Shown: positions 1-64,000 of the stretch, piece after piece | How the letters are laid out: each line of letters starts with the position of its first letter | Position numbering within the stretch: the first letter of the stretch is position 1 | NCBI RefSeq assembly: GCF_022267315.1 | Contig: NZ_JAIKLE010000001.1 | Coordinates: forward strand, 310,001 to 374,000 | Source: Maribellus maritimus | GTDB lineage: Bacteria; Bacteroidota; Bacteroidia; Bacteroidales; Prolixibacteraceae | Length of the DNA: 64,000 bases | Direction of reading: 5' to 3' | The notes under the pieces: model-generated | The model's input: the letters and a program-made list of their open reading frames with translations, nothing else | The model's database searches: none | Told to the model about the DNA's origin: nothing | Position numbers and translations under genes: made by a program

Positions 1-833
1 GTTCTGACAAATACGCAGTTCTCTCCGACATTCTCGGAGACGAAGATCATCTGGGCGATATGGACTTTAAAGTAACGGGAACAGTCGACGGAATTACAGC
101 CACACAGATGGATATTAAAGTTGATGGGCTATCATACGAAGTTTTGGCGCAGGCCTTGCAGCAGGCAAAAGAAGGCCGTTTGCATATTTTAGGGAAAATG
201 CTGGAAGTAATTCCGGAACCCCGCGCCGAATACAAACCAAATGTTCCGCGTATCGAAACCATTCAGATACCAAAAGATATGATTGGTGCAGTTATCGGAC
301 CGGGAGGTAAAATTATCCAGGCCATTCAGGAGGAAACCGAAACCGTAATTGTTATTGAAGAAAAAGAAGACGTTGGCTATGTTGAAATTTCGGGTGCAGG
401 GCTGGAGCCAATTGAAGCAGCAAAAGCAAGAATTAAGGCGATAACAGCAATCCCCGAAGTTGGAGAGGTTTATACCGGAAAAGTAAAATCAGTAGTTTCT
501 TTTGGAGCATTTATCGAAATACTTCCCGGAAAAGAAGCACTGTTGCACGTTTCAGAAATGGACTGGAACAGGGTTGAGTCGGCAGAAAAATTCACTAAAG
601 AAGGTGAAATGATGGAAGTTAAACTTATTGGTGTTGATGAAAAAACCGGCAAGTTAAAACTATCAAGAAAAGCCCTTCTTCCAAAACCGGAAGGATATGT
701 TGAGCGTCCTCCAAGAGGAGATCGTCCACCCCGCAGGGACAACCGGAACGACGACCGCAGAGGAGGCGACCGAAGGAACGATCGCCGTGGCGGCGACCGA
801 AGGGACTTTCGCCCGCGTCGCGATAATGACTAA
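1..833 (+). CDS. pnp: Polyribonucleotide nucleotidyltransferase (PNPase), C-terminal part
   Basis: Phosphorolytic 3'-5' exoribonuclease of mRNA turnover. The reading frame is open from base 3, so the start lies before the window. The first residues ([19 protein letters not shown]) are the conserved end of the second RNase PH domain. A KH domain follows ([17 protein letters not shown], GxxG loop visible), then an S1 domain ([19 protein letters not shown] ... [10 protein letters not shown]). The last 45 or so residues are an arginine/glycine/aspartate-rich tail with repeated DRRGGDRR units, a low-complexity extension probably adding RNA affinity. A terminator follows 20 bases after the stop. 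Identification is secure; the tail function is inference. Confidence 0.97.
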
Positions 834-852
834 AGTAAGCGAAAATAATATA

Positions 853-882
853 AACGCTCTGTCAACCGGCAGGGCGTTTTTT
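853..882 (+). terminator. Rho-independent terminator of pnp
   Basis: Arms AACGCTCTG (853-861) and CAGGGCGTT (870-878, running into the T tract) form a stem with one G-U pair and an 8-base loop. The T run is 877-882. It sits 20 bases past the pnp stop. Confidence 0.85.
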
Positions 883-1093
883 ATGCCCATTGTATTTGTT
901 ATGTAATAATTACAACATCCGAATATGTGACTAAAACCAATTCTGAAAAACTGCAAACATGATTCCCTTCCGAAGAAATTAATTGTGAAAGAACAACATA
1001 ACAAAAACCGCTCAAAACAGAGTCTTTTTGTCTTCTCTCCTGACTATATTTCCATATTTCCAAAAAATTAAACACTGGTACCGGCATTATTTT

Positions 1094-1101
1094 TACCTTT
1101 G
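1094..1101 (+). promoter_or_regulatory. Bacteroidota -7 element (TACCTTTG)
   Basis: Exact match to TAnnTTTG, 25 bases before the ATG at 1126. It overlaps an in-frame TTG at 1099, which makes that upstream codon an unlikely start. Confidence 0.6.
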
Positions 1102-1125
1102 AAACTGGTTTTAAAATCTACATTA

Positions 1126-1608
1126 ATGGAAAGCTGGGCAACAAAAACAATTGCTGAGATTGACAAAAATCTTGAAGGAATCAGGGACAAGGAAATCCGT
1201 TTTTACAGGGTTGAAGAACTCAAACGAAACATAAAAAGAGTGGGAGAATTCTCCTCAAGTTGCCCTTATTGCCAAAAAGAAAAGCTGAACATTACCGAGG
1301 TTACAAAAAAAATAAATGAAGCGATACAAGTACCCGGAAAAAGCCGGCGCGAATACGACAGGTTGATTAGTCGTCTTTCAAGCCACATGCATAAACAACA
1401 TGGTTTTATTACACCTTATTATTACACCTACCTGTTTTCTTTTTTTGGAATGGTTGCAGGCCTCCTGATAGGTTATATTTTGCAAAAATTTATACCAGCC
1501 CAAAACTGGGAAATGCTTATACTTGGTTTTGTACTGGGTCTACTTCCAGGGTATTTTGTTGGTTTTTTTAAAGACAAAAAAATCCGTTCAAACAAAAAAC
1601 TGATGTAA
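1126..1608 (+). CDS. Small membrane protein with a CPYC zinc-finger-like motif
   Basis: No named family recognised. The 160-residue protein has a charged soluble N-terminal half with CPYC at residues 46-49 and histidines at 87, 89 and 92 (HMHKQH), a spacing that could bind a metal ion. Two hydrophobic segments follow (about 99-121 and 129-147), the second glycine-rich, then a basic tail. The layout suggests a cytosolic zinc-binding domain on a two-helix membrane hairpin. The ATG at 1126 was preferred over the in-frame TTG at 1099 because a TAnnTTTG promoter covers the TTG. It stands alone between pnp and the nucleoside kinase. Function unknown. Confidence 0.75.
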   Translation: MESWATKTIAEIDKNLEGIRDKEIRFYRVEELKRNIKRVGEFSSSCPYCQKEKLNITEVTKKINEAIQVPGKSRREYDRLISRLSSHMHKQHGFITPYYYTYLFSFFGMVAGLLIGYILQKFIPAQNWEMLILGFVLGLLPGYFVGFFKDKKIRSNKKLM

Positions 1609-1671
1609 TTTTAAACATCAAATATTCTTTTCAAAATAGATAAAAGATCACTTTCAGGAATATTCTGGCAA

Positions 1672-2301
1672 ATGCAATTTTTAGTTATTGAAGGAAATAT
1701 AGGAGCAGGAAAAACAACGCTGGCAAAAATGCTGGCAGAAGAATCAAATGCCAAGCTTATTTTGGAACAGTTTGCCGATAATCCGTTTTTACCAAAATTT
1801 TACAAAAATCAGGAAAGATATTCCTTCCCGCTTGAACTTTCGTTTTTAGCCGACCGCTACAACCAAATAAAAAAAGAAGTCCTCAACCTCGATCTTTTCC
1901 ATTCGATGCTGATTTCTGATTACTATTTCTCAAAAACTTCAATATTTGCCCAAAACACACTAAAAGACGACGAATACAGGTTATTTCGGCAGATTTACGA
2001 CATCGTATCAGAATCGATGCCCAAACCCGATTTGTATGTTTACATTCACACCAATGTTCAGAATCTGTTAAAAAACATTGAAATCAGAGGTCGAGATTAT
2101 GAAAAATATATCCAACCCGATTATCTTGAAAAAATAAAACAGGGATATTTCAACTTTTTTAAACAAGTTCATAACTTCCCCGTTTTAATCATCGATACAA
2201 ATAATTTGGATTTTGTAAAAAATCACGAACATTATATTCAGTTGAAAGAGGCAATTTTCAATAACAAGTATAAAAAAGGGCTAAACCGATTAATATTGTG
2301 A
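1672..2301 (+). CDS. Deoxynucleoside kinase (dNK/dCK/dGK family)
   Basis: Phosphorylates deoxynucleosides for nucleotide salvage in the cytosol. The 209-residue length is normal for bacterial members. A P-loop GNIGAGKTTLAK lies at residues 8-19. The region corresponding to the ERS/DRS motif reads SDYYFSKTSIFA, a form I associate with Bacteroidota members. A lid motif RGRDYEKY follows near residue 142. Substrate preference (dA, dG or dC) cannot be read from sequence. ATG at 1672 is the only good start. A possible terminator overlaps the last codons. Confidence 0.9.
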   Translation: MQFLVIEGNIGAGKTTLAKMLAEESNAKLILEQFADNPFLPKFYKNQERYSFPLELSFLADRYNQIKKEVLNLDLFHSMLISDYYFSKTSIFAQNTLKDDEYRLFRQIYDIVSESMPKPDLYVYIHTNVQNLLKNIEIRGRDYEKYIQPDYLEKIKQGYFNFFKQVHNFPVLIIDTNNLDFVKNHEHYIQLKEAIFNNKYKKGLNRLIL

Positions 2302-2326
2302 TAAAAACTCGTTTAGCGGCTTTTTT
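2280..2326 (+). terminator. Possible terminator of the nucleoside kinase gene
   Basis: GCTAAAC (2280-2286) pairs with GTTTAGC (2311-2317) across a long 24-base loop, then GGC and six T. The upstream arm lies inside the coding region, and the long loop makes this a weak call. Confidence 0.4.
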
Positions 2327-2342
2327 ATAAAAAAAAGCTTGT

Positions 2343-2350
2343 TATTTTTG
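2343..2350 (+). promoter_or_regulatory. Bacteroidota -7 element (TATTTTTG)
   Basis: Exact TAnnTTTG match 44 bases before the ATG at 2395 of the TPR lipoprotein gene. Confidence 0.6.
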
Positions 2351-2394
2351 TGTGCTAATTGGAACAAATTTTAAAATTTTAAATATTGTCTGTT

Positions 2395-4149
2395 ATGAAA
2401 GAACTCAACTTTAAACCTTTTATGCTTGTAGCAGTGGCAGCAGTGCTACTTTCGGGATGTGCAGGGTTGCAAAAAATGAAAAAAAATGCTGATCAGATTC
2501 AATTTAAGGTAACCCCGGAAATTCTCGAAGCCCACGCCGGTGATGTGGATGTTGCTATCGATGGTCGATTCCCAGCAAAATATTTTAATAAAAAGGCCAC
2601 TTTGGTTGCTACTCCGGTTCTGAAATATGACGGAGGCGAAACCAAGTATGAACCAGTTACTGTGCAGGGAGAAAAAGTGGAAGCGAATAACAAAGTTATC
2701 AGTTATACAACTGGTGGAAGTTTTAGCTACAAAGATGCCGTTGAATATGTCGACGACATGAACAAATCTGAACTCTATGTTTACATGACTGCTTCAAAAG
2801 GAGCTAAAACATTGGATTTTGAACCAATCAAAATTGCTGATGGTGTGATTGCTACCAGCGAATTGGTTATGAATTATCCAAAACCGATTTTGGGTGTACA
2901 ACGTGAAGAAAATACTTCGGGCAAATATGATCCAAATATTGATGCTTTCCAAAGAATTGTTCCAGACGAAATGGTTGCTGATATTCACTATCTCATCAAC
3001 CGTTCAAATCTTCGCAGAGAAGAAACAGAAGGCAGCGACGTGAAAGCGCTGGAAGATTATACCAAAAAAGCAAATGAAGAAGAACGTATCGACCTTAAAG
3101 GTGTTGAGGTTTCAGCTTACGCTTCTCCTGATGGTGAAATTGATTTCAATACGGATTTAGCTGCTGACAGAAAAAATACTTCTTCTGCGTTCCTTGCAAA
3201 AAAACTAAAAGAAGCTGGAGTTGATATTGAATTAAAAACCAAATATACTCCGGAAGACTGGGATGGTTTTAAAGAGTTGATGGAAAAATCAAATATTCAG
3301 GATAAAGAATTGATTTTGCGCGTACTTTCCATGTACAATGATCCTGAGGTTCGCGAACGTGAAATCAGAAATCTTTCTGAAGCATTTACTGACGTAGCTG
3401 ACGAAATTTTACCACAATTGCGTAGAGCAAAACTGGCTACCAGCGTTGATTTGATTGGAAAAACAGATGAAGAACTGATGGCTGCGGCTAAATCAAATCC
3501 TTCTTCTTTAAATCCAGCAGAATTATTGTACGCAGCAACTTTATTTGAAGATTTGAACGAACAACTTTCAATATATAATTCATTTATTAAAGTTTATCCG
3601 AACGACTGGAGAGGACCAAACAACGCAGGTTATGTTTTGGTAAAACAAATGAAATACGAAGATGCAAAACCAATGTTTGAAAAAGCAGAACGTTTGAAAA
3701 ACAATGAACCGGTTGTTAAAAATAACCTTGGCGCAATTGCTCTTTATGAAGAAAAAGTTGATGAAGCTGAAACATTGTTTGGAGCTGCTTCAGGCGCAGG
3801 CGACGAAGTAAATTACAACCAGGGAATTGTTAGCGTTAAAAATGCAAATTACGATCAGGCTGTAAGATATTTCAGCAAATATGAAGACGTTAACACTGCA
3901 TTGGCAAAAATATTAGCCGGTGATAACAATGGTGCTTTGAAAGATTTGGAAGCTTTTGATAATCCAAACTGTTTTATGAAAGAATACCTGAAAGCAGTTA
4001 TCGGAGCACGCACTGCAAAAGAAAACCTGCTTCTCGAAAGCCTTCAAAAAGCGGTTGAAATCAATCCTGACCTGAAAGACAAAGCAAAAAACGATATCGA
4101 ATTTGCAAAATATTTCGATAATCCAAAATTCCAAGCAATTGTAGGATAA
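2395..4149 (+). CDS. TPR-containing outer-membrane lipoprotein
   Basis: A 584-residue lipoprotein: the signal peptide ends in a lipobox LLSGC with the acylated cysteine at residue 22. The middle contains a stretch resembling an OmpA-like fold (VSAYASPDGEIDFN, then an arginine-containing helix), a pattern of peptidoglycan-associated proteins; this is a weak resemblance. The C-terminal third has TPR-like helical pairs (NNAGYVLVKQMKYEDAKPMF and NNLGAIALYEEKVDEAETLF). The ATG at 2395 replaces an in-frame TTG at 2386 because it gives a proper lipoprotein signal. Probably a cell-envelope scaffolding protein; role unknown. Monocistronic: own promoter and strong terminator. Confidence 0.8.
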   Translation: MKELNFKPFMLVAVAAVLLSGCAGLQKMKKNADQIQFKVTPEILEAHAGDVDVAIDGRFPAKYFNKKATLVATPVLKYDGGETKYEPVTVQGEKVEANNKVISYTTGGSFSYKDAVEYVDDMNKSELYVYMTASKGAKTLDFEPIKIADGVIATSELVMNYPKPILGVQREENTSGKYDPNIDAFQRIVPDEMVADIHYLINRSNLRREETEGSDVKALEDYTKKANEEERIDLKGVEVSAYASPDGEIDFNTDLAADRKNTSSAFLAKKLKEAGVDIELKTKYTPEDWDGFKELMEKSNIQDKELILRVLSMYNDPEVREREIRNLSEAFTDVADEILPQLRRAKLATSVDLIGKTDEELMAAAKSNPSSLNPAELLYAATLFEDLNEQLSIYNSFIKVYPNDWRGPNNAGYVLVKQMKYEDAKPMFEKAERLKNNEPVVKNNLGAIALYEEKVDEAETLFGAASGAGDEVNYNQGIVSVKNANYDQAVRYFSKYEDVNTALAKILAGDNNGALKDLEAFDNPNCFMKEYLKAVIGARTAKENLLLESLQKAVEINPDLKDKAKNDIEFAKYFDNPKFQAIVG

Positions 4150-4172
4150 CAATAAATAAACATCATATTATG

Positions 4173-4201
4173 AAGGGCAATCTGAAAAGGATTGCCCTTT
4201 T
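4173..4201 (+). terminator. Strong rho-independent terminator
   Basis: Perfect 10-bp arms AAGGGCAATC (4173-4182) and GATTGCCCTT (4190-4199) with a 7-base loop, followed by T residues. Ends the TPR lipoprotein transcript. Confidence 0.92.
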
Positions 4202-4272
4202 CTATTTTAAAAACACCCCTGCTCCCCAATTTTATCAGCAACCTTTTCCCGCTAAATTACATCTAAAAAAGT

Positions 4273-6702
4273 ATGAATGCCATACTCCGGATTTTGGCCC
4301 TTTGTACCTCTCTTGCAATGCTGCTTCCCTTGCAGGCTTTTGCTCAATATTCGTATTGGGGACGAACCAGTGATTTGGCAACAGAAAGGCCTATTGCTGA
4401 TGTTTCCATATTTCATAAACGCCTGACGATTGAAATTACTTCTGACAACAACGGTGCCTTTGCCTGGGATTTTAATAATCCGGAAAAAGAATCAAAATTT
4501 CAAATTGTATTTAACATGTTTTTTTCACCACCCGAAGAAAATGTACTGTTACAACTGTTTACTGTTGATGGAAAGCGAATCCTACAAACCGGAAAATTGG
4601 GCCAGGGTGGAACTTATCTTTTGCCATATCTGAAAACGGGAATTTATATTCTACAGGTGGTTTCTGAACACCAGACAGAAACGTTAAAACTTTATTCAAA
4701 CGGCACCGAAATTATACTCCTTCAAAATCTATATACTCATAAAAATTCGCCAATCCGGGATACCGTTGTTTTTTCCAAAGAAGGTTATTATAGTGCCGAA
4801 ATCATTGTACCCTCCACCGACACAATCATACACGCAAAATTACTTGCAAAATCAGAAAATGATGTAAACTATTTAAACGGGCTGCCCGACTATAATGCCT
4901 TTAATCTTTTGCAAAGCAGCCCTTTTATCACCAACCAGGGAGACGTACAATCAGTAAAATTTATATACAGTGAAAAGGAAAACCTTATTTATTATATGAA
5001 CAGCAAACGTTATGAGATTCATTATTTTTTTGCTGAACAATTCCTGGGATATAAAAAAGGACACTACCATTTTAATATGACGCAATACTCCAACTCCGGT
5101 CAAAGATATCTTTATCCGGGTGAGATTAACTATTACAAATCATTAAATAAATATGTCATCCGGTTTTATGCCGGCGACGAAATGAATTGTAATAAAATAC
5201 AGGAGATTTTCGAAAAAATACATTCCTCCACGTATCTGGCCGGAAAACTTTTTTTATACCCAAACAACTCAAAGTGGGAAGAATGCAGCAGTATCCCCAT
5301 TATTACATCCGACGAATTATTTGAAGGACAAAATTATCAGGCACTGAACCTTGCTGAAGGTTATGGCTATTTACGAAAGGTTAAGCTGAATGAACTCAAT
5401 GAAACCTACCTGGGCAAACATGATATTATTATTCTGAGCGGTATTCCAAACGATGTTTCTGTAGTTTCGGGAATAATCACGACCGAATTTCAAACGCCGC
5501 TCAGCCATATTAATATCTTAAGCCACAACCGTGGTACTCCCAATATGGCTTTGCGCGATGGCTGGACAAATCCAAAACTCGATTCGCTGGCCGGGCAGTT
5601 AATTTACCTGAATGTGCTTGCCGATTCATTTGTTGTAAGAAAAGCAAACCTGGAAGAAGCCACTTCATTCTGGCAGCAAAACGAACCACAGGCAACAACA
5701 GTACTGGCAAAAGACGAAAAAACATCAGGCCTTGTTAATCTGACAGAAGTTAACCACTCCGCTGTAAATTTAATTGGTGGCAAGGCAGCTAATTTTGCCG
5801 AACTTCTGAAATTGAGCAATCCAAAGATTCCCACTCCGGAAAATCCTTTTGCCATTCCGTTTTATTACTATTCGCAGCATATAAAAAATAATCAGTTACA
5901 AACATTTATCGAAGAACTTCTGGCTGATCAAACATTTAAAACCGACCAGGAATACCGAAAAACAAAACTCGAAGAATTAAGAAACAAAATTATTGATGCA
6001 CCAATAGACCCTGCCTTAGTCAATATGGTAAGTGAAAAAATCGAAAATTTTAAGGATTTTGATGCCTACCGTTTCCGCTCCTCAACCAATGCCGAAGATC
6101 TGGAATTTTTCTCTGGTGCAGGCTTGTACGATTCCTATTCCGCAAAAAAAGATCACGATACCAAAACCATTGAAAATGCCATTAAAAAAGTTTGGGCCAG
6201 CTTATGGAATTTCAGGGCTTTTGAAGAACGCGAGTACTATAAAATCGATCACCTCTCAACAGCAATGGGAATATTAATACACCGCTCCTTTCCCGACGAA
6301 GATGCTAACGGCGTGCTTATTACCAAAAACCTTTACAATATAAATCCGGGGTTTATTGTGAACGCCCAGTTTAAAGAATACAGTATCGTTTTTCCCGAGC
6401 CCGGAGTTTTGCACGACCAGGTCATCTTATATACCTACTCTCTCAGCGAGTCAGACAATTTCACCATTGAATATCTTTCACATTCCAATATTGAAGAGTT
6501 TAAAGGCCAAAATGTGTTAACAGATTCCGAACTATACCAGCTTGGAAGATACTGTATGCATATCAAAAAACACTATTTCTATGAAGTACCACACTCGTGC
6601 AATTGCCTTTTTGATAAATTTGGATTGGATATTGAATTTAAAATCGATTCTCCAAACGGGAAAAGAAAGTTATACATTAAACAGGTTCGTTTATACCAGT
6701 AA
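4273..6702 (+). CDS. Exported PEP-synthase-like protein: phosphohistidine plus ATP-grasp domains
   Basis: An 809-residue protein with a signal peptide (cleavage near AFAQ, residue 24). After a carboxypeptidase-regulatory-like start, residues about 91-150 resemble a type IX secretion sorting domain (GTYLLPYLKTGIYILQV), oddly placed near the N terminus. Residues about 380-450 match the swivelling phosphohistidine domain of PEP-utilising enzymes (PLSHINILSHNRGTPN, candidate His412). From about residue 490 comes a PPDK N-terminal ATP-grasp domain (IGGKAANFAELL, then RFRSSTNAEDLEFFSGAG). The PEP/pyruvate TIM barrel is absent, so it cannot be a complete PEP synthase; rather a dikinase-like phosphotransferase or binding protein. 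Export of an ATP-grasp protein is strange. Stands alone; ATG at 4273 fits the signal peptide. Confidence 0.8.
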   Translation: MNAILRILALCTSLAMLLPLQAFAQYSYWGRTSDLATERPIADVSIFHKRLTIEITSDNNGAFAWDFNNPEKESKFQIVFNMFFSPPEENVLLQLFTVDGKRILQTGKLGQGGTYLLPYLKTGIYILQVVSEHQTETLKLYSNGTEIILLQNLYTHKNSPIRDTVVFSKEGYYSAEIIVPSTDTIIHAKLLAKSENDVNYLNGLPDYNAFNLLQSSPFITNQGDVQSVKFIYSEKENLIYYMNSKRYEIHYFFAEQFLGYKKGHYHFNMTQYSNSGQRYLYPGEINYYKSLNKYVIRFYAGDEMNCNKIQEIFEKIHSSTYLAGKLFLYPNNSKWEECSSIPIITSDELFEGQNYQALNLAEGYGYLRKVKLNELNETYLGKHDIIILSGIPNDVSVVSGIITTEFQTPLSHINILSHNRGTPNMALRDGWTNPKLDSLAGQLIYLNVLADSFVVRKANLEEATSFWQQNEPQATTVLAKDEKTSGLVNLTEVNHSAVNLIGGKAANFAELLKLSNPKIPTPENPFAIPFYYYSQHIKNNQLQTFIEELLADQTFKTDQEYRKTKLEELRNKIIDAPIDPALVNMVSEKIENFKDFDAYRFRSSTNAEDLEFFSGAGLYDSYSAKKDHDTKTIENAIKKVWASLWNFRAFEEREYYKIDHLSTAMGILIHRSFPDEDANGVLITKNLYNINPGFIVNAQFKEYSIVFPEPGVLHDQVILYTYSLSESDNFTIEYLSHSNIEEFKGQNVLTDSELYQLGRYCMHIKKHYFYEVPHSCNCLFDKFGLDIEFKIDSPNGKRKLYIKQVRLYQ

Positions 6703-6774
6703 ATATGTAAAAAATCCTTTTTTATCTTGGCGATAAACCCTATTTTCCGTTGCAAATAAATTTTTAGCACTATT

Positions 6775-8145
6775 ATGGAATACATCAACAATTATATTGA
6801 AGAAAACAAAGATCGTTTTTTGGAAGAGTTGTTTGGATTAATCCGGATCCCTTCTGTCAGTTCGATCAAAAGCCATAAACCCGACATGTACAAAGCAGCT
6901 GAGTACTGGAAGGAAACGCTGTTAAAATCAGGAGCTGATAAAGCGGAAGTTTTTGAAACTCCCGGAAATCCGGTTACCTATGGCGAAAAAATTATTGACA
7001 CCGCTTTACCCACGGTTTTGGTTTACGGACACATGGATGTAATGCCTGTTGACCCAATTGAAAAATGGAATTCCAATCCTTTTGAACCGGAAATTCGCGA
7101 CGGTAAAATATACGCACGTGGAGCCGATGATGATAAGGGACAAAGTATGATGCATGCCAAAGCATTTGAGCTGATGGTAAAAACCAATACACTCCCATGT
7201 AACATAAAATTTATGATTGAAGGCGAAGAAGAAGTTGGTTCGCCAAATCTGGGAAAATGGTGTGAAGAAAATAAAGAAATGCTTGCTGCCGATGTAATTT
7301 TGGTGTCGGATACAACAATGCTTGCTCCCGACACTCCGTCGATAACAACAGGCCTGAGGGGCCTGGCCTATTGGCAGGTGGAAGTTACCGGTCCGAACAG
7401 AGATTTACACTCTGGAATGTTTGGTGGTGCCGTTGCTAACCCAATCAATGTTCTTTGTTCAATGATTGATAAGATGGTAGATAAAAAAGGAAAAGTTACT
7501 ATCCCCGGTTTTTACGACGATGTTCTGGAAGTTTCCTCAGAAGAACGTGAACTGCTGGGACGTGCTCCTTTTGATGCAGAAAAATATAAAAAGGCAATTG
7601 ATGTAAAAGAGCTGGCCGGAGAGGAAGGATTTTCCACAACTGAACATACCGGAATTCGTCCTACTTTTGACGTTTGCGGGATTTGGGGCGGTTATACCGG
7701 TGAAGGCGCTAAAACTGTTTTGCCTTCAAAAGCATATGCAAAAATTTCGTCGCGTTTGGTACCCAATCAGAACCACCTGAAAATTGCTGAACTTTTTAAA
7801 AACCACTTTGAAAATATAGCACCAAAATCGGTAAAAGTAGAAGTTACATCACTTCACGGCGGACAGGGCTATGTTTGCCCCATTGATATTCCGGCCTACC
7901 AGGCAGCAGAAAAAGCTTATACCGATGTTTACGGTAAACGACCGGTGCCGGTTCGTTCGGGTGGAAGTATCCCAATTATTTCAACTTTTGAAGAGGTACT
8001 GGACATAAAATCGGTGCTGATGGGGTTTGGACTTGAGTCGGATGCTATTCACTCTCCCAACGAAAATTACCCTCTGGAACAATTTTTTACAGGCATCAAA
8101 ACCATTCCGCTGTTCTATAAATATTTTGCGGAAATGAACAAATAA
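6775..8145 (+). CDS. M20 family dipeptidase (CNDP2/PepV-like metallopeptidase)
   Basis: Zinc peptidase hydrolysing dipeptides or similar small peptides in the cytosol; no signal peptide. Metal and catalytic motifs are complete: YGHMDVMPVD (His86, Asp88), ARGADDDKG (bridging Asp near 119), GEEEVGS (Glu151 base and Glu152) and a C-terminal histidine in DAIHSPNEN. The dimerisation or lid domain, beginning near GLRGLAYWQVEV, is inserted between the catalytic halves. Length 456 is usual for the family. The exact peptide substrate is unknown. A hairpin terminator separates it from the convergent gene. Confidence 0.92.
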   Translation: MEYINNYIEENKDRFLEELFGLIRIPSVSSIKSHKPDMYKAAEYWKETLLKSGADKAEVFETPGNPVTYGEKIIDTALPTVLVYGHMDVMPVDPIEKWNSNPFEPEIRDGKIYARGADDDKGQSMMHAKAFELMVKTNTLPCNIKFMIEGEEEVGSPNLGKWCEENKEMLAADVILVSDTTMLAPDTPSITTGLRGLAYWQVEVTGPNRDLHSGMFGGAVANPINVLCSMIDKMVDKKGKVTIPGFYDDVLEVSSEERELLGRAPFDAEKYKKAIDVKELAGEEGFSTTEHTGIRPTFDVCGIWGGYTGEGAKTVLPSKAYAKISSRLVPNQNHLKIAELFKNHFENIAPKSVKVEVTSLHGGQGYVCPIDIPAYQAAEKAYTDVYGKRPVPVRSGGSIPIISTFEEVLDIKSVLMGFGLESDAIHSPNENYPLEQFFTGIKTIPLFYKYFAEMNK

Positions 8146-8166
8146 TACTAAATTGTAAAATATAAG

Positions 8167-8200
8167 AAGAACCGCCTTTTTTATGACGGTTCTTTTATTT
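8167..8200. terminator. Terminator between convergent genes
   Basis: AAGAACCG (8167-8174) pairs with CGGTTCTT (8187-8194), 12-base loop, then TTATTTTT on the plus strand. It serves the dipeptidase gene and may also slow transcripts arriving from the minus-strand gene ending at 8201. Confidence 0.75.
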
Positions 8201-9922
8201 TTACTGAAAGTCTATATGTTTTTTAAAAGGTGTAAATCCCGTCAGGTAAACACACTTTCCATTTGGTCTTGGCAGAGCTCCTCTTATTTCGGTCCATTCA
8301 TGAGCAGCATTTCCTGGGCCAAATTTAATTTTATCATCTTCAACCTGGTAAAATCCATTCTTTGCTCTCAAAAGAAATACATCTTCTGCCTCTGGCACCT
8401 TCTTAACCTCCTGCAAAGTTCCTTCATTCCGAAAAGCCAGCTCTATGGCAAATGGAACATTTTCATTTCCTTCCAAATCGAAATCAAGGGTAAAAACACC
8501 TTCATTCTCAGTTACGACAACCTTCATTTTTAAATGCTGAACTTCACTTTTTTTCCGACGTTTCCGATCTTCATCAAAAGGGATTTCATAATTAGGCTTT
8601 TCTCCCTTAGGCAAAGGTTGAAAATAGCCCCAATCAAAACTCCAGTTTAACTCAAAACCATCGTTTGTACGGTTTATTCTTTCAGACTGGAACTGTCCGC
8701 GACCAAAAAATGCCGAAGCCAGCCGAACCGATGCGAGCACAGCTTTTCCTTTACTCAACGTAAAAAATGTGGGATTGTCACCAAGAATCGTTGCGTCTAT
8801 ATTTCCCCGGCGAATACGCACAAGATTAGAGTGTTTAAACTCTTTTACATAATTCCGGGGTAATTCATCCGGGGCCGGTAATTCTTTCCCCAGCTCTTTT
8901 GTGGTAAGAAAATAGGGTAAATAGGTCAGCAATTTTTCAGGAACCGTACTTTCAATCTGGCGTACCATTGCACTAAAACGCCCGTCGTTAAAGGTAAGCG
9001 CTGCCATGCGGTAAGGAATATAATAGTGTTCCATAAATCCTACCCTGAATTGATCCTGTCGGCCCGATGCTTCGGTGGCTACCTCTCCATTCGGATGCAC
9101 ATAATAAAGCGTCATTTCCAAATTTTTCCGGACAATATCCATTAATTCCGGGTGGCCCGCCAAAAGGGATATATATATTAAACACCGGTTGGTTAAAGGG
9201 GTGTAAATATATGTGCTTCGTTCCTCGTACTGCCCGTCGGCATCAATATCTACACCTTCCTGCAACCACTGGTCTATTCGTTCTAAATAACGTTCATCAG
9301 GGAAAAGCGTATTTAGCCTGGCCAGCGCCATACTCACAACCCAACGGTGGTTTGGCGTATGAATCCCTCCAACAACAAATGCCTCCCCTGCATTTTTTAA
9401 AAATAGCTCCAGAGGTCGCAGCAAACTTTCCTTCTGAGGAAACTGAAGTTGTTTTAGTAAATCATAACTGGCACACAGCGGCTCAACCACAAAACCGGTA
9501 TCAGGTGTAGAATGAAAATTAGTGGAAAGCAAGTCAATGGTTCCATCCGAATGCTGAACCTTCAAAAGGTATTTTATTGCCATTTCCATCTTGTCCAACA
9601 GTGAATTATCCAGATAATATTTCGATTTAGGTTGAGAATAAGCAATGGCCAGTGTTTTAAACAATCCACCGGTTGACTGCGGTGTAACTATTTTCCAGGT
9701 ATCGTAAACACCGCCATAATATTTGGAGCTTGTGTCCCGGTTTTGTAGTGCCGCAATCTTTTCTACCTGCTCATCGTTTAGCAGAACAAGATTATCAACA
9801 AGTTCCTGAAAACCGGAAAAATCAGGAAACGGATGAGTTGCCATTAATGTAGTTGGCGAAATAATTCCTGTGGTAATAAGTGAAGCGGCTCCTGTATAAT
9901 GAAGAAAATCACGTCGGTTCAT
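8201..9922 (-). CDS. Tat-exported alpha-toroid protein, possible polysaccharide lyase
   Basis: A 573-residue protein starting MNRRDFLHYTGAASLI, a twin-arginine signal, so it is exported folded. The N-terminal half looks like an (alpha/alpha) toroid with aromatic and histidine motifs NFHSTPDTGF, GGIHTPNHRWV and GQYEERSTYIYTPLTNR, typical of heparinase/alginate-lyase-like enzymes. The C-terminal third is beta-rich. No CAZy family is assigned with confidence. ATG at 9922 is chosen because an upstream in-frame TTG at 9943 is covered by a promoter element. It diverges from a sulfatase gene, consistent with joint action on a sulfated glycan. Confidence 0.7.
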   Translation of the reverse strand: MNRRDFLHYTGAASLITTGIISPTTLMATHPFPDFSGFQELVDNLVLLNDEQVEKIAALQNRDTSSKYYGGVYDTWKIVTPQSTGGLFKTLAIAYSQPKSKYYLDNSLLDKMEMAIKYLLKVQHSDGTIDLLSTNFHSTPDTGFVVEPLCASYDLLKQLQFPQKESLLRPLELFLKNAGEAFVVGGIHTPNHRWVVSMALARLNTLFPDERYLERIDQWLQEGVDIDADGQYEERSTYIYTPLTNRCLIYISLLAGHPELMDIVRKNLEMTLYYVHPNGEVATEASGRQDQFRVGFMEHYYIPYRMAALTFNDGRFSAMVRQIESTVPEKLLTYLPYFLTTKELGKELPAPDELPRNYVKEFKHSNLVRIRRGNIDATILGDNPTFFTLSKGKAVLASVRLASAFFGRGQFQSERINRTNDGFELNWSFDWGYFQPLPKGEKPNYEIPFDEDRKRRKKSEVQHLKMKVVVTENEGVFTLDFDLEGNENVPFAIELAFRNEGTLQEVKKVPEAEDVFLLRAKNGFYQVEDDKIKFGPGNAAHEWTEIRGALPRPNGKCVYLTGFTPFKKHIDFQ

Positions 9923-9940
9923 AAGAAATGATGTTTCAAC

Positions 9941-9948
9941 CAAAGATA
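9941..9948 (-). promoter_or_regulatory. Bacteroidota -7 element (TATCTTTG)
   Basis: On the minus strand this is an exact TAnnTTTG match, 18 bases before the ATG at 9922. It overlaps the alternative TTG start, excluding it. Confidence 0.6.
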
Positions 9949-9986
9949 GGTTTTTATACTGAAATCATTAAATTGAAAGATAAAGA

Positions 9987-10009
9987 TGATACAATTTTTA
10001 ATCGTATCA
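9987..10009. promoter_or_regulatory. Inverted repeat in a divergent intergenic region
   Basis: TGATAC (9987-9992) and GTATCA (10004-10009) with an 11-base spacer, between the divergent lyase-like and sulfatase promoters. Could be an operator; evidence is symmetry and position only. Confidence 0.3.
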
Positions 10010-10094
10010 AAAAAGGTAGTATTCATAAAACTGTGTCAGTGGCTGTTTGAAAGATAACATCCCCGACACATTTTCAATTTTCGCCTCTTTATTG

Positions 10095-10102
10095 TAAGTT
10101 TG
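10095..10102 (+). promoter_or_regulatory. Bacteroidota -7 element (TAAGTTTG)
   Basis: Exact TAnnTTTG match 23 bases upstream of the sulfatase ATG at 10126. Confidence 0.6.
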
Positions 10103-10125
10103 GAACCGAATCAATTATACCTGAA

Positions 10126-11553
10126 ATGTCCGGAAGAATCATTTTAATGCTACTAGTCGCTTTGTTCATTACATCATCATGTAAAACAGATATCGAACAG
10201 CCAAACATTGTTTTTATTCTGGTTGATGACCTGGGATGGGCGGATGTTCAATGCAACTACCCGGAAACATTTTATGAAACACTCCACATTGACCAACTGG
10301 CGAAAAGTGGTGTTCGTTTTACACAGGCATATTCCGCCAACCCGGTGTGCAGTCCCACACGCGCTGCTATTATGACCGGGAAACATCCCAACCGCGTGGA
10401 TATTACCGATTGGATTCCCGGTGCCGACCCGAGAATGCGCCCCTTGCTCGGGCCACAGGACAGAAATGAATTGGCTTTGGAGGAAATTACGATTGCAGAA
10501 AAGCTAAATAAAGCGGGATACCAAACCTGTTTTATCGGGAAATGGCATTTGGGTGACGAGGGATTCTTTCCGGAAGATCAGGGCTTTGACATCAATATTG
10601 GAGGACACGAAAAAGGAAGCCCTCCGGGAGGTTATTATTCGCCGTACAACAACCCCAAACTAACTGACGGCCCGAAAGGGGAATACTTAACCGATCGGCT
10701 GACCGATGAAAGTATCCGGTTTATTACAAAAAGTAAAGACAATCCTTTTTTTCTTTATCTTGCCTATTACACAGTTCACACGCCCATTCAGGCGTCAAAT
10801 AAACACATTGAAAAATACCGAAAAAAACGTGAGAGTCTGAATATAGAGCAGGTTCCGCATAAAAAGGAAGGGGAAGGTTTTACAAAACTCTTACAGGAAA
10901 ATGCGGACTTTGCATCGATGGTGGCAGCAATGGACGAAAATGTAGGACGTATTGTTGAAACACTCAAACAACAAGGGTTGGACCAAAATACATGGATTAT
11001 TTTCACCAGCGACAACGGCGGGCTTTCCACGCTTTACCGGGAAAATGCCCCAACCAGCAATGGTCCACTGCGTGCGGGAAAAGGCTGGTGCTACGAAGGC
11101 GGAATCCGTGTTCCGCTAATTATAGCAGGTCCGGAGGTAACAAATCCGGGAAGAACGGAAAATACGCCGGTAGTGAGTATGGATTTCTTCCCCACCCTTT
11201 TAAACCTGGCTGAAATTGAACTGCTCCCATCCGACGGCGTTGATCTTTCACCCATTTTAACCCAAAACACAACTTTAACCCGCGACGAGCTTTTTTGGCA
11301 TTATCCGCATTATCACGGGAGTGCGTGGAAACCAGGTTCTGCCATCAGGAAAGACACGTGGAAACTGATTGTGCATTATGAAGACAATAAGATTGAGCTA
11401 TTTAACCTGGATAGTGATCCAGGGGAAACAACGGACATTTCCACAACTCACCCGGAAAAAGTAGCTGAGCTAAAAAAGCTTCTGGATAAAAAGCTGGCTG
11501 AAACAAATGCCAAATTTCCGGAACCCAACCCGGATTACGCGCCGAGAGATTAA
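10126..11553 (+). CDS. Sulfatase lipoprotein (formylglycine-dependent, S1 family)
   Basis: Hydrolyses sulfate esters, most likely on a glycan. Signal peptide with lipobox ITSSC (Cys19). The metal-binding start NIVFILVDDLGWAD is followed by the maturation motif CSPTR (Cys75 to Arg79), in which Cys75 would become formylglycine, then GKWHLG and a late FTSDNGG motif. The 475-residue length is typical. The S1 subfamily and substrate cannot be fixed here. The modifying enzyme (anaerobic SME or FGE) is not in this window. It is divergent from the Tat-exported toroid protein and convergent with the GH29 gene. Confidence 0.93.
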   Translation: MSGRIILMLLVALFITSSCKTDIEQPNIVFILVDDLGWADVQCNYPETFYETLHIDQLAKSGVRFTQAYSANPVCSPTRAAIMTGKHPNRVDITDWIPGADPRMRPLLGPQDRNELALEEITIAEKLNKAGYQTCFIGKWHLGDEGFFPEDQGFDINIGGHEKGSPPGGYYSPYNNPKLTDGPKGEYLTDRLTDESIRFITKSKDNPFFLYLAYYTVHTPIQASNKHIEKYRKKRESLNIEQVPHKKEGEGFTKLLQENADFASMVAAMDENVGRIVETLKQQGLDQNTWIIFTSDNGGLSTLYRENAPTSNGPLRAGKGWCYEGGIRVPLIIAGPEVTNPGRTENTPVVSMDFFPTLLNLAEIELLPSDGVDLSPILTQNTTLTRDELFWHYPHYHGSAWKPGSAIRKDTWKLIVHYEDNKIELFNLDSDPGETTDISTTHPEKVAELKKLLDKKLAETNAKFPEPNPDYAPRD

Positions 11554-11626
11554 AAATGAAATCAAGCTTTCCGCTTATCCCAAAACCAATTTTAATTTCT
11601 ACAATTCAATAAACCGACGTCGGATT

Positions 11627-13378
11627 TTAGATTTTTATCAGTTCCAGATACATCAGTTCCACATTTCCCCAGTTTTCCTGAACAGGTGTTAAAGAAATAA
11701 TTTTGTCGTCGGTCTCGGTTATCTCAATTTCACCAAGATTAACGATTTCAAACTTATCATTGGTTGCCGGTATTTCAGCTTCCAGACTTTTATCTCCCAT
11801 TTTAATATTCAACTTGCTGTTTTTTTCGGCTTTTACCAATACTTCTATTCTGTAATTCCCGGCCTCAGCGGCATTAAACATCCATTCCAGACGCGCCCGG
11901 TGATCTACCCAGTTTTGAATTACCGATTCAGTTCCGGAACCGGAAAGAACGGCATGTGTTCCGTATCCCGGATTATGAATATCAGCAAAATCTGCGGGCA
12001 TTAGAATCTTTCCATCTTTTAATGACGGCATATTGCTGGTGATTTCCATTTTTTTACCCGTTTTCACAACAACAACCGTATTTATCGGGTCAAAAATCAC
12101 TGACGGCGCATGAATCAACAGATCTTCCCCTTCAAATTTATAGGAGAATTTTTGCTTTTTGTTGGTTAGCAAATACACGTCCTTAATACGAGCATCCAGT
12201 CCGGGTACACGAAGAACTCCATCTCTTGGCCAATCAAAAACATGCAGATAAAGCAGGTTGCCCGACTCAGCTTCTTTTGTAGTACAGCGCCCCCAGGGAA
12301 GTTTAAAAAACGGGCTTGCAGAGGTACCGTATACCGACTCTCCATTTTTTTGCATCCACTGCCCTATTTCCTTTAAACGTTCCACACTGGGATCCGGAAT
12401 CAATCCTTCGGCAGTTGGACCTACATTCAGCAAGAGATTTCCACCTTTGCTGGCGATGTCAACCAACATTCGAATTAAAGATTCCGATGATTTCCAGTTG
12501 TCATCGTTCTTTTTGTATCCCCAGCTGGTGTTCATGGTCATACAAACTTCCCAGTCGTAATCGAGCCCGGTTGGTGGGACATGTTGCTCCGGTGTTGAAA
12601 AATCCCCCGGCCATGGCCGGTACAAACGATTATTGGTTAATATTTCGGGGTATTTGTCAACCTCGGCCTGCAAGGCTTTTGCCGCTTCTTCAGTCATTCC
12701 GCGCGGGGTATCCCACCACAAAATATCAAGGCCACCATAATTTTCCAGTATTTCTTTAACCTGCGGAACCGCTTTCCCGTTGATGTAATTCATTAATGGT
12801 TCACGTTTTAAATCCGGATCCCAATGCGGCTCTCCCTGTTCAATGTTGTAATAGGTGCCACCCGGCTCGTGCCAGTCCTGCGCCTGCGAATAATAAAATC
12901 CTAAACGAATGCCGTATTTTTCACAAGCGTCGGCCAGCTCTTTTAACGGGTCACGATCAAAAGGTGTAGCATCAACAATATTGTATGAACTGGCTTTGGA
13001 ATGAAACATGGCAAACCCATCGTGGTGTTTCGAGGTGATAACAATATATTTCATCCCGGCAAACTTGGCCAGTTTTACCCATTCTTCTGCATTGTATTTC
13101 ACCGGGTTAAATTCTTCGGTCAGCTTTTCATAATCCTTTACAGGAATTTCAGCACGTGCCATTATCCACTCGCTTATTCCCGGAATTTCCTTGCCTTCCC
13201 ATTCACCGGCCGGAATAGCATATAATCCCCAGTGAACAAACATACCAAATCGTGCATCTCGCCACCACTCCATTTTTGCATTCTGGGTTTGTGTTGCTTC
13301 ATCTTTTTGCTCCTGATTTTTGGGAGCACATGAAAGGATAAGGAACAGAATTCCCAAAAAAAGTCCAAGCTGTTTCAT
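11627..13378 (-). CDS. GH29 alpha-L-fucosidase lipoprotein
   Basis: Removes alpha-linked L-fucose from glycans. Lipobox LILSC places Cys17 at the mature N terminus, so it is anchored in the envelope. The GH29 barrel is plain: WWRDARFGMFVHWGLYAIP, the paired histidines SKHHDGFAMF (118-119), and GLDILWWDTP with the nucleophile Asp223. NLLLNVGPTAEG closes the barrel. A C-terminal beta domain follows, ending in a CBM-like or sandwich module (RIEVLVKAEKNSKLNI). Length 583 is normal for the two-domain form. No clear promoter motif was seen upstream. Confidence 0.95.
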   Translation of the reverse strand: MKQLGLFLGILFLILSCAPKNQEQKDEATQTQNAKMEWWRDARFGMFVHWGLYAIPAGEWEGKEIPGISEWIMARAEIPVKDYEKLTEEFNPVKYNAEEWVKLAKFAGMKYIVITSKHHDGFAMFHSKASSYNIVDATPFDRDPLKELADACEKYGIRLGFYYSQAQDWHEPGGTYYNIEQGEPHWDPDLKREPLMNYINGKAVPQVKEILENYGGLDILWWDTPRGMTEEAAKALQAEVDKYPEILTNNRLYRPWPGDFSTPEQHVPPTGLDYDWEVCMTMNTSWGYKKNDDNWKSSESLIRMLVDIASKGGNLLLNVGPTAEGLIPDPSVERLKEIGQWMQKNGESVYGTSASPFFKLPWGRCTTKEAESGNLLYLHVFDWPRDGVLRVPGLDARIKDVYLLTNKKQKFSYKFEGEDLLIHAPSVIFDPINTVVVVKTGKKMEITSNMPSLKDGKILMPADFADIHNPGYGTHAVLSGSGTESVIQNWVDHRARLEWMFNAAEAGNYRIEVLVKAEKNSKLNIKMGDKSLEAEIPATNDKFEIVNLGEIEITETDDKIISLTPVQENWGNVELMYLELIKI

Positions 13379-13491
13379 TTTTTCAGTTTTGGTTGCACCG
13401 TAAAATTACTAGTATAATTTTCAGAATAAAAATTACATGCTCTTTTTATTTTTGAAGATCACGTTCTTTTCCACCGCAAATAAATCTGCGG

Positions 13492-14133
13492 CTAAAACTT
13501 CAACCTGTATTCCAAACCTAAAATATGAATTGAATTTTTGTCGCTGAAATAGTTTTGTAAACGATAATAAGCACCCACCCGGTGTAAATCCCCAATCTTT
13601 CTGGTAGCTCCGATATCAATTCTTGACTTATCGAATTCTTTGTCTGTCAGATTCTGAAACAGTTCAAAGCTGGCAAATGGTCTGATTTTATTGCCTTTGA
13701 TATCGTATTCCAATTTTACCCGCGGTCTTAAATATTTTTTGTCTGAGTCATCTTCTTCCAGTTCGAGATAATTGGTATAACGGCCCCTGATAGAAGCTTC
13801 GAACCTTCCAAAATCTTTCTGTAGCGTAGCATCAAAAGCAAACCTTCCGAGGGTTTCATTGCCTTTGTTTTTTATGTTGGTATTCACACGATATAGGACA
13901 GCAAAATCCAAAAAATTGAGAGGAGAATAGCTAAGTTTCCCGTCAAACATGTATTCATCAACTGTAAAATCATCCTGAAAACGGATTTCAGGAATAAAAC
14001 TTATTTCAAATTTATCGAAAAATTCTTTTGAAAATTCAAACTCTATCCAGGTTCCATACTTTTTGGTTTTTGAAAAAGAATTTAATGCAACAAAACCCAG
14101 AACCAACAATAAAATCAATCTTTTCTGCTTCAT
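13492..14133 (-). CDS. DUF2490 family outer-membrane beta-barrel protein
   Basis: A 213-residue protein with a signal peptide (about 21 residues) and alternating amphipathic beta strands ending in a C-terminal phenylalanine (GLEYRLKF), the hallmark of an outer-membrane barrel. Matches the DUF2490 pattern: early GTWIEFEF, repeated R-rich strands and a final periodic strand. Function of DUF2490 is unknown. Its start overlaps the upstream DUF4956 stop by 4 bases, so the two are translationally coupled and the protein belongs to the VTC operon. Confidence 0.8.
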   Translation of the reverse strand: MKQKRLILLLVLGFVALNSFSKTKKYGTWIEFEFSKEFFDKFEISFIPEIRFQDDFTVDEYMFDGKLSYSPLNFLDFAVLYRVNTNIKNKGNETLGRFAFDATLQKDFGRFEASIRGRYTNYLELEEDDSDKKYLRPRVKLEYDIKGNKIRPFASFELFQNLTDKEFDKSRIDIGATRKIGDLHRVGAYYRLQNYFSDKNSIHILGLEYRLKF

Positions 14134-14765
14134 TTCTTTTCCTGTTTAGTTGAATTTTTCACATCGAAATAAATCATTATCTGCGCTACATCACGAAGAA
14201 AATCAATCTTTTCAACCTGATACCTCTTTATCTTAATCCCTGTTCTGCTCTCCAAATCAACAACAAGCTCCTTTTCTTTTTCCTTATGAAGATTTTCGAT
14301 GTTTTCATAAATAACCAGCAATGAATCTTCCTGGCGTAACATCAAAACCTTTTCAAGTGTCCACAAAGCACCTACAAGCAAAACATTTACAAAAGTAAGT
14401 TCGATATACCCCAAATGCGCTTTTGAAAGTGCGTTTATAACTGAAACTGCAATAATTACAAAAAGATAGGTCATTTCCTTTATCGGAATAGTATCGGTTC
14501 TGTACCTGATAATCCCAAAAATGGCAAACAAACCAAGTGCGAAGCCCAGTTCCAGTTTTACATTTTCCAACAAAAAACAAAGTAGGAAAACAGCAATGCT
14601 TATGGCGAAATAACTAAAATAAAAATCTTTACGTTTACTGTTGCGCGCATACAAGAGCACAACAACAACAAAGGTGGCTGCCAGGTTAAATCCAAAGCGA
14701 ATAGCCATAAATAAAAAGTCATCTATCTGTGTCGGTTCAATTCCAACTATTTGCAGTGTCTTCAT
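14130..14765 (-). CDS. DUF4956 inner-membrane protein
   Basis: A 211-residue protein with four or so membrane helices between residues 20 and 135, then a cytosolic tail rich in charge. The conserved ELGFALGLFAIFGIIRYRT segment is characteristic of DUF4956. This family commonly lies next to VTC-domain polyphosphate polymerases in bacteria, as here: its start overlaps the VTC gene by 29 bases. A role in membrane coupling or polymer export is inference. Confidence 0.85.
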   Translation of the reverse strand: MKTLQIVGIEPTQIDDFLFMAIRFGFNLAATFVVVVLLYARNSKRKDFYFSYFAISIAVFLLCFLLENVKLELGFALGLFAIFGIIRYRTDTIPIKEMTYLFVIIAVSVINALSKAHLGYIELTFVNVLLVGALWTLEKVLMLRQEDSLLVIYENIENLHKEKEKELVVDLESRTGIKIKRYQVEKIDFLRDVAQIMIYFDVKNSTKQEKK

Positions 14766-15528
14766 TTTCTGTTGGGTTATTTTCTTTTAGTTTTTGTAAA
14801 AAACGCAGTCTGGGTTTAAATGCATTTTGTTTAAGCGAGGGTTCAAGCACGGCTCTTCCTGTGCAATATTTAGACAAACCGCGCTGTCTGATTTTCATTT
14901 CGCGCAACAACAAAACCATGGGCGAAGATTTTAAGCTACTCCCGCGTTTTAGCTCAAAAATCACAAGATCATCAAATTGAATTTCGCTTTTGGTGTTCCA
15001 GAATTTTGGTTTCAAATCGATGGTACACCTGTCTGTTTTTTGCTTATGAACAAGCGTTATCCTGTAAAACCTGTTTTTTAATGCCGGTTGGAGGTTTTTG
15101 TTTCCAAAAGGAGAACTTGTTTCCAAAAAATTGTCTTCTGTTCGGGATATTTCAGAATTCTCAAAATCTGTCGCTATTCTTTCTTTTATTGTACGGCACT
15201 TGTTATTCTTTAATTTTACTTCAAAAAATCCGGTATTTGAATTAACATAATTTCTCCGGCGTATTTTATACCGGTTCAATTTTTGGTTGTGATGGGTCAA
15301 ATACATTTCATTCTTTTCCGTATCGAAATATGTTGTGTGGTATTCCATCAGTCTTTGCCCTTCTATTTCCAGAATACGATAAAAAGGAAAAGCCTTTTCC
15401 AGCAGTCCGGGCAATTGTGCCAAAGTAAACCAATATTTTCGGTCTATCCTGTTCATCAGCTTTATCTCCGTGGTTTCGCCGAGCAAAACAGGCTCAAATT
15501 TTGCCAATATGTTGACTATTCGGTTCAA
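14737..15528 (-). CDS. VTC-domain polyphosphate polymerase-like protein
   Basis: Single VTC domain (CYTH-like tunnel fold), which in yeast Vtc4 makes polyphosphate from ATP. Visible elements: LMNRIDRKYWF near residue 24, YHTTYFDTEKNEMYLTHHN, the basic strand KLNRYKIRRRNYVN, FFEVKLKNNKCRTIKER, and late LVIFELKRGSSLKSSP, which supply the Lys/Arg and Glu ring of the tunnel. Length 263 fits a stand-alone bacterial VTC protein. The start is a TTG at 15528 with no in-frame ATG close upstream; the next ATG (residue 25) would cut the domain edge. First gene of a three-gene overlapping operon. Confidence 0.85.
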   Translation of the reverse strand: MNRIVNILAKFEPVLLGETTEIKLMNRIDRKYWFTLAQLPGLLEKAFPFYRILEIEGQRLMEYHTTYFDTEKNEMYLTHHNQKLNRYKIRRRNYVNSNTGFFEVKLKNNKCRTIKERIATDFENSEISRTEDNFLETSSPFGNKNLQPALKNRFYRITLVHKQKTDRCTIDLKPKFWNTKSEIQFDDLVIFELKRGSSLKSSPMVLLLREMKIRQRGLSKYCTGRAVLEPSLKQNAFKPRLRFLQKLKENNPTENEDTANSWN

Positions 15529-15586
15529 GCAAATTATTGGTTTGTTATTGTTGCAACAAAAATGTAAAAATTAAATTACATACTCG

Positions 15587-15968
15587 TTATTTGAGTTGTT
15601 GATATAAAACATTAATATCAGAACTTTGTGACCACATCAGCCCTGTCAGGTTATCCGTAATTGTTCCCCGCCATTATCTGTATAGTCTGGCTCTAGAGGA
15701 ATAGAAGGCATCCTGTCGGTAAAAAAGGCTCACCAACAGCAGGTGTTGAAATGACATCAAAGTCGTCGTAAAATGTTGTCTGATTGGTGCCAACAATTGT
15801 ATATAACAATTCCGGCACCGGTAAATTATCCTGTTCTTCCTGTTGCTGCGGCAAGATTTCATCTTCGTTGCAAGCACCATCCGAGATAAAAACGGCAAGA
15901 ATTATCGTTGTCACCCCTCGTGTTTTCGTCTCCGAAAATCTGTTTACTCTTGTTTTCCTTGTTTCCAT
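15587..15968 (-). pseudogene. Decayed DUF1566 (Lcl C-terminal domain) lipoprotein-like gene
   Basis: Reading from the ATG at 15968 gives a basic N terminus, a hydrophobic stretch and an acidic linker, then YTIVGTNQTTFYDDFDV and VGEPF. The homology then jumps frame: FYRQDAFYSS (about 15697-15728), next PDYTDNGG (about 15667-15690), then TDNLTGLMWSQSSDIN (about 15609-15655), stopping at TAA 15589-15587. QDA, YTDNG and TDNxTGLMW are the ordered landmarks of DUF1566/Lcl domains. Three one-base shifts are needed, at or next to T, C and G runs, and the rest of the domain is missing. A dead gene fragment; a few shifts could be sequencing error but the truncation would remain. Confidence 0.75.
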
Positions 15969-16090
15969 AATAACCTAATTCATGTTTTCATACGCCAAGT
16001 TTGCTATCTTAACTCTCAGAGAAAAAAAGGAATCAACCAATCAGGGAATTTTATAAACGAATCGGAGTTTTTCAGGTAAAATCTAAAATA

Positions 16091-16106
16091 TTATTCAACT
16101 GAATAA
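16091..16106. promoter_or_regulatory. Palindrome upstream of the GH38 operon promoter
   Basis: TTATTCAACTGAATAA: two perfect 7-base arms around a 2-base centre, ending 38 bases before the -7 element at 16144. Size and symmetry fit a dimeric regulator site, but no copy elsewhere in the window supports it. Confidence 0.4.
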
Positions 16107-16143
16107 ATAAATAAATGAATTCAACACGTTTTCTTTTAAAAAT

Positions 16144-16151
16144 TATATTTG
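16144..16151 (+). promoter_or_regulatory. Bacteroidota -7 element (TATATTTG) of the large hydrolase operon
   Basis: Exact TAnnTTTG match 25 bases before the ATG at 16176, likely the main promoter for the genes 16176-22798 and perhaps to 31547. Confidence 0.65.
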
Positions 16152-16175
16152 TATACAGAAATTGAATAACATAGT

Positions 16176-18713
16176 ATGAATCTGAAACTAAACCGACGGA
16201 ACGATTCGACTGTCTTTTCCATTCAATCCGTTTTAATTCTCATTTTTCTGATATTTCCCTTTAAACAAAGTCAAAGTCAGGAGAAAAGGCAACCGACAGA
16301 TGTAAAAGTTATCGGACATGCCCACATGGATCCGGTTTACCGGTGGCGTTGGAATGAGATAGAAAACCGCGAAATTTCCAAAACGTTTTCTGATGTTTTG
16401 AAAGAACTGGATACGTATCCCGAGCTTCAATTTGCCCAAAGCTATATGCTTTATTATGAAACCGTTCAAAACCGTTTTCCCAAACTTTTTGAAAAGGTAA
16501 AACAACGTATTTCAGACAAAAGATGGAGTGTTGTTGGAGGCCAGTGGGTTGAAACAGACGAAACGTTACCTTCCGGCGAAAGCCTCATCCGACAATTTCT
16601 GGTCGGACGTGATTATTATACAAAAAACCTCGGCATCAAAAACGTAACGATTGCATGGCTACCGGATGTGTTTACCGGCCATTCGAGTACAATTCCTAAA
16701 ATATATGCAGGGTGTGGAATAAAAAATTATGTATTTAGTCGCGAAGCACCAAAAGACAAGCGGATTTTCTGGTGGGAATCAGCGGACGGTTCACGGATTC
16801 TGGCGTATAAAATTCCGGGGCATTACATCCCTGATTACAAGATTTTACCCGGACAAGTGGAAGAATGGATTAAAATTTCAGGTTATAATAAACCATTGAT
16901 TGCAGTAGGCAAAGGTGACCATGGAGGCGGCCCCGGGGAAACAGACATGCGGAGTCTGGAATTGCTTTCCAATGAGTTTCCGCTGCAATTTAAATTTATT
17001 TCGCCTGAAGACTATTTCAATGAACTAAATCAGGCAGATTTTAACTGGCCTGTTCAAAATAAAGAATTCGGATATCAACCTAACGGCGGGCAGTGGCTCG
17101 GTTGTTATACCTCACAGGCAAAAATCAAAAAGCAAAACCGGCGCCTGGAAAACCAACTGATTGCCGCCGAAAAATTCTCTGCCATTGGTACCATGCATAA
17201 AGGAAAACCTTTTTATCCGCGTGAAGACTTTTTGGAAGCATGGAAAATATTACTTTTTAATCAGTTTCATGACATTATTCCCGGCACTCTTACCGGATTG
17301 GGAGCCAACGATGTATTTAAAGACTATAACAAGCTGGAACAAATTTCATCAGAATTGTTAACCGCGGGGCTTGAGAATATCGGAAACCGAATCGATACGG
17401 AAACAGATGGAATTCCGCTGGTAGTTTATAATCCGCATTCATGGGAGGTTAGCCAGTTTGTTGATGCTGAAGTTTCATTTGTAAAACGACCAGCCGAATT
17501 TAGCTTAAAAGATTCAGAAGGGGAAAGCATCCTTTATTCAATAATCAAAGAGTCGGAGGATAAACAAACGGTCACCGTTTCAATGGATGCAACAAATATC
17601 CCTGCACTTGGATATAAAGTTTACACTGTTACGAATGAAAAAACAGAAATGCCTAAAACGGATATTGATGTTACAGAAAATCAAATTGAGAACAAATTCT
17701 TTGTAGTAAGATGGAACGACGAAGGCGTTACAAATATCTTCAATAAAAAATTACAAAAAGAATTTGTTAATGGTGTTGCAAATACGCTTCAGTTGTTTGA
17801 GGACAATGGCAACAGCTGGAGTTTGAAATTGACAGGTAAAAAATATCCCGTGAATCAACTAACTCCACCAAGAATCATATTTTCTTCACCCGAAAAAGTA
17901 ACTGTTCAATGGGAAGATTACTTCCAGTCGTCAAAATTTGTACGCTATATGACTGTTTATGCAAATTCAGAGCAAATCAATTTTGAAATGGAAGTGGATT
18001 GGCACAGTCACAATAAAATACTGCGCCTTGCCTTTCCAACCGTTTTAGCAAACGGACAAGCCTGTTATGATCAAGCATATGGCTATGTGCAGCGGGAAGA
18101 AACCGAGGGAGAGTTTCCGGCTCAAAAATGGGTCGATTATTCGGAAAAAAATTGTGGAATATCACTCTTAAATAACGGGAAATACGGATTTACAATCAAT
18201 AATGGTGTACTGACCATGTCGATAGTGCGTGGTGCCAGAGACATGGATCCGCGAATGGATGAAGGAAAACATTCGTTTAAATATGCGCTAAATGTTCATG
18301 AAGGTGATTGGCGGGATGCAAATATTCCATTACGGGCATGGGAATTTAATCAGCCGTTAATTGCCAAACAGGAAAATCAACATCCCGGGGAGATCTCTGG
18401 CTGGACTTACAGCAATTTGTCATTCCCTTTGGAAAAATCGTTCTTTGGAATCAACAGCGATCATGTTATTATTTCGAGCCTAAAAACAAAACAGGACGCC
18501 TATGAAACCAATCCCATAATTTTACGCATCATTGAAACCGAGGGAAGTGATGAAAATGTAACCGTACGGCTGCCGTATGAAGCAAAATCTGTAAACGAAT
18601 GCAACCATTTGGAAGAACCAATTGAACAACGAAGTGAAATTAAAACGGACAGCACACAGTTTCACTTTACCATCGGACATGATCAGATAAGAACTTTTAT
18701 GATATATTTCTGA
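16176..18713 (+). CDS. GH38 alpha-mannosidase, exported
   Basis: Retaining zinc-dependent alpha-mannosidase. An N-terminal hydrophobic signal (about residues 17-34, ending SQSQ) directs export. Catalytic landmarks: zinc motif GHAHMDPVYRWRW (His48, His50, Asp52 region), nucleophile Asp164 in WLPDVFTGHSS, and the late histidine of FNQFHDIIPGT. The C-terminal half is the usual GH38 beta-sandwich region (WEDYFQSSKFVRYMTVY, LNVHEGDWRDANI). Length 845 is normal for bacterial GH38. It leads a ten-gene same-strand run; the next gene begins 16 bases on. The target could be alpha-mannose on N-glycans or algal mannan; the linkage is not predictable here. Confidence 0.93.
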   Translation: MNLKLNRRNDSTVFSIQSVLILIFLIFPFKQSQSQEKRQPTDVKVIGHAHMDPVYRWRWNEIENREISKTFSDVLKELDTYPELQFAQSYMLYYETVQNRFPKLFEKVKQRISDKRWSVVGGQWVETDETLPSGESLIRQFLVGRDYYTKNLGIKNVTIAWLPDVFTGHSSTIPKIYAGCGIKNYVFSREAPKDKRIFWWESADGSRILAYKIPGHYIPDYKILPGQVEEWIKISGYNKPLIAVGKGDHGGGPGETDMRSLELLSNEFPLQFKFISPEDYFNELNQADFNWPVQNKEFGYQPNGGQWLGCYTSQAKIKKQNRRLENQLIAAEKFSAIGTMHKGKPFYPREDFLEAWKILLFNQFHDIIPGTLTGLGANDVFKDYNKLEQISSELLTAGLENIGNRIDTETDGIPLVVYNPHSWEVSQFVDAEVSFVKRPAEFSLKDSEGESILYSIIKESEDKQTVTVSMDATNIPALGYKVYTVTNEKTEMPKTDIDVTENQIENKFFVVRWNDEGVTNIFNKKLQKEFVNGVANTLQLFEDNGNSWSLKLTGKKYPVNQLTPPRIIFSSPEKVTVQWEDYFQSSKFVRYMTVYANSEQINFEMEVDWHSHNKILRLAFPTVLANGQACYDQAYGYVQREETEGEFPAQKWVDYSEKNCGISLLNNGKYGFTINNGVLTMSIVRGARDMDPRMDEGKHSFKYALNVHEGDWRDANIPLRAWEFNQPLIAKQENQHPGEISGWTYSNLSFPLEKSFFGINSDHVIISSLKTKQDAYETNPIILRIIETEGSDENVTVRLPYEAKSVNECNHLEEPIEQRSEIKTDSTQFHFTIGHDQIRTFMIYF

Positions 18714-18729
18714 ACCAAAACCAAAAAGT

Positions 18730-19659
18730 ATGACAAGAATCGGGATACTCATTGTTGGAATCTTCCTGGCAATAAATGTAAACGCGGGTAAAAATATTTT
18801 CTCCGTTAAGGGGACCAAAGCATATTTGAATGATGAGGCTTTTTTGAGCATCGGATTGCGCTGTTCCAATGCCTTAATTTCAGAAAAAACCACTGATGAT
18901 TTAATCGGGCATTTGGATTTGTACAAGTCTTTTGGGGTAAATACCATCAGTGTATTTTTTATGGGATCACGTTTTGGCGACGTAACAGGATACTACAAAG
19001 ACGGAACCTTAAATCCGGTGTATACCAACCGTATGGCTAAAATTATTAAAGCCTGTGACAAACGTGACATGGTAGTTTTGGCAGGATGTCTTTACTGGGG
19101 TACTTCCGAGGCAAAATGGGAAAACTGGACTCAAAAGGAAGCTAATGCAGCCGTGGCAAATACGGTAAAATGGCTTTCAGAGAATGATTATAAAAATGTT
19201 TTTGTTGATCCCGACAATGAAGGAATGGCACACCGCGAAAAGGGTTTTGATATTGAAAAAATGATTGCTGCCGGGAAAAAAGTGGATCCTGAAATAATGA
19301 TTGGATACAACAACCATGGCCTGCCTCCTGCTAATGCTGATCTGGCTTTACATTTTTCAGATAAACCGGAAAACAAACATTATATCGAGAGCGAAGGAAC
19401 AATGACCGATTATTGGGGAGCGTACAGTAAAGAGCAGGGAGTGTACAACTATATTAACATTGGGATTTACACCGAAGGAAAAAAGCGTGAACAATTGAAA
19501 AACACTGATAAGCATTTGCAGAATGGAATGGGGTACATTTTTGCTTCAACCTGGTTACAGTGTATACCGCCAAATTGTAAGCCAGGTGGCGACGGAACAC
19601 CTTGCAATCCCGGCATCTCGTGGTGGCTTCAACACATCAAAGAATCGTATAAAAAATAA
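18730..19659 (+). CDS. Exported TIM-barrel protein, glycoside-hydrolase-like (clan A type)
   Basis: A 309-residue protein with a signal peptide (about 19 residues). The sequence resembles a cellulase/GH5-type barrel: VKGTKAYLNDEAFLSIGLR at the start, HLDLYKSFGVNTISVFF, then VFVDPDNEG (where the acid/base Asn-Glu pair of clan A would sit) and YIESEGTMTDYW, where the second Glu could be the nucleophile. Shorter than typical GH5 enzymes and not assigned to a numbered family. A proline/cysteine/glycine loop near the C terminus (CIPPNCKPGGDGTPC) looks like a disulfide-stabilised loop. Sits 4 bases before the GH31 start, so very likely co-translated. Confidence 0.65.
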   Translation: MTRIGILIVGIFLAINVNAGKNIFSVKGTKAYLNDEAFLSIGLRCSNALISEKTTDDLIGHLDLYKSFGVNTISVFFMGSRFGDVTGYYKDGTLNPVYTNRMAKIIKACDKRDMVVLAGCLYWGTSEAKWENWTQKEANAAVANTVKWLSENDYKNVFVDPDNEGMAHREKGFDIEKMIAAGKKVDPEIMIGYNNHGLPPANADLALHFSDKPENKHYIESEGTMTDYWGAYSKEQGVYNYINIGIYTEGKKREQLKNTDKHLQNGMGYIFASTWLQCIPPNCKPGGDGTPCNPGISWWLQHIKESYKK

Positions 19660-19663
19660 AAAT

Positions 19664-21265
19664 ATGAAATTCAGATTACTCTTTTTAAGCTTTATATTAT
19701 TTCCAAACCTTGTATTGGTTGCGCAAAATCAACCGTTTAAAATCGATTTGCTTCCGGGTGAAAAAATCTGGTCGGGTGTCATCACCGACGGGCACAAAAT
19801 GCCGCTCGCCGGTGGATTTGAATTTGACTTTTATGCCAATAATCAGGGAAATCAAACACAACCTTTATTATTAAGCAATAAAGGTTTGTATGTATGGAGC
19901 CAGAAACCTTACAAATTTGAAATCGGAAATAATGAGATTATCATTTCTGAAAACTATGGAAAAGTTGAACACGGTAGAAATGGGACCACGCTGAAAGAGG
20001 CCAGACAATTTGCGTCAGAACATTTCTTTCCTGCGTCGGGGAAAATGCCCGATGAAATGTTGTTTACTGAGCCACAGTACAACACATGGATCGAGTTGAC
20101 CTACGACCAAAACCAGGAAGACATATTAAAATATGCCCATGCAATAATTAATAACGGATTTCCTCCGGGGGTTTTTATGATTGACGATACATGGCAGGAA
20201 GACTACGGACTTTGGAATTTCCACCCGGGTCGCTTCCCCAATCCACGCCAGATGATGGATGAGTTACATAAAATGGGATTCAAGGTAATGTTATGGGTTT
20301 GTCCTTTTGTAAGTCCGGACCAGGCATTGATTGTACGCGAAATTATGAAAGGTAAAGGATTTCTTCTTAAAAAGATAGATGAAACAACTACATGGGAAAC
20401 TGCCCGGGAGCCAGCCATTATCAAATGGTGGAATGGGTATTCAGCGTTGCTCGATTTTAGTAATCCGGCTGCAGTAGATTGGTTTAACAATCAACTCGAC
20501 CGCCTCGTTAACGAATACGGAGTGGATGGTTTTAAGCTTGATGCAGGAGATATGCAGTACTACCCGCCCAATGCTATAAGTAAAGAAAATGTAAGCCCCA
20601 ATAAACAATGCGAGCTGTACGCCATGATTGGATTACGTTACCCGCTAAACGAATATCGGGCGTGCTGGAAAATGGCAGGGCAGCCACTTGCCCAACGTTT
20701 ACGCGATAAACAACATTCGTGGAGCGACATGCAAATGTTAATTCCACACATGATTGCAGAAGGCCTTGCGGGTTATACATTCTCTTGTCCCGACATGATT
20801 GGCGGTGGCGAATTTAGCAGTTTTCTCGATTTAAACAGCTATGACGAAGAGCTTGTTGTTCGCTCAGCACAATGCCACGCACTGATGCCCATGATGCAAT
20901 TTTCGGTAGCGCCGTGGCGGGTTTTAAATGAAAAGAACTTTGAGGCCGTAAAAAAAGCGGTGGAAATACGCAAAAAATTTACGCCTCTGATTTTAAAACG
21001 GGCAAAAGAATCAGCTAAGACAGGTGAACCTGTCATTTCAAATCCTGAATATTTCTACCCTAACCAGGGATTTGAAAATATTAAAGATGAATTCCTTTTA
21101 GGCGAAAATCTGTTGATAGCGCCTGTTTACAAAAAAGAATATTCAAGAGAAGTGATCCTTCCCAATGGCACATGGATTGCTGATGACGGGAAAAAATATA
21201 AAGGTGGAAAATCATACATTATCGACGTGCCGATTGATCGGTTACCTTATTTTGAGAAACAATAA
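19664..21265 (+). CDS. GH31 family alpha-glycosidase, exported
   Basis: A 533-residue protein; ATG at 19664 gives a clear signal peptide ending near VLVAQ, whereas the longer frame would overlap the previous gene. GH31 signatures: FPPGVFMIDDTWQEDYG, GFKVMLWVCPFVSP and the nucleophile Asp293 in DGFKLDAGD; the acid/base probably lies in QHSWSDMQM. GH31 enzymes act on alpha-glucosides, xylosides, galactosides or sulfoquinovosides; the missing long N-terminal sandwich and short length make the specificity uncertain. Same operon as the GH38 gene. Confidence 0.9.
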   Translation: MKFRLLFLSFILFPNLVLVAQNQPFKIDLLPGEKIWSGVITDGHKMPLAGGFEFDFYANNQGNQTQPLLLSNKGLYVWSQKPYKFEIGNNEIIISENYGKVEHGRNGTTLKEARQFASEHFFPASGKMPDEMLFTEPQYNTWIELTYDQNQEDILKYAHAIINNGFPPGVFMIDDTWQEDYGLWNFHPGRFPNPRQMMDELHKMGFKVMLWVCPFVSPDQALIVREIMKGKGFLLKKIDETTTWETAREPAIIKWWNGYSALLDFSNPAAVDWFNNQLDRLVNEYGVDGFKLDAGDMQYYPPNAISKENVSPNKQCELYAMIGLRYPLNEYRACWKMAGQPLAQRLRDKQHSWSDMQMLIPHMIAEGLAGYTFSCPDMIGGGEFSSFLDLNSYDEELVVRSAQCHALMPMMQFSVAPWRVLNEKNFEAVKKAVEIRKKFTPLILKRAKESAKTGEPVISNPEYFYPNQGFENIKDEFLLGENLLIAPVYKKEYSREVILPNGTWIADDGKKYKGGKSYIIDVPIDRLPYFEKQ

Positions 21266-21289
21266 ATTTAATCGACAAAAGAACAAACA

Positions 21290-22798
21290 ATGAATAAATA
21301 TACTATTCTGTTTCAATGCTGCTTCTTCCTTTCAGTTTTACTTTTCGACAGCACGAACTGCTTTGGTTCTGAAAGCGATACCATTGTTCCGCGTTATAAG
21401 GTTACACTTCCTGAAGCACATGTTGGAAATTTGGATATCGACACCAGGTTACTTGACAGTTACGGACTTTTACCTGAAAATATCAGGCAGTTTTATTTTG
21501 ATGCTCGTTCTGTTTTTTTTGGTACACCGGATGCTGATTTTACAAATCCCGGGATTATTGCGGCTGCCCGTAAATACAATTTACCAATAATGGGTGGCCC
21601 CATGCTTGGAAAATTAAACGAAAACAGTGTTAACATTTGGATACGTCCATCGACCTCAGAGCCTTTGGTTGTGAAAGTAAAAAAATCGGGAAGCAGCGAT
21701 GAAAAATCATATACAAAAACTTCAGTTGAACCAGGCGTGGACCAAAGAATTGTATTGGACAGTCTGTCTTCCGCTACCGAATACGAATATACAGTTTACA
21801 CAAATGGGAAAGGAGTTGCAGAGGGCAGCTTTACTACCACACCTGCTTCCGGCGAAAAAAATAGTTTCAGGATAGCCTTTGGGTCATGTTTTCATAAAAT
21901 AGGTTTACACAATCCCAATTTAATCAATCAAATTCTAAAAAGAGAGCCTCAGGCTATGATGCTTCTGGGAGATATTGCAGTGGACGACAGGGAGAACCGA
22001 ATTAATTTGCACAGGTCTGATTATATGCTTCGTGATGTTTCAAAACCATGGAAGGAGCTCGCAGCAAATGTTCCGCTCTATACTTCCTGGGATGATCACG
22101 ATTATTATAACAATGACCTTAGTGGGACACCTAAAGGATTCACCACAGCAGACCGCGAAGCAGTCAGGGCGGTATGGCAGCAAAATTGGAACAACCCGGA
22201 AAACAAAAAGCCAGGTATTTATTTTAACTCACGTATCGGTCCGGTGGAAATAATAATGCTCGATACCCGCTCATGCCGGGAAAACGGACAAAGAGGCCGG
22301 TACGGATCGTATCTGGGCCCGGAACAACTCACATGGTTAAAAGAAACGTTAAAAAGCTCCGAAGCTCCGTTCAAAATTGTTAGCAGTGGCACCATGTGGA
22401 GCGATTATGTTAGTAACGGAAAGGATTCATGGGGAACCTGGGATACAAAAGCACGAGAAGAAATTTTTGCTTTTATCGAATCAGAAAAAATATCCGGTGT
22501 TTTATTAATTAGCGGTGACCGCCACGGAGCACGTGGATTTACAATTCCCCGGCCATCGGGATTTGAATTTTATGAATTTGAGGCCGCTTCGCTTGGTGGT
22601 GTTCCGGGGCCCGATGCAATGGCCAAAGAAAGTACAAACCAGTTATTTGGGTATCACGGAACAGCGGCCGTTGCCTTTGGTGAATTTACTTTTGACATTC
22701 AGGAGGATACACCTGCTGTTACTTTCAGGCTAATCGATCAGTTCGGCAACATATTGGAAAAATACACACTGCCATATAAAAAGTTAACACCACCTTAA
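21290..22798 (+). CDS. PhoD-like metallophosphatase, exported (first of two)
   Basis: A 502-residue protein with a signal peptide (about 25 residues). A fibronectin-like N-terminal PhoD domain (NSVNIWIRPSTSEPLVVKV) precedes the metallophosphatase domain: FGSCFHK, MLLGDIAVDD, SWDDHDYYNND and LLISGDRHGARGF provide the metal-binding Asp, Asn and His residues. PhoD enzymes cleave phosphodiesters or monoesters and usually need calcium and iron. The first 90 residues are an extension not explained by PhoD. Its place among glycosidases and sulfatases points to removal of phosphate groups from a glycan or glycolipid; that is inference. Confidence 0.88.
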   Translation: MNKYTILFQCCFFLSVLLFDSTNCFGSESDTIVPRYKVTLPEAHVGNLDIDTRLLDSYGLLPENIRQFYFDARSVFFGTPDADFTNPGIIAAARKYNLPIMGGPMLGKLNENSVNIWIRPSTSEPLVVKVKKSGSSDEKSYTKTSVEPGVDQRIVLDSLSSATEYEYTVYTNGKGVAEGSFTTTPASGEKNSFRIAFGSCFHKIGLHNPNLINQILKREPQAMMLLGDIAVDDRENRINLHRSDYMLRDVSKPWKELAANVPLYTSWDDHDYYNNDLSGTPKGFTTADREAVRAVWQQNWNNPENKKPGIYFNSRIGPVEIIMLDTRSCRENGQRGRYGSYLGPEQLTWLKETLKSSEAPFKIVSSGTMWSDYVSNGKDSWGTWDTKAREEIFAFIESEKISGVLLISGDRHGARGFTIPRPSGFEFYEFEAASLGGVPGPDAMAKESTNQLFGYHGTAAVAFGEFTFDIQEDTPAVTFRLIDQFGNILEKYTLPYKKLTPP

Positions 22799-22833
22799 AC
22801 AGAAGATGACAGAGATTTTGTCGCTTTATTTTA

Positions 22834-22841
22834 TACATTTG
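22834..22841 (+). promoter_or_regulatory. Internal Bacteroidota -7 element (TACATTTG)
   Basis: Exact TAnnTTTG match in the 75-base gap before the sulfatase at 22874, 32 bases from its ATG. Suggests the second half of the cluster can be transcribed on its own. Confidence 0.5.
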
Positions 22842-22873
22842 AAACAACAACAATAAAAACTAAACCAACGGAT

Positions 22874-24421
22874 ATGTGCCAAAAAATATTTATTTTTCTT
22901 TTTTGTGTCTTAATCGTTTTATCCTGCAAAAAAGAACAACCAAAACCAAACATTATATTAATCAGTGCCGACGATTTGGGCTGGTCGGATATCGGATGTT
23001 ACGGCAGCGAAGTACAGACCCCTAACCTCGACAAGCTGGGGGAAGGTGGAATACGATTCACCAGGTTTCATAATACATCAAAATGTTTCCCTTCAAGAGC
23101 ATGCTTGCTTACCGGAGTTTATGCACAGCAAAACGGTTATTCCAACACACACACCAACCCCATCACCAATGCAGTTACGCTGGGAGAAGTTCTTCGTACA
23201 GCGGGTTACCGCACACTTTGGTCAGGGAAACATCACGGTTTGGAAAATCCTTTTACCCGGGGTTTTGACCGATACTATGGTCTAAAAGACGGTGCCTGTA
23301 ACTATTTTAATCCGGGCGACCAACGGCCGGGTGAAGGTGCACCGGCGCGCAAAGGAAAACCCGGAAATAAAACCCAACGTTGGTGGTGTATCGACTCTGT
23401 AATGTATCATCCTTACACGCCGGAAGCGAAAGACTTTTACACAACCGATTATTTTACAAATTATGCGTTGGGCTGGTTAGATGAATATAAAAATGAAAAC
23501 AAACCATTTTTCCTTTACCTTGCTTTCAATGCGCCACACGACCCATTAATGGCCTGGCCGGAAGATATTGCCAAATCTAAAGGGAAATACGATGCAGGCT
23601 ATGAAAAAATCCGCAACCAACGGTATCAAAAACAACTTCAAATCGGCCTAATTGATGATTCATACAGTTTGTCAGCTCCAACTTATGACAACTGGGAAGA
23701 TTTAGCAGATTCCATTCAAAACGACGAAATCCGTAAAATGGAAGTTTATGCGGCGATGATCGACAGAATGGATCAAAACATCGGTCGGTTGCTTGCGAAA
23801 CTAAAAGAAACAGAGAAAGATGAAAATACGCTTATCCTGTTTGTATCCGACAACGGAGCATCGGCTGAAATGGTGCATATAGAGGACGATTACGGAGAGA
23901 TTGGAACAATGACCCGGTGGTCGTCGCTTGGCGAAAATTGGGCAAATGTAGGAAATACTCCTTTCCGTTTTTATAAAAACTTCAGCTATGAAGGAGGCAT
24001 CAACACCCCATTGATTGCATGGTGGCCGGGAAAAATCACACCTAAAACATTTTCTGAATTCCCCGGGCATTTTATCGATATCATGGCCACGGTAGTGGAT
24101 ATTACGGGAGCTACTTACCCAACGGAATTTAACAACCAAAAAATAACACCTATGCAGGGGGTTAGTTTACTTCCTGTACTCAACGGAGAAAAAACAAGCA
24201 GAGAAAAGCCCATTTTTTGGGAATGGCGCCGGGGAAGAGCAGTTTATTCCGATTCATGGAAAATAGTCAAAGAAGGATTGGAGGAACCATGGGATCTGTA
24301 TAATATTGAGCAGGATCCGACCGAAACAAAAAACCTTGCCAATAGTAATCCTGAAAAAGTTAAAGAGATGGAGCAGCTTTTCGAGGAATGGAAATCCAGT
24401 CAAATTGAAAAGAACGAATGA
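22874..24421 (+). CDS. Arylsulfatase-type sulfatase lipoprotein
   Basis: Lipobox IVLSC (Cys18). Standard S1 sulfatase layout: NIILISADDLGWSDIGCYG with metal-binding aspartates, maturation motif CFPSR (Cys71-Arg75), TLWSGKHHG, and FVSDNGASAEMV late. The formylglycine site is canonical (C-x-P-S-R). Length 515. A PhoD-like gene follows with ATG overlapping its stop (ATGA at 24418-24421), so the sulfatase and the phosphatase are translationally coupled. The substrate is unknown. Confidence 0.93.
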   Translation: MCQKIFIFLFCVLIVLSCKKEQPKPNIILISADDLGWSDIGCYGSEVQTPNLDKLGEGGIRFTRFHNTSKCFPSRACLLTGVYAQQNGYSNTHTNPITNAVTLGEVLRTAGYRTLWSGKHHGLENPFTRGFDRYYGLKDGACNYFNPGDQRPGEGAPARKGKPGNKTQRWWCIDSVMYHPYTPEAKDFYTTDYFTNYALGWLDEYKNENKPFFLYLAFNAPHDPLMAWPEDIAKSKGKYDAGYEKIRNQRYQKQLQIGLIDDSYSLSAPTYDNWEDLADSIQNDEIRKMEVYAAMIDRMDQNIGRLLAKLKETEKDENTLILFVSDNGASAEMVHIEDDYGEIGTMTRWSSLGENWANVGNTPFRFYKNFSYEGGINTPLIAWWPGKITPKTFSEFPGHFIDIMATVVDITGATYPTEFNNQKITPMQGVSLLPVLNGEKTSREKPIFWEWRRGRAVYSDSWKIVKEGLEEPWDLYNIEQDPTETKNLANSNPEKVKEMEQLFEEWKSSQIEKNE

Positions 24422-25911
24422 AAAAAACAACTAAAATGAAACTAAATATAAATCAACGCTTCATTTTCACAGTATTTTTAGCCTTTCTGTTTTTGGGGTG
24501 CAGCCTCAAAAAAGAAACCGACGGGCCTTATTTTGGAAACGGCTTTCACAATGGATGGGCTGACCAAAGTTCAATCGTAATCTGGACACGGCTGACCCAT
24601 ACCCCGGAAGGGAATACCAATGGAACAAAATTTCTTATCCCATCGGCTGAAGAACACCGACGATTGGATAAAGAAGCCAATCCCGAAAAAATTCATAAAG
24701 CACAAATTCCGGAAGGAATGACATTGGAAAACATGGTTGGTGCTTGTCCCGGTGCACCAGGTGAAGTCAAACTTATCTACTATCCTTTGTTAAATTCTGA
24801 CAACAAAACAGAAACCGATTGGATTGCCGTTGATGAGAAAAAAAACTATACAACCCAGTGGCAACTTGAGAACCTCCAGCCCAACATAAAATATGTTGTT
24901 GAAATTGAAGCCAGGCTCAATAACCAATCAAAAGTTTCGGATAAAATTGAAGGTGCTTTCCGCACGCCACCAACAGAAAAAACAGAAGAGGACATTGAAT
25001 TTTGTATCGTTACCTGTCATGATTATTGGAGAAAGGACACAACTGACGGGCACAAAATCTACAATTCCATGATAAAAATGTTCCCTGATTTTTATGTGCA
25101 TACAGGCGATATTGAATATTACGATAAACCCGAACCCTATGCGCTTACTGAAGAATTGATGCGCTTTAAATGGGATCGTTTATTCGCGCTTCCTCTGCAA
25201 CGCAAATTCTGGACACAAGTAACCTCCTATTTTATGAAAGACGACCATGATGCACTTAAAAATGATGCCTGGCCCGGTCAAACCTATGGGACAGTACCCT
25301 GGGACAGAGGCATTGAAATATTTGAAAAAGAACAATTTCCTTATCACAACAAGTTTTATAAAACCATTCGTTGGGGAAAAGACCTGCAGATTTGGATTAC
25401 AGAAGGAAGAAACTACCGGAGTTCCAACAATATACCGGACGGGCCGGAAAAAACCATTTATGGGAAGGAACAAATCGATTGGCTATTTAAAACATTAAAG
25501 GAATCGGATGCTACGTTTAAAGTAATTATCAATGCCAATCCCGTTTTAGGCCCCGACCGCGAGAATAAAAACGATAATTATTCAAATTCAAAGTACGCTT
25601 TTGAAGGGGATCAAATACGCAATTTCTTGAATCAATTTGACAATGTATATCTGTGTAACGGCGATCGTCATTGGCAATATGTAACACACCTGCCCGATAC
25701 AAATCTCTGGGAATTTAGCTGCGGTGCCGGTACTGACATGCATGCCGGGGGATGGGATCAGGAAGACCTGCGCCCTGAGCATCGGTTTTTGCGGGTAAAA
25801 GGAGGTTTTCTGAGAGGAGAGGTTTCCCGGGAAAATGGAAAACCAAAACTTACTTTCCAGCATTACGATGTTAATGGAGAAATGGTTCATGAAGAAATAT
25901 TTACAAAATAA
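24418..25911 (+). CDS. PhoD-like metallophosphatase lipoprotein (second of two)
   Basis: A 497-residue lipoprotein (lipobox FLFLGC). It has an N-terminal PhoD beta domain (SSIVIWTRLTHTPEG, then LENLQPNIKYVVEIEARL) with an insertion of charged residues, then phosphatase motifs CIVTCHDYW, YVHTGDIEYYD, YFMKDDHDALKNDAW and YLCNGDRHWQY. It differs clearly from the copy at 21290 (different insertions, lipid anchor instead of a free signal), so these are two divergent members rather than a recent duplication. Coupled by a 4-base overlap to the sulfatase. Joint sulfate and phosphate removal is inferred. Confidence 0.87.
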   Translation: MKKTTKMKLNINQRFIFTVFLAFLFLGCSLKKETDGPYFGNGFHNGWADQSSIVIWTRLTHTPEGNTNGTKFLIPSAEEHRRLDKEANPEKIHKAQIPEGMTLENMVGACPGAPGEVKLIYYPLLNSDNKTETDWIAVDEKKNYTTQWQLENLQPNIKYVVEIEARLNNQSKVSDKIEGAFRTPPTEKTEEDIEFCIVTCHDYWRKDTTDGHKIYNSMIKMFPDFYVHTGDIEYYDKPEPYALTEELMRFKWDRLFALPLQRKFWTQVTSYFMKDDHDALKNDAWPGQTYGTVPWDRGIEIFEKEQFPYHNKFYKTIRWGKDLQIWITEGRNYRSSNNIPDGPEKTIYGKEQIDWLFKTLKESDATFKVIINANPVLGPDRENKNDNYSNSKYAFEGDQIRNFLNQFDNVYLCNGDRHWQYVTHLPDTNLWEFSCGAGTDMHAGGWDQEDLRPEHRFLRVKGGFLRGEVSRENGKPKLTFQHYDVNGEMVHEEIFTK

Positions 25912-25920
25912 AACGTTAAA

Positions 25921-26778
25921 ATGAAAACATTACTAAACTGTACAATTGCACTTTTACTGTTTATGGGAACCTCAGCACAAAAAAATGTGATAATAAAACT
26001 TTGGCCTGATGCTGTACCCGGTGAAACAGAAGCCAAACACGAGCCTGTTGTTACCGACAATACCTCCGGGGATGTCACACGCTTAACAGATATAACCGAT
26101 CCGGGAATGATCGTTTTCCCGGCAAACAGCAACAATAACAATGGCGCCGGTGTAGTCGTCTGTCCGGGTGGAGGATACAATATTCTGGCCATCGACAAAG
26201 AGGGATATGAAATTGCACTGTGGCTTAATAAACTGGGATTTACAGCTGCAGTACTTCAATACCGGGTTCCCAAAAAACAGGATGGTGCTTTACAGGATGT
26301 ACAACGAGCCCTAAGAATAATGAGAGACCGGGCTGAAAAATGGAATCTAAACCCGGATAAACTGGGTGTGATGGGATTTTCGGCCGGCGGAAGTTTAAGT
26401 GCACGCGCCAGTACCTTGTATGAAAAACAAACATACCCCAAAGTTGACGAAAACGACGAACTTTCCTGTCGACCTGATTTTGCGCTATTGATTTACCCTG
26501 CTTATCTTGATCAGGGAGAAAACCGAAGTCTTACTCCGGAATTGAAAGTGGTTGAAAACACTCCGCCCACATTTATTTTTCAAACTGCCGACGACCGCTT
26601 AGGAAACAGTTCGTTGGTTTACGCAACTGCCTTGCGCGATGCAAAAGTACCCGTTGAATTACACTTATTGCCGGAAGGCGGCCACGGATATGGAATGCGA
26701 CCGGGTAATGTAGCAGGTGAGACCTGGCCCGGACTGGCTGAAAGATGGCTGGGAAAAACGATTACTTCGTTAAACTGA
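25921..26778 (+). CDS. Exported alpha/beta hydrolase, acyl-glycan esterase-like
   Basis: A 285-residue secreted protein (signal ending GTSAQ). The fold is an alpha/beta hydrolase of the BD-FAE/acetylxylan-esterase type: oxyanion motif VVVCPGGGYNILA, nucleophile elbow GVMGFSAGGSLS, acid in FQTADDRLG and histidine in LPEGGHGYGM. Such enzymes remove acetyl or feruloyl groups from polysaccharides. It starts 9 bases after the phosphatase gene, within the operon. The specific acyl group is not predictable. Confidence 0.87.
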   Translation: MKTLLNCTIALLLFMGTSAQKNVIIKLWPDAVPGETEAKHEPVVTDNTSGDVTRLTDITDPGMIVFPANSNNNNGAGVVVCPGGGYNILAIDKEGYEIALWLNKLGFTAAVLQYRVPKKQDGALQDVQRALRIMRDRAEKWNLNPDKLGVMGFSAGGSLSARASTLYEKQTYPKVDENDELSCRPDFALLIYPAYLDQGENRSLTPELKVVENTPPTFIFQTADDRLGNSSLVYATALRDAKVPVELHLLPEGGHGYGMRPGNVAGETWPGLAERWLGKTITSLN

Positions 26779-26872
26779 TAATCTTCTGAAATGAATGTTG
26801 GGTAACGTTTGAAAACCATTTCTATTATTGTCGTCCTGCTTTCCGGAATTACAGGCTATAAAATAACAGGTT

Positions 26873-28144
26873 ATGAAAAGAAGAGATTTTATACACACAA
26901 CTGCTTTGGGAAGTATCGCAATTTTAGGACTCCCCGCTCCAGCAATACATAGCTCTGCCAGTTTTACTACTTCCGCTCGACAAATAACCAACGGCCCCCT
27001 GCATCATTTATTTGGTTATATAGGCCAATCATTAACTATTCCCTGGAATTCAACGGGTAAACGATTGCTTACCCTAAGTTCGCCTTTTATCGACCATCTT
27101 CCTGATGGAGGCGAACCTGCCGGCGTTTGCCTGGTTCATTTGGACAAACCTGAAGGGAAATATTATAAAATTGAAAAAGTAGATGAATCTTTGGGTTGGA
27201 ATCCACAACAGGGTACCATGTTTTACTGGAATCCTGATAATGCTGCGAACCAGTTCTTTTTTAACGACCGGGACAAAAAAACAGGTAAAGTGTTTACCGC
27301 GCTATTTGATATTTCTAAGAACAAGCGTGTTTATGAATATAAATTTAATGATACACCTGTTGGCAATAGTGGAGTTTGCCCAAAAGGAAAAACTTTTCTG
27401 GCTATTAATTACGCAAGAATGGCACGACTGCGGGCAGTAACCGGATATAAAGGCGCCACCGACTGGACAGAAGGTGCAAGGGCTCCCAAAGATGATGGCA
27501 TTTTTAAAATCGATATTCAATCCGGCAAAAAAGATTTATTGGTTTCATTTGCTACATTGGAGGCTGAACTTCAGAAAAAAGGATTTGATACAGGTGGTGA
27601 ATCTTTATTTATTAATCACACATTGTGGAATCGGGATGGAAAGCTCTTTTGCTTTTTTGTTAGGGCCGGATGGAAGGGCACAGGAAAAGAAAAAAGAACC
27701 AATGTATTTTGCACTATGAACTCAGATGGCACCGGATTACATGTGGGACGTCAGTTTATTGGAGGTCACCCTGAATGGGGAATTGGGCAAAACATGATTG
27801 GCCGAATTGGTGATGATCAGGTAATTTTCGATATTATCAATGAAAAAATTGTAGGAAAGATTGGTACACCGGAAGCAATTCCCAATCCGGAAGGCGATAT
27901 TAGCTTATCTCCTGATGGAAACTGGTTTGTAAATGGTTCCGCAAAAGATGGTAAAAACTTTTACAACATTATTCGCCTAAAAGATGGAGAATGGACAAGG
28001 AGTGAAGGTATTGATAAAGGAGAATATTCAGGCGATGTAAGAATTGATTCTGCCCCAAGATGGAACCGTGAAAACAATCAGGTTTTAGTACAGGGAATTA
28101 CCGATGACGGAACGGAACAGCTATTTATCATTACTATCAAATAA
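26873..28144 (+). CDS. Tat-exported beta-propeller protein, PL22-like or TolB-like
   Basis: A 423-residue protein starting MKRRDFIHTTALGSIAILG, a twin-arginine signal. The body is beta-propeller-like, with repeated blade ends such as GVCLVHLDKPEG, GIFKIDIQSGKK and GDISLSPDGNWFVNG, and histidine-containing loops (NHTLWNRDGK, GGHPEWGIGQNM). Oligogalacturonate lyases of PL22 have a seven-bladed propeller with histidine-bound metal; the resemblance is suggestive but not decisive, and a non-catalytic TolB-like protein is the alternative. Tat export hints at a metal cofactor loaded in the cytosol. It follows the esterase after 94 bases. Confidence 0.6.
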   Translation: MKRRDFIHTTALGSIAILGLPAPAIHSSASFTTSARQITNGPLHHLFGYIGQSLTIPWNSTGKRLLTLSSPFIDHLPDGGEPAGVCLVHLDKPEGKYYKIEKVDESLGWNPQQGTMFYWNPDNAANQFFFNDRDKKTGKVFTALFDISKNKRVYEYKFNDTPVGNSGVCPKGKTFLAINYARMARLRAVTGYKGATDWTEGARAPKDDGIFKIDIQSGKKDLLVSFATLEAELQKKGFDTGGESLFINHTLWNRDGKLFCFFVRAGWKGTGKEKRTNVFCTMNSDGTGLHVGRQFIGGHPEWGIGQNMIGRIGDDQVIFDIINEKIVGKIGTPEAIPNPEGDISLSPDGNWFVNGSAKDGKNFYNIIRLKDGEWTRSEGIDKGEYSGDVRIDSAPRWNRENNQVLVQGITDDGTEQLFIITIK

Positions 28145-28188
28145 AATTCAAGATCAGCTGAATTAAAAATTTCGCTAAAACAATTAAT

Positions 28189-29595
28189 ATGAAAATTAAA
28201 ACAGCCATAAAAATTACCTTAAGCCTGGTATTAATTACACTTCTTTTGCAAAGAGCTTATTCACAGGCTGTTCAAAAACCGAACATTGTTGTTATTATGA
28301 CCGACCAGCAATTTGCTGATGCAATGAGTTGCGTGATGGGCGAGCAATACATACACACTCCAAATATGGATAAATTGGCAGAAAAGGGGATCAGGTTTAC
28401 GCATGCATATAGTCCTAACCCCTTATGCATGCCCATGCGTACTTCAATGATGACCGGCAGATTTCCACATGAAACCGGTGTATTAACAAACGACGACGAA
28501 GATATTAGCCCATCAGATTTTGTATTCCTTGGAAAACTGTTTAAAGATGCCGGGTATGAGACCGGATATTTTGGGAAATGGCATGTGGCTTTTGATGAAA
28601 AACAGAAAAAAATACACGGATTTGATAATCCAATAGCTAAAGGAAGCCAATTGGATGCTGAACCAGCTGCAACTTTTTTGAAACAAAAACATGAAAAACC
28701 TTTTCTTGTTGTAGCTTCGTTTTTGAGCCCTCATGAAGTTTGCCAATGGTCACGAAAGCAGAATTTGCCCGGAGGACCGATAAGTGAAATGCCGCAACTG
28801 GAGGATTTACCGCCTCTCAAAACGAACTTCTTTCCACCTGAAAACGAAACCGATATTATGGCATTTATGCGGAAATCATACCAGGCAAATCTTCGTTTGT
28901 TCCCGGTTGGCGATTATACAGATGCTGATTGGCGCAGATTACAATGGGGATATTACAGGTTAATTGAACGTGCCGATGCATTTGTGGGCACAGTTATGGA
29001 TGCGCTGAAAGAGTCAGGGCAGGAAAAAAATACGCTGGTGGTTTTTCTCAGCGATCACGGCGATTGTGCGGGCAGTCATCACTGGAACCAAAAAACCGTA
29101 TTCTATGATGAATCAGCTCGTGTACCGTTTATTATGAAATGGGATGGTAAAACCATAAAAGGTACTTCGGATGTGCTTTTAAATACCGGAACAGATATGA
29201 TTCCAACCCTTTGCGACTTTGCTGGTATTGAAATCCCCAAAGGACTTCCCGGGAAAAGTTTAAAGGCAACGGCAACCGGGAAAGCACCAGAATGGAAACG
29301 GGAATATGTTGTAACGGAAAATCATATGGTTCAATGCGAGCCTGTTGACGGAAGAAATTACAAACCCCAGGGAAGAATGGTTCGCAGTTCACGCTACAAA
29401 TATTGTATTTACAGCGAAGGGAATGATCGGGAATCCCTGGGAGACATGGATTCCGATCCTTTGGAAATGGTCAACCAGGCTGCGAATCCTGTGTATAAAA
29501 AAATTCTTGAACAACACCGCAAATATTTAAAAGAACATGCTAATCAAACCAACGACGCAATGGCGTTAAAAATGCTAAACGACTTAAACAATTAA
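28189..29595 (+). CDS. Sulfatase with an unusual C-x-P-M-R maturation motif
   Basis: A 468-residue secreted sulfatase (signal ending RAYSQ). Fold markers: NIVVIMTDQQFADAMSC, YFGKWHVAF and VVFLSDHGDCAGSHH. The formylglycine site reads LCMPMRTSMMTGR (Cys80, Pro82, Arg84), with methionine at the fourth position where serine, threonine or alanine is usual. The cysteine, proline and arginine recognised by the maturation enzymes remain, so activity is plausible. The late DHGDCAGSHH motif is like choline-sulfatase/N-sulfoglucosamine-type members. Two bases separate it from the next gene. Confidence 0.92.
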   Translation: MKIKTAIKITLSLVLITLLLQRAYSQAVQKPNIVVIMTDQQFADAMSCVMGEQYIHTPNMDKLAEKGIRFTHAYSPNPLCMPMRTSMMTGRFPHETGVLTNDDEDISPSDFVFLGKLFKDAGYETGYFGKWHVAFDEKQKKIHGFDNPIAKGSQLDAEPAATFLKQKHEKPFLVVASFLSPHEVCQWSRKQNLPGGPISEMPQLEDLPPLKTNFFPPENETDIMAFMRKSYQANLRLFPVGDYTDADWRRLQWGYYRLIERADAFVGTVMDALKESGQEKNTLVVFLSDHGDCAGSHHWNQKTVFYDESARVPFIMKWDGKTIKGTSDVLLNTGTDMIPTLCDFAGIEIPKGLPGKSLKATATGKAPEWKREYVVTENHMVQCEPVDGRNYKPQGRMVRSSRYKYCIYSEGNDRESLGDMDSDPLEMVNQAANPVYKKILEQHRKYLKEHANQTNDAMALKMLNDLNN

Positions 29596-29597
29596 AA

Positions 29598-31547
29598 ATG
29601 AAAATAAAAAGCAGCTTCTCTGTAATTCTTTTCTTGCTCTTCTTTACTTCCTTCATAAATGGTCAGAACATCGACAAAAATTTCGTTGAGCCTCCGCGAG
29701 AATTTTCAGTTATGCCATTTTGGTTTTGGAATGACACACTTAAAGCAGATGAGATTCTCAGACAAATAAAAGACTTTGATGATCATGGGGTTTATGGATT
29801 TGTAATTCACCCGAGAATGGGATTACCCATTGGCATGGATTTTCTTTCCGAGGAGATGCTAAGCCTAATGAAAGTTGCCATTGAAGAAGCAGAGCGAAGA
29901 AATATGAAGGTTATACTTTACGACGAAGGTTCCTATCCTTCTGGTTCTTGCGAAGGCCAGGTAGTGGCAAAGAATCCTGCACATGCCGCCAGGGGGCTGG
30001 CAAAAATTGATTTAGAAACCGGAGAAAAGCCGGTTTTGGAAGATGGATGGAACCTGGTAACGGTACTGCAACGCCCCAATGGAAAACAGATGGCAGTTGT
30101 TGAACAACCTTCAAATGGACATATTCGGGGAATTCACTGGGTTGACGAAGCAAAAGGAAAAGAAGATCTCCCACCCGCCGGGGATATATTAAACCCCGAA
30201 GCAGTTAGTAGCTTCATTGAACTGGTATATGACCGGTTTGCAGATAACTTTAAACCATATTTTGGGAAAACAGTACTTGCTGTTTTTACGGATGAACCCG
30301 ATCCGCTGGGACGTGGAAGCAAAAGAGGCATAGTACCTGGAAACAAAAAGTTACTGCCGCAGATAAACAAAATACTCGGTTACGATTTTACACCTTACTT
30401 TTCTGATTTGTGGTACGAAGATCATGAAAATTGGGAACAACACCGAAAAGATTATCACCGGGCTATTGCAATCTGTTTGGAAGAGAATTATTATGGAAGA
30501 TTGAGCAAATGGTGTGAAAGTCACGGAATCGCACTCACAGGGCACCCGGCCGGCTCTATGGATTTGGGAGCCCAGAAATATTTCCAGATTCCTGGTCAGG
30601 ATTTGGTTTGGCGCTATGTTGAACCGGGTGAAAAGGCATTGAATGGACAACATTCGACCATGGCAAAAAATGCCTCAAGTGCAATGGTTCATTTAAATCG
30701 TCGCCGGAACTCCAACGAACTCTATGGTGCTTACGGGCATAACCTAACCTACGATGAAATGGTTTGGCTGGCCAACTGGTGTTTTGTAAGAGGACAGAAT
30801 TTACTTTATCCCCACGCATTTTATTATTCAATAAGGGGTGCCCGCTACGATGAAAGACCGCCGGATGTTGGACCACATGCAAAATGGTGGAGCAACTATA
30901 AAGGTTACGCTGACGCCTGCCGAAGGCTAAGCTGGTTAAACACCGATTCGCGCCAGGTATGTGAAATCGCTGTACTTGGTGACGCCAACTGGCTACCGGA
31001 TCGATCAGCCAAGGTGTTTTTCCAAAATCAGAAAGATTTCAACTACCTGGAATTAACACACCTAATTAATGATGCCACAGTCGACAAAAGCGGTGTGCAT
31101 ATTGCAGGAATGAATTACAAAGCCGTAATTCTGGATGGATTACAAATAATTCCTGATAATATTAAACCGATACTTAACAAATTAGCCGAAAACGACCAAC
31201 TAATTATTTTTAAGGATTCACCTTTTATTTCAACTTTCCCAAAAGCAAAAGTAGCTCAAACTGGAGCCGAACTAAATGCAGAAACGGAAAAACTAATTCA
31301 GCCTGATATTTTTCTTTCGCCTTCATCCGAAAATATACGTTATCGCCATGTTATAAAAGAAGGAGTTCATTATTATATTCTTTTTAATGAACAGGAAACT
31401 TCAGTGACAACAAAAATAAGTGTGCCAGTTAAAGGAAATCAATGGTGGTTAGACGAATTTACAGCTAAAGCCACATTAGCTCAAAAAGGCCAGAAAATTA
31501 CCTTTCAACCGCATGAATTAAAACTATTAATGGTGAAAGAAAATTAA
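29598..31547 (+). CDS. GH106-like exported glycoside hydrolase (short form)
   Basis: A 649-residue secreted protein (signal ending SFINGQ). Its opening EPPREFSVMPFWFWNDTL and the GFVIHPRMGLP and LYDEGSYPSG motifs are those of the GH106 alpha-L-rhamnosidase group and related hydrolases. AVFTDEPDPLG and ALTGHPAGS carry candidate catalytic carboxylates and histidines of the barrel. It is well short of typical GH106 enzymes (about 1000 residues) because the C-terminal accessory sandwich domains are missing; the chain ends at a small beta domain. So a related, shorter family is possible. Last gene of the operon; only 16 bases separate it from the convergent DUF2490 gene. Confidence 0.75.
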   Translation: MKIKSSFSVILFLLFFTSFINGQNIDKNFVEPPREFSVMPFWFWNDTLKADEILRQIKDFDDHGVYGFVIHPRMGLPIGMDFLSEEMLSLMKVAIEEAERRNMKVILYDEGSYPSGSCEGQVVAKNPAHAARGLAKIDLETGEKPVLEDGWNLVTVLQRPNGKQMAVVEQPSNGHIRGIHWVDEAKGKEDLPPAGDILNPEAVSSFIELVYDRFADNFKPYFGKTVLAVFTDEPDPLGRGSKRGIVPGNKKLLPQINKILGYDFTPYFSDLWYEDHENWEQHRKDYHRAIAICLEENYYGRLSKWCESHGIALTGHPAGSMDLGAQKYFQIPGQDLVWRYVEPGEKALNGQHSTMAKNASSAMVHLNRRRNSNELYGAYGHNLTYDEMVWLANWCFVRGQNLLYPHAFYYSIRGARYDERPPDVGPHAKWWSNYKGYADACRRLSWLNTDSRQVCEIAVLGDANWLPDRSAKVFFQNQKDFNYLELTHLINDATVDKSGVHIAGMNYKAVILDGLQIIPDNIKPILNKLAENDQLIIFKDSPFISTFPKAKVAQTGAELNAETEKLIQPDIFLSPSSENIRYRHVIKEGVHYYILFNEQETSVTTKISVPVKGNQWWLDEFTAKATLAQKGQKITFQPHELKLLMVKEN

Positions 31548-31563
31548 GCTTATCAAATTCAAT

Positions 31564-32205
31564 TTAAAATTTGTAGCTCATCCCTGTACCTAAAATAAGT
31601 TTGTGCTTCCAGACATCAAGGTAATCTTCATTAATCTGGTGGCCTAAAAAAAGGTTAAAGTTTACATTCTTGACATGAATAAATGAACCTAAAATCGTTC
31701 TTTGCCTTGAGTATCCGAATTCATCAAAATAAAAGGAAAATTCAGTAGAAATATATGGGCTAACAACCTTAAACTTCTTGTACATTAATTGAAGTTGATT
31801 TCTGTAGCGGTTTATCAATTCACCATCATAAAATCGAAACTCCCAGCGGCTGCGATCCCTGAAACTAAAATTCCCAAAACTTTTATTATAATACATGTGC
31901 AACATCGGACGGTACTCTGCCCTCCATCGTGTTGGGAATTCAACATATTCCTGTTTATAGCCCACGCCAAAACTTATACTCTTTTCTGAAGGAAAATCCA
32001 GCGTTAGCTGTGTATGATTCAGAAAATAATCTCCCCCGTCTCTGAAAAAATTTGCACTGTGAAAAAAGAAATCCATGTTTCTGATTTTTGTCTGACCACC
32101 TGCAAAGGTCCAGGTTTCAAAATCTGCCGCACCAACTCTGACAGCAGAAAAAATCAGCACGACAATGATTAGGGATTTCAGCTTAGGTTTAATTGATTTT
32201 TGCAT
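31564..32205 (-). CDS. DUF2490 family outer-membrane barrel protein (second copy)
   Basis: A 213-residue protein with a signal peptide (through RVGAA) and beta strands typical of DUF2490: FETWTFAGGQT, RWRAEYRPMLHMYY and a final strand GTGMSYKF ending in phenylalanine. It has the same length as the copy in the VTC operon but clearly different sequence. It is preceded by a 75-base leader with two hairpins and a TAnnTTTG element. Its neighbours are carbohydrate genes, so it may be an outer-membrane channel for that pathway; unproven. Confidence 0.78.
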   Translation of the reverse strand: MQKSIKPKLKSLIIVVLIFSAVRVGAADFETWTFAGGQTKIRNMDFFFHSANFFRDGGDYFLNHTQLTLDFPSEKSISFGVGYKQEYVEFPTRWRAEYRPMLHMYYNKSFGNFSFRDRSRWEFRFYDGELINRYRNQLQLMYKKFKVVSPYISTEFSFYFDEFGYSRQRTILGSFIHVKNVNFNLFLGHQINEDYLDVWKHKLILGTGMSYKF

Positions 32206-32208
32206 ACT

Positions 32209-32256
32209 AAAAATTACACAAATGGTGTAAAACTGGTAATTGTTCCCGGTTACCAG
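32209..32256 (-). promoter_or_regulatory. Two-hairpin leader upstream of the second DUF2490 gene
   Basis: In transcript order: hairpin CTGGTAA/TTACCAG (arms 32250-32256 and 32233-32239, 10-base loop), then TTACAC/GTGTAA (arms 32225-32230 and 32214-32219, 5-base loop) directly followed by five T (32213-32209), 4 bases before the ATG. This looks like an attenuator, though the second stem is only six AT-rich pairs. Confidence 0.4.
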
Positions 32257-32280
32257 AAATTCAATTTAATCTTAAGGGTG

Positions 32281-32288
32281 CAAATATA
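32281..32288 (-). promoter_or_regulatory. Bacteroidota -7 element (TATATTTG), minus strand
   Basis: Exact TAnnTTTG match on the minus strand 75 bases before the ATG at 32205, leaving room for the hairpin leader. Confidence 0.55.
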
Positions 32289-32331
32289 CTTTTTTATTTT
32301 TCAGAAAGATAATCTTCCTGCCTGCGTTAGA

Positions 32332-33699
32332 TTATTTCCCAGCAACACGTTTGTAAGCTTCCATATAATCGCAAAGAACTTTCACGTTTCGATTAAAAAG
32401 AGCGCTTGAAATCCGGTCCTCAATTCGATATTCTCCATTCCATTTGCTCACTTCCATATCCTGCCGGAATTTATCATTTTGCACTACCCATCGGCCGAAA
32501 TCATCCTGAGCTTCTATAACAGCTTCAGCATCCCTTGCCAACTCGTCCAACGAAGGCACTGATATCCGGTCAACAGTCGCCTTCTCTAAAACCTGCAGAT
32601 AACGTATTTCTACAGCTTTAAGTGCACTTTTTATATCCGTTTCATATCCATACCCTGTTCTTCGTTCCAGCGACAGCTGCTCCAACGATTCAACCCGGAT
32701 GCGTCCCCGGTCGTAATACAATGGTTTATTTGTTCCTAATTCCAGAAACCTGCCCCATTTCCCGTTGGGCAGTTGTGAGGCTTTCAGCCAGCGAATAGCA
32801 TCAGGAACAGGCTCCAGATAATTTGTTCTACCGGAGTGAAGATATAAGTCAATAAGACTGTTTATATTATGTACCGTTGCAGATGGGCAAACAGCAGGAG
32901 GTTCAAATGTTCGCGCCCACGCCGGCTGGAGAAATTCGTTGTATTGTTGCGCCCAACCCGGCTGAGGCGGAGGCAGTTGTGAAATCATCATGAACCGCCC
33001 AATTTTTTGCAGGCTTTGTTTTATATCGGCTCTTTGATAATATGTGTCGGCTTCAATCATTACCCGGATACAATCGTTGATTCCCTGATCGTTAAAAGTA
33101 GCATAGTCATGGTAATTTCCCTGCCATGGATATTGATGTGGCCAGCCGCCGTTGTCCAGTTGAGACTTTAGCATCATATTCAGGGCTTTATCTACTGCTT
33201 TAGTTAGTTCAGGCCTGTCAATCTCCTGATCAAGAGCCATTAAAAAGCTTATGGCACTCTGAGTTTGATTATCATCAAAACTTACTCAGTTTCCTTTGGG
33301 CCGGTCAAAATAAATTTTGTGGTCCCAACCACCCAAATCATTTTGCCCTTTAATCAGAGCATTTGCAGCATCTTCCGCTGCTTTTAAAAAATCTTTGTTT
33401 TTTGTTACGTGGTAAGCTTTAAGAAAACTCATTCCAACTTCCGGAGTTCCGGGAGGTTGAACTTCAATTGTTCGATCATCTGTTTTTCCTTCGCCCCATT
33501 TTTCTTTTCCATCTAAGGTGTAATGATATACATAACCACCCTCTATTGCCAGTGTTTGCATAAAGGCAATACCTTTTTTAAGACATTGTTCTGCCTCCGT
33601 TGCAAGCACCGATAATTCCTTTTTATCTTGTGCGTAGGTTGTTGATAAAAAAGAGAAAAACAGAAAAGTTAAAATCAAATTCAAAGATTGCCTTTTCAT
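32332..33699 (-). pseudogene. PL10-type pectate lyase gene interrupted by one in-frame TGA
   Basis: Translating from the ATG at 33699 gives a signal peptide (TTYAQ), then GGYVYHYTLDGKEKWGEG and GQNDLGGWDHKIYF as far as RPKGN. A TGA follows at 33288-33286, and the same frame continues without interruption as VSFDDNQTQSAISFLMALD through SQLDNGGWPHQYPW, the RGRIRVESLEQLSLERRTGY region and a normal stop at 32332. The whole is about 455 codons, a standard length for the PF09492 family. The rest shows no damage. Either a recent nonsense mutation (for example from CGA or TGG), a base-call error, or read-through. Pectate lyases cut polygalacturonate by beta-elimination; the GH28 and DUF1080 genes adjoin. 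Confidence 0.8.
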
Positions 33700-33743
33700 A
33701 GTTTCGTTTTTGTTGGTTTAGTTTTAAGAAACAAAATAGCACA

Positions 33744-33787
33744 TTTATTTTACCCAAAAAAGAACTTTACTTTTTGAGTAAAATAAA
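33744..33787. promoter_or_regulatory. Long AT-rich inverted repeat between PL10 and DUF1080 genes
   Basis: Arms TTTATTTTACCCAAAAA (33744-33760) and TTTTTGAGTAAAATAAA (33771-33787) match at 16 of 17 positions with a 10-base spacer. It lies in the 113-base gap, upstream of PL10 and downstream of DUF1080 on the minus strand. There is no T run after either arm, so an operator or RNA structure fits better than a simple terminator. Confidence 0.6.
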
Positions 33788-33812
33788 CGAAAATGCCTAT
33801 TCACCGAATGCT

Positions 33813-35231
33813 TCAAAATTCCCTGATTTTTATACTTCGGTATGTTACGCTGTTTCCGTGATCCTGTAATAAAATATGACCGAAAGGAGCCTGTCCGAAG
33901 TTTTCCCATTTTGCATATTTACTATATGCAACCAAAGCATCAAACATTTGTGAAAAACGGTCGTATTCAACCACTTTTATATTATTTAGCCAGTGTTCAA
34001 CGTGTCCTCCTTTTACTATAATACGTGCTTTACACCATTGTCCCGGACTGGCGCCACGTTTATTTTTATTAGGTTCTGAATAACTTTTGGCTGTGATTAA
34101 GTCATAAAGAGATCCCACTGTTCGATTCCCGTTTACACCCTTTTTAGCGTCGGGATGCCTTACATCATCGAGTATCTGAAACTCACAACCAATTGTCGAG
34201 CCTACTCCTTTGTTTAAATCAGTATCAACAAAATATTTAATTCCACTGTTTGCACCTTCTGTGATTTTAAAATCAAGTTCGAGTTCAAAACTACTAAATT
34301 GGTCAATGGTAACAATATCTCCCCCATTTCGAGATTCGGCACCACCGCTTTCCAAAACAGAAAGTTCACCATTTTTAATTTCCCATCCTTCTTCCGGGAA
34401 TTTATTTATTTTAGCTCCCCGCCAGCCATTGGTTGTTTTTCCATCCCACAATAATCGGAATCCTTTCCTGACCTCATAATCTGTTAATTCATTTTTCAGG
34501 TAACTGAATTCTTTCGCATTTGGTTCAAGCGGCCATCTGTTTTCTTCCAGGTTTTCGGTCATAATGCGGGCACCTCTCCATTTTATCTGCAAACCCTCGT
34601 GCGCTTTATTATTTCCAATGGAATGAATCTGAAATGCAATAAATCCCTCTGCAGTCATATCATCCACAAGATTGGTAACCTGTACCCCGTTTACCCATGT
34701 GCGGATCTGATTTCCGATGGCTTCAATTCTATATTTGTTCCATTCTCCGTTTTTGAAGGCTTCCCGTCCCGGCTCATTCATTGTTACCGGGTAAATCCAT
34801 CCTCTGCGAGATTGATCGAAAATACCTCCACTCCATTTTCTTTCCGAGGGATCAATTTCACACTGATAACCAAAAACTTCTCCCCCACGGTAATCAGGTG
34901 ATGAATTACTTCTGAATTGAATACCTGAATTCAGCCCTACATCAACTTTTACATCCACTTCCAAAATAAAATCGGAATACATCTTTTTTGTGCACAAATA
35001 AGTACTCGGAATATCGGTTGTTGAAACTCCTATCAATTGATCTCCGTCAACAATATATTCGGCAAGACCCTTACTTTTGTCAAAACCACCTGGAGTACCA
35101 CTCCTTTTAATAAAACCATCGAGGTTTTTACCGTTGAATAAACTAACCCAATTCTCCTGGGCATTTGCAATACTTCCACAAAAAATTGCAAGAAAAATGA
35201 AAACAATAAGATTCTTTAACTTAATCATCAT
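33813..35231 (-). CDS. Exported protein with two DUF1080 (3-keto-disaccharide hydrolase) domains
   Basis: A 472-residue protein with a signal peptide ending SIANAQ. It contains two concanavalin-like DUF1080 domains: the first, about residues 27-215 (WVSLFNGKNLDGF ... GIQFRSNSSPDYRGGEVF), and the second, about 255-470 (RLLWDGKTTNGWRGAKINKF ... GIKYFVDTDLNKGVGSTIGC). DUF1080 members have been linked to cleavage of 3-keto-glycosides, and some may only bind sugar. Two domains in one chain are less common than one. ATG at 35231 is followed directly by a second ATG at 35228. Divergent from the GH28 gene across a shared promoter region. Confidence 0.88.
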   Translation of the reverse strand: MMIKLKNLIVFIFLAIFCGSIANAQENWVSLFNGKNLDGFIKRSGTPGGFDKSKGLAEYIVDGDQLIGVSTTDIPSTYLCTKKMYSDFILEVDVKVDVGLNSGIQFRSNSSPDYRGGEVFGYQCEIDPSERKWSGGIFDQSRRGWIYPVTMNEPGREAFKNGEWNKYRIEAIGNQIRTWVNGVQVTNLVDDMTAEGFIAFQIHSIGNNKAHEGLQIKWRGARIMTENLEENRWPLEPNAKEFSYLKNELTDYEVRKGFRLLWDGKTTNGWRGAKINKFPEEGWEIKNGELSVLESGGAESRNGGDIVTIDQFSSFELELDFKITEGANSGIKYFVDTDLNKGVGSTIGCEFQILDDVRHPDAKKGVNGNRTVGSLYDLITAKSYSEPNKNKRGASPGQWCKARIIVKGGHVEHWLNNIKVVEYDRFSQMFDALVAYSKYAKWENFGQAPFGHILLQDHGNSVTYRSIKIREF

Positions 35232-35255
35232 ATGAAGCTAGTTGGGTTATTGAAA

Positions 35256-35263
35256 CAAAGTTA
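35256..35263 (-). promoter_or_regulatory. Bacteroidota -7 element (TAACTTTG), minus strand
   Basis: Exact TAnnTTTG match 24 bases upstream of the DUF1080 gene start. Confidence 0.6.
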
Positions 35264-35299
35264 ATTAAAATGAAACAATATAATTTTTAATAAACTCAA

Positions 35300-35336
35300 T
35301 ACCTGTCAGATTCTTATTACTTTTGAGAAACAGGTA
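35300..35336. promoter_or_regulatory. Inverted repeat flanking the GH28 promoter
   Basis: TACCTGT (35300-35306) and ACAGGTA (35330-35336), perfect 7-base arms, bracket the -7 element at 35318-35325. A regulator binding both arms would cover the promoter. Position-based inference. Confidence 0.4.
35318..35325 (+). promoter_or_regulatory. Bacteroidota -7 element (TACTTTTG)
   Basis: Exact TAnnTTTG match 27 bases before the GH28 ATG at 35353. Confidence 0.6.
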
Positions 35337-35352
35337 AAAACTAACATTTATT

Positions 35353-36801
35353 ATGAAAACGTTTTTTAAACTTATTCTGATTTTATCGCTGTCCGCACAT
35401 AATATTCATTCTATTGGTGAAAACATTGATATAACTGATTTTGGTGCAAAATCAGATGACACCAGGCCTTGTACAGAAATTATTCAAAATGCAATTGATA
35501 AAGTTTCTAAACGTGGCGGCGGAAAGGTAATAATACCTCCGGGAAAATTTATTACTGGTTCGATAATATTAAAAAATGGTGTTACCCTTGAGATTCAAAA
35601 AGGAGCTACCCTTTTGGGAAGCAAAAATCTGGAGGATTATCTAAGTATACAACCAGATTTTGTAGCGCTTCGTACGGGTCAGGCTACCAAACAACTCATT
35701 TTTGCTGAAGGGCAAAATAATATCGGAATTACCGGCGAAGGAAGCATAGACGGACAGGGAGCTGCTTTTGAAAGAGCTGAAACAGGCGACGAACCCGGAA
35801 TTACGCGCCCGCATCTGATTCAGCTTATCGACTGCAAAAATGTTCGCATAAAAAATGTAGACATGCGCAATTCAGGAGGTTGGATGCAACATTACCTGGC
35901 GTGCGAAAACCTCGAAATAAAAGGAATTAATGTTTATAATCACTGTAACTACAACAACGACGGAATTGATATTGACGGATGTACCGACGTTGTTGTTTCG
36001 GGATGTTTTGTTGACAGCGACGATGACGGAATTTGTCTGAAAAGCACAAGTCCGAGATCCTGTAAAAATGTATTGGTAACAAATTGTGTAGTAAAATCGC
36101 ATTGTAACGCATTAAAACTTGGTACAGAAACCACCGGTGGTTTTGAGAACATTATTTTTAGCAATTGTACAGTGAGCCCTTCTGTAGATCCCGACCCAAT
36201 TTACGGCACGCAAAAAGGCCAGTCGGCAATTTCTGTTGAAATGGTTGACGGTGGACTGCTCGATCAGGTGAACATTAACAACATTACCATTCTGGAAACA
36301 GGTTGCCCCATTTTTGTGCGCTTGGGAAACCGGTCCAGAAAATATTCTCCCGATGCCAAAGAACCGGGAATTGGAACACTGCGAAATGTTTCAATTTCGA
36401 ATGTAACTGCAACCACCTCATCAAAAACAACATCAAACATTACAGGTTTCCCCGGCAACTATGCAGAAAACATTAATTTAAGTAACATTTTTATTACCAA
36501 TCTCAGCGATGGTTCGGAAAAAGAAGCAGCACTTGAAGTACGGGAAAATGATAAAGGATATCCGACTGCCGGAATGTTTGGCGATATTTTACCGGCTTCC
36601 GGATTTTTCGTGCGTCACGTTAAGAATATCACATTCAACAATGTCCAGCTTTTTATAAAAGGAGACAATGTGCGACCGGCATTTATTCTGAACGACGTGA
36701 AAGACGCACAAATTCTTTACCCCGGAATTTTTTCCTGGAGAGAAGAAGGCGCCAAAATTGTAAAAGATTCAGACTGTGAAAATATTAGTGTTATAAATTA
36801 A
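35353..36801 (+). CDS. GH28 family polygalacturonase-like hydrolase, exported
   Basis: A right-handed beta-helix hydrolase of galacturonic-acid-containing pectin. Signal peptide of about 20 residues, then the family opening ITDFGAKSDDTRPCTEIIQNA. Catalytic motifs: NNDGIDIDG (residues 201-209, NxD equivalent) and DSDDDGICLKS with the double aspartate at 223-225. The usual GHG histidine motif is replaced by SHCNALKLGTE, and the RIK position by a less typical stretch. These variants occur in bacterial exo-acting or rhamnogalacturonan members, so endo-polygalacturonase activity should not be assumed. Length 482 is normal. Its 3' end overlaps the convergent lipoprotein gene by 11 bases. Confidence 0.88.
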   Translation: MKTFFKLILILSLSAHNIHSIGENIDITDFGAKSDDTRPCTEIIQNAIDKVSKRGGGKVIIPPGKFITGSIILKNGVTLEIQKGATLLGSKNLEDYLSIQPDFVALRTGQATKQLIFAEGQNNIGITGEGSIDGQGAAFERAETGDEPGITRPHLIQLIDCKNVRIKNVDMRNSGGWMQHYLACENLEIKGINVYNHCNYNNDGIDIDGCTDVVVSGCFVDSDDDGICLKSTSPRSCKNVLVTNCVVKSHCNALKLGTETTGGFENIIFSNCTVSPSVDPDPIYGTQKGQSAISVEMVDGGLLDQVNINNITILETGCPIFVRLGNRSRKYSPDAKEPGIGTLRNVSISNVTATTSSKTTSNITGFPGNYAENINLSNIFITNLSDGSEKEAALEVRENDKGYPTAGMFGDILPASGFFVRHVKNITFNNVQLFIKGDNVRPAFILNDVKDAQILYPGIFSWREEGAKIVKDSDCENISVIN

Positions 36802-37567
36802 CTGTTGAAGAAGTAGCAACCAAGGTTGCATCTTCCATAATAACTTCGTAAAAATAGCCGGCACCAAAATCCTTCTCTAAAGTAATTTTTCCTTTAAAAG
36901 TTACTTCATCATCTACCTCGGCAACATCCTGGCTGGTGATTGTTAAGTCATAACTTCCATCACTTCCGCTGGTTCCGTCCTGAATATGAATCCAGTTTTT
37001 TCCCATCACACTTTTGTTTACTTTAACTACTACACCACGAATCTCTATTTCTTTTCCTGAATAACTATCCCGGTTATCAAAAACCCCGGCGACGGTAACT
37101 TCATTCCCCGACTTTTCGAGCGAAATTTCGTTGTGTTCTTCCGTAGTAACACGTCCGCTGTGTGCAGCCATGTCTCCTCCTCCCATTCCCGGCATCATTC
37201 CTCCCATTGGATTTTGAGGAGCCTGGGCCACCGGCGTTTTGCTAATGTGACTTACAAAATATATAATATCAAAAGTCCTATCGATCTCTTTGCTGTGAAA
37301 ATTTTTCATTTCCAGCTCATTGTCGTAATAATAAACATCGCCCGCATCTACATCCTGTTTTGTAACTGCCACCCACTTTTCAGCCATTCCTTCTTTAACA
37401 TTCATATAAGTATAGGTACTGCCCTGTACCACTTCCTTTACTTCAAAAACATTGGCATTTGCAGGCACTTCATTCTGAACAGGTACTCCGCTTTTATTTC
37501 TTACACAAGAAGAAAACACAATAACCAACATCACTATTCCAAAAACTCTCAGCATATTCATTTTCAT
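36791..37567 (-). CDS. Lipoprotein with an OB-fold-like C-terminal domain
   Basis: A 258-residue lipoprotein (lipobox VFSSC near residue 21). A glycine/methionine-rich linker (QNPMGGMMPGMGGGDMAAH) separates an N-terminal beta region from a C-terminal OB-fold-like domain: EIEIRGVVVKVNKSVMGKNWIHI then IQDGTSGSDG and EVTFKGKITLEKDFGAGYFY. Such domains occur in small envelope proteins of Bacteroidota; the ligand is unknown. The Met/His-containing linker could bind copper, which is speculative. No exact promoter motif was seen. It converges with and overlaps GH28. Confidence 0.72.
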   Translation of the reverse strand: MKMNMLRVFGIVMLVIVFSSCVRNKSGVPVQNEVPANANVFEVKEVVQGSTYTYMNVKEGMAEKWVAVTKQDVDAGDVYYYDNELEMKNFHSKEIDRTFDIIYFVSHISKTPVAQAPQNPMGGMMPGMGGGDMAAHSGRVTTEEHNEISLEKSGNEVTVAGVFDNRDSYSGKEIEIRGVVVKVNKSVMGKNWIHIQDGTSGSDGSYDLTITSQDVAEVDDEVTFKGKITLEKDFGAGYFYEVIMEDATLVATSSTVNL

Positions 37568-37799
37568 GTTTTTATTTATTTATCGACTAGCGAATATAAA
37601 AATTAAAATCATTTTAACAGGAGCAAAATACATCAGATACATATTTCTTCTCTCTGAACAATCATTTCCAAAATAACAGCCAATAGCAATTTTTTGTTGA
37701 ACAAACTAAACGTATAAAAATTTTAAATCACTTATCAAATATAAAACCCGGGAAATAAAAGACAAAAAGGCCTTCATTGACTTTAATTACAAATTACCG

Positions 37800-37807
37800 T
37801 ATATTTG
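37800..37807 (+). promoter_or_regulatory. Bacteroidota -7 element (TATATTTG)
   Basis: Exact TAnnTTTG match 21 bases before the ATG at 37829. The 230 bases before it, back to 37568, hold nothing I can identify. Confidence 0.62.
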
Positions 37808-37828
37808 TTTACGACCAACCATTAGATT

Positions 37829-40800
37829 ATGAAAATACAGTTCCATAAAAGCGCCAACTACATTGGTTGGATTGTTATTATTCTGGCATTTGCCTTATTG
37901 TATTTTTCTTACTTCTTTATATATATCCCCAACCAGGAATCAAAACTTCAACAAAGGGCTTTTCGCATATTAAAAGAATATGGAAATAATATGTTTGGCA
38001 AAAATGATTATTACCAAAACCATTTTAAAAACTACGGCCTGTATTATAAAATAAGACACTACAACAATACAAACCAAATGAGCCGGAAGAGTTGGTTAAA
38101 TACAACAAATACGCCTCAACTGCAAGATGTGCAAAAAGTTGTTGACGGACTTCTACCCTATGTTCAGCTTGAAAATGAAGACAAAACTCCTGAATCGATA
38201 TTTATCTATTTAAAAAAAGAAAACAAACTTTTTATTGATTACGGCCCCCAAATCCCTGACACAATCAGTAAAAAATCGATTGATTCGGTGAAAGATTTTT
38301 ATTTACCCAATTACCGGGTTGCATATATATCAAACGTAGAAACACTTCTTAACAACCCGGTGAAGTACAAAGTCCCTGTTGATATTCTAATGCAGGGGTT
38401 AAAGTTCGACAGGCTTTTTGAAAATATTATCCTGTTTGACGATTCGTTGGTTTACTACAACTCAAAATTTGATTTGGTTGCCGATATTACAAATCCAAAA
38501 GCGCTTTGTGATAGTATTGAAAATGTTCAGGGCGGAATTTGGGAAACGCTTAATATCAGAGGAGAGGACAAACATGTAATGATTCTACCCATTGATTTCC
38601 TGGGGAAAAGGTTCTGTATTGCCGGGCTTATTGTGGATGAAGACTTCCGGGATAAAACCCGCACCATTAACAGTCAGATTTTAATTCTGATCGCAGCTAT
38701 TCTTCTGTTGATTTTTATAGGAATGCCCATTCTAAAAATAATTTTCATCGATGAAAAGGAAAGACTCAAAGCAATGGATGCCAGCGGAAGCGCAATGTCT
38801 ACCATTTTTGGTGCAGGATTACTGGTTCTCATTGTAATTGGTGTCATCAAACATCAGTTTGTTGACCGTTCGATTTTAAAAGACCGCCTGAAACTGGTCT
38901 CTGATTCGCTTTATTCGTATGTGGATTCTGATATAAATTCAATAAAAAGCCTGTATGTTTCAATCAATGATTCAACACACGAACAATCGTCGTTATCAGG
39001 AAAAGTGAGAGACCACTTTAAAAAACCGGATGGAAAATTTTACCAGTTGACCAGAGACACACTTGACAAACCGCTCCCTATTAATGAAATCATTCTGATT
39101 CAACCCAATGGAATCGTAAACAAAGCTGTAACCAGAACACGTTTTTCGGAGGTTGTTCCTCTTGATTTAAGTGCACGAAACTATTTTACACAAGCTGTTG
39201 ACAAGGCAAATACCTGGCCTTCTCCGTCTTATAACGTTAATTTTTATATTGAATCCATAAAATCGTACAACACCGGAAAGGGTGAAACCGCATTTTCATT
39301 CCACAACGTAAAAAATGACTCGCTTCCGGTTACTGCAATCACTTCAGCAGTTCCTTCTTTCTATTTCCAGGTACTCCCCAAAGACATCGAGTATGTTATT
39401 GTGAATGCTACAGGCAATGTATTATACCACTCGATAAAAGCCAAAAACCTGCACGAAAACTTTTTCGACGAATGCGAATCCAACCCTAAACTACTAAAAG
39501 CTATCGATTTACGAAGCGAGGAGATTGTTCACATTAATTACAATGAAAAAAAATGGATAGCCCGGGTTGTTCCAATAAATGAAAGTCCTCTTTATCACAT
39601 TACTTTACTCGACATTGGCCAAACCGATAACAAAAATGCCAGGATATTTTTATTTACATTCTATTTTCTTTTTGTATCGCTCGTTTTTATTGGGCTTGGC
39701 ATGCTGGTTATGCGGTGGATTATCCCACCGGAAAACACTGTACAAAAGCCAATTTGGTTCTTAAGCTGGCTCCATTTTCAAAGTAAAAACTACCGTCAGT
39801 ATTTCTATTTATCATTGATAATAATTGCATTAATTATCGTTCAGTTCAGTGGTATCCTGTATATCCAAAAACCATTCTCTGTTTTGGTGTATCAACTCAT
39901 TTTTGTTATCTATACGTCATTTGTAACCCTCATTTTCCTCAACCGAAAAAAACTGCGCCTGAGAAGTCTTTTCCGGAAAAAATATTATCCCGAGAACATT
40001 ATTCTTCTGGTAACAGTAATTATGAGTATTATTTTGTTATTCCGGTTTTTCCCCGGATGGCCCATTTTTATCCCGCTAACAATATTAACTGTTTTTACTC
40101 TCAACATCCCCCGGATTTTGCAGTTTATCGACAAGCAACCCAAACTTACAGAAAGATACATTTCGCGGCACAATTCGCGGATAAGAAGAAATTATATTGC
40201 CTTTCTGTTTTTATGGTTAACCAGCATCTCCGCAGTTCCTGTTGTGCAGTACTATTTTTCAATAAAATACCAGGAAGAAAAATACTGGAAACAAGACCAA
40301 CTGTTTTCTGTAGCTATGGATAATCTGGAATTGAAAGCAAATTACCCCGACCAGAAAAATACAGAATGGCTTAAACGAATTCAGGGAAACGGGATCGATA
40401 ATCTGAAAGTTAATTTTGTAGATTATTCCGATATAAAAAAAACCGACTTACTGGAAAATTCAGGAAATTTTAATGAGGCGGATATAATTTATAATTTGCT
40501 ACCCGACCCGGTAAATGAAGATTACGGAATCAAAAAAAATCCGGGAGATTCTGTTTATACAAGAGAATGGATTGCAAACGACACTACGTTAGTATACTCG
40601 AAAGGCGGAACAGATGGAGCTGTTCAAGTCGTTTCAAACACAACACTAAATACAAACATTGCAGAATGGCTTTTAAGTATAATTATAACCTTTTCACTTG
40701 TAGCTATCGCCGTTTGGATTTTATTACAATATATCGCAGGTGTGTTGCTCAATTTAAATAGTGAACAATGGAGTGAATCAAATATTTCGTGGTGGGAAAC

Positions 40801-41776
40801 CCTCTTTGAAAATAAAGCGATCAGGAAAATACTACTCCACTCGTTTAACGGAGAATATTACCTAAAAAAAACAAAAGAGTATGTAAATGAGCCGAACCGG
40901 AACAATCAAACTTCAATTGAAACCATCAGCACCTTACAATTAATTGACCCTGAATTTGAATGCGACGTTCTTGTTGAAAATACCAGTCTGATATGGATAA
41001 ATGGTCTTGATCTGTCAATTTATGAGATAGATAAGCATAAGTTTTTACTGATTAGATTACAGGAAATTTGCCGGAATACAAAAGGAAAAGTAGTGGTTGA
41101 CATCCCTTTTGATCTTGAATCGATTGATGAATTTTATGACGATTATGTTGATGAAAACGAAATCAAACAGAAAGACATAAGACGTATCTATCTTTTGAAA
41201 AAAAGATGGAAAACAACCTTTAAAAATTTCTTTGAATTTAACGGTTATCTGAACCACAAAGCAGCAGACAATCAGTTGGAGGATGTTAAGCAAGTGTCCG
41301 GAAACCAACGAAACAGACTTGAACACAAGGAGTGGGAAATTGATGACAACGAAACTCAATTTATAAACATTTGGGATAACCTAACCGGATATGAAAAAAT
41401 TGTGTTGTACGATTTAGCCGACGATGGTTTACTAAACCGGAAAAACAAAGCGATGATTGAACGACTTGTAAACAAAAAGCTAATTATCCCGGCTCCGTTT
41501 CCAAGATTGTTTTCAGAGGACTTTCGAATTTTTGTCAATCAAAGTATGGAACCGTCGGATGTGAAGGCAATTGAAAAGAAACTGGGATTAAAAGGAAAAT
41601 GGCGGAATATTCAGTACCTTATTCTTTTAATTTTAATCCCGTTAGCTGCTTTTATTTTAATCTCACAAGGAATTTCCATAGAAAAAATATTCGGAATTTT
41701 TGCCGGAGTATTAACTGTAATAACAGGAGTAATGCGTTTATTTGATAGCCAAATGTTCCGACAATCAGCGTCCTGA
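37829..41776 (+). CDS. Giant polytopic membrane protein of unknown function (sensor-like)
   Basis: 1315 residues; no family recognised with confidence. Helix 1 at about 11-33, a 245-residue extracytoplasmic region, helices at about 281-302 and 323-342, a second extracytoplasmic region to 604 resembling a cache-type sensor domain, helices near 604-630, 655-680, 684-705, 720-740, 743-762 and 789-812, a third loop, a helix at 944-970, then a cytosolic block (975-1255) and two final helices (1258-1303). The cytosolic block has a beta strand with LIWINGLDLSIYEI, then KGKVVVDIPFDLESIDEF, then a winged-helix-like segment LTGYEKIVLYDLADDGLLNR. This order resembles Walker B, sensor and winged helix of STAND NTPases, but a clear Walker A is missing. 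Monocistronic with its own promoter. Confidence 0.8.
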   Translation: MKIQFHKSANYIGWIVIILAFALLYFSYFFIYIPNQESKLQQRAFRILKEYGNNMFGKNDYYQNHFKNYGLYYKIRHYNNTNQMSRKSWLNTTNTPQLQDVQKVVDGLLPYVQLENEDKTPESIFIYLKKENKLFIDYGPQIPDTISKKSIDSVKDFYLPNYRVAYISNVETLLNNPVKYKVPVDILMQGLKFDRLFENIILFDDSLVYYNSKFDLVADITNPKALCDSIENVQGGIWETLNIRGEDKHVMILPIDFLGKRFCIAGLIVDEDFRDKTRTINSQILILIAAILLLIFIGMPILKIIFIDEKERLKAMDASGSAMSTIFGAGLLVLIVIGVIKHQFVDRSILKDRLKLVSDSLYSYVDSDINSIKSLYVSINDSTHEQSSLSGKVRDHFKKPDGKFYQLTRDTLDKPLPINEIILIQPNGIVNKAVTRTRFSEVVPLDLSARNYFTQAVDKANTWPSPSYNVNFYIESIKSYNTGKGETAFSFHNVKNDSLPVTAITSAVPSFYFQVLPKDIEYVIVNATGNVLYHSIKAKNLHENFFDECESNPKLLKAIDLRSEEIVHINYNEKKWIARVVPINESPLYHITLLDIGQTDNKNARIFLFTFYFLFVSLVFIGLGMLVMRWIIPPENTVQKPIWFLSWLHFQSKNYRQYFYLSLIIIALIIVQFSGILYIQKPFSVLVYQLIFVIYTSFVTLIFLNRKKLRLRSLFRKKYYPENIILLVTVIMSIILLFRFFPGWPIFIPLTILTVFTLNIPRILQFIDKQPKLTERYISRHNSRIRRNYIAFLFLWLTSISAVPVVQYYFSIKYQEEKYWKQDQLFSVAMDNLELKANYPDQKNTEWLKRIQGNGIDNLKVNFVDYSDIKKTDLLENSGNFNEADIIYNLLPDPVNEDYGIKKNPGDSVYTREWIANDTTLVYSKGGTDGAVQVVSNTTLNTNIAEWLLSIIITFSLVAIAVWILLQYIAGVLLNLNSEQWSESNISWWETLFENKAIRKILLHSFNGEYYLKKTKEYVNEPNRNNQTSIETISTLQLIDPEFECDVLVENTSLIWINGLDLSIYEIDKHKFLLIRLQEICRNTKGKVVVDIPFDLESIDEFYDDYVDENEIKQKDIRRIYLLKKRWKTTFKNFFEFNGYLNHKAADNQLEDVKQVSGNQRNRLEHKEWEIDDNETQFINIWDNLTGYEKIVLYDLADDGLLNRKNKAMIERLVNKKLIIPAPFPRLFSEDFRIFVNQSMEPSDVKAIEKKLGLKGKWRNIQYLILLILIPLAAFILISQGISIEKIFGIFAGVLTVITGVMRLFDSQMFRQSAS

Positions 41777-42098
41777 AGATCCTTGAAATAACAGTTCAGT
41801 TATTCCCAAACAATCAAATGTTCGAAGCTTAGCAAAAGGGATAAAATGGAACCAATCTTAATCAAAAAAAGCAAACCTTGGAGCATAAAACCTGTTAGAT
41901 CCGGAAAGCGCCATCGTATTCGGGATCCGTTCCACTTTAAGATAATCTTTCGCTTCCCCACGGTCATTAATATCTCTGGTTTAACAAAAGCATATTTCAA
42001 GTCTTTTAAACATAAAATTGAACCGGATATTCAAATATTTTTTTACTTTCAAACATTGATCTGAAAAACCTACTATTATTCTTTTAACCAGCTAAAAA
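41777..42098. other. Intergenic region with a possible 3' gene fragment
   Basis: Between the giant membrane protein and the GH127 gene. On the minus strand 41980-41858 an open stretch between stops reads DINDRGEAKDYLKVERIPN then TMALSGSNRFYAPRFAFFD, protein-like in composition, ending in a stop, with no start codon. It might be the tail of a lost gene; I do not recognise the family. Nothing else is seen. Confidence 0.3.
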
Positions 42099-43997
42099 AT
42101 GACAAATAAAACTTTCATCCTCGTTCTTCTTTTATCCGCGATTATAATCCTTCCTGCAACAAGCTCCGAAAAAGAAAAGAAAAATCCACTGATACAACTA
42201 AACGCTATAAACCCTTCTCTTGTTAAAATAGAAGGTCATGCAGGAGAGAAAATTGATTTATGTATTGCAGAGCGAATAAAAAAGCAAGACATTGATCATC
42301 TGATTGAACCTTTCCGGCACAAAACTGAAACCCGATTGTGGCAAAGCGAATTTTGGGGAAAATGGATGTTGTCGGCAGTAGCGGCGTATAAATATACTGA
42401 AGACCCGGAATTGTTGGACATTATGAAAAATGCAGTGGACGGGCTGCTGGAAACCCAGCTAAAAAACGGATACATTGGAAATTATGCACCGGAAAGCCAA
42501 TTGCAGCAGTGGGATATTTGGGGAAGAAAATACAGCATGTTAGGTTTGATTCGTTATTACGAAGTTTCAAACGACAAAAAAGCATTAAAAGCTGCACAAG
42601 ATGCGGCCAACCATCTGCTTACGCAGGTTGGACCAGACAAAAAAGATATTACATACACAGGAAATTATCACGGAATGGCAAGCAGTTCGGTGCTTGAGCC
42701 AATGGTTTATTTGTATAAACACACCGGCAAAAAAGAATACCTCGATTTTGCTGAATACATTGTAGAACAATGGGAAACAAAAGATGGCCCCCAACTGATA
42801 AGTAAAGCACTGGAAGGAATTTGGGTAAGCGAGCGCTTTCCTCATCCTGAAACGTGGTGGAGCTGGGACAACGGGCAAAAGGCTTATGAAATGATGTCGT
42901 GTTACGAAGGACTGTTACAGTTGTACCTGGTTACCGAAAATCAAAAATATTATAAAGCCGTTGTCGATGTAGTCGAAAACATCATCAATACGGAAATAAA
43001 TATTGCTGGTTCGGGTTCAGCTTTTGAATGTTGGTATCATGGAATTGAAAATCAGACACGCCCCACCTACCACACCATGGAAACCTGTGTAACCATAACC
43101 TGGATGAAATTATGCTATAACCTGCTTCAGGTTACCGGCGATTCACGTTATGCCGACCAGATTGAAAAAACATTTTACAACGCACTGTTGGCTTCCATGA
43201 AGTTTGATGCCGGCGAGATTGCAAAATACAGTCCGCTGGAAGGCCGTCGCCATGCCGGTGAAGAACAATGCGGAATGCACATTAATTGCTGCAACGCCAA
43301 TGGCCCGCGTGGTTTTACACTCATGCCGGGATTTGCTTATATGAGCACAAAAAACAATATTGTTGTGAATTTTTACAGCAATTCAAAAGCAGAAATTGAA
43401 CGAAACAGTGGAAACAAAGTTTTGCTGCTCCAGAAAACCAGCTATCCGGAAAACGAGAAAATTATCATTGAAATTCAGCCGGAAAAAGAAAACAGTTTTG
43501 GGATTTCTTTACGCATTCCGGAGTGGAGTAAAATAAATTCGATACAAATAAACGGCAATGAAATTTTAGATATTCAAGCGGGAACATACAAAAATATTCA
43601 GCGCAACTGGAAAAAAGGCGACCAAATTGAACTGACTTTGGATTTACGCGGGCGACTTATAAAACAAGGCGACTACCAGGCTATTACACGTGGCCCGCTG
43701 GTATTGGCCCGCGACTCGCGTTTTAATGATGGTTTTACAGACGAAACCGCAGCAATTCAAAACAAAGATGGTGTTGTTGAACTCTCACCTGCGCCCCAGA
43801 AACCTGCACATGTTTGGATGGCATTTACTGTACCACTGGTTTTGGGTACCGATTTGGAAGGCGAATTTCGTCAAGCTAAATCCGTACACTTTTGCGATTT
43901 TAGCTCAGCCGGAAACACCTGGGACGAAAACACCCGCTACAAAGTATGGATTCGCGAAACACTAAACGTAATGAAAGGAGAATACCGCGGGTATTAA
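42099..43997 (+). CDS. GH127/DUF1680-type beta-L-arabinofuranosidase, exported
   Basis: A 632-residue protein with a signal peptide (to about residue 22). The (alpha/alpha)6 barrel runs from HLIEPFRHKTETRLWQSEF. The zinc/thiolate centre of GH127 is visible: METC (Glu328, Cys330) and HINCCNANGPRG (Cys397, Cys398), where one of the paired cysteines is the nucleophile in characterised members. LVLARDSRF is within the C-terminal beta domain. It hydrolyses beta-linked L-arabinofuranose in pectin side chains or glycoproteins, or a related sugar in DUF1680 paralogues. No exact promoter element was found. Confidence 0.88.
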   Translation: MTNKTFILVLLLSAIIILPATSSEKEKKNPLIQLNAINPSLVKIEGHAGEKIDLCIAERIKKQDIDHLIEPFRHKTETRLWQSEFWGKWMLSAVAAYKYTEDPELLDIMKNAVDGLLETQLKNGYIGNYAPESQLQQWDIWGRKYSMLGLIRYYEVSNDKKALKAAQDAANHLLTQVGPDKKDITYTGNYHGMASSSVLEPMVYLYKHTGKKEYLDFAEYIVEQWETKDGPQLISKALEGIWVSERFPHPETWWSWDNGQKAYEMMSCYEGLLQLYLVTENQKYYKAVVDVVENIINTEINIAGSGSAFECWYHGIENQTRPTYHTMETCVTITWMKLCYNLLQVTGDSRYADQIEKTFYNALLASMKFDAGEIAKYSPLEGRRHAGEEQCGMHINCCNANGPRGFTLMPGFAYMSTKNNIVVNFYSNSKAEIERNSGNKVLLLQKTSYPENEKIIIEIQPEKENSFGISLRIPEWSKINSIQINGNEILDIQAGTYKNIQRNWKKGDQIELTLDLRGRLIKQGDYQAITRGPLVLARDSRFNDGFTDETAAIQNKDGVVELSPAPQKPAHVWMAFTVPLVLGTDLEGEFRQAKSVHFCDFSSAGNTWDENTRYKVWIRETLNVMKGEYRGY

Positions 43998-44244
43998 ATG
44001 ATCGTCTCTCTTTTCTTTTTTAGTATAGCTCCGTAAGCATTTAATAAAAAGATGATTAGCCCTCACACAACTATTTCCTGTGCTTTTTAAACCGAATGCT
44101 ATGCAGAAAGTGTTTCTATCTGTTGATAGTGAAATTGTAGTTACGGGAGTTTATCGTTTTAGTACCAACTTTTGTAAAAAAGCATTCCGGGCAAACAAAC
44201 CTTCAGGGCTATCAAAACAAGTCTGCTAAACTTCACTCCCATTC

Positions 44245-45264
44245 TCAATTTAAATCCAGATTATACATGTATATTTTATCAATTTCCACTCTGTCGATGC
44301 AATATATAGTATTATTATCATCGGTTACATCAAACGAAAAAACAGGATTCGTCAACTTGAATTTGGCTACAGGTTTTCCCTCCCAATCCCACACTTCTAT
44401 TTCAGGAATTAATTCGAGATATTTTTCAGGATAGCCGTTGATACACATTGCATATATATATTTATTAGTGGACTTAACGAGCTGATAAAAAGTAGCTATA
44501 CTTTCTTTGGGCTTTTTAAAAAATACCTTTTCAGGAATATTCATAACAACTTCTTTTTCAAGGGTACCACAATTATCATATATCCGAAACATTTTAAAAT
44601 TTTCAAAAAAAGAAGCAATTTTTGTCCCGTCGGGTTTGATGACAGAATGTCGCCAGAATGCCCCCCAAACCGCATCCTCTTCTAATCTTTTACTAAAATC
44701 GGGATACTGACCAAAATACTCAATTTTTTTACTTTCCAAATTGTACGATACATACATACTATCGCTTCTCCAATATTCATGCAAACCTATAATTGTACTA
44801 TCATTTAACAAGACGGCATCATTCAACATAAATAATTCACCCGGTAGTTTAATCTGTTCAATTTTTACGTCAGAAGCATCGCCGCCAAATTCTGAAATAT
44901 CAACAAATATTAACCCTTTATGAATATCAAACAGATTAAACCCATTTTCAGTAGCTACCGCATTACGGGAATCCGGTATTTTAAATTCGTTGGGCCCGTT
45001 ACCTCTCTTCCCAAAACTACCTGTAAGATTAAAAGAAGGTATGTCGAAAACAAAAAATAAAGGTTCAAAGGACGAACGCATAAAAATAAACTTATTCGCT
45101 GAAATAACAACTCCTGGAGTTTCAGCAAAAATTACAGGATCCACTTTAATCACTTTATATTCTAATTCTTTTTCAACTGGAAACCGGATATTAGTGCTGT
45201 TTTGCGAGTTTGCATATAAACAAGGGACAAAGGCAAAAACAAAAACCGATAAAAATATTTTCAT
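44245..45264 (-). CDS. 6-bladed beta-propeller protein (BF3-type TolB-like)
   Basis: A 339-residue exported protein (signal ending YANSQ). Contains the SFGKRGNGPNEF signature common in Bacteroidota 6-bladed propeller proteins and repeated beta strands ending in YNLESKKIEYFG and VWDWEGKPVAKFKL. Such proteins usually occur in large paralogous groups of unknown function in the periplasm. Stands alone, with no neighbours on the same strand. Confidence 0.78.
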   Translation of the reverse strand: MKIFLSVFVFAFVPCLYANSQNSTNIRFPVEKELEYKVIKVDPVIFAETPGVVISANKFIFMRSSFEPLFFVFDIPSFNLTGSFGKRGNGPNEFKIPDSRNAVATENGFNLFDIHKGLIFVDISEFGGDASDVKIEQIKLPGELFMLNDAVLLNDSTIIGLHEYWRSDSMYVSYNLESKKIEYFGQYPDFSKRLEEDAVWGAFWRHSVIKPDGTKIASFFENFKMFRIYDNCGTLEKEVVMNIPEKVFFKKPKESIATFYQLVKSTNKYIYAMCINGYPEKYLELIPEIEVWDWEGKPVAKFKLTNPVFSFDVTDDNNTIYCIDRVEIDKIYMYNLDLN

Positions 45265-45711
45265 TTTAAATAACTTTAATTGTTCTGATTACTTTTAGTA
45301 AAGTCGTTCTTCTTTCTGCAAAAGCAAAATATCGTATTAATTCTCCCGCATACACAAATGGTGTTCAAACAATTCAAAACACCAATATTCAGAAAAACTG
45401 CCGGGGTATAATATCTCTTATTAATCTGGTACTTAATCCATGTGTTATAACCAGGGCAAACTTATCTTCTTTGATGATTGCAAGGTACAAACCGTTTTTC
45501 TTTTCTCAAAAGCAGGGGTATACTTTTATGTTTAATTGTTTGAAAAAAAATTAGGGAAATAATCGGCAGGATTGATGGCTAAATTCATTGTGCTACCTGG
45601 CCGACAAAAGGTCACAACTATTCTTTGGAAAAAAAAGCAGATTTCTTACTGCGTAAAATACGAACGAAACAATTGTATCTGTCAAACGAGAAAAGTCTTA
45701 AACAATTCGCT
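45265..45711. other. 447-base intergenic region without a clear gene
   Basis: No TAnnTTTG element or strong hairpin seen. A minus-strand open stretch near 45400-45510 (GLYLAIIKEDKFALVITHGL) has protein-like composition but no start and no recognised family; it could be a decayed fragment. A short plus-strand frame from 45572 looks random. Confidence 0.3.
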
Positions 45712-46998
45712 TTATTGTTTTTGGCTTTCGGCAATAAGTTCTTCCCCCGCCCACTCAATTTTTTGAAGTTCATTGATCAATGAATCTTTCAAAATCATAT
45801 ATTCCGGTAAATTTTCTTCCTTTACCGGTTCTACAGGCGGAGCCTCTACTCTTAAAGGATCGACATAACTTCCATTTTTTGCAACCCGAAAATCAAGGTG
45901 TGGACCGGTAGCTAAACCTGTAGCACCCACATAGCCGATAACCTGACCTTGTTTCACACGCGAGCCGGTGCTTATTCCTTTACCAAAACCGGAAAGGTGC
46001 ATATAAGTAGTTGTATAAACCGAATTGTGTTTAATTTTTACATAATTTCCGCCCCCATTTTTCTGATAAGCGCGGGCAATTACAGTCCCGTCTCCAATAC
46101 TAACTACCGGAGTCCCTTTGGCCGCAGCATAATCCACTCCGTGGTGTGGACGGCGAATGCGCAAAACGGGATGCATTCTGGAATTTGAAAACCTTGAGCT
46201 AATGCGCGAAAATTGCAAAGGAGCTTTTAAAAAAGCTTTGCGGAGACTCACACCCGTTTCATCAAAATAATCGTAGCGTTCTTCCTGAAAAAAACGAAAA
46301 GCATAATTTTCATCTCCGTAATGGTCAAACTGAACTGCATAAATTTCACCAATTCCTATCGACATGGAATCTACAAACAATTCGTCGTATATTACTCTGA
46401 AGCGATCACCTTTTTGAATGGCAAAAAAATCGATTGTCCATGCAAATATATCCGAAAGATCCAGGGCCAGCATTGGATCTAAATCATTATCTTCCATACA
46501 ATTCCATAGCGATGTTTCAATTACGCCTTGTGCTATTCGCTGCCGGGTCATTACTTCTTTTTCACCCCGATATATTTTCAGCGTATCGAACAACTCGTAA
46601 ACAAAAAACTCTGTAGGAGAATTTTCATATACAAAATAACGGGCTTCCTGCAATGAATCGGCAGTTTGGAAAACTGTGTATTTTTGTCCGCTACGTATTT
46701 TACGAACATCAAAAATGGGTTTTGATTTTCGCGCCAGCTTATCTATGGTAACCATGCCCACCCCATTATCATTTAAAATTTCGCTGAGATATTCATTCGA
46801 TTTTATCACGCCTTCTACCAGATGAAAAGAATCAATGGGAATTCCGTATCTTAATACCGGTTCAATCGGAATCAATGTGTCGGGCACAACGTTTTCGCCA
46901 ACATTTTTCCCTGACTTTTTGTTCTGACACGAAAAAACTATACCAATAAAAAATACCCCAAAAATAACCTTTAAAAATCTTTCCTTCAATAATCCCAT
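45712..46998 (-). CDS. M23 family metallopeptidase lipoprotein (peptidoglycan hydrolase)
   Basis: A 428-residue envelope lipoprotein (lipobox GIVFSC). The N-terminal and middle part resembles the MepM/CsdR-like region preceding the catalytic domain. The C-terminal LytM domain has zinc motifs HHGVDYAAAKG (H-x3-D), THYMHL-like TTYMHLSGFG, and TGPHLDFRV, where the usual HxH reads H-L-D, a variant I associate with Bacteroidota. Preceding glycine-rich GGGNYVKIKH is typical. Cuts peptide cross-links during wall growth. It starts 1 base after the YitT stop, forming a two-gene operon. Confidence 0.88.
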   Translation of the reverse strand: MGLLKERFLKVIFGVFFIGIVFSCQNKKSGKNVGENVVPDTLIPIEPVLRYGIPIDSFHLVEGVIKSNEYLSEILNDNGVGMVTIDKLARKSKPIFDVRKIRSGQKYTVFQTADSLQEARYFVYENSPTEFFVYELFDTLKIYRGEKEVMTRQRIAQGVIETSLWNCMEDNDLDPMLALDLSDIFAWTIDFFAIQKGDRFRVIYDELFVDSMSIGIGEIYAVQFDHYGDENYAFRFFQEERYDYFDETGVSLRKAFLKAPLQFSRISSRFSNSRMHPVLRIRRPHHGVDYAAAKGTPVVSIGDGTVIARAYQKNGGGNYVKIKHNSVYTTTYMHLSGFGKGISTGSRVKQGQVIGYVGATGLATGPHLDFRVAKNGSYVDPLRVEAPPVEPVKEENLPEYMILKDSLINELQKIEWAGEELIAESQKQ

Positions 46999-46999
46999 C

Positions 47000-47878
47000 T
47001 TACAATCTTAGTTTTTCGAATCCCTGTCCGTACACTCCCATTACACTTCCCATGGTAATAAATGCTTCCGGATCGATTTCTTTTATTTTTCTAAATATAG
47101 CACTGGTTTCCCTTTTTCTAACGACCGACATGATGACCTTAGTATCTTCCTTTGTATACCATCCCATTCCGTCTAATATTGTAACACCCCTAATTGCCTC
47201 ATTGTTAATAAAATTCGCTATATCTTCATATTTCCTGGAAAAAATAAACATTTGCGCCGAACGATTTGCCCCGCTCAAAAAAGAATCAAGCGAATAAGAA
47301 ACCACCCACATCGTTACGTAACCATACACCAGTTTTGCAGGTGATTGAAATACAAAATACGAAGAGGCAATAATTATTACATCGCAATATAATATAATTC
47401 TTCCGGGACTTATATTTCTGTATTTATTGACTATCATGGCAAAAATATCAGTGCCTCCGGTACTTCCGCCCCGTGAAAAAACAATCCCCAGACCAATTCC
47501 GCCTGACATTCCGCCCAAAACCGCCGATAGAAAAGTGTCATCCACAATCGGCTTTTTCAGAATATTCTGAAAAAGGGCAAAAAACAGGGTTAAAACGGCA
47601 ATACTGTAAATGGTTTTTATTCCAAAGTTTGCTCCCAGTATTTTTATTGCTACAAGTACCAAAACCGCATTAATTGCCAGGAAAGTCAAACTCACCGGAA
47701 TTTTTGTTGCAAAATAAACAACAACAGCAATACCACTCACACCGCCGCCTGTTATTTCTGCGGGGATCAGAAACAAAACCCACCCCATTGTGAACATCAA
47801 CAAGCCAAAGGTTATAATAACATAATCTTTAAGAGCTGTCGCTAATTTTGGATTCATTTCAATAAAATGTGTAAACAT
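47000..47878 (-). CDS. YitT family membrane protein (DUF161/DUF2179)
   Basis: A 292-residue protein with five or six hydrophobic helices in residues 13-205, including the glycine signature FLSAVLGGMSGGIGLGIVFSRGGSTGGTD, here split across the motif. A C-terminal cytosolic DUF2179 domain follows (IRGVTILDGMGWYT, EIDPEAFITMGSVMGVYGQGF). Likely a transporter of unknown substrate. ATG at 47878 is used; a TTATTTTG stretch 5 bases upstream would, if a promoter, favour the second ATG at 47857. Cotranscribed with the M23 gene. Confidence 0.87.
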   Translation of the reverse strand: MFTHFIEMNPKLATALKDYVIITFGLLMFTMGWVLFLIPAEITGGGVSGIAVVVYFATKIPVSLTFLAINAVLVLVAIKILGANFGIKTIYSIAVLTLFFALFQNILKKPIVDDTFLSAVLGGMSGGIGLGIVFSRGGSTGGTDIFAMIVNKYRNISPGRIILYCDVIIIASSYFVFQSPAKLVYGYVTMWVVSYSLDSFLSGANRSAQMFIFSRKYEDIANFINNEAIRGVTILDGMGWYTKEDTKVIMSVVRKRETSAIFRKIKEIDPEAFITMGSVMGVYGQGFEKLRL

Positions 47879-48048
47879 CGCAAAATAAATGATTTCCTGT
47901 GAATTATAGTTTAAAACGGGCGCAAAAGAACAAACCGCTTTACTAAAAAATAGTGAGCTTTGTCAGAGAAAATCGAATTAACATAGATTTAAAACACATT
48001 GAATATTTTTGGAAAAAGGCTACTAACTCTGGTTTTATATTAAATATC

Positions 48049-48636
48049 ATGTTAATTAAGCAACACCTTAATATATTTGTAAAAACAAAAAGAAATCTGT
48101 TGAAGGATAAAGTCGCTGTCATATTACTGGTATTTATACTTTTCTCTCAGCTTTCCGGAGTCTATCTGTGGTTACAACAAAAAAAGCTTGTAGTGAAAAC
48201 GCAAGTCAAAAACCATGTATTGAGTTCAAAAAAGGAGGGTGAAAGAAAAATCTTATTAAAATTCACGCTGGAAGAAACACAAACAAAACTAAGATGGGAG
48301 CATTCCGGAGAGTTTGAATACAACGAGCAGATGTATGATATTATTCGCACAAAAACAGTTGGCGACTCGGTTTACTACTGGTGCTGGTGGGATAAAGAAG
48401 AGACAGAACTTAACCGAAAACTTGAAAAACTGTCAGAATTTGAGCAGGCTGAGGAAAAACGGAGCAACAAAAATCACCAAAATACTGTAACTTTTATCCC
48501 AACTCCTTTTTGTCAGGAAGTTCAAAAAATTGAAGAGATTTTTGCCAGGAACATAAAAAAAATAAACCCGGACTATTTTATATTTTATTCATCTTTCTTT
48601 CTGACACCATTAAAACCACCGCCCAAATTTTCCTAA
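48049..48636 (+). CDS. Small membrane-anchored protein preceding a TonB receptor
   Basis: No family recognised. One hydrophobic helix (VAVILLVFILFSQLSGVYLWL) near the N terminus is followed by a basic strand-rich domain with tryptophan motifs (VYYWCWWDKEETEL), a charged coiled region and a proline-rich end. The start is uncertain: ATG at 48049 is given, but a TAnnTTTG element lies at 48072-48079, and a TTG at 48100 would start just before the helix (KDKVAVILL), so the true protein may begin there. It lies 86 bases upstream of a TonB receptor gene and is probably its operon partner. Confidence 0.55.
   Translation: MLIKQHLNIFVKTKRNLLKDKVAVILLVFILFSQLSGVYLWLQQKKLVVKTQVKNHVLSSKKEGERKILLKFTLEETQTKLRWEHSGEFEYNEQMYDIIRTKTVGDSVYYWCWWDKEETELNRKLEKLSEFEQAEEKRSNKNHQNTVTFIPTPFCQEVQKIEEIFARNIKKINPDYFIFYSSFFLTPLKPPPKFS
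48072..48079 (+). promoter_or_regulatory. Bacteroidota -7 element (TATATTTG), start-deciding
   Basis: Exact TAnnTTTG match inside the extended upstream frame of the small membrane protein gene; implies translation begins downstream, for example at the TTG at 48100. Confidence 0.55.
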
Positions 48637-48722
48637 CAAAATAAAAAACAAACAGCTACGCGGATAACGCAAAAGGAAAAATTATGTCCTTTCAGGACAA
48701 AATACAGTTTAAAACAAGCATA

Positions 48723-51128
48723 ATGAAAAATATATACTTGTTATTGTTATTGCTAGGACTTGCCGTTTCGGGTTTTTCTCAAACAATAACAATAACAGAT
48801 AACGATAGCGGGGAACCTCTGCAGTTTGTGGTTTTAATTAGCGAGTCGCCGAAAGCATACGCAACAACAAATAAAAACGGGCAGTCGGATATTACCGACT
48901 TTAAAGGGTCGGAAAAGATCAATGTAACTTTTCTTGGATATAAAAAGGTTTCTTTTACCTATTCCGACATTGAATCTCAAGATTTTAGCATTGAACTTGA
49001 AAAAACAAATTTAAATATTGATGAAGTTGTTGTATCAGCGGCCAGATGGCAACAATCTTCAAGTAGCATTCCCCTTAAAGTTATAACCATTTCACCAGCA
49101 AAAGTTTCAATGCAAAATCCACAAACAACCGCTGACCTACTTGGGATTTCGGGGAAAGTATTTATTCAAAAAAGCCAACAGGGTGGCGGAAGCCCAATGA
49201 TTCGCGGCTTTGCAACCAACCGTCTTCTATACTCCGTTGACGGAGTAAGAATGAATACAGCTATTTTCCGTGGAGGAAATATCCAGAATGTCATATCCGT
49301 TGATCCGTTTTCTCTGGAAAACTCAGAAGTACTATTCGGACCGGGATCGGTAATATACGGAAGCGATGCCATTGGCGGCGTAATGAGTTTTCAGACACTA
49401 ACACCGCAATTGTCTTACTCCGAATCCACACTTATTTCGGGTAAAGCCGTAGCAAGATATTCATCTGCAAATAACGAAAAAACAGGGCATTTTGATGTGA
49501 ATGTAGGTTGGAGGAAATGGGCATTTGTAACCAGTGTCAGTTCATTCGACTATGATCATCTGCGGCAGGGAAGTCATGGTCCCGACGAATACATAAAACC
49601 CTACCACATTCAGCGACAAGATGAAACTGATGTTGTAATTTATCAGGACGATAAGTTGCTGCAAATCCCAACGGCTTATTCACAAATAAACATGATGCAG
49701 AAAGTCCAGTTCAGACCTACAGAAAAATTTGACTTTCAATATGGATTCCACTATTCCGAAACTTCTCCTTATGGCCGATACGACAGGCATAACCGGATAA
49801 GAAACGGACTGCCGCGTTATGCGGAATGGAATTATGGTCCGCAAATTTGGATGATGAATAATTTTAGCGTTACACATAAAGGAGACAATGTGTTGTACGA
49901 CCAGTCAACTTTACGTTTAGCCCAACAGGCTTTTGAAGAAAGCCGAATCGATCGTTCGTTGAATAAAAGTGACCGCACAACCAATACAGAAAAAGTAAAA
50001 GCCTACTCTGCAAATTTTGATTTTGTAAAATCTACGGGAACAAAAAACACGCTTTATTACGGACTCGAATATGTTCTAAATGATGTGAAATCGACCGGGA
50101 AAGTGGAAGACATCAGCACAACTATTATTGAGGATGGGCCATCACGCTATCCTCAGGCTACATGGCAGTCGATAGCCTTCTATCTAAACGACCAGTTTAA
50201 GATTTCGGATCAGTTTTTACTTCAGGCTGGAGTCCGTTATAACCAGTTCAAAATTGATGCAGAATTTGACACCCGGTTCTATCCGTTTCCTTTTACAGAA
50301 GCCAACATGAATAAAGGAGCCTTAACCGGAAGTATTGGAGGAATTTTTCGCCCAACAGAAGACTGGGTCATCTCTGCCAACCTAGCTACAGCTTTCCGTG
50401 CTCCCAATGTGGACGACATGGGCAAAGTTTTTGATTCAGAACCCGGAGCAGTTGTTGTTCCAAATCCGGATTTGGATGCAGAGTATGCATATTCTGCTGA
50501 TCTGGGAGTAGCAAAAATTTTTGGTGATATTGTTAAAATTGATCTTTCTGCATATTACACTAAACTGAACAATGCTTTAGTTCGTCGCGACTTTACACTA
50601 AATGGCTTAGACAGCATCATGTACGACGGAATGATGAGTAAAGTGCAAGCGATTCAAAATGCAGCTGAAGCCAATGTATACGGTATTCAGGCAGGAATTG
50701 AAGTAAAATTACCGGAAGGATTTGGTTTTTCTTCTGATTTTAATTATCAAAAAGGAGAAGAAGAACTTGATGACGGAACAACCAGTCCTTCGCGTCATGC
50801 AGCACCTGTTTTTGGAATTACAAAACTTACTTACGTTACTGATTTATTACGACTGGAACTTTATGCTGCGTACCAGGCTGAATATAGCTATGACGACCTG
50901 GCTGTAAGTGAACAGGAAAAAACGGAAATCTACGCTCTGGATGAAAATGGAAATCCTTATTCCCCGGCCTGGTGTACACTCAATTTTAAAGGAATGTACA
51001 ATGTAAACAACAGTTTATCGTTTAGTGCCGGAATAGAAAACCTGACAGATCGGCGTTATCGTTCTTACAGTTCAGGAGTTTCTGCACCGGGAAGAAATTT
51101 CTTTCTTTCTTTAACACAAAAATTCTAA
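48723..51128 (+). CDS. TonB-dependent outer-membrane receptor (heme/siderophore type)
   Basis: An 801-residue receptor. ATG at 48723 gives a clean signal peptide (NIYLLLLLLGLAVSGFSQ) and is preferred to the ATG at 48684. After an N-terminal carboxypeptidase-D-like domain (residues about 25-100), a plug domain runs from VVVSAARWQQSSSSIPL through GGGSPMIRGFATNRLLYSV and SVIYGSDAIGGVMSF, then the 22-strand barrel ends NFFLSLTQKF. The lack of a SusD partner and the plug pattern fit heme, siderophore or metal uptake rather than glycan uptake; the ligand is unknown. The strong hairpin at 51139 ends the transcript. Confidence 0.92.
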   Translation: MKNIYLLLLLLGLAVSGFSQTITITDNDSGEPLQFVVLISESPKAYATTNKNGQSDITDFKGSEKINVTFLGYKKVSFTYSDIESQDFSIELEKTNLNIDEVVVSAARWQQSSSSIPLKVITISPAKVSMQNPQTTADLLGISGKVFIQKSQQGGGSPMIRGFATNRLLYSVDGVRMNTAIFRGGNIQNVISVDPFSLENSEVLFGPGSVIYGSDAIGGVMSFQTLTPQLSYSESTLISGKAVARYSSANNEKTGHFDVNVGWRKWAFVTSVSSFDYDHLRQGSHGPDEYIKPYHIQRQDETDVVIYQDDKLLQIPTAYSQINMMQKVQFRPTEKFDFQYGFHYSETSPYGRYDRHNRIRNGLPRYAEWNYGPQIWMMNNFSVTHKGDNVLYDQSTLRLAQQAFEESRIDRSLNKSDRTTNTEKVKAYSANFDFVKSTGTKNTLYYGLEYVLNDVKSTGKVEDISTTIIEDGPSRYPQATWQSIAFYLNDQFKISDQFLLQAGVRYNQFKIDAEFDTRFYPFPFTEANMNKGALTGSIGGIFRPTEDWVISANLATAFRAPNVDDMGKVFDSEPGAVVVPNPDLDAEYAYSADLGVAKIFGDIVKIDLSAYYTKLNNALVRRDFTLNGLDSIMYDGMMSKVQAIQNAAEANVYGIQAGIEVKLPEGFGFSSDFNYQKGEEELDDGTTSPSRHAAPVFGITKLTYVTDLLRLELYAAYQAEYSYDDLAVSEQEKTEIYALDENGNPYSPAWCTLNFKGMYNVNNSLSFSAGIENLTDRRYRSYSSGVSAPGRNFFLSLTQKF

Positions 51129-51138
51129 AAATATCGAT

Positions 51139-51172
51139 AAGTCGGGCTAATATGAGGTCCGACTTTCTTTTT
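51139..51172 (+). terminator. Terminator after the TonB receptor gene
   Basis: AAGTCGG (51139-51145) and CCGACTT (51159-51165), 13-base loop, followed by TCTTTTT. Confidence 0.82.
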
Positions 51173-51292
51173 ACTGTATATCAGCATCTTGTAACGACTC
51201 CCCAAATTCAACAAAAATCAATACCTAAATATCCTTTTCTTTGTTCTCGCGAACATAATCAACTTTTTTCTGACACATACAAAAAATCCAAC

Positions 51293-51798
51293 AAAATACT
51301 GAACTTTCATAAAATAGTCAAAGAGAACCTTCGTTTTAACCGGTTCCAATTTAAAGACACGGTTTGTCTGGAATATACCTGCCCGATTGATGCAGAGCAA
51401 ATAGGAATTTTTTCCAGAAATGACTACCTCGTTTATTTCCCGATCGGAAAAAAACATACAAAACAACCAACGGGGAGTGGACAGCTGAGATAATTCATCA
51501 GTATTTTGATGATGAGTTTTGTATGCTTCGATTTTTTCTTTCGGATGATTTGATAAAAGAGACAATGGAAAAAATTAAAAGCCCAATGATACTGAAATGT
51601 TCTGAATGTCCTACTGATTTCACAGCTAAAATGGTAAAACCTTCAGAATACCTCGAAGGACACTTTCATTCGATGCTAACTTATTTCAGAGGAATAAACC
51701 GCCCTCCGGACCAAATACTGGTATTGAAACTTAAAGAACTCCTTATTCATATAAAAGAAGACCGGGTAGAAATAAATCTACCCGGTCTTCTTTTATAA
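51293..51798 (+). pseudogene. Wrecked AraC-type regulator (N-terminal domain only)
   Basis: From 51293 the frame reads KILNFHKIVKENLRFNRFQF, then DTVCLEYTCPIDAEQIGIFS and YLVYFPIGKK, the sensor domain of Bacteroidota AraC regulators. There is no ATG before KILN. At the A run 51448-51454 one base is missing: the frame gives a short tail and stops, whereas shifting gives TYKTTNGEWTAE, then IIHQYFDDEFCMLRFFLSDD and LHSMLTYFRG-like sequence. The part between WTAE and HQYFDD is shorter than in the family, suggesting an internal deletion. The last residues before the stop are encoded by the terminator hairpin, so the HTH domain is gone. Not functional as a DNA-binding regulator. Confidence 0.72.
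51753..51794. terminator. Bidirectional terminator upstream of the leuS 3' end
   Basis: Perfect 18-base arms (51753-51770 and 51777-51794; core GAAGACCGGGTAGA) with a 6-base loop, A tract on one side and T tract on the other. It ends leuS on the minus strand and any plus-strand transcript through the AraC remnant. Confidence 0.9.
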
Positions 51799-51819
51799 TT
51801 ATTTTATGTTTATTCAAAT

Positions 51820-54471
51820 TTATCCCACAACAACATTTATAATTTTCCTGGGAACAAAAATAAATTTCCTTACTGTTTTACCTTCCAGCCATTTTTGTGC
51901 TTTTTCATCGGCCAACACAGCTCTTTCTATTTCGTCTTTTGGCATATCCAAAGCAATTTCAATTTTAAATCGCATTTTCCCGTTAAACGAAACGGGGTAT
52001 TCAAAACTATCTTCTTTTAACAAACTTTCATCAACAGCCGGCCAGCTTTCGTATGCCAATGTTTTGCTGTTCCCGTATTTCGACCAAAGCTCTTCGGCCA
52101 TGTGAGGGGCAAACGGTGCCAATATTTTTGCAAATGTTTCAGCCGTTTCTTTGTTTACTTTTCCTTTTTTGATAACCAGATTATTAAAAACCATCAATGC
52201 AGAAATTGCAGTGTTAAATTTCAGATGTTCCAAATCAAATTCAACTTTTTGAATTGTTTGATGCAGTAATTTGGCTACTTCTTTATCTTCTGTTCCTTCA
52301 ACAATATTCTCAGATTCTGCAAAAAAACGGTAAGCGCGACCCAAAAAATTAAACACCCCTTTCACGCCATTTTCGGCCCATGGTTTCCGTTCGTCAAGTG
52401 GGCCCATAAACATTTCATATAAACGTAACGAGTCGGCACCATACCGATCAATTACATCATCCGGGTTCACTACATTCTTTAACGATTTTGACATTTTAGC
52501 CACAATCTGCTTCAGTTCCTCCCTGGTTTCTGTGTGGAAATATTTACCTTCTTTTTCCTCCACCAAATCAGAAGAAACTTTTGCACCGGTGTTTGTTTCA
52601 TACGCAAATGCCAGAATCATCCCCTGGTTAAACAATTTCTGAAAGGGTTCATCGGTAGAAACAACTCCCAAATCAAACAATACTTTGTGCCAGAAACGCG
52701 CATACAGCAAGTGTAATACTGCATGTTCAGCACCGCCAATGTACAAATCAACCGGCATCCAGTACTGTTCTTTTTTTACATCAAAAATTGAATCTTCATT
52801 CAAAGGATCGATGTAACGCAAATAATACCAGCACGAACCTGCCCATTGGGGCATAGTGTTGGTTTCGCGTCGTCCTTTTCTGCCATTTTTGTCGGTAACC
52901 AAAAGCCAATCTTTAGCATTTGCCAGCGGAGACTCACCGGTTTCACTTGGTTTATATTCTTCAAGATCAGGCAATTCAAGTGGCAAATCTTCATCTTCTA
53001 CCAAAGTAACTTCTCCATCTTCCCAGTGAATTACCGGAAAAGGCTCACCCCAGTATCTTTGGCGGGAGAATAACCAGTCGCGCAATTTAAAATTCACGGT
53101 TGCTTTACCTAAATTTTTACGTTCGAGCCACTCCACCGTTTTTTGAATTCCGGTTACTTTGTTTAATCCGTTTATATCCAACCCGGTTTCTTTATTTGCT
53201 GAGTTGATGTATTCGCCATCTTCGGTCCAGCAAGCATCTCCTTTCAAAATCTCATCACGGTTCTCAACATCTTTCGGATCCAGGATGCAAACCACCGGGA
53301 TATCAAATTCTTTTGCAAACTCAAAGTCGCGTGTGTCGTGCGCGGGAACTGCCATAATTGCGCCGGTCCCGTATCCCATCAAAACATAGTCGGCTACCCA
53401 AATCGGTATTTTTTTGTTATTCACCGGATTAATGGCATAACGCCCGGTAAAAACCCCGGTCTTCTCTTTTGCCAAATCAGTACGATCCAAATCCGATTTT
53501 AATGCCGCAGCTTTTACATAAGTTTCAACTGCATCTTTTTTATCTGAAGTGGTAATTTCATTTACCCATTCATGTTCAGGTGCAATAACCATATATGTTG
53601 CACCAAACAAAGTATCGGGTCTGGTGGTGTAAACACGTAAATCTTTCTCTAAATCTTCAATTTCAAAATCTACCTCTGCACCGGTTGACTTTCCGATCCA
53701 GTTGCGTTGCATATCTTTTACACCTTCCGGCCAGTCAAGTTTCTCCAATCCGCTTAATAGTCTTTCCCCGTAATGAGGAATACGAAGCAACCATTGTTTC
53801 AAATTTTTACGAACCACCTGATTCCCGCACTTTTCATGCGAACCGTCGGTTAAAACCTCTTCGTTGGCACAAACCGTCTTGCACGAGTCGCACCACCAAA
53901 CCTGAGCATTGTCGTAATACGCCAGACGCTTTTCTCCGATATATTTTTTTACGGCCTCTTCGCCTTTTTCTTTAATTTCATCGGGTACAACCAGTTCCGA
54001 AACAGGACGACCTTTCTGCTGTTTTTCATCAAACCAGGTGTTATATAACTGTTTAAAAATCCACTGTGTCCATTTAAAATATTTTGGGTCGGTGGTATTT
54101 ATTTCGCGGTCCCAGTCATAGCTTAAACCAATTGATTTTATCTGGCGACGAAAATTATCACAATTTTTGTTCGTGGTTATTGCCGGATGTGTTCCGGTTT
54201 GAATGGCATATTGTTCAGCAGGCAAACCAAATGCATCATATCCCATCGGATGAAGCACATTAAAACCTCTCATCCTTTTATAGCGGCTTAAAATATCTGT
54301 GGCCGTGTAACCTTCCGGATGGCCAACATGTAAACCCGCACCCGACGGATATGGAAACATATCAAGGATATAGTATTTTGGTTTCGAAAAATCGTCGGGA
54401 GTTTTAAACGTTTTATTCTCCTCCCAATACTTTTGCCATTTGGGTTCTATTTCCGCGAAATTATATTCCAT
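51820..54471 (-). CDS. leuS: Leucyl-tRNA synthetase
   Basis: Class I aminoacyl-tRNA synthetase charging tRNA-Leu. ATG at 54471 ([17 protein letters not shown]) is the true start; the frame stays open 44 codons further but those lack family resemblance and the promoter lies within them. HIGH-type motif [16 protein letters not shown], the zinc-binding insert with CDSCKTVC, the CP1 editing region ([20 protein letters not shown] and [13 protein letters not shown]) and [14 protein letters not shown] are all present. Length 883 is normal. A TAnnTTTG element lies 38 bases upstream. Confidence 0.98.
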
Positions 54472-54508
54472 TTTTTCTTTTTTGAATAAGATTCTGAACT
54501 TAAAGCCG

Positions 54509-54516
54509 CAAAGATA
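54509..54516 (-). promoter_or_regulatory. Bacteroidota -7 element (TATCTTTG), minus strand, for leuS
   Basis: Exact TAnnTTTG match 37 bases before the ATG at 54471, inside the upstream open frame, which supports that start. Confidence 0.6.
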
Positions 54517-56214
<1,698 letters not shown>

Positions 56215-56243
56215 TTCTTTACCTGACTTTCAATATAAATACA

Positions 56244-56276
56244 AAATCCGGTTTCACTTTTGAGACCGGATTTTTC
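56244..56276 (+). terminator. Terminator after gdhA
   Basis: AAATCCGGTTTC (56244-56255) pairs with GAGACCGGATTT (56262-56273) with one G-U pair and a 6-base loop, then T residues. Confidence 0.88.
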
Positions 56277-56673
56277 ATTTTTACTGACAAAAAAATTATC
56301 GATCCCATTTTATTTTTTAACCTCGGGTTGAAATACAGTCGCCAACAGATGAGAAAGCCTGAGAACTGTGAAGTGGCAATCGTTCATTTTTTGTCTGACA
56401 GTAAACAAATAAAATGTTTAGTAACTGGTGATTTCCCGATTAAACCATTCTTAACCGGTATTTTTATTTATACAGTTTATGAGATAGTGCTAAAAAATTT
56501 CTGTTCAACAAGCTTGGAAAATTGCTTGGTAGCTGACAACACATGATTCGATATATACATGGTAATCGACAGTCTACAATTTTAATAAACAGCCAGGGTG
56601 ATTCCGATCGCTTTGCGTTTTTTGCCCAATCAAGAACAACTGCGAGAAATATTACTGTAGCATGACAAAGAAG
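56277..56673. other. Intergenic region with no gene recognised
   Basis: About 400 bases between the two terminators. The only open frame worth noting (from 56328) starts with TTG, lacks a promoter element and resembles nothing known. Confidence 0.45.
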
Positions 56674-56699
56674 AAAGCCCGGCCACTCACCGGGCTTTT
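56674..56699. terminator. Terminator of the LVIVD/beta-barrel operon
   Basis: AAAGCCCGG (56674-56682) and CCGGGCTTT (56690-56698), 7-base loop, T tract on both strands. Ends the minus-strand gene at 56721. Confidence 0.85.
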
Positions 56700-56720
56700 A
56701 ACTTTGGTTAGCTTTAAGAT

Positions 56721-57998
56721 CTACTCTTCAGTAGCAACTGGAATAACACTAACCTGGGAGATGTTCTGGATATCTGAATAATCGTACTGATAGAATCCTC
56801 CGTCTCCTATCATAAACAAATATCCATTTACCGGGATAACATCGTATGTGTTGATATTTGGGAAACTCGCAATTTGATGGTCGTCGATGTGCTGTTTGTC
56901 TGTCACATCGTAAACTTTTAAACCGGCATCGCCGTCACAAACAAACAACGTCTGGTCGTCAATGCCTAAACCGTAAGGTCCGTGCAATGGGTAGGATTCG
57001 AGTAAGCTTATATCAGTATAATCGTCGGAAAGCTCTAATACATCGAGCCGGTTAACGTTGCTGCCACAAGCATTTCCTCCACGCAAAGTAACGTAGGCAT
57101 AACCATCTGCAACTACCACAGGATCGCAACTGGTTATATGCCAGAACTGGCCGATATAACTGGGAACAGTCGCCACTTCCAGACTGTAAATGAGCATACC
57201 ATCCCGGGTTCCGAAAAACATGTGTCCATCGGTGATGAACATGGTTTCAATATTCCAGCCCACATTCATATTACCTATGTCACTCGGACTTTCCGGACTA
57301 TTTACATCGAACATATATAACATTGAATTATCAACGGTGTAGAGATAATCATTATACAAACCAAAACGGGCCATTGAGCCTCCTACACCAAAAGCACTTC
57401 CGTTTGATGATCCGCCACCATTCGCTGCATCCATGGCATAAAACGCCTCATCTACACCGCGAAATACAGGATAATAATGGTATTCCATTTCCTGACGAAT
57501 TTCTTTAATTTCCCAGTCAATTACCACACCTTTTTCCTCATCCACTTTGGCCACACGATACTCCTCATCGTATGGAGGTGTTGTGTACGGAAAAATGTCT
57601 TCAACTCTGTTTACTTCCTGCGGATTGCTTATATCTGAAATATCAATGGCAACCAAATCAACATAACTGTCGGCATATAAAATGTTATTTTTTATGGCGA
57701 TGTCGACGTTACCCGGCACCTCGATAAAACCTATATTTTGTGGGTTAGTTGGATCCTGGTTGTCGATAATATGAATTCCTTTAAGCTCTTCGTTGATAAA
57801 AATATAGCCGTCTTTAAAGTAAATTTTACCGGGATTTATCAAATCACGTGATTCCGCCATTTTTACCGAGGTCCGCAATTCGTCCCAGCCCATATAAACC
57901 GGTGAATTAGCGGTAAAAACCTCGGTGTATTCATCCATACAGGAATTTATTCCTGCAAACAAAATTAGTAATGTGAATATATTTCTGATCGTCTTCAT
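56721..57998 (-). CDS. LVIVD-repeat beta-propeller lipoprotein
   Basis: A 425-residue lipoprotein (lipobox AGINSC). Repeats of about 40 residues carry the LVIVD-type core: LKGIHIIDNQDPTNPQNIG, VDLVAIDISDISNPQEVN, DAGLKVYDVTDKQHIDD, and others with DVNSPESPSDIG. This makes an extracytoplasmic propeller, probably on the cell surface. Function unknown. The next gene upstream on the minus strand ends 12 bases before its start, so both form one operon. Confidence 0.82.
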   Translation of the reverse strand: MKTIRNIFTLLILFAGINSCMDEYTEVFTANSPVYMGWDELRTSVKMAESRDLINPGKIYFKDGYIFINEELKGIHIIDNQDPTNPQNIGFIEVPGNVDIAIKNNILYADSYVDLVAIDISDISNPQEVNRVEDIFPYTTPPYDEEYRVAKVDEEKGVVIDWEIKEIRQEMEYHYYPVFRGVDEAFYAMDAANGGGSSNGSAFGVGGSMARFGLYNDYLYTVDNSMLYMFDVNSPESPSDIGNMNVGWNIETMFITDGHMFFGTRDGMLIYSLEVATVPSYIGQFWHITSCDPVVVADGYAYVTLRGGNACGSNVNRLDVLELSDDYTDISLLESYPLHGPYGLGIDDQTLFVCDGDAGLKVYDVTDKQHIDDHQIASFPNINTYDVIPVNGYLFMIGDGGFYQYDYSDIQNISQVSVIPVATEE

Positions 57999-58010
57999 GT
58001 TCGAATGATT

Positions 58011-58775
58011 TTAATTGAAAAGAATCCCGATTTTTATTACCAACCGGTTATAGTCTACATCGAGCCGGTAATCATCTTCTTCAGCTTTGTACTGCAGACG
58101 ATGGAACTGATATCCAACTGCGAACGACATCCCGATACCTGACGAAAACATATGTGTATACCCAACGCCCGGATGTATCAGAACTCCCCCTTTTGCATTC
58201 AGATTATCCTGGGCATAATAATACCCTGGCCAAATGCTGTTCCATGCAGGATAAACATCGTAATAAAACATACTCCCATCCTCCAAAGCAATTTGGTAAC
58301 CTCCTTTCAAAAAAACATAAGGTGAAGAAAAATTATCGTTGAGTTTATATTCCAGGTTTAAAAATACCGGCAGATAGGATTCATTAAAAAACTCGGCACC
58401 AAATCCCACACCTAAAGAAAACCTAGGCTCAAGCCGGTAGTTTACAGAACCCGTCAAACTAAAAGGGGCCGATTGACTGTTTTGTGAGTTACCGACCAGA
58501 AGCCCTGCTTCAATTCTGTAGAAAAGTGCTGATTCGCCTGAGAAATTTCTGTTAAAATTTAATTTTTTATTTCGGGTATCTATTATTGTATCTACTTCTG
58601 AGGCTTCAAATGTCCATAAGTTTCCCGCTGAAATGATATGGATTTTATCATCGGAGTATTGATATTTCCCTTTTAATACCGTTCCGTTTTTTAAATGAAT
58701 GTGTCCTTTTTCCAATTGTGAAAAAACCGGAAATGCAACAAAAATTGCAAAAAAGAAGAGCAACAATTTCTTCAT
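58011..58775 (-). CDS. Outer-membrane beta-barrel protein of unknown function
   Basis: A 254-residue protein with a signal peptide (FPVFSQ). A short N-terminal domain (KGHIHLKNGTVLKGKYQYS) precedes eight or so amphipathic strands (NYRLEPRFSLGVGFGAEFF, HPGVGYTHMFSSGIGMSFA) ending in an asparagine rather than the usual aromatic. Likely an outer-membrane barrel of the OmpW or OprD-like size class. Paired with the LVIVD-repeat lipoprotein, which could bind on its outer face. No promoter element identified. Confidence 0.72.
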   Translation of the reverse strand: MKKLLLFFFAIFVAFPVFSQLEKGHIHLKNGTVLKGKYQYSDDKIHIISAGNLWTFEASEVDTIIDTRNKKLNFNRNFSGESALFYRIEAGLLVGNSQNSQSAPFSLTGSVNYRLEPRFSLGVGFGAEFFNESYLPVFLNLEYKLNDNFSSPYVFLKGGYQIALEDGSMFYYDVYPAWNSIWPGYYYAQDNLNAKGGVLIHPGVGYTHMFSSGIGMSFAVGYQFHRLQYKAEEDDYRLDVDYNRLVIKIGILFN

Positions 58776-58993
58776 AAGCTTAATTATTAAACGGCTAAAT
58801 GAATTTTCTTTTCTGCCTTTCAGACAACAGGTTTGAAAATCATTTGTTTGTAATTTTGTAGAAGATGGGAAAGCAGATGCAAAAGGTTGCGTTAACCTAA
58901 AAACTTTTTAACATTTGGGTTCTTTTGCGGAAATACTATATAGAAAACCTATTTATTCTCAGTGCCGAAAATACGGTCAAATATAAAAAGGCA

Positions 58994-59719
58994 TTAAAAT
59001 ATTTCTTCTTCAATAATTTTTGTTGCCTGAACGAGGTCAGTTGCAGTATAAAAATGAATTTTATTTCTTCGGAATAGTCTTTTTAATGTTCTTCTTTGTT
59101 CAGGGAAAAGCTGCAAGAAAGAACGGCGGTCTAGAGAAACTTTATTCATCGAACCATCAGGAAAAATGATATAATAGTTTAACATATGCTTGTATTCTGA
59201 ATCCCGCATTCCTCCATGAATTTCATCTTTGTACAGCGACCTTTTTACAACCTCTGTCTTATGCCAAAGATAAAGCTTTACACTACCATCGTACAACACA
59301 TTCACATAGTGATAACCTTTAGGAATTCTATCAAAATTAACTTTTCGAAATAAACCATAAGTTCCATACCCCTGTTCCATTTCGAACTCGTGAATAATAG
59401 TTTTATCGAGTGAGATTACAGAGCCTACTCTCTCGTTATACATTATCATTTCATCGAGATAAGTATTCAATTTGACGTATACGTCTTCATAGATATCACC
59501 ATTTTCAAGCTCCAGCTTTGCATGACACCATTCTTCATTTAAATATACCGATCCAATATATTTCGGCCAGAAATAATATTGGTTACCGGTGAGTTTATAA
59601 TTTAATGTGTTCGATGCTGTGGTTAAAGGGTTTACAGAATTATAAAACTGCTGAGCAGAAACCGCTGCGACCATAAAAACGGCCAAAACCGACATTACTA
59701 TTTTACCCCGGACATTCAT
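58994..59719 (-). CDS. Exported protein of unknown function, last gene of the DUF4249 operon
   Basis: A 241-residue protein with a signal peptide (FMVAAVSAQ). The rest is beta-rich with a conserved-looking aromatic stretch (NQYYFWPKYIGSVYLNEEW) and a basic C-terminal portion (RTLKRLFRRNKIHFY). No family recognised. ATG at 59719 overlaps the stop of the preceding gene (ATGA), so it is co-translated with the MG2/plug-like gene and belongs to that operon. Confidence 0.65.
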   Translation of the reverse strand: MNVRGKIVMSVLAVFMVAAVSAQQFYNSVNPLTTASNTLNYKLTGNQYYFWPKYIGSVYLNEEWCHAKLELENGDIYEDVYVKLNTYLDEMIMYNERVGSVISLDKTIIHEFEMEQGYGTYGLFRKVNFDRIPKGYHYVNVLYDGSVKLYLWHKTEVVKRSLYKDEIHGGMRDSEYKHMLNYYIIFPDGSMNKVSLDRRSFLQLFPEQRRTLKRLFRRNKIHFYTATDLVQATKIIEEEIF

Positions 59720-61383
59720 TCAACTTTTATTATTTTTTGACTATATAATACTTTTTGGTCTTTCTGAATCAAAATCACGCGAATTATAGCATCTCCTTTT
59801 AAATCTGACGTTACAAAACGCAACTCTTTTTTACCGTTTAAAGAGTCAAATTTATTTCGGTACAATACCCTTCTAAAATTCGGAATGTGAGTATTGTCAA
59901 CATCATGGTTTTTAAAACTCCATGTTTTTTGCATTTGCAAGCAGGGATATTCAAAATGCCCTGTTGACTGATTTACGTCAACCCAGCTTAATGACCTGTT
60001 CTTTGTATAAATCGACAAGATTCCTGAAAATGACAAGTCGCCAAAAAACTTCTTTTCGTAAACCACATCTACCCGGGCAATATCGTCTGTGCCCATAGGT
60101 GCAAACACTTCGGGATCAAAAACGGGAATACCATCCAGTAATTTTAAAGGCTCTTCTTTAAAAACGGCATCTCCTCCCAGATTTAATAACCTGATTGTTG
60201 TCTCCCCCTTTCTTTCGCGATATTGCACACCGTGTAAAATTTCGCGGGATACATCCTGAAAATCAGGCAAATCGACAAACAAATCGGGATAAAATGTTTT
60301 AGTTGGCTCGCCATAAAACGGATGCCTAAACTGCCGCTGCATTGCGAAAGAGCGAGAAGATTCGATTTTATAACCGCTAAAAAGCTTCGTAAAATAGGAC
60401 GCTTTTATCACACTCTCGCCAAATACCAATTCTTCGTGGTTGAGCATCTTTTCTGAAACGACAAGTCTGTCCGCATCAATATAGTCCTCAAACAAATCAA
60501 TGGTACATGGCATTGAGTTTTTTGCTAGTGCCTGTAACACAATATCGGCTGTTCCAAAAGCATTCCGCAAATAGAAATAAAAAACACCGAATGAGTCCGA
60601 AACACAATAATCAAGATATGGAATTGAATCCGGAATACTAAGAATAACCACAGCATTGGGTACAGGTTGATTATCTTCCGCAGAATGCACTTTCCCTGAA
60701 ACTAAAATTCCGTTTTTCTCCACCACAGGAACGGGCAATTTTACTGCCGATTTATGAGCTGCCGGATACCAGGAAGTTGCAAAATCCACGTTAGAAGCCT
60801 CTTCCAATCCTGCTGTTACTATTACCTGAGAAGTATTGGCCAAAACATCTTGCAAAATATCCAAACTGACAACAACCTCCTCTCCTTTTTTATAATCTTC
60901 CTTTTCCGTTTCAATATGTACAGCAGTACTGTATTGATATTTTATTTCATTCTCCGGCAACGGAAAATCAAATGTAAACAGCTCTTCTTCAAACCGGTTG
61001 TAAACGGTAACAAACCTCTGGTTTACCTCTGATTCATAATTACTATTTTGTATTAGCGAAAACGCCCGAAGCGCATATATCCCGGAGGAAAGCGAATCAG
61101 GAACGGGAATATAACCTGTTCCCGTTCCATTATCGCAGAGTACTGATACTTTTGAAATGTGAGTATTCTCCATATTATCGAGCTGAACATGAACAACATT
61201 ACTCATTTCCTCCTGTTCACTGTTAAAAACACTGATACTAAACCAGATGGTATCACCTGAAACTGCCAAACTTCTGTCGGGAAACAAATAAATTTGTTCT
61301 TGAGCCTTTGTTGGTATAGTCAAAACAATCAGAAGCAAAATACTTGACAGATACAAACTAATATTTCCAAACTTTTCATTCAT
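59716..61383 (-). CDS. MG2-domain/plug-like exported protein of a DUF4249 operon
   Basis: A 555-residue protein; ATG at 61383 gives a signal peptide (IVLTIPTKAQ). The N-terminal DRSLAVSGDTIWFSISVFN is a macroglobulin MG2-like domain typical of Bacteroidota surface proteins with TonB plugs. A second beta domain (VSGKVHSAEDNQPVPNAVV, carboxypeptidase-regulatory-like) follows, then a plug-like segment (TIRLLNLGGDAVFKEEPLK, LLDGIPVFDPEVFAPM). The TonB barrel is absent. It overlaps the upstream DUF4249 gene by 8 bases and the downstream gene by 4. Likely part of an outer-membrane assembly with the TonB receptor. Confidence 0.72.
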   Translation of the reverse strand: MNEKFGNISLYLSSILLLIVLTIPTKAQEQIYLFPDRSLAVSGDTIWFSISVFNSEQEEMSNVVHVQLDNMENTHISKVSVLCDNGTGTGYIPVPDSLSSGIYALRAFSLIQNSNYESEVNQRFVTVYNRFEEELFTFDFPLPENEIKYQYSTAVHIETEKEDYKKGEEVVVSLDILQDVLANTSQVIVTAGLEEASNVDFATSWYPAAHKSAVKLPVPVVEKNGILVSGKVHSAEDNQPVPNAVVILSIPDSIPYLDYCVSDSFGVFYFYLRNAFGTADIVLQALAKNSMPCTIDLFEDYIDADRLVVSEKMLNHEELVFGESVIKASYFTKLFSGYKIESSRSFAMQRQFRHPFYGEPTKTFYPDLFVDLPDFQDVSREILHGVQYRERKGETTIRLLNLGGDAVFKEEPLKLLDGIPVFDPEVFAPMGTDDIARVDVVYEKKFFGDLSFSGILSIYTKNRSLSWVDVNQSTGHFEYPCLQMQKTWSFKNHDVDNTHIPNFRRVLYRNKFDSLNGKKELRFVTSDLKGDAIIRVILIQKDQKVLYSQKIIKVE

Positions 61384-62470
61384 TTGTTTTATTATTGAAA
61401 TTTGGAATCCAAAAATCGGGTTTCGTAATTTTACGATGACCTCTTTCAGGAATATCGTAGAAGAAGGGAATACTCTCAAGAGTTCTTACCGTATCCTTAA
61501 ATTTATTATAATCAAGAAAAAAACGCTTTTCACTAAAAGAAGAAATTTCAAAATTACCTAATACAACTTTTTCAGGATCAGTAACACACTGAATATTTCC
61601 TTTTGTCTGGGTGTAAACGGGATCAAAAATTTTTCCCTCAGCATCCAGCTGGCTGTTTAAATCGGAATAAAAATTATAGGCATCTTCACTTATTCCATAT
61701 TGGTAAACAATATAAATCCAGCCCGCAAACAGACCATCAAGTGGTTTATACTTGCTGTAATCTGACTCAAAAAAATCCAGTTCATGCATGGTAATATCTT
61801 TTTCAGTACTAAATTCCTGAGGCCCGGCAATATTATAGGTACCCTTTGGATAAAACGAAGACCAGTGGAAATCAGAAAATTCCTGAGGAAACAATGAAGG
61901 AAGCACTATTGAATCGAAATAAGTTATATACTGAACAATCTTCCTGGCATAAAAACGGTAATGATTCACTCCTCCCTTATGCTTCATATCTGCATAAATC
62001 TGCACGCCTCTCACTTCTGTGATTTTATCTGTTGAGTTCGAGGCGCCGACAACAACACTTTTTGTTATAAAATCAGTGTAAACAGAATCAATATGTGGAA
62101 GTTCGGGGACAGTTTGTAAGCCCGATTGATACCTTTCTCCGGCGTATTCAATATAAAGATAATACGAACCGTTTGCATCCAGTTGATAATTTAGTTTATA
62201 GGCTCCCGGAGCAGTTTCTTCACATTTCACCTGATTATTGTTTGCGTCTACCAGGTAAACCTGTGCGCCAGAAACAGACGGGTAAGAATTATCTTCTCTG
62301 TTAAAATTAATCGTTTTGTATAAATAAATGTCGTTTTCTGTTTGATTTGAAATTAAAACAGCTTCGACAACCAATAAATCATCTACCTCCTCCAAATCAG
62401 GCTTGTAAATTTCCTCACAAGCCACAATCGTAAAAAAGACCATTAGAATATATATAATTCGTTTTATCAT
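61376..62470 (-). CDS. DUF4249 lipoprotein (second of a tandem pair)
   Basis: A 364-residue lipoprotein (lipobox TIVAC, Cys18) of the DUF4249 family: the EEIYKPDLEEVDDLLVVEA opening, a beta-sandwich N-terminal part and the conserved DAYNFYSDLNSQLDAEGKIF motif near the C terminus. DUF4249 proteins normally sit beside a TonB receptor of the carboxypeptidase-plug type. Very similar to the copy immediately upstream at 62562, mainly in the first 60 residues and the C-terminal 100 residues, while the middle differs. Overlaps the MG2/plug gene by 8 bases. Confidence 0.85.
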   Translation of the reverse strand: MIKRIIYILMVFFTIVACEEIYKPDLEEVDDLLVVEAVLISNQTENDIYLYKTINFNREDNSYPSVSGAQVYLVDANNNQVKCEETAPGAYKLNYQLDANGSYYLYIEYAGERYQSGLQTVPELPHIDSVYTDFITKSVVVGASNSTDKITEVRGVQIYADMKHKGGVNHYRFYARKIVQYITYFDSIVLPSLFPQEFSDFHWSSFYPKGTYNIAGPQEFSTEKDITMHELDFFESDYSKYKPLDGLFAGWIYIVYQYGISEDAYNFYSDLNSQLDAEGKIFDPVYTQTKGNIQCVTDPEKVVLGNFEISSFSEKRFFLDYNKFKDTVRTLESIPFFYDIPERGHRKITKPDFWIPNFNNKTNE

Positions 62471-62561
62471 TTCAACATAAAATTCAGGGCAAAGCCAATT
62501 TTACAAGAAGCAAAACTTTCGATACGAATAAAGTGATATTTTCAGGTTGTTCACGCATGTT

Positions 62562-63644
62562 TTAACTATTCAAATATGGAACCCAAAATTCCGGCTTAAT
62601 TTTTTTCTGCTGTCCTCTTTCAGGGATATCATAAAAATCAGGAATTGTTTCAAAAGCAGTTACAGTATCTTTAAATTTACTGTAATCAATGAAAAAACGT
62701 CTTTCACTAAAAGATGAAATTTCAAAATTGCCAAGCACTACCTTTGTAGAATCTGAAATACACGAAATATTTCCTTTTGTCTGGGTATACACTGGATCGA
62801 AAATCTTACCCTCAGCATCCAACTGGCTGTTTAAATCAGAATAAAAATTATACGTGTCTTCATTTATTCCATATTGATAAAGAATATATATCCAGCCAGA
62901 AAAAAGCAAACTGTCGTCTATATATTTATTATAATTGGATTCGAAAAAATCCAGTTCATGCTTTATGATACTTTTTTCTGAACTGTATTCCCGTGGACCG
63001 GCAATATTAAAAATTCCGGTAGGATAATAAGACATCCAACGGTACTCGGCAAATACATCAGGTATTGGAGACATTCCTGTTATTTCTTCAAAAAAATCGA
63101 TATGCTGAAGTATTTTACGGGCATAAAAACGATAATGATTCAGGCCGCCTTTATAGTCTATATCTGTATATACCTGAATTCCTTCCACCGTTGAAATTTT
63201 GTCTGTTGAATTTGAAACCCCGGAAACAAATGTTTTTGTTGTAAAATCAGTATACATTGAATCTATTTCCGGAAGTTCGGGAACCGCTTGCACCTTCGAC
63301 TGGTATTTCTCCCTCGCATATTCAATATAAAGATAATATGAACCATTTGCTTCCAACTGATAAACTAATTTATAGGTTCCGGGGGCAGTTTCTTCACATT
63401 GAATGCGATTGTTGTTTTCGTCAACCACATAAACCTGCGCGTCGGAAACAACAGGATAACTATTATCCCAGTTATTGAAATTAACTGTTTTATATAAAAA
63501 TATTTCGTTTTCTGTTTGATTTGAAACTAAAACAGCTTCTACAACCAATAAATCATCTACCTCTTCAAGCACCGGCCTGTAAATTTCCTCGCAAGCCACA
63601 ATTGACAGAATTAATAAGATGATATATATAAGTTGCTTCACCAT
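62562..63644 (-). CDS. DUF4249 lipoprotein (first of a tandem pair)
   Basis: A 360-residue lipoprotein (lipobox LSIVAC), opening EEIYRPVLEEVDDLLVVEA, with the same layout as its neighbour at 61376, including DTYNFYSDLNSQLDAEGKIF. Divergence is concentrated in the central region around residues 180-240 (for example FFEEITGMSPIPDVFAEYR in place of YFDSIVLPSLFPQEFSDFH). Starts 1 base after the stop of the TonB receptor gene, so cotranscribed. The 91-base gap to the next copy holds no promoter motif. Confidence 0.86.
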   Translation of the reverse strand: MVKQLIYIILLILSIVACEEIYRPVLEEVDDLLVVEAVLVSNQTENEIFLYKTVNFNNWDNSYPVVSDAQVYVVDENNNRIQCEETAPGTYKLVYQLEANGSYYLYIEYAREKYQSKVQAVPELPEIDSMYTDFTTKTFVSGVSNSTDKISTVEGIQVYTDIDYKGGLNHYRFYARKILQHIDFFEEITGMSPIPDVFAEYRWMSYYPTGIFNIAGPREYSSEKSIIKHELDFFESNYNKYIDDSLLFSGWIYILYQYGINEDTYNFYSDLNSQLDAEGKIFDPVYTQTKGNISCISDSTKVVLGNFEISSFSERRFFIDYSKFKDTVTAFETIPDFYDIPERGQQKKIKPEFWVPYLNS

Positions 63645-63645
63645 G

Positions 63646-64000
63646 TCAGAAAGTGAAATTATACGTTATTGAAGGAACAGGTATTCCAATCACTGCCAGT
63701 TTAAACAAAGAATACGACTTATAATCTGTTCCGCCATCAGCAATGGTTTTCCTGTAATAAACAGAATATGGATTTTTTCTTCCGTATAAATTATAAACAG
63801 AAAGCGTCCAACTTCCTTTCCACATTCTTCTTCTCCGCAGATTTTCATCAAAAGTTACGGAAATATCAAACCTGTGATATGGTGGCATACGGTATTTATT
63901 TCTATCCGAATAATATATCAACGTTTCACCGGCATACTGGTAGGTAACTTCAGGCAAAGTAACCGGACGGCCCGAAATAAACACAAAATTCCCGGAAACA
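63646..64000 (-). CDS. TonB-dependent receptor, C-terminal fragment (gene continues past window)
   Basis: Open to the window edge; the visible end has the C-terminal strands of a TonB-linked barrel: MPPYHRFDISVTFDENLRRR, then SWTLSVYNLYGRKNPYSVYY and a last strand PSITYNFTF ending in phenylalanine. The adjacent DUF4249 pair is the expected partner, so it is likely a receptor with a carboxypeptidase-regulatory N terminus. The substrate is unknown. Confidence 0.85.
   Translation of the reverse strand, partial: VSGNFVFISGRPVTLPEVTYQYAGETLIYYSDRNKYRMPPYHRFDISVTFDENLRRRRMWKGSWTLSVYNLYGRKNPYSVYYRKTIADGGTDYKSYSLFKLAVIGIPVPSITYNFTF

Follow-up and report, generated by a model that had tools for sequence, protein, structure and literature searches.

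The closest described systems to the operon reported here are the PULs of Bacteroidota that carry S1 sulfatases, in which glycosidases, S1 sulfatases and esterases are likewise encoded in co-directional operons. BT4683 (7all), an S1_4 enzyme, is reported to be a 3S-Gal sulfatase of mucin degradation (PMC10154620). A second point of comparison is provided by the PUS of Flavobacterium johnsoniae, PUL-like clusters described as containing SusCD-like proteins and phosphoesterases and as being induced by low phosphate; PUSI and PUSII differ from PULs in that PDEs or a PME replace the CAZymes (PMC8115612). The third is Bacillus subtilis PhoD (2yeq); the PhoD enzymes that PMC4223295 describes are phosphoesterases. 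Among titles and abstract openings found in the open PMC literature, none places PhoD-like enzymes in sulfatase PULs; PMC12844025 contains both PhoD and PULs.

We analysed a window of 64,000 nucleotides from Maribellus maritimus. The features considered here are the following, in window coordinates.

16144..16151, + strand, TATATTTG, possible operon promoter; fits the Bacteroidota -7 box TAnnTTTG without mismatch, 24 bases upstream of the first ATG
16176..18713, + strand, gene 1, GH38 alpha-mannosidase-like; Pfam GH38 N, middle, C and C2 domains
18730..19659, + strand, gene 2, probable glycosidase of clan GH-A; NEG and ESEG glutamates invariant
19664..21265, + strand, gene 3, GH31, alpha-galactosidase type; Pfam GH31
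21290..22798, + strand, gene 4, PhoD-like A (PhoDa); PF09423, 83.1 bits
22874..24421, + strand, gene 5, S1 sulfatase, S1_4-like, lipoprotein by eye; PF00884, 200 bits
24418..25911, + strand, gene 6, PhoD-like B (PhoDb), lipoprotein by eye; PF09423, 66.1 bits (cut-off 27)
25921..26778, + strand, gene 7, alpha/beta-hydrolase esterase, PaeX/acetylesterase-like; Pfam
26873..28144, + strand, gene 8, unclassified, twin-arginine-like leader; propeller label by reading only
28189..29595, + strand, gene 9, S1 sulfatase; PF00884, 183.3 bits
29598..31547, + strand, gene 10, short, GH106-like (alpha-L-rhamnosidase-related); Pfam GH106, 28.4 bits

The ten genes between 16176 and 31547 all lie on the + strand in an ORF check of the window, and the ORF coordinates bear out the layout given in a preliminary description of this DNA, namely ten co-directional genes with gaps of at most 94 bases and one 4-base overlap. 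From gene 1 to gene 10 the successive gaps are 16, 4, 24, 75, -4, 9, 94, 44 and 2 bases, the overlap being that of the gene 5 sulfatase with PhoDb. These values take the GH31 start as the ATG at 19664, where the signal peptide begins; the mechanical ORF start, 19523, lies inside the preceding gene. When strand and gap were permuted among the 42 ORFs of the window, a co-directional run of ten in which no gap exceeded 94 bases arose in 2 of 20000 shuffles. Judged by eye, all ten genes carry signal peptides, and genes 5 and 6 have lipobox-like cysteines.

The candidate promoter TATATTTG was called with TAnnTTTG, which we take to be the Bacteroidota -7 consensus and which occurs on the + strand of the window at 0.55/kb; no -33 box was found with it. 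Inside the operon, another intergenic match lies ahead of gene 5, at 22834, and may represent an internal promoter that splits the unit. Scans for sigma-70 promoters and terminators gave sites no more frequent than in shuffles, Rfam (gathering threshold) and tRNA scans gave none, and PADLOC likewise detected nothing in PhoDa, PhoDb or the two neighbouring genes given to it.

The operon thus resembles a PUL in being a co-directional cluster of CAZymes and accessory esterases, with secretion judged by eye, but it differs in having no SusC/SusD pair or regulator in the locus and in its two interleaved PhoD-like genes. The absence of both was already noted in the preliminary description: SusD has no match on the 510-kb contig containing the window (C111), all 69 SusD matches in the genome falling on other contigs, and a scan of 20 neighbouring ORFs revealed no regulator. 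A TonB-dependent receptor gene (48684-51128) lies 17 kb downstream, outside the operon.

Pfam supports the labels first given to the GH38, GH31, two PhoD-like, two S1 sulfatase and alpha/beta-hydrolase esterase genes, but gene 10 falls just under the GH106 cut-off of 29 bits, and neither the TIM barrel proposed for gene 2 nor the propeller proposed for gene 8 has a Pfam match at 0.001. For gene 2 the best family was GH5 (E 0.11) and a profile search against solved structures returned nothing useful; the invariant glutamates suggest that it is probably a clan GH-A glycosidase, and its orthologs (3 relatives aligned) share 64-72% identity. Gene 3 is a close full-length relative of a solved GH31 alpha-galactosidase, 8j50 (E 5e-179, 600 bits, residues 20-532), which argues for this membership; assignment as an alpha-glucosidase or xylosidase was rejected, the alpha-galactosidase relative being far closer. 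Gene 7 scores under the cut-offs of the PaeX and acetylesterase models. For gene 8 the best family was PD40 (E 0.2), single-sequence fold prediction reached a mean pLDDT of only 33.3, and a profile-search match to MtrB among solved structures (E 8.4e-05 over 44 positions) is probably due to chance. For gene 10, the search for solved relatives was empty up to E 0.1, as was that of 246 further genomes of the order at 1e-60.

Both sulfatases carry the formylglycine motif of the S1 family, CFPSR at residue 71 in gene 5 and CMPMR at residue 80 in gene 9. The nearest solved chain to gene 5 is 7all (E 1.5e-81), the S1_4 sulfatase BT4683. Gene 9 is nearest to 3b5q (yidJ, E 1.1e-58) and 5g2t, a 2-O glycosaminoglycan sulfatase (E 4.2e-57). 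Phosphonate monoester hydrolases share the S1 fold, and one of them, 2w8s, is also matched by gene 9 (E 1.4e-24). A search for the anaerobic type of formylglycine maturation enzyme alone (TIGR03942) gave no match in the genome at 1e-40.

The two PhoD-like proteins are distinct from one another. In such proteins the iron tyrosine is, we presume, that of the motif GDxxY. PhoDa has GDxxV in 6/6 sequences compared and thus appears to be without the presumed iron tyrosine, making the label of phosphatase less safe for this protein. A recent duplication giving rise to PhoDa and PhoDb was rejected, as the tyrosine differs and so do their relatives. The AlphaFold2 model of PhoDb has a mean pLDDT of 92.1 and its best solved match is PhoD itself (2yeq, E 2.8e-26), so that PF09423 and the predicted fold together place PhoDb in the PhoD family. 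Mapping of Cys-180, Asp-436, Asn/Asp-272 and the iron tyrosine through the numbering of PMC4223295 (offset 56) showed that the equivalents of the Bacillus subtilis ligands are retained: C200 is conserved in 45/48 rows, D416 in 48/48 and D231 with Y234 in 48/48, while position 282 is N in 31 and D in 17 of the 48. PhoDb nonetheless differs from the Bacillus protein, with 16% identity in the structural match, 19.6 bits against a cut-off of 1000 for the NCBIfam PhoD model, its lipoprotein signal (by eye) and its location in carbohydrate loci.

None of the other genomes examined showed the ten-gene order. In a genome of the same genus (G176) those orthologs that could be identified are spread over four contigs. 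Those of gene 1 (also found in G228) share 63-67% identity, that of gene 9 72%, and the relatives of gene 8 50% and 26%. Since the order was seen in none of these genomes and the pieces lie on four contigs in this relative, the ten genes need not share one substrate. Part of the operon does recur. The same-genus genome has SusC, SusD, gene 5 (79%), gene 6 (75%), gene 7 (69%), a sulfatase and GH26 in that order, and a genome from another family of the class (G408) has an ECF sigma gene, an unscanned ORF, SusC, SusD, gene 4 (43%), gene 5 (48%) and gene 6 (40%). The latter is the one other genome found with the PhoDa–sulfatase–PhoDb order, and its PhoDb forms a long branch (2.39). The gene-order comparison proposed at the outset therefore recovers the core and not the ten-gene unit. 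As this core lies behind SusC/SusD in both relatives, the idea that their absence defines the module was rejected, and the supposition that it marks a separate kind of locus is not supported.

Five other genomes have the sulfatase–PhoDb pair, the two genes being 7-36 bases apart, and relatives of gene 5 (38-75%) adjoin PhoDb or lie within two genes of it in L014 (Mariniphaga anaerophila DSM 26910, which has the pair), L018, L019, L024, L026, L057 and L058. PhoDa has a match at 1e-60 in only 3/50 PhoDb-bearing genomes, so PhoDb would usually work without it; orthologs of PhoDa outside the window come from five genomes, two of which (G668 and G671) have no sulfatase nearby. Relatives of PhoDb occur in Bacteroidota, Verrucomicrobiota, Planctomycetota and Hydrogenedentota. 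Neighbours were counted in 72 of 80 PhoDb loci, 8 being dropped where the ORF caller did not find PhoDb. An adjacent ORF encodes a sulfatase in 23/72 and none does in 49/72, and a sulfatase lies anywhere in the locus in 38/72 and is lacking from the stretch in 34/72, both no-sulfatase counts being affected by the many stretches that end at contig ends. Of the 86 co-directional neighbours lying no more than 250 bases away, 19 are sulfatases, where about 1.3 would be predicted by the density of sulfatases in 18 of those genomes if 900 genes per Mb are assumed. Within about 10 kb of PhoDb, 11/18 loci have a sulfatase against 4.35 expected (P 0.0006, 18 genomes). One protein is an S1 sulfatase (CNPSR) fused to PhoD, and a more distant one joins a glucuronoyl-esterase-like domain to PhoD; both are without the iron cysteine, and the second was rejected as strong evidence because it falls outside the PhoDb clade (branch 5.96). 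The G408 order, the pair in five genomes and the sulfatase fusion make the interleaving of sulfatase and PhoD genes look functional, as first suggested. Joint removal of sulfate and phosphate from one substrate would be plausible.

On balance we favour the explanation that the operon is one transcription unit degrading a sulfated, acetylated heteropolysaccharide, with a recurrent de-esterification module parted from its transporter. The ten genes would be transcribed together for extracytoplasmic breakdown of a branched polymer containing alpha-galactose, alpha-mannose and perhaps rhamnose. The glycosidases, which are the GH38, the GH31 of alpha-galactosidase type, the GH-A-like and the GH106-like enzymes, would be blocked by esters until these are taken off by the two sulfatases, the two PhoD-like metallo-esterases and the acetylesterase. 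PhoDa, the S1 sulfatase, PhoDb and the esterase would form the module, parts of which lie within SusC/SusD PULs in relatives. As the module here sits at a site without a transporter, uptake would presumably proceed through a TonB receptor or SusC/SusD pair whose genes lie elsewhere. The most likely target of PhoDb itself would be a phosphomonoester or phosphodiester carried by the glycan desulfated by gene 5.

It is conceivable, though unlikely, that the PhoD-like enzymes free phosphate from organic phosphorus in a PUS-like manner and that the link to the glycosidases is secondary. PUSIII and PUSIV have also been reported, PUS proteins include polygalacturonase-homologous lipoproteins, and the organic phosphorus of root cell walls was suggested by the authors as a target (PMC8115612). 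A Kordia PhoD was interpreted as a phosphorus-acquisition enzyme (PMC7477175), and phoD of B. subtilis is a Pho regulon gene according to a reference title in PMC4223295. PUSI and PUSII, however, are without CAZymes, whereas CAZymes and sulfatases dominate the operon around PhoDb, which has no SusCD-like pair. Phosphorus scavenging also fits poorly with the sulfatase fusion and with the 12/80 loci in which PhoDb directly follows a GH88-cluster gene, 9 of the 12 holding UxuA/UxaC-family genes.

We are similarly doubtful that PhoDa, PhoDb or both use a PhoD-type metal site to remove another ester from glycans, be it sulfate or another acid group, and are not phosphatases. In 8/80 loci with a lyase–lyase–BNR_4–GH88–PhoDb string, whose stretches contain no S1 sulfatase, PhoDb is the only recognised candidate for removing an ester, and we know of no phosphorylated algal uronan. 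The GDxxV of PhoDa points the same way. Against this, a sulfatase encoded elsewhere in those genomes could serve, all mapped PhoD ligands are kept in PhoDb (45-48/48), and the described PhoD enzymes are phosphoesterases (PMC4223295).

An accidental grouping of unrelated secreted hydrolases might be expected in a genome with 105 sulfatase matches (some being pieces of one gene) besides those to SusD, and the gene order, seen in no other genome examined, and the scattered same-genus orthologs are in keeping with this, but the rarity of such a run in the shuffles and the recurrence of core parts in the same order elsewhere make it improbable. That the FGly enzymes are phosphodiesterases and the PhoD-like enzymes phosphomonoesterases, acting in turn on one phosphodiester substituent, is likewise improbable despite the 2w8s match, gene 5 being much closer to 7all and gene 9 to 3b5q and 5g2t.

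Returning to de-esterification of a sulfated polysaccharide, we tentatively propose that PhoDb and its relatives, PhoD-related by sequence and spanning the four phyla named above, may be an unrecognised family of carbohydrate-active metallo-esterases. They may remove blocking phosphate or another ester from sulfated or uronic-acid polysaccharides, acting next to S1 sulfatases, lyases and glucuronoyl-esterase-like enzymes or as fusions with them. The presence of the sulfatase–PhoDb pair in a named strain, Mariniphaga anaerophila DSM 26910, makes the question testable. If PhoDb is a glycan de-esterase, an enzyme class would be missing from the present reading of algal-polysaccharide loci, and the proper place of some genes annotated as alkaline phosphatase D would be in carbon degradation rather than in phosphorus scavenging.

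The operon and a divergent trio directly upstream of it are arranged as follows, with the operon genes numbered 1 to 10 in order.

13492-15528, minus strand: VTC-domain, DUF4956 and DUF2490 trio, directly upstream of the operon and divergent
16176-31547, plus strand: ten ORFs of the operon (ORF calling)

The intergenic gaps are 16, 4, 24, 75, -4, 9, 94, 44 and 2 bases, taking 19664 as the start of gene 3 (GH31), and shuffling strands and gaps gave a comparable run in 2 of 20000 trials. ORF calls, gaps and shuffles thus bear out the preliminary description of ten co-directional genes with small gaps and one 4-base overlap. It was also right that SusC/SusD are absent here, as contig C111 (510,519 bases of a 7.33 Mb genome in 201 contigs) contains no SusD match. 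The genome has 69 SusD matches elsewhere, 105 sulfatase matches, some being pieces of one gene, and 3 PhoD matches, two of them in the operon. Despite the 105 sulfatase matches, the maturase model TIGR03942, which covers the anaerobic type only, had no match in this genome at 1e-40. A TAnnTTTG box, which we take to be the promoter-box consensus, lies 24 bases 5' of the first ATG of the operon. A second intergenic box precedes gene 5, and an internal promoter is therefore possible at this point.

Ahead of the operon, at 10126-13378, are genes for another S1 sulfatase (+) and for an alpha-L-fucosidase (-). Behind it, 31564-36801 encodes a second DUF2490 protein, a pectic-acid-lyase, a 3-keto-disaccharide hydrolase and a GH28 protein, making the whole stretch rich in glycan enzymes. 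The 1315-aa ORF at 37829-41776 (+) had no Pfam or NCBIfam match at 0.001.

Pfam placed gene 1 in GH38, gene 3 in GH31, genes 4 (PhoDa) and 6 (PhoDb) in PhoD, genes 5 and 9 in the S1 sulfatases and gene 7 in the alpha/beta-hydrolases, which upholds the GH38, GH31, sulfatase, PhoD-like and esterase labels proposed earlier. The GH106 score of gene 10 was narrowly below the cut-off. For genes 2 and 8, which matched no Pfam family at 0.001, the fold labels were assigned by reading the sequence. NEG and ESEG motifs are invariant among four aligned gene 2 sequences, and gene 2 would fit a clan GH-A glycosidase. The nearest solved relative of gene 3 is a GH31 alpha-galactosidase (600 bits, nearly full length). 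That of gene 5 is 7all, given as BT4683 (S1_4, 3S-Gal) in PMC10154620. Both sulfatases have the formylglycine motif.

The predicted fold of PhoDb (mean pLDDT 92.1) best matched PhoD 2yeq (E 2.8e-26, 16% identity). D231 and Y234 of the PhoD GDxxY motif, Y234 being presumably the iron tyrosine, are kept in 48 of 48 aligned rows. In PhoDa the aspartates and the Asn-272 equivalent are kept and the cysteine is present in 5 of 6 sequences, but valine replaces the tyrosine in all six, and from its sequence we therefore call PhoDa PhoD-like only. Ligand residues were taken from PMC4223295 and mapped onto PhoDb; C200 is kept in 45 of 48 rows and D416 in all, and position 282 is N in 31 and D in 17.

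A conserved ten-gene neighbourhood was found in no other genome examined. Among the 247 genomes of the order, window genome included, gene 10 was found in the window genome only (1e-60), PhoDa in one further genome, G096 (1e-60), gene 1 in three (1e-100; one a 31% match), gene 2 in four (1e-20) and PhoDb in seven (1e-20). Draconibacterium and Mariniphaga, both Prolixibacteraceae, are among the genera with the closest PhoDb relatives. In G176, of the same genus, the orthologs found in a search with genes 1, 2 and 4 to 10 are spread over four contigs.

C131: genes 5-6-7
C68: gene 9 and a PhoDb paralog
C8: gene 2
C45: genes 1 and 8

PhoDa and gene 10 were unmatched there at 1e-60. ORFs resembling the VTC/DUF4956/DUF2490 trio, recognised by ORF size and sequence start (L136, 14560-16588), lie ~5 kb from the G176 gene 2 ortholog, which suggests that the operon may occupy an old site with reshuffled cargo.

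What does recur is a sulfatase with PhoD-like genes. G176 has SusC, SusD, genes 5-6-7 (79, 75 and 69%), a sulfatase and a GH26 gene; G408, from another family, has an ECF sigma factor, an unscanned ORF, SusC, SusD, PhoDa, gene 5 and PhoDb. In a verrucomicrobial locus (L056/L145), PhoDa and PhoDb are each followed by a sulfatase in a PhoDa-to-PhoDb order that is interspersed with two other ORFs, and G096 has three sulfatases, one ORF, then PhoDa. Two of the five PhoDa-bearing relatives (G668, G671) had no sulfatase within the stretch read. PhoDa occurs in 3 of 50 PhoDb-bearing genomes (1e-60). A contig scan confirmed 209 PhoDb relatives, of which 80 were kept as loci; neighbours were counted in 72, PhoDb being missed by the ORF caller in eight. 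A sulfatase is the adjacent ORF in 23 of the 72 and present anywhere in 38, and UxuA/UxaC-family genes occur in 13. Among neighbours that lie no more than 250 bases away and are co-directional, 19 of 86 are sulfatases, against ~1.3 expected at mean sulfatase density (assuming 900 genes per Mb, with non-independent loci and with first-look candidate counts in place of matches, of which at most 73 were returned). Across 18 loci from 18 genomes, 11 have a sulfatase within ~10 kb (4.35 expected).

In 12 of the 80 loci, 10 from Flavobacteriaceae and two (L051, L052) near-identical, a GH88-cluster gene lies directly 5' of PhoDb; nine also carry UxuA/UxaC-family genes, and in eight the series is complete, with two heparinase II/III-like lyases followed by BNR_4, GH88 and PhoDb. 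Family names here come from one representative per cluster, and SusC-like, SusD-like, LacI-like and two of the TRAP parts were named by reading. The BNR_4 representative resembles BACCELL_00856-type proteins and, less closely, rhamnose-glucuronate lyase. L037-L054, in marine-type Flavobacteriaceae, combine SusC/D-like genes, heparinase II/III-like lyases, BNR_4, GH88, PhoDb, a LacI-like regulator, UxuA, UxaC and a TRAP transporter, and form a conserved locus, predicted to act on a uronan. We also observed PhoD fusions to an S1 sulfatase (L087, 941 aa, motif CNPSR) and to a glucuronoyl-esterase-like domain (G131, its PhoD part only a distant relative). In both, Gly replaces the iron-ligand Cys.

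We propose that the operon would encode a de-esterify-then-trim pathway, in which the predicted sulfatases, acetylesterase and PhoD-like esterases expose a polysaccharide chain for the alpha-galactosidase-, alpha-mannosidase- and rhamnosidase-like enzymes. A candidate target is a sulfated heteropolysaccharide that contains both alpha-galactose and alpha-mannose, and uptake is presumably through a transporter encoded elsewhere. Two main rivals concern the PhoD-like enzymes. They may serve phosphorus scavenging, as in PUS, among whose proteins polygalacturonase-like lipoproteins occur (PMC8115612), or they may act on a non-phosphate ester. We found no report of a PhoD-like partner of sulfatases or lyases in the open PMC literature, which most subscription journals fall outside. 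The locus is PUL-like in kind, and its possible novelty lies in a PhoD-like partner that recurs with sulfatases and lyases.
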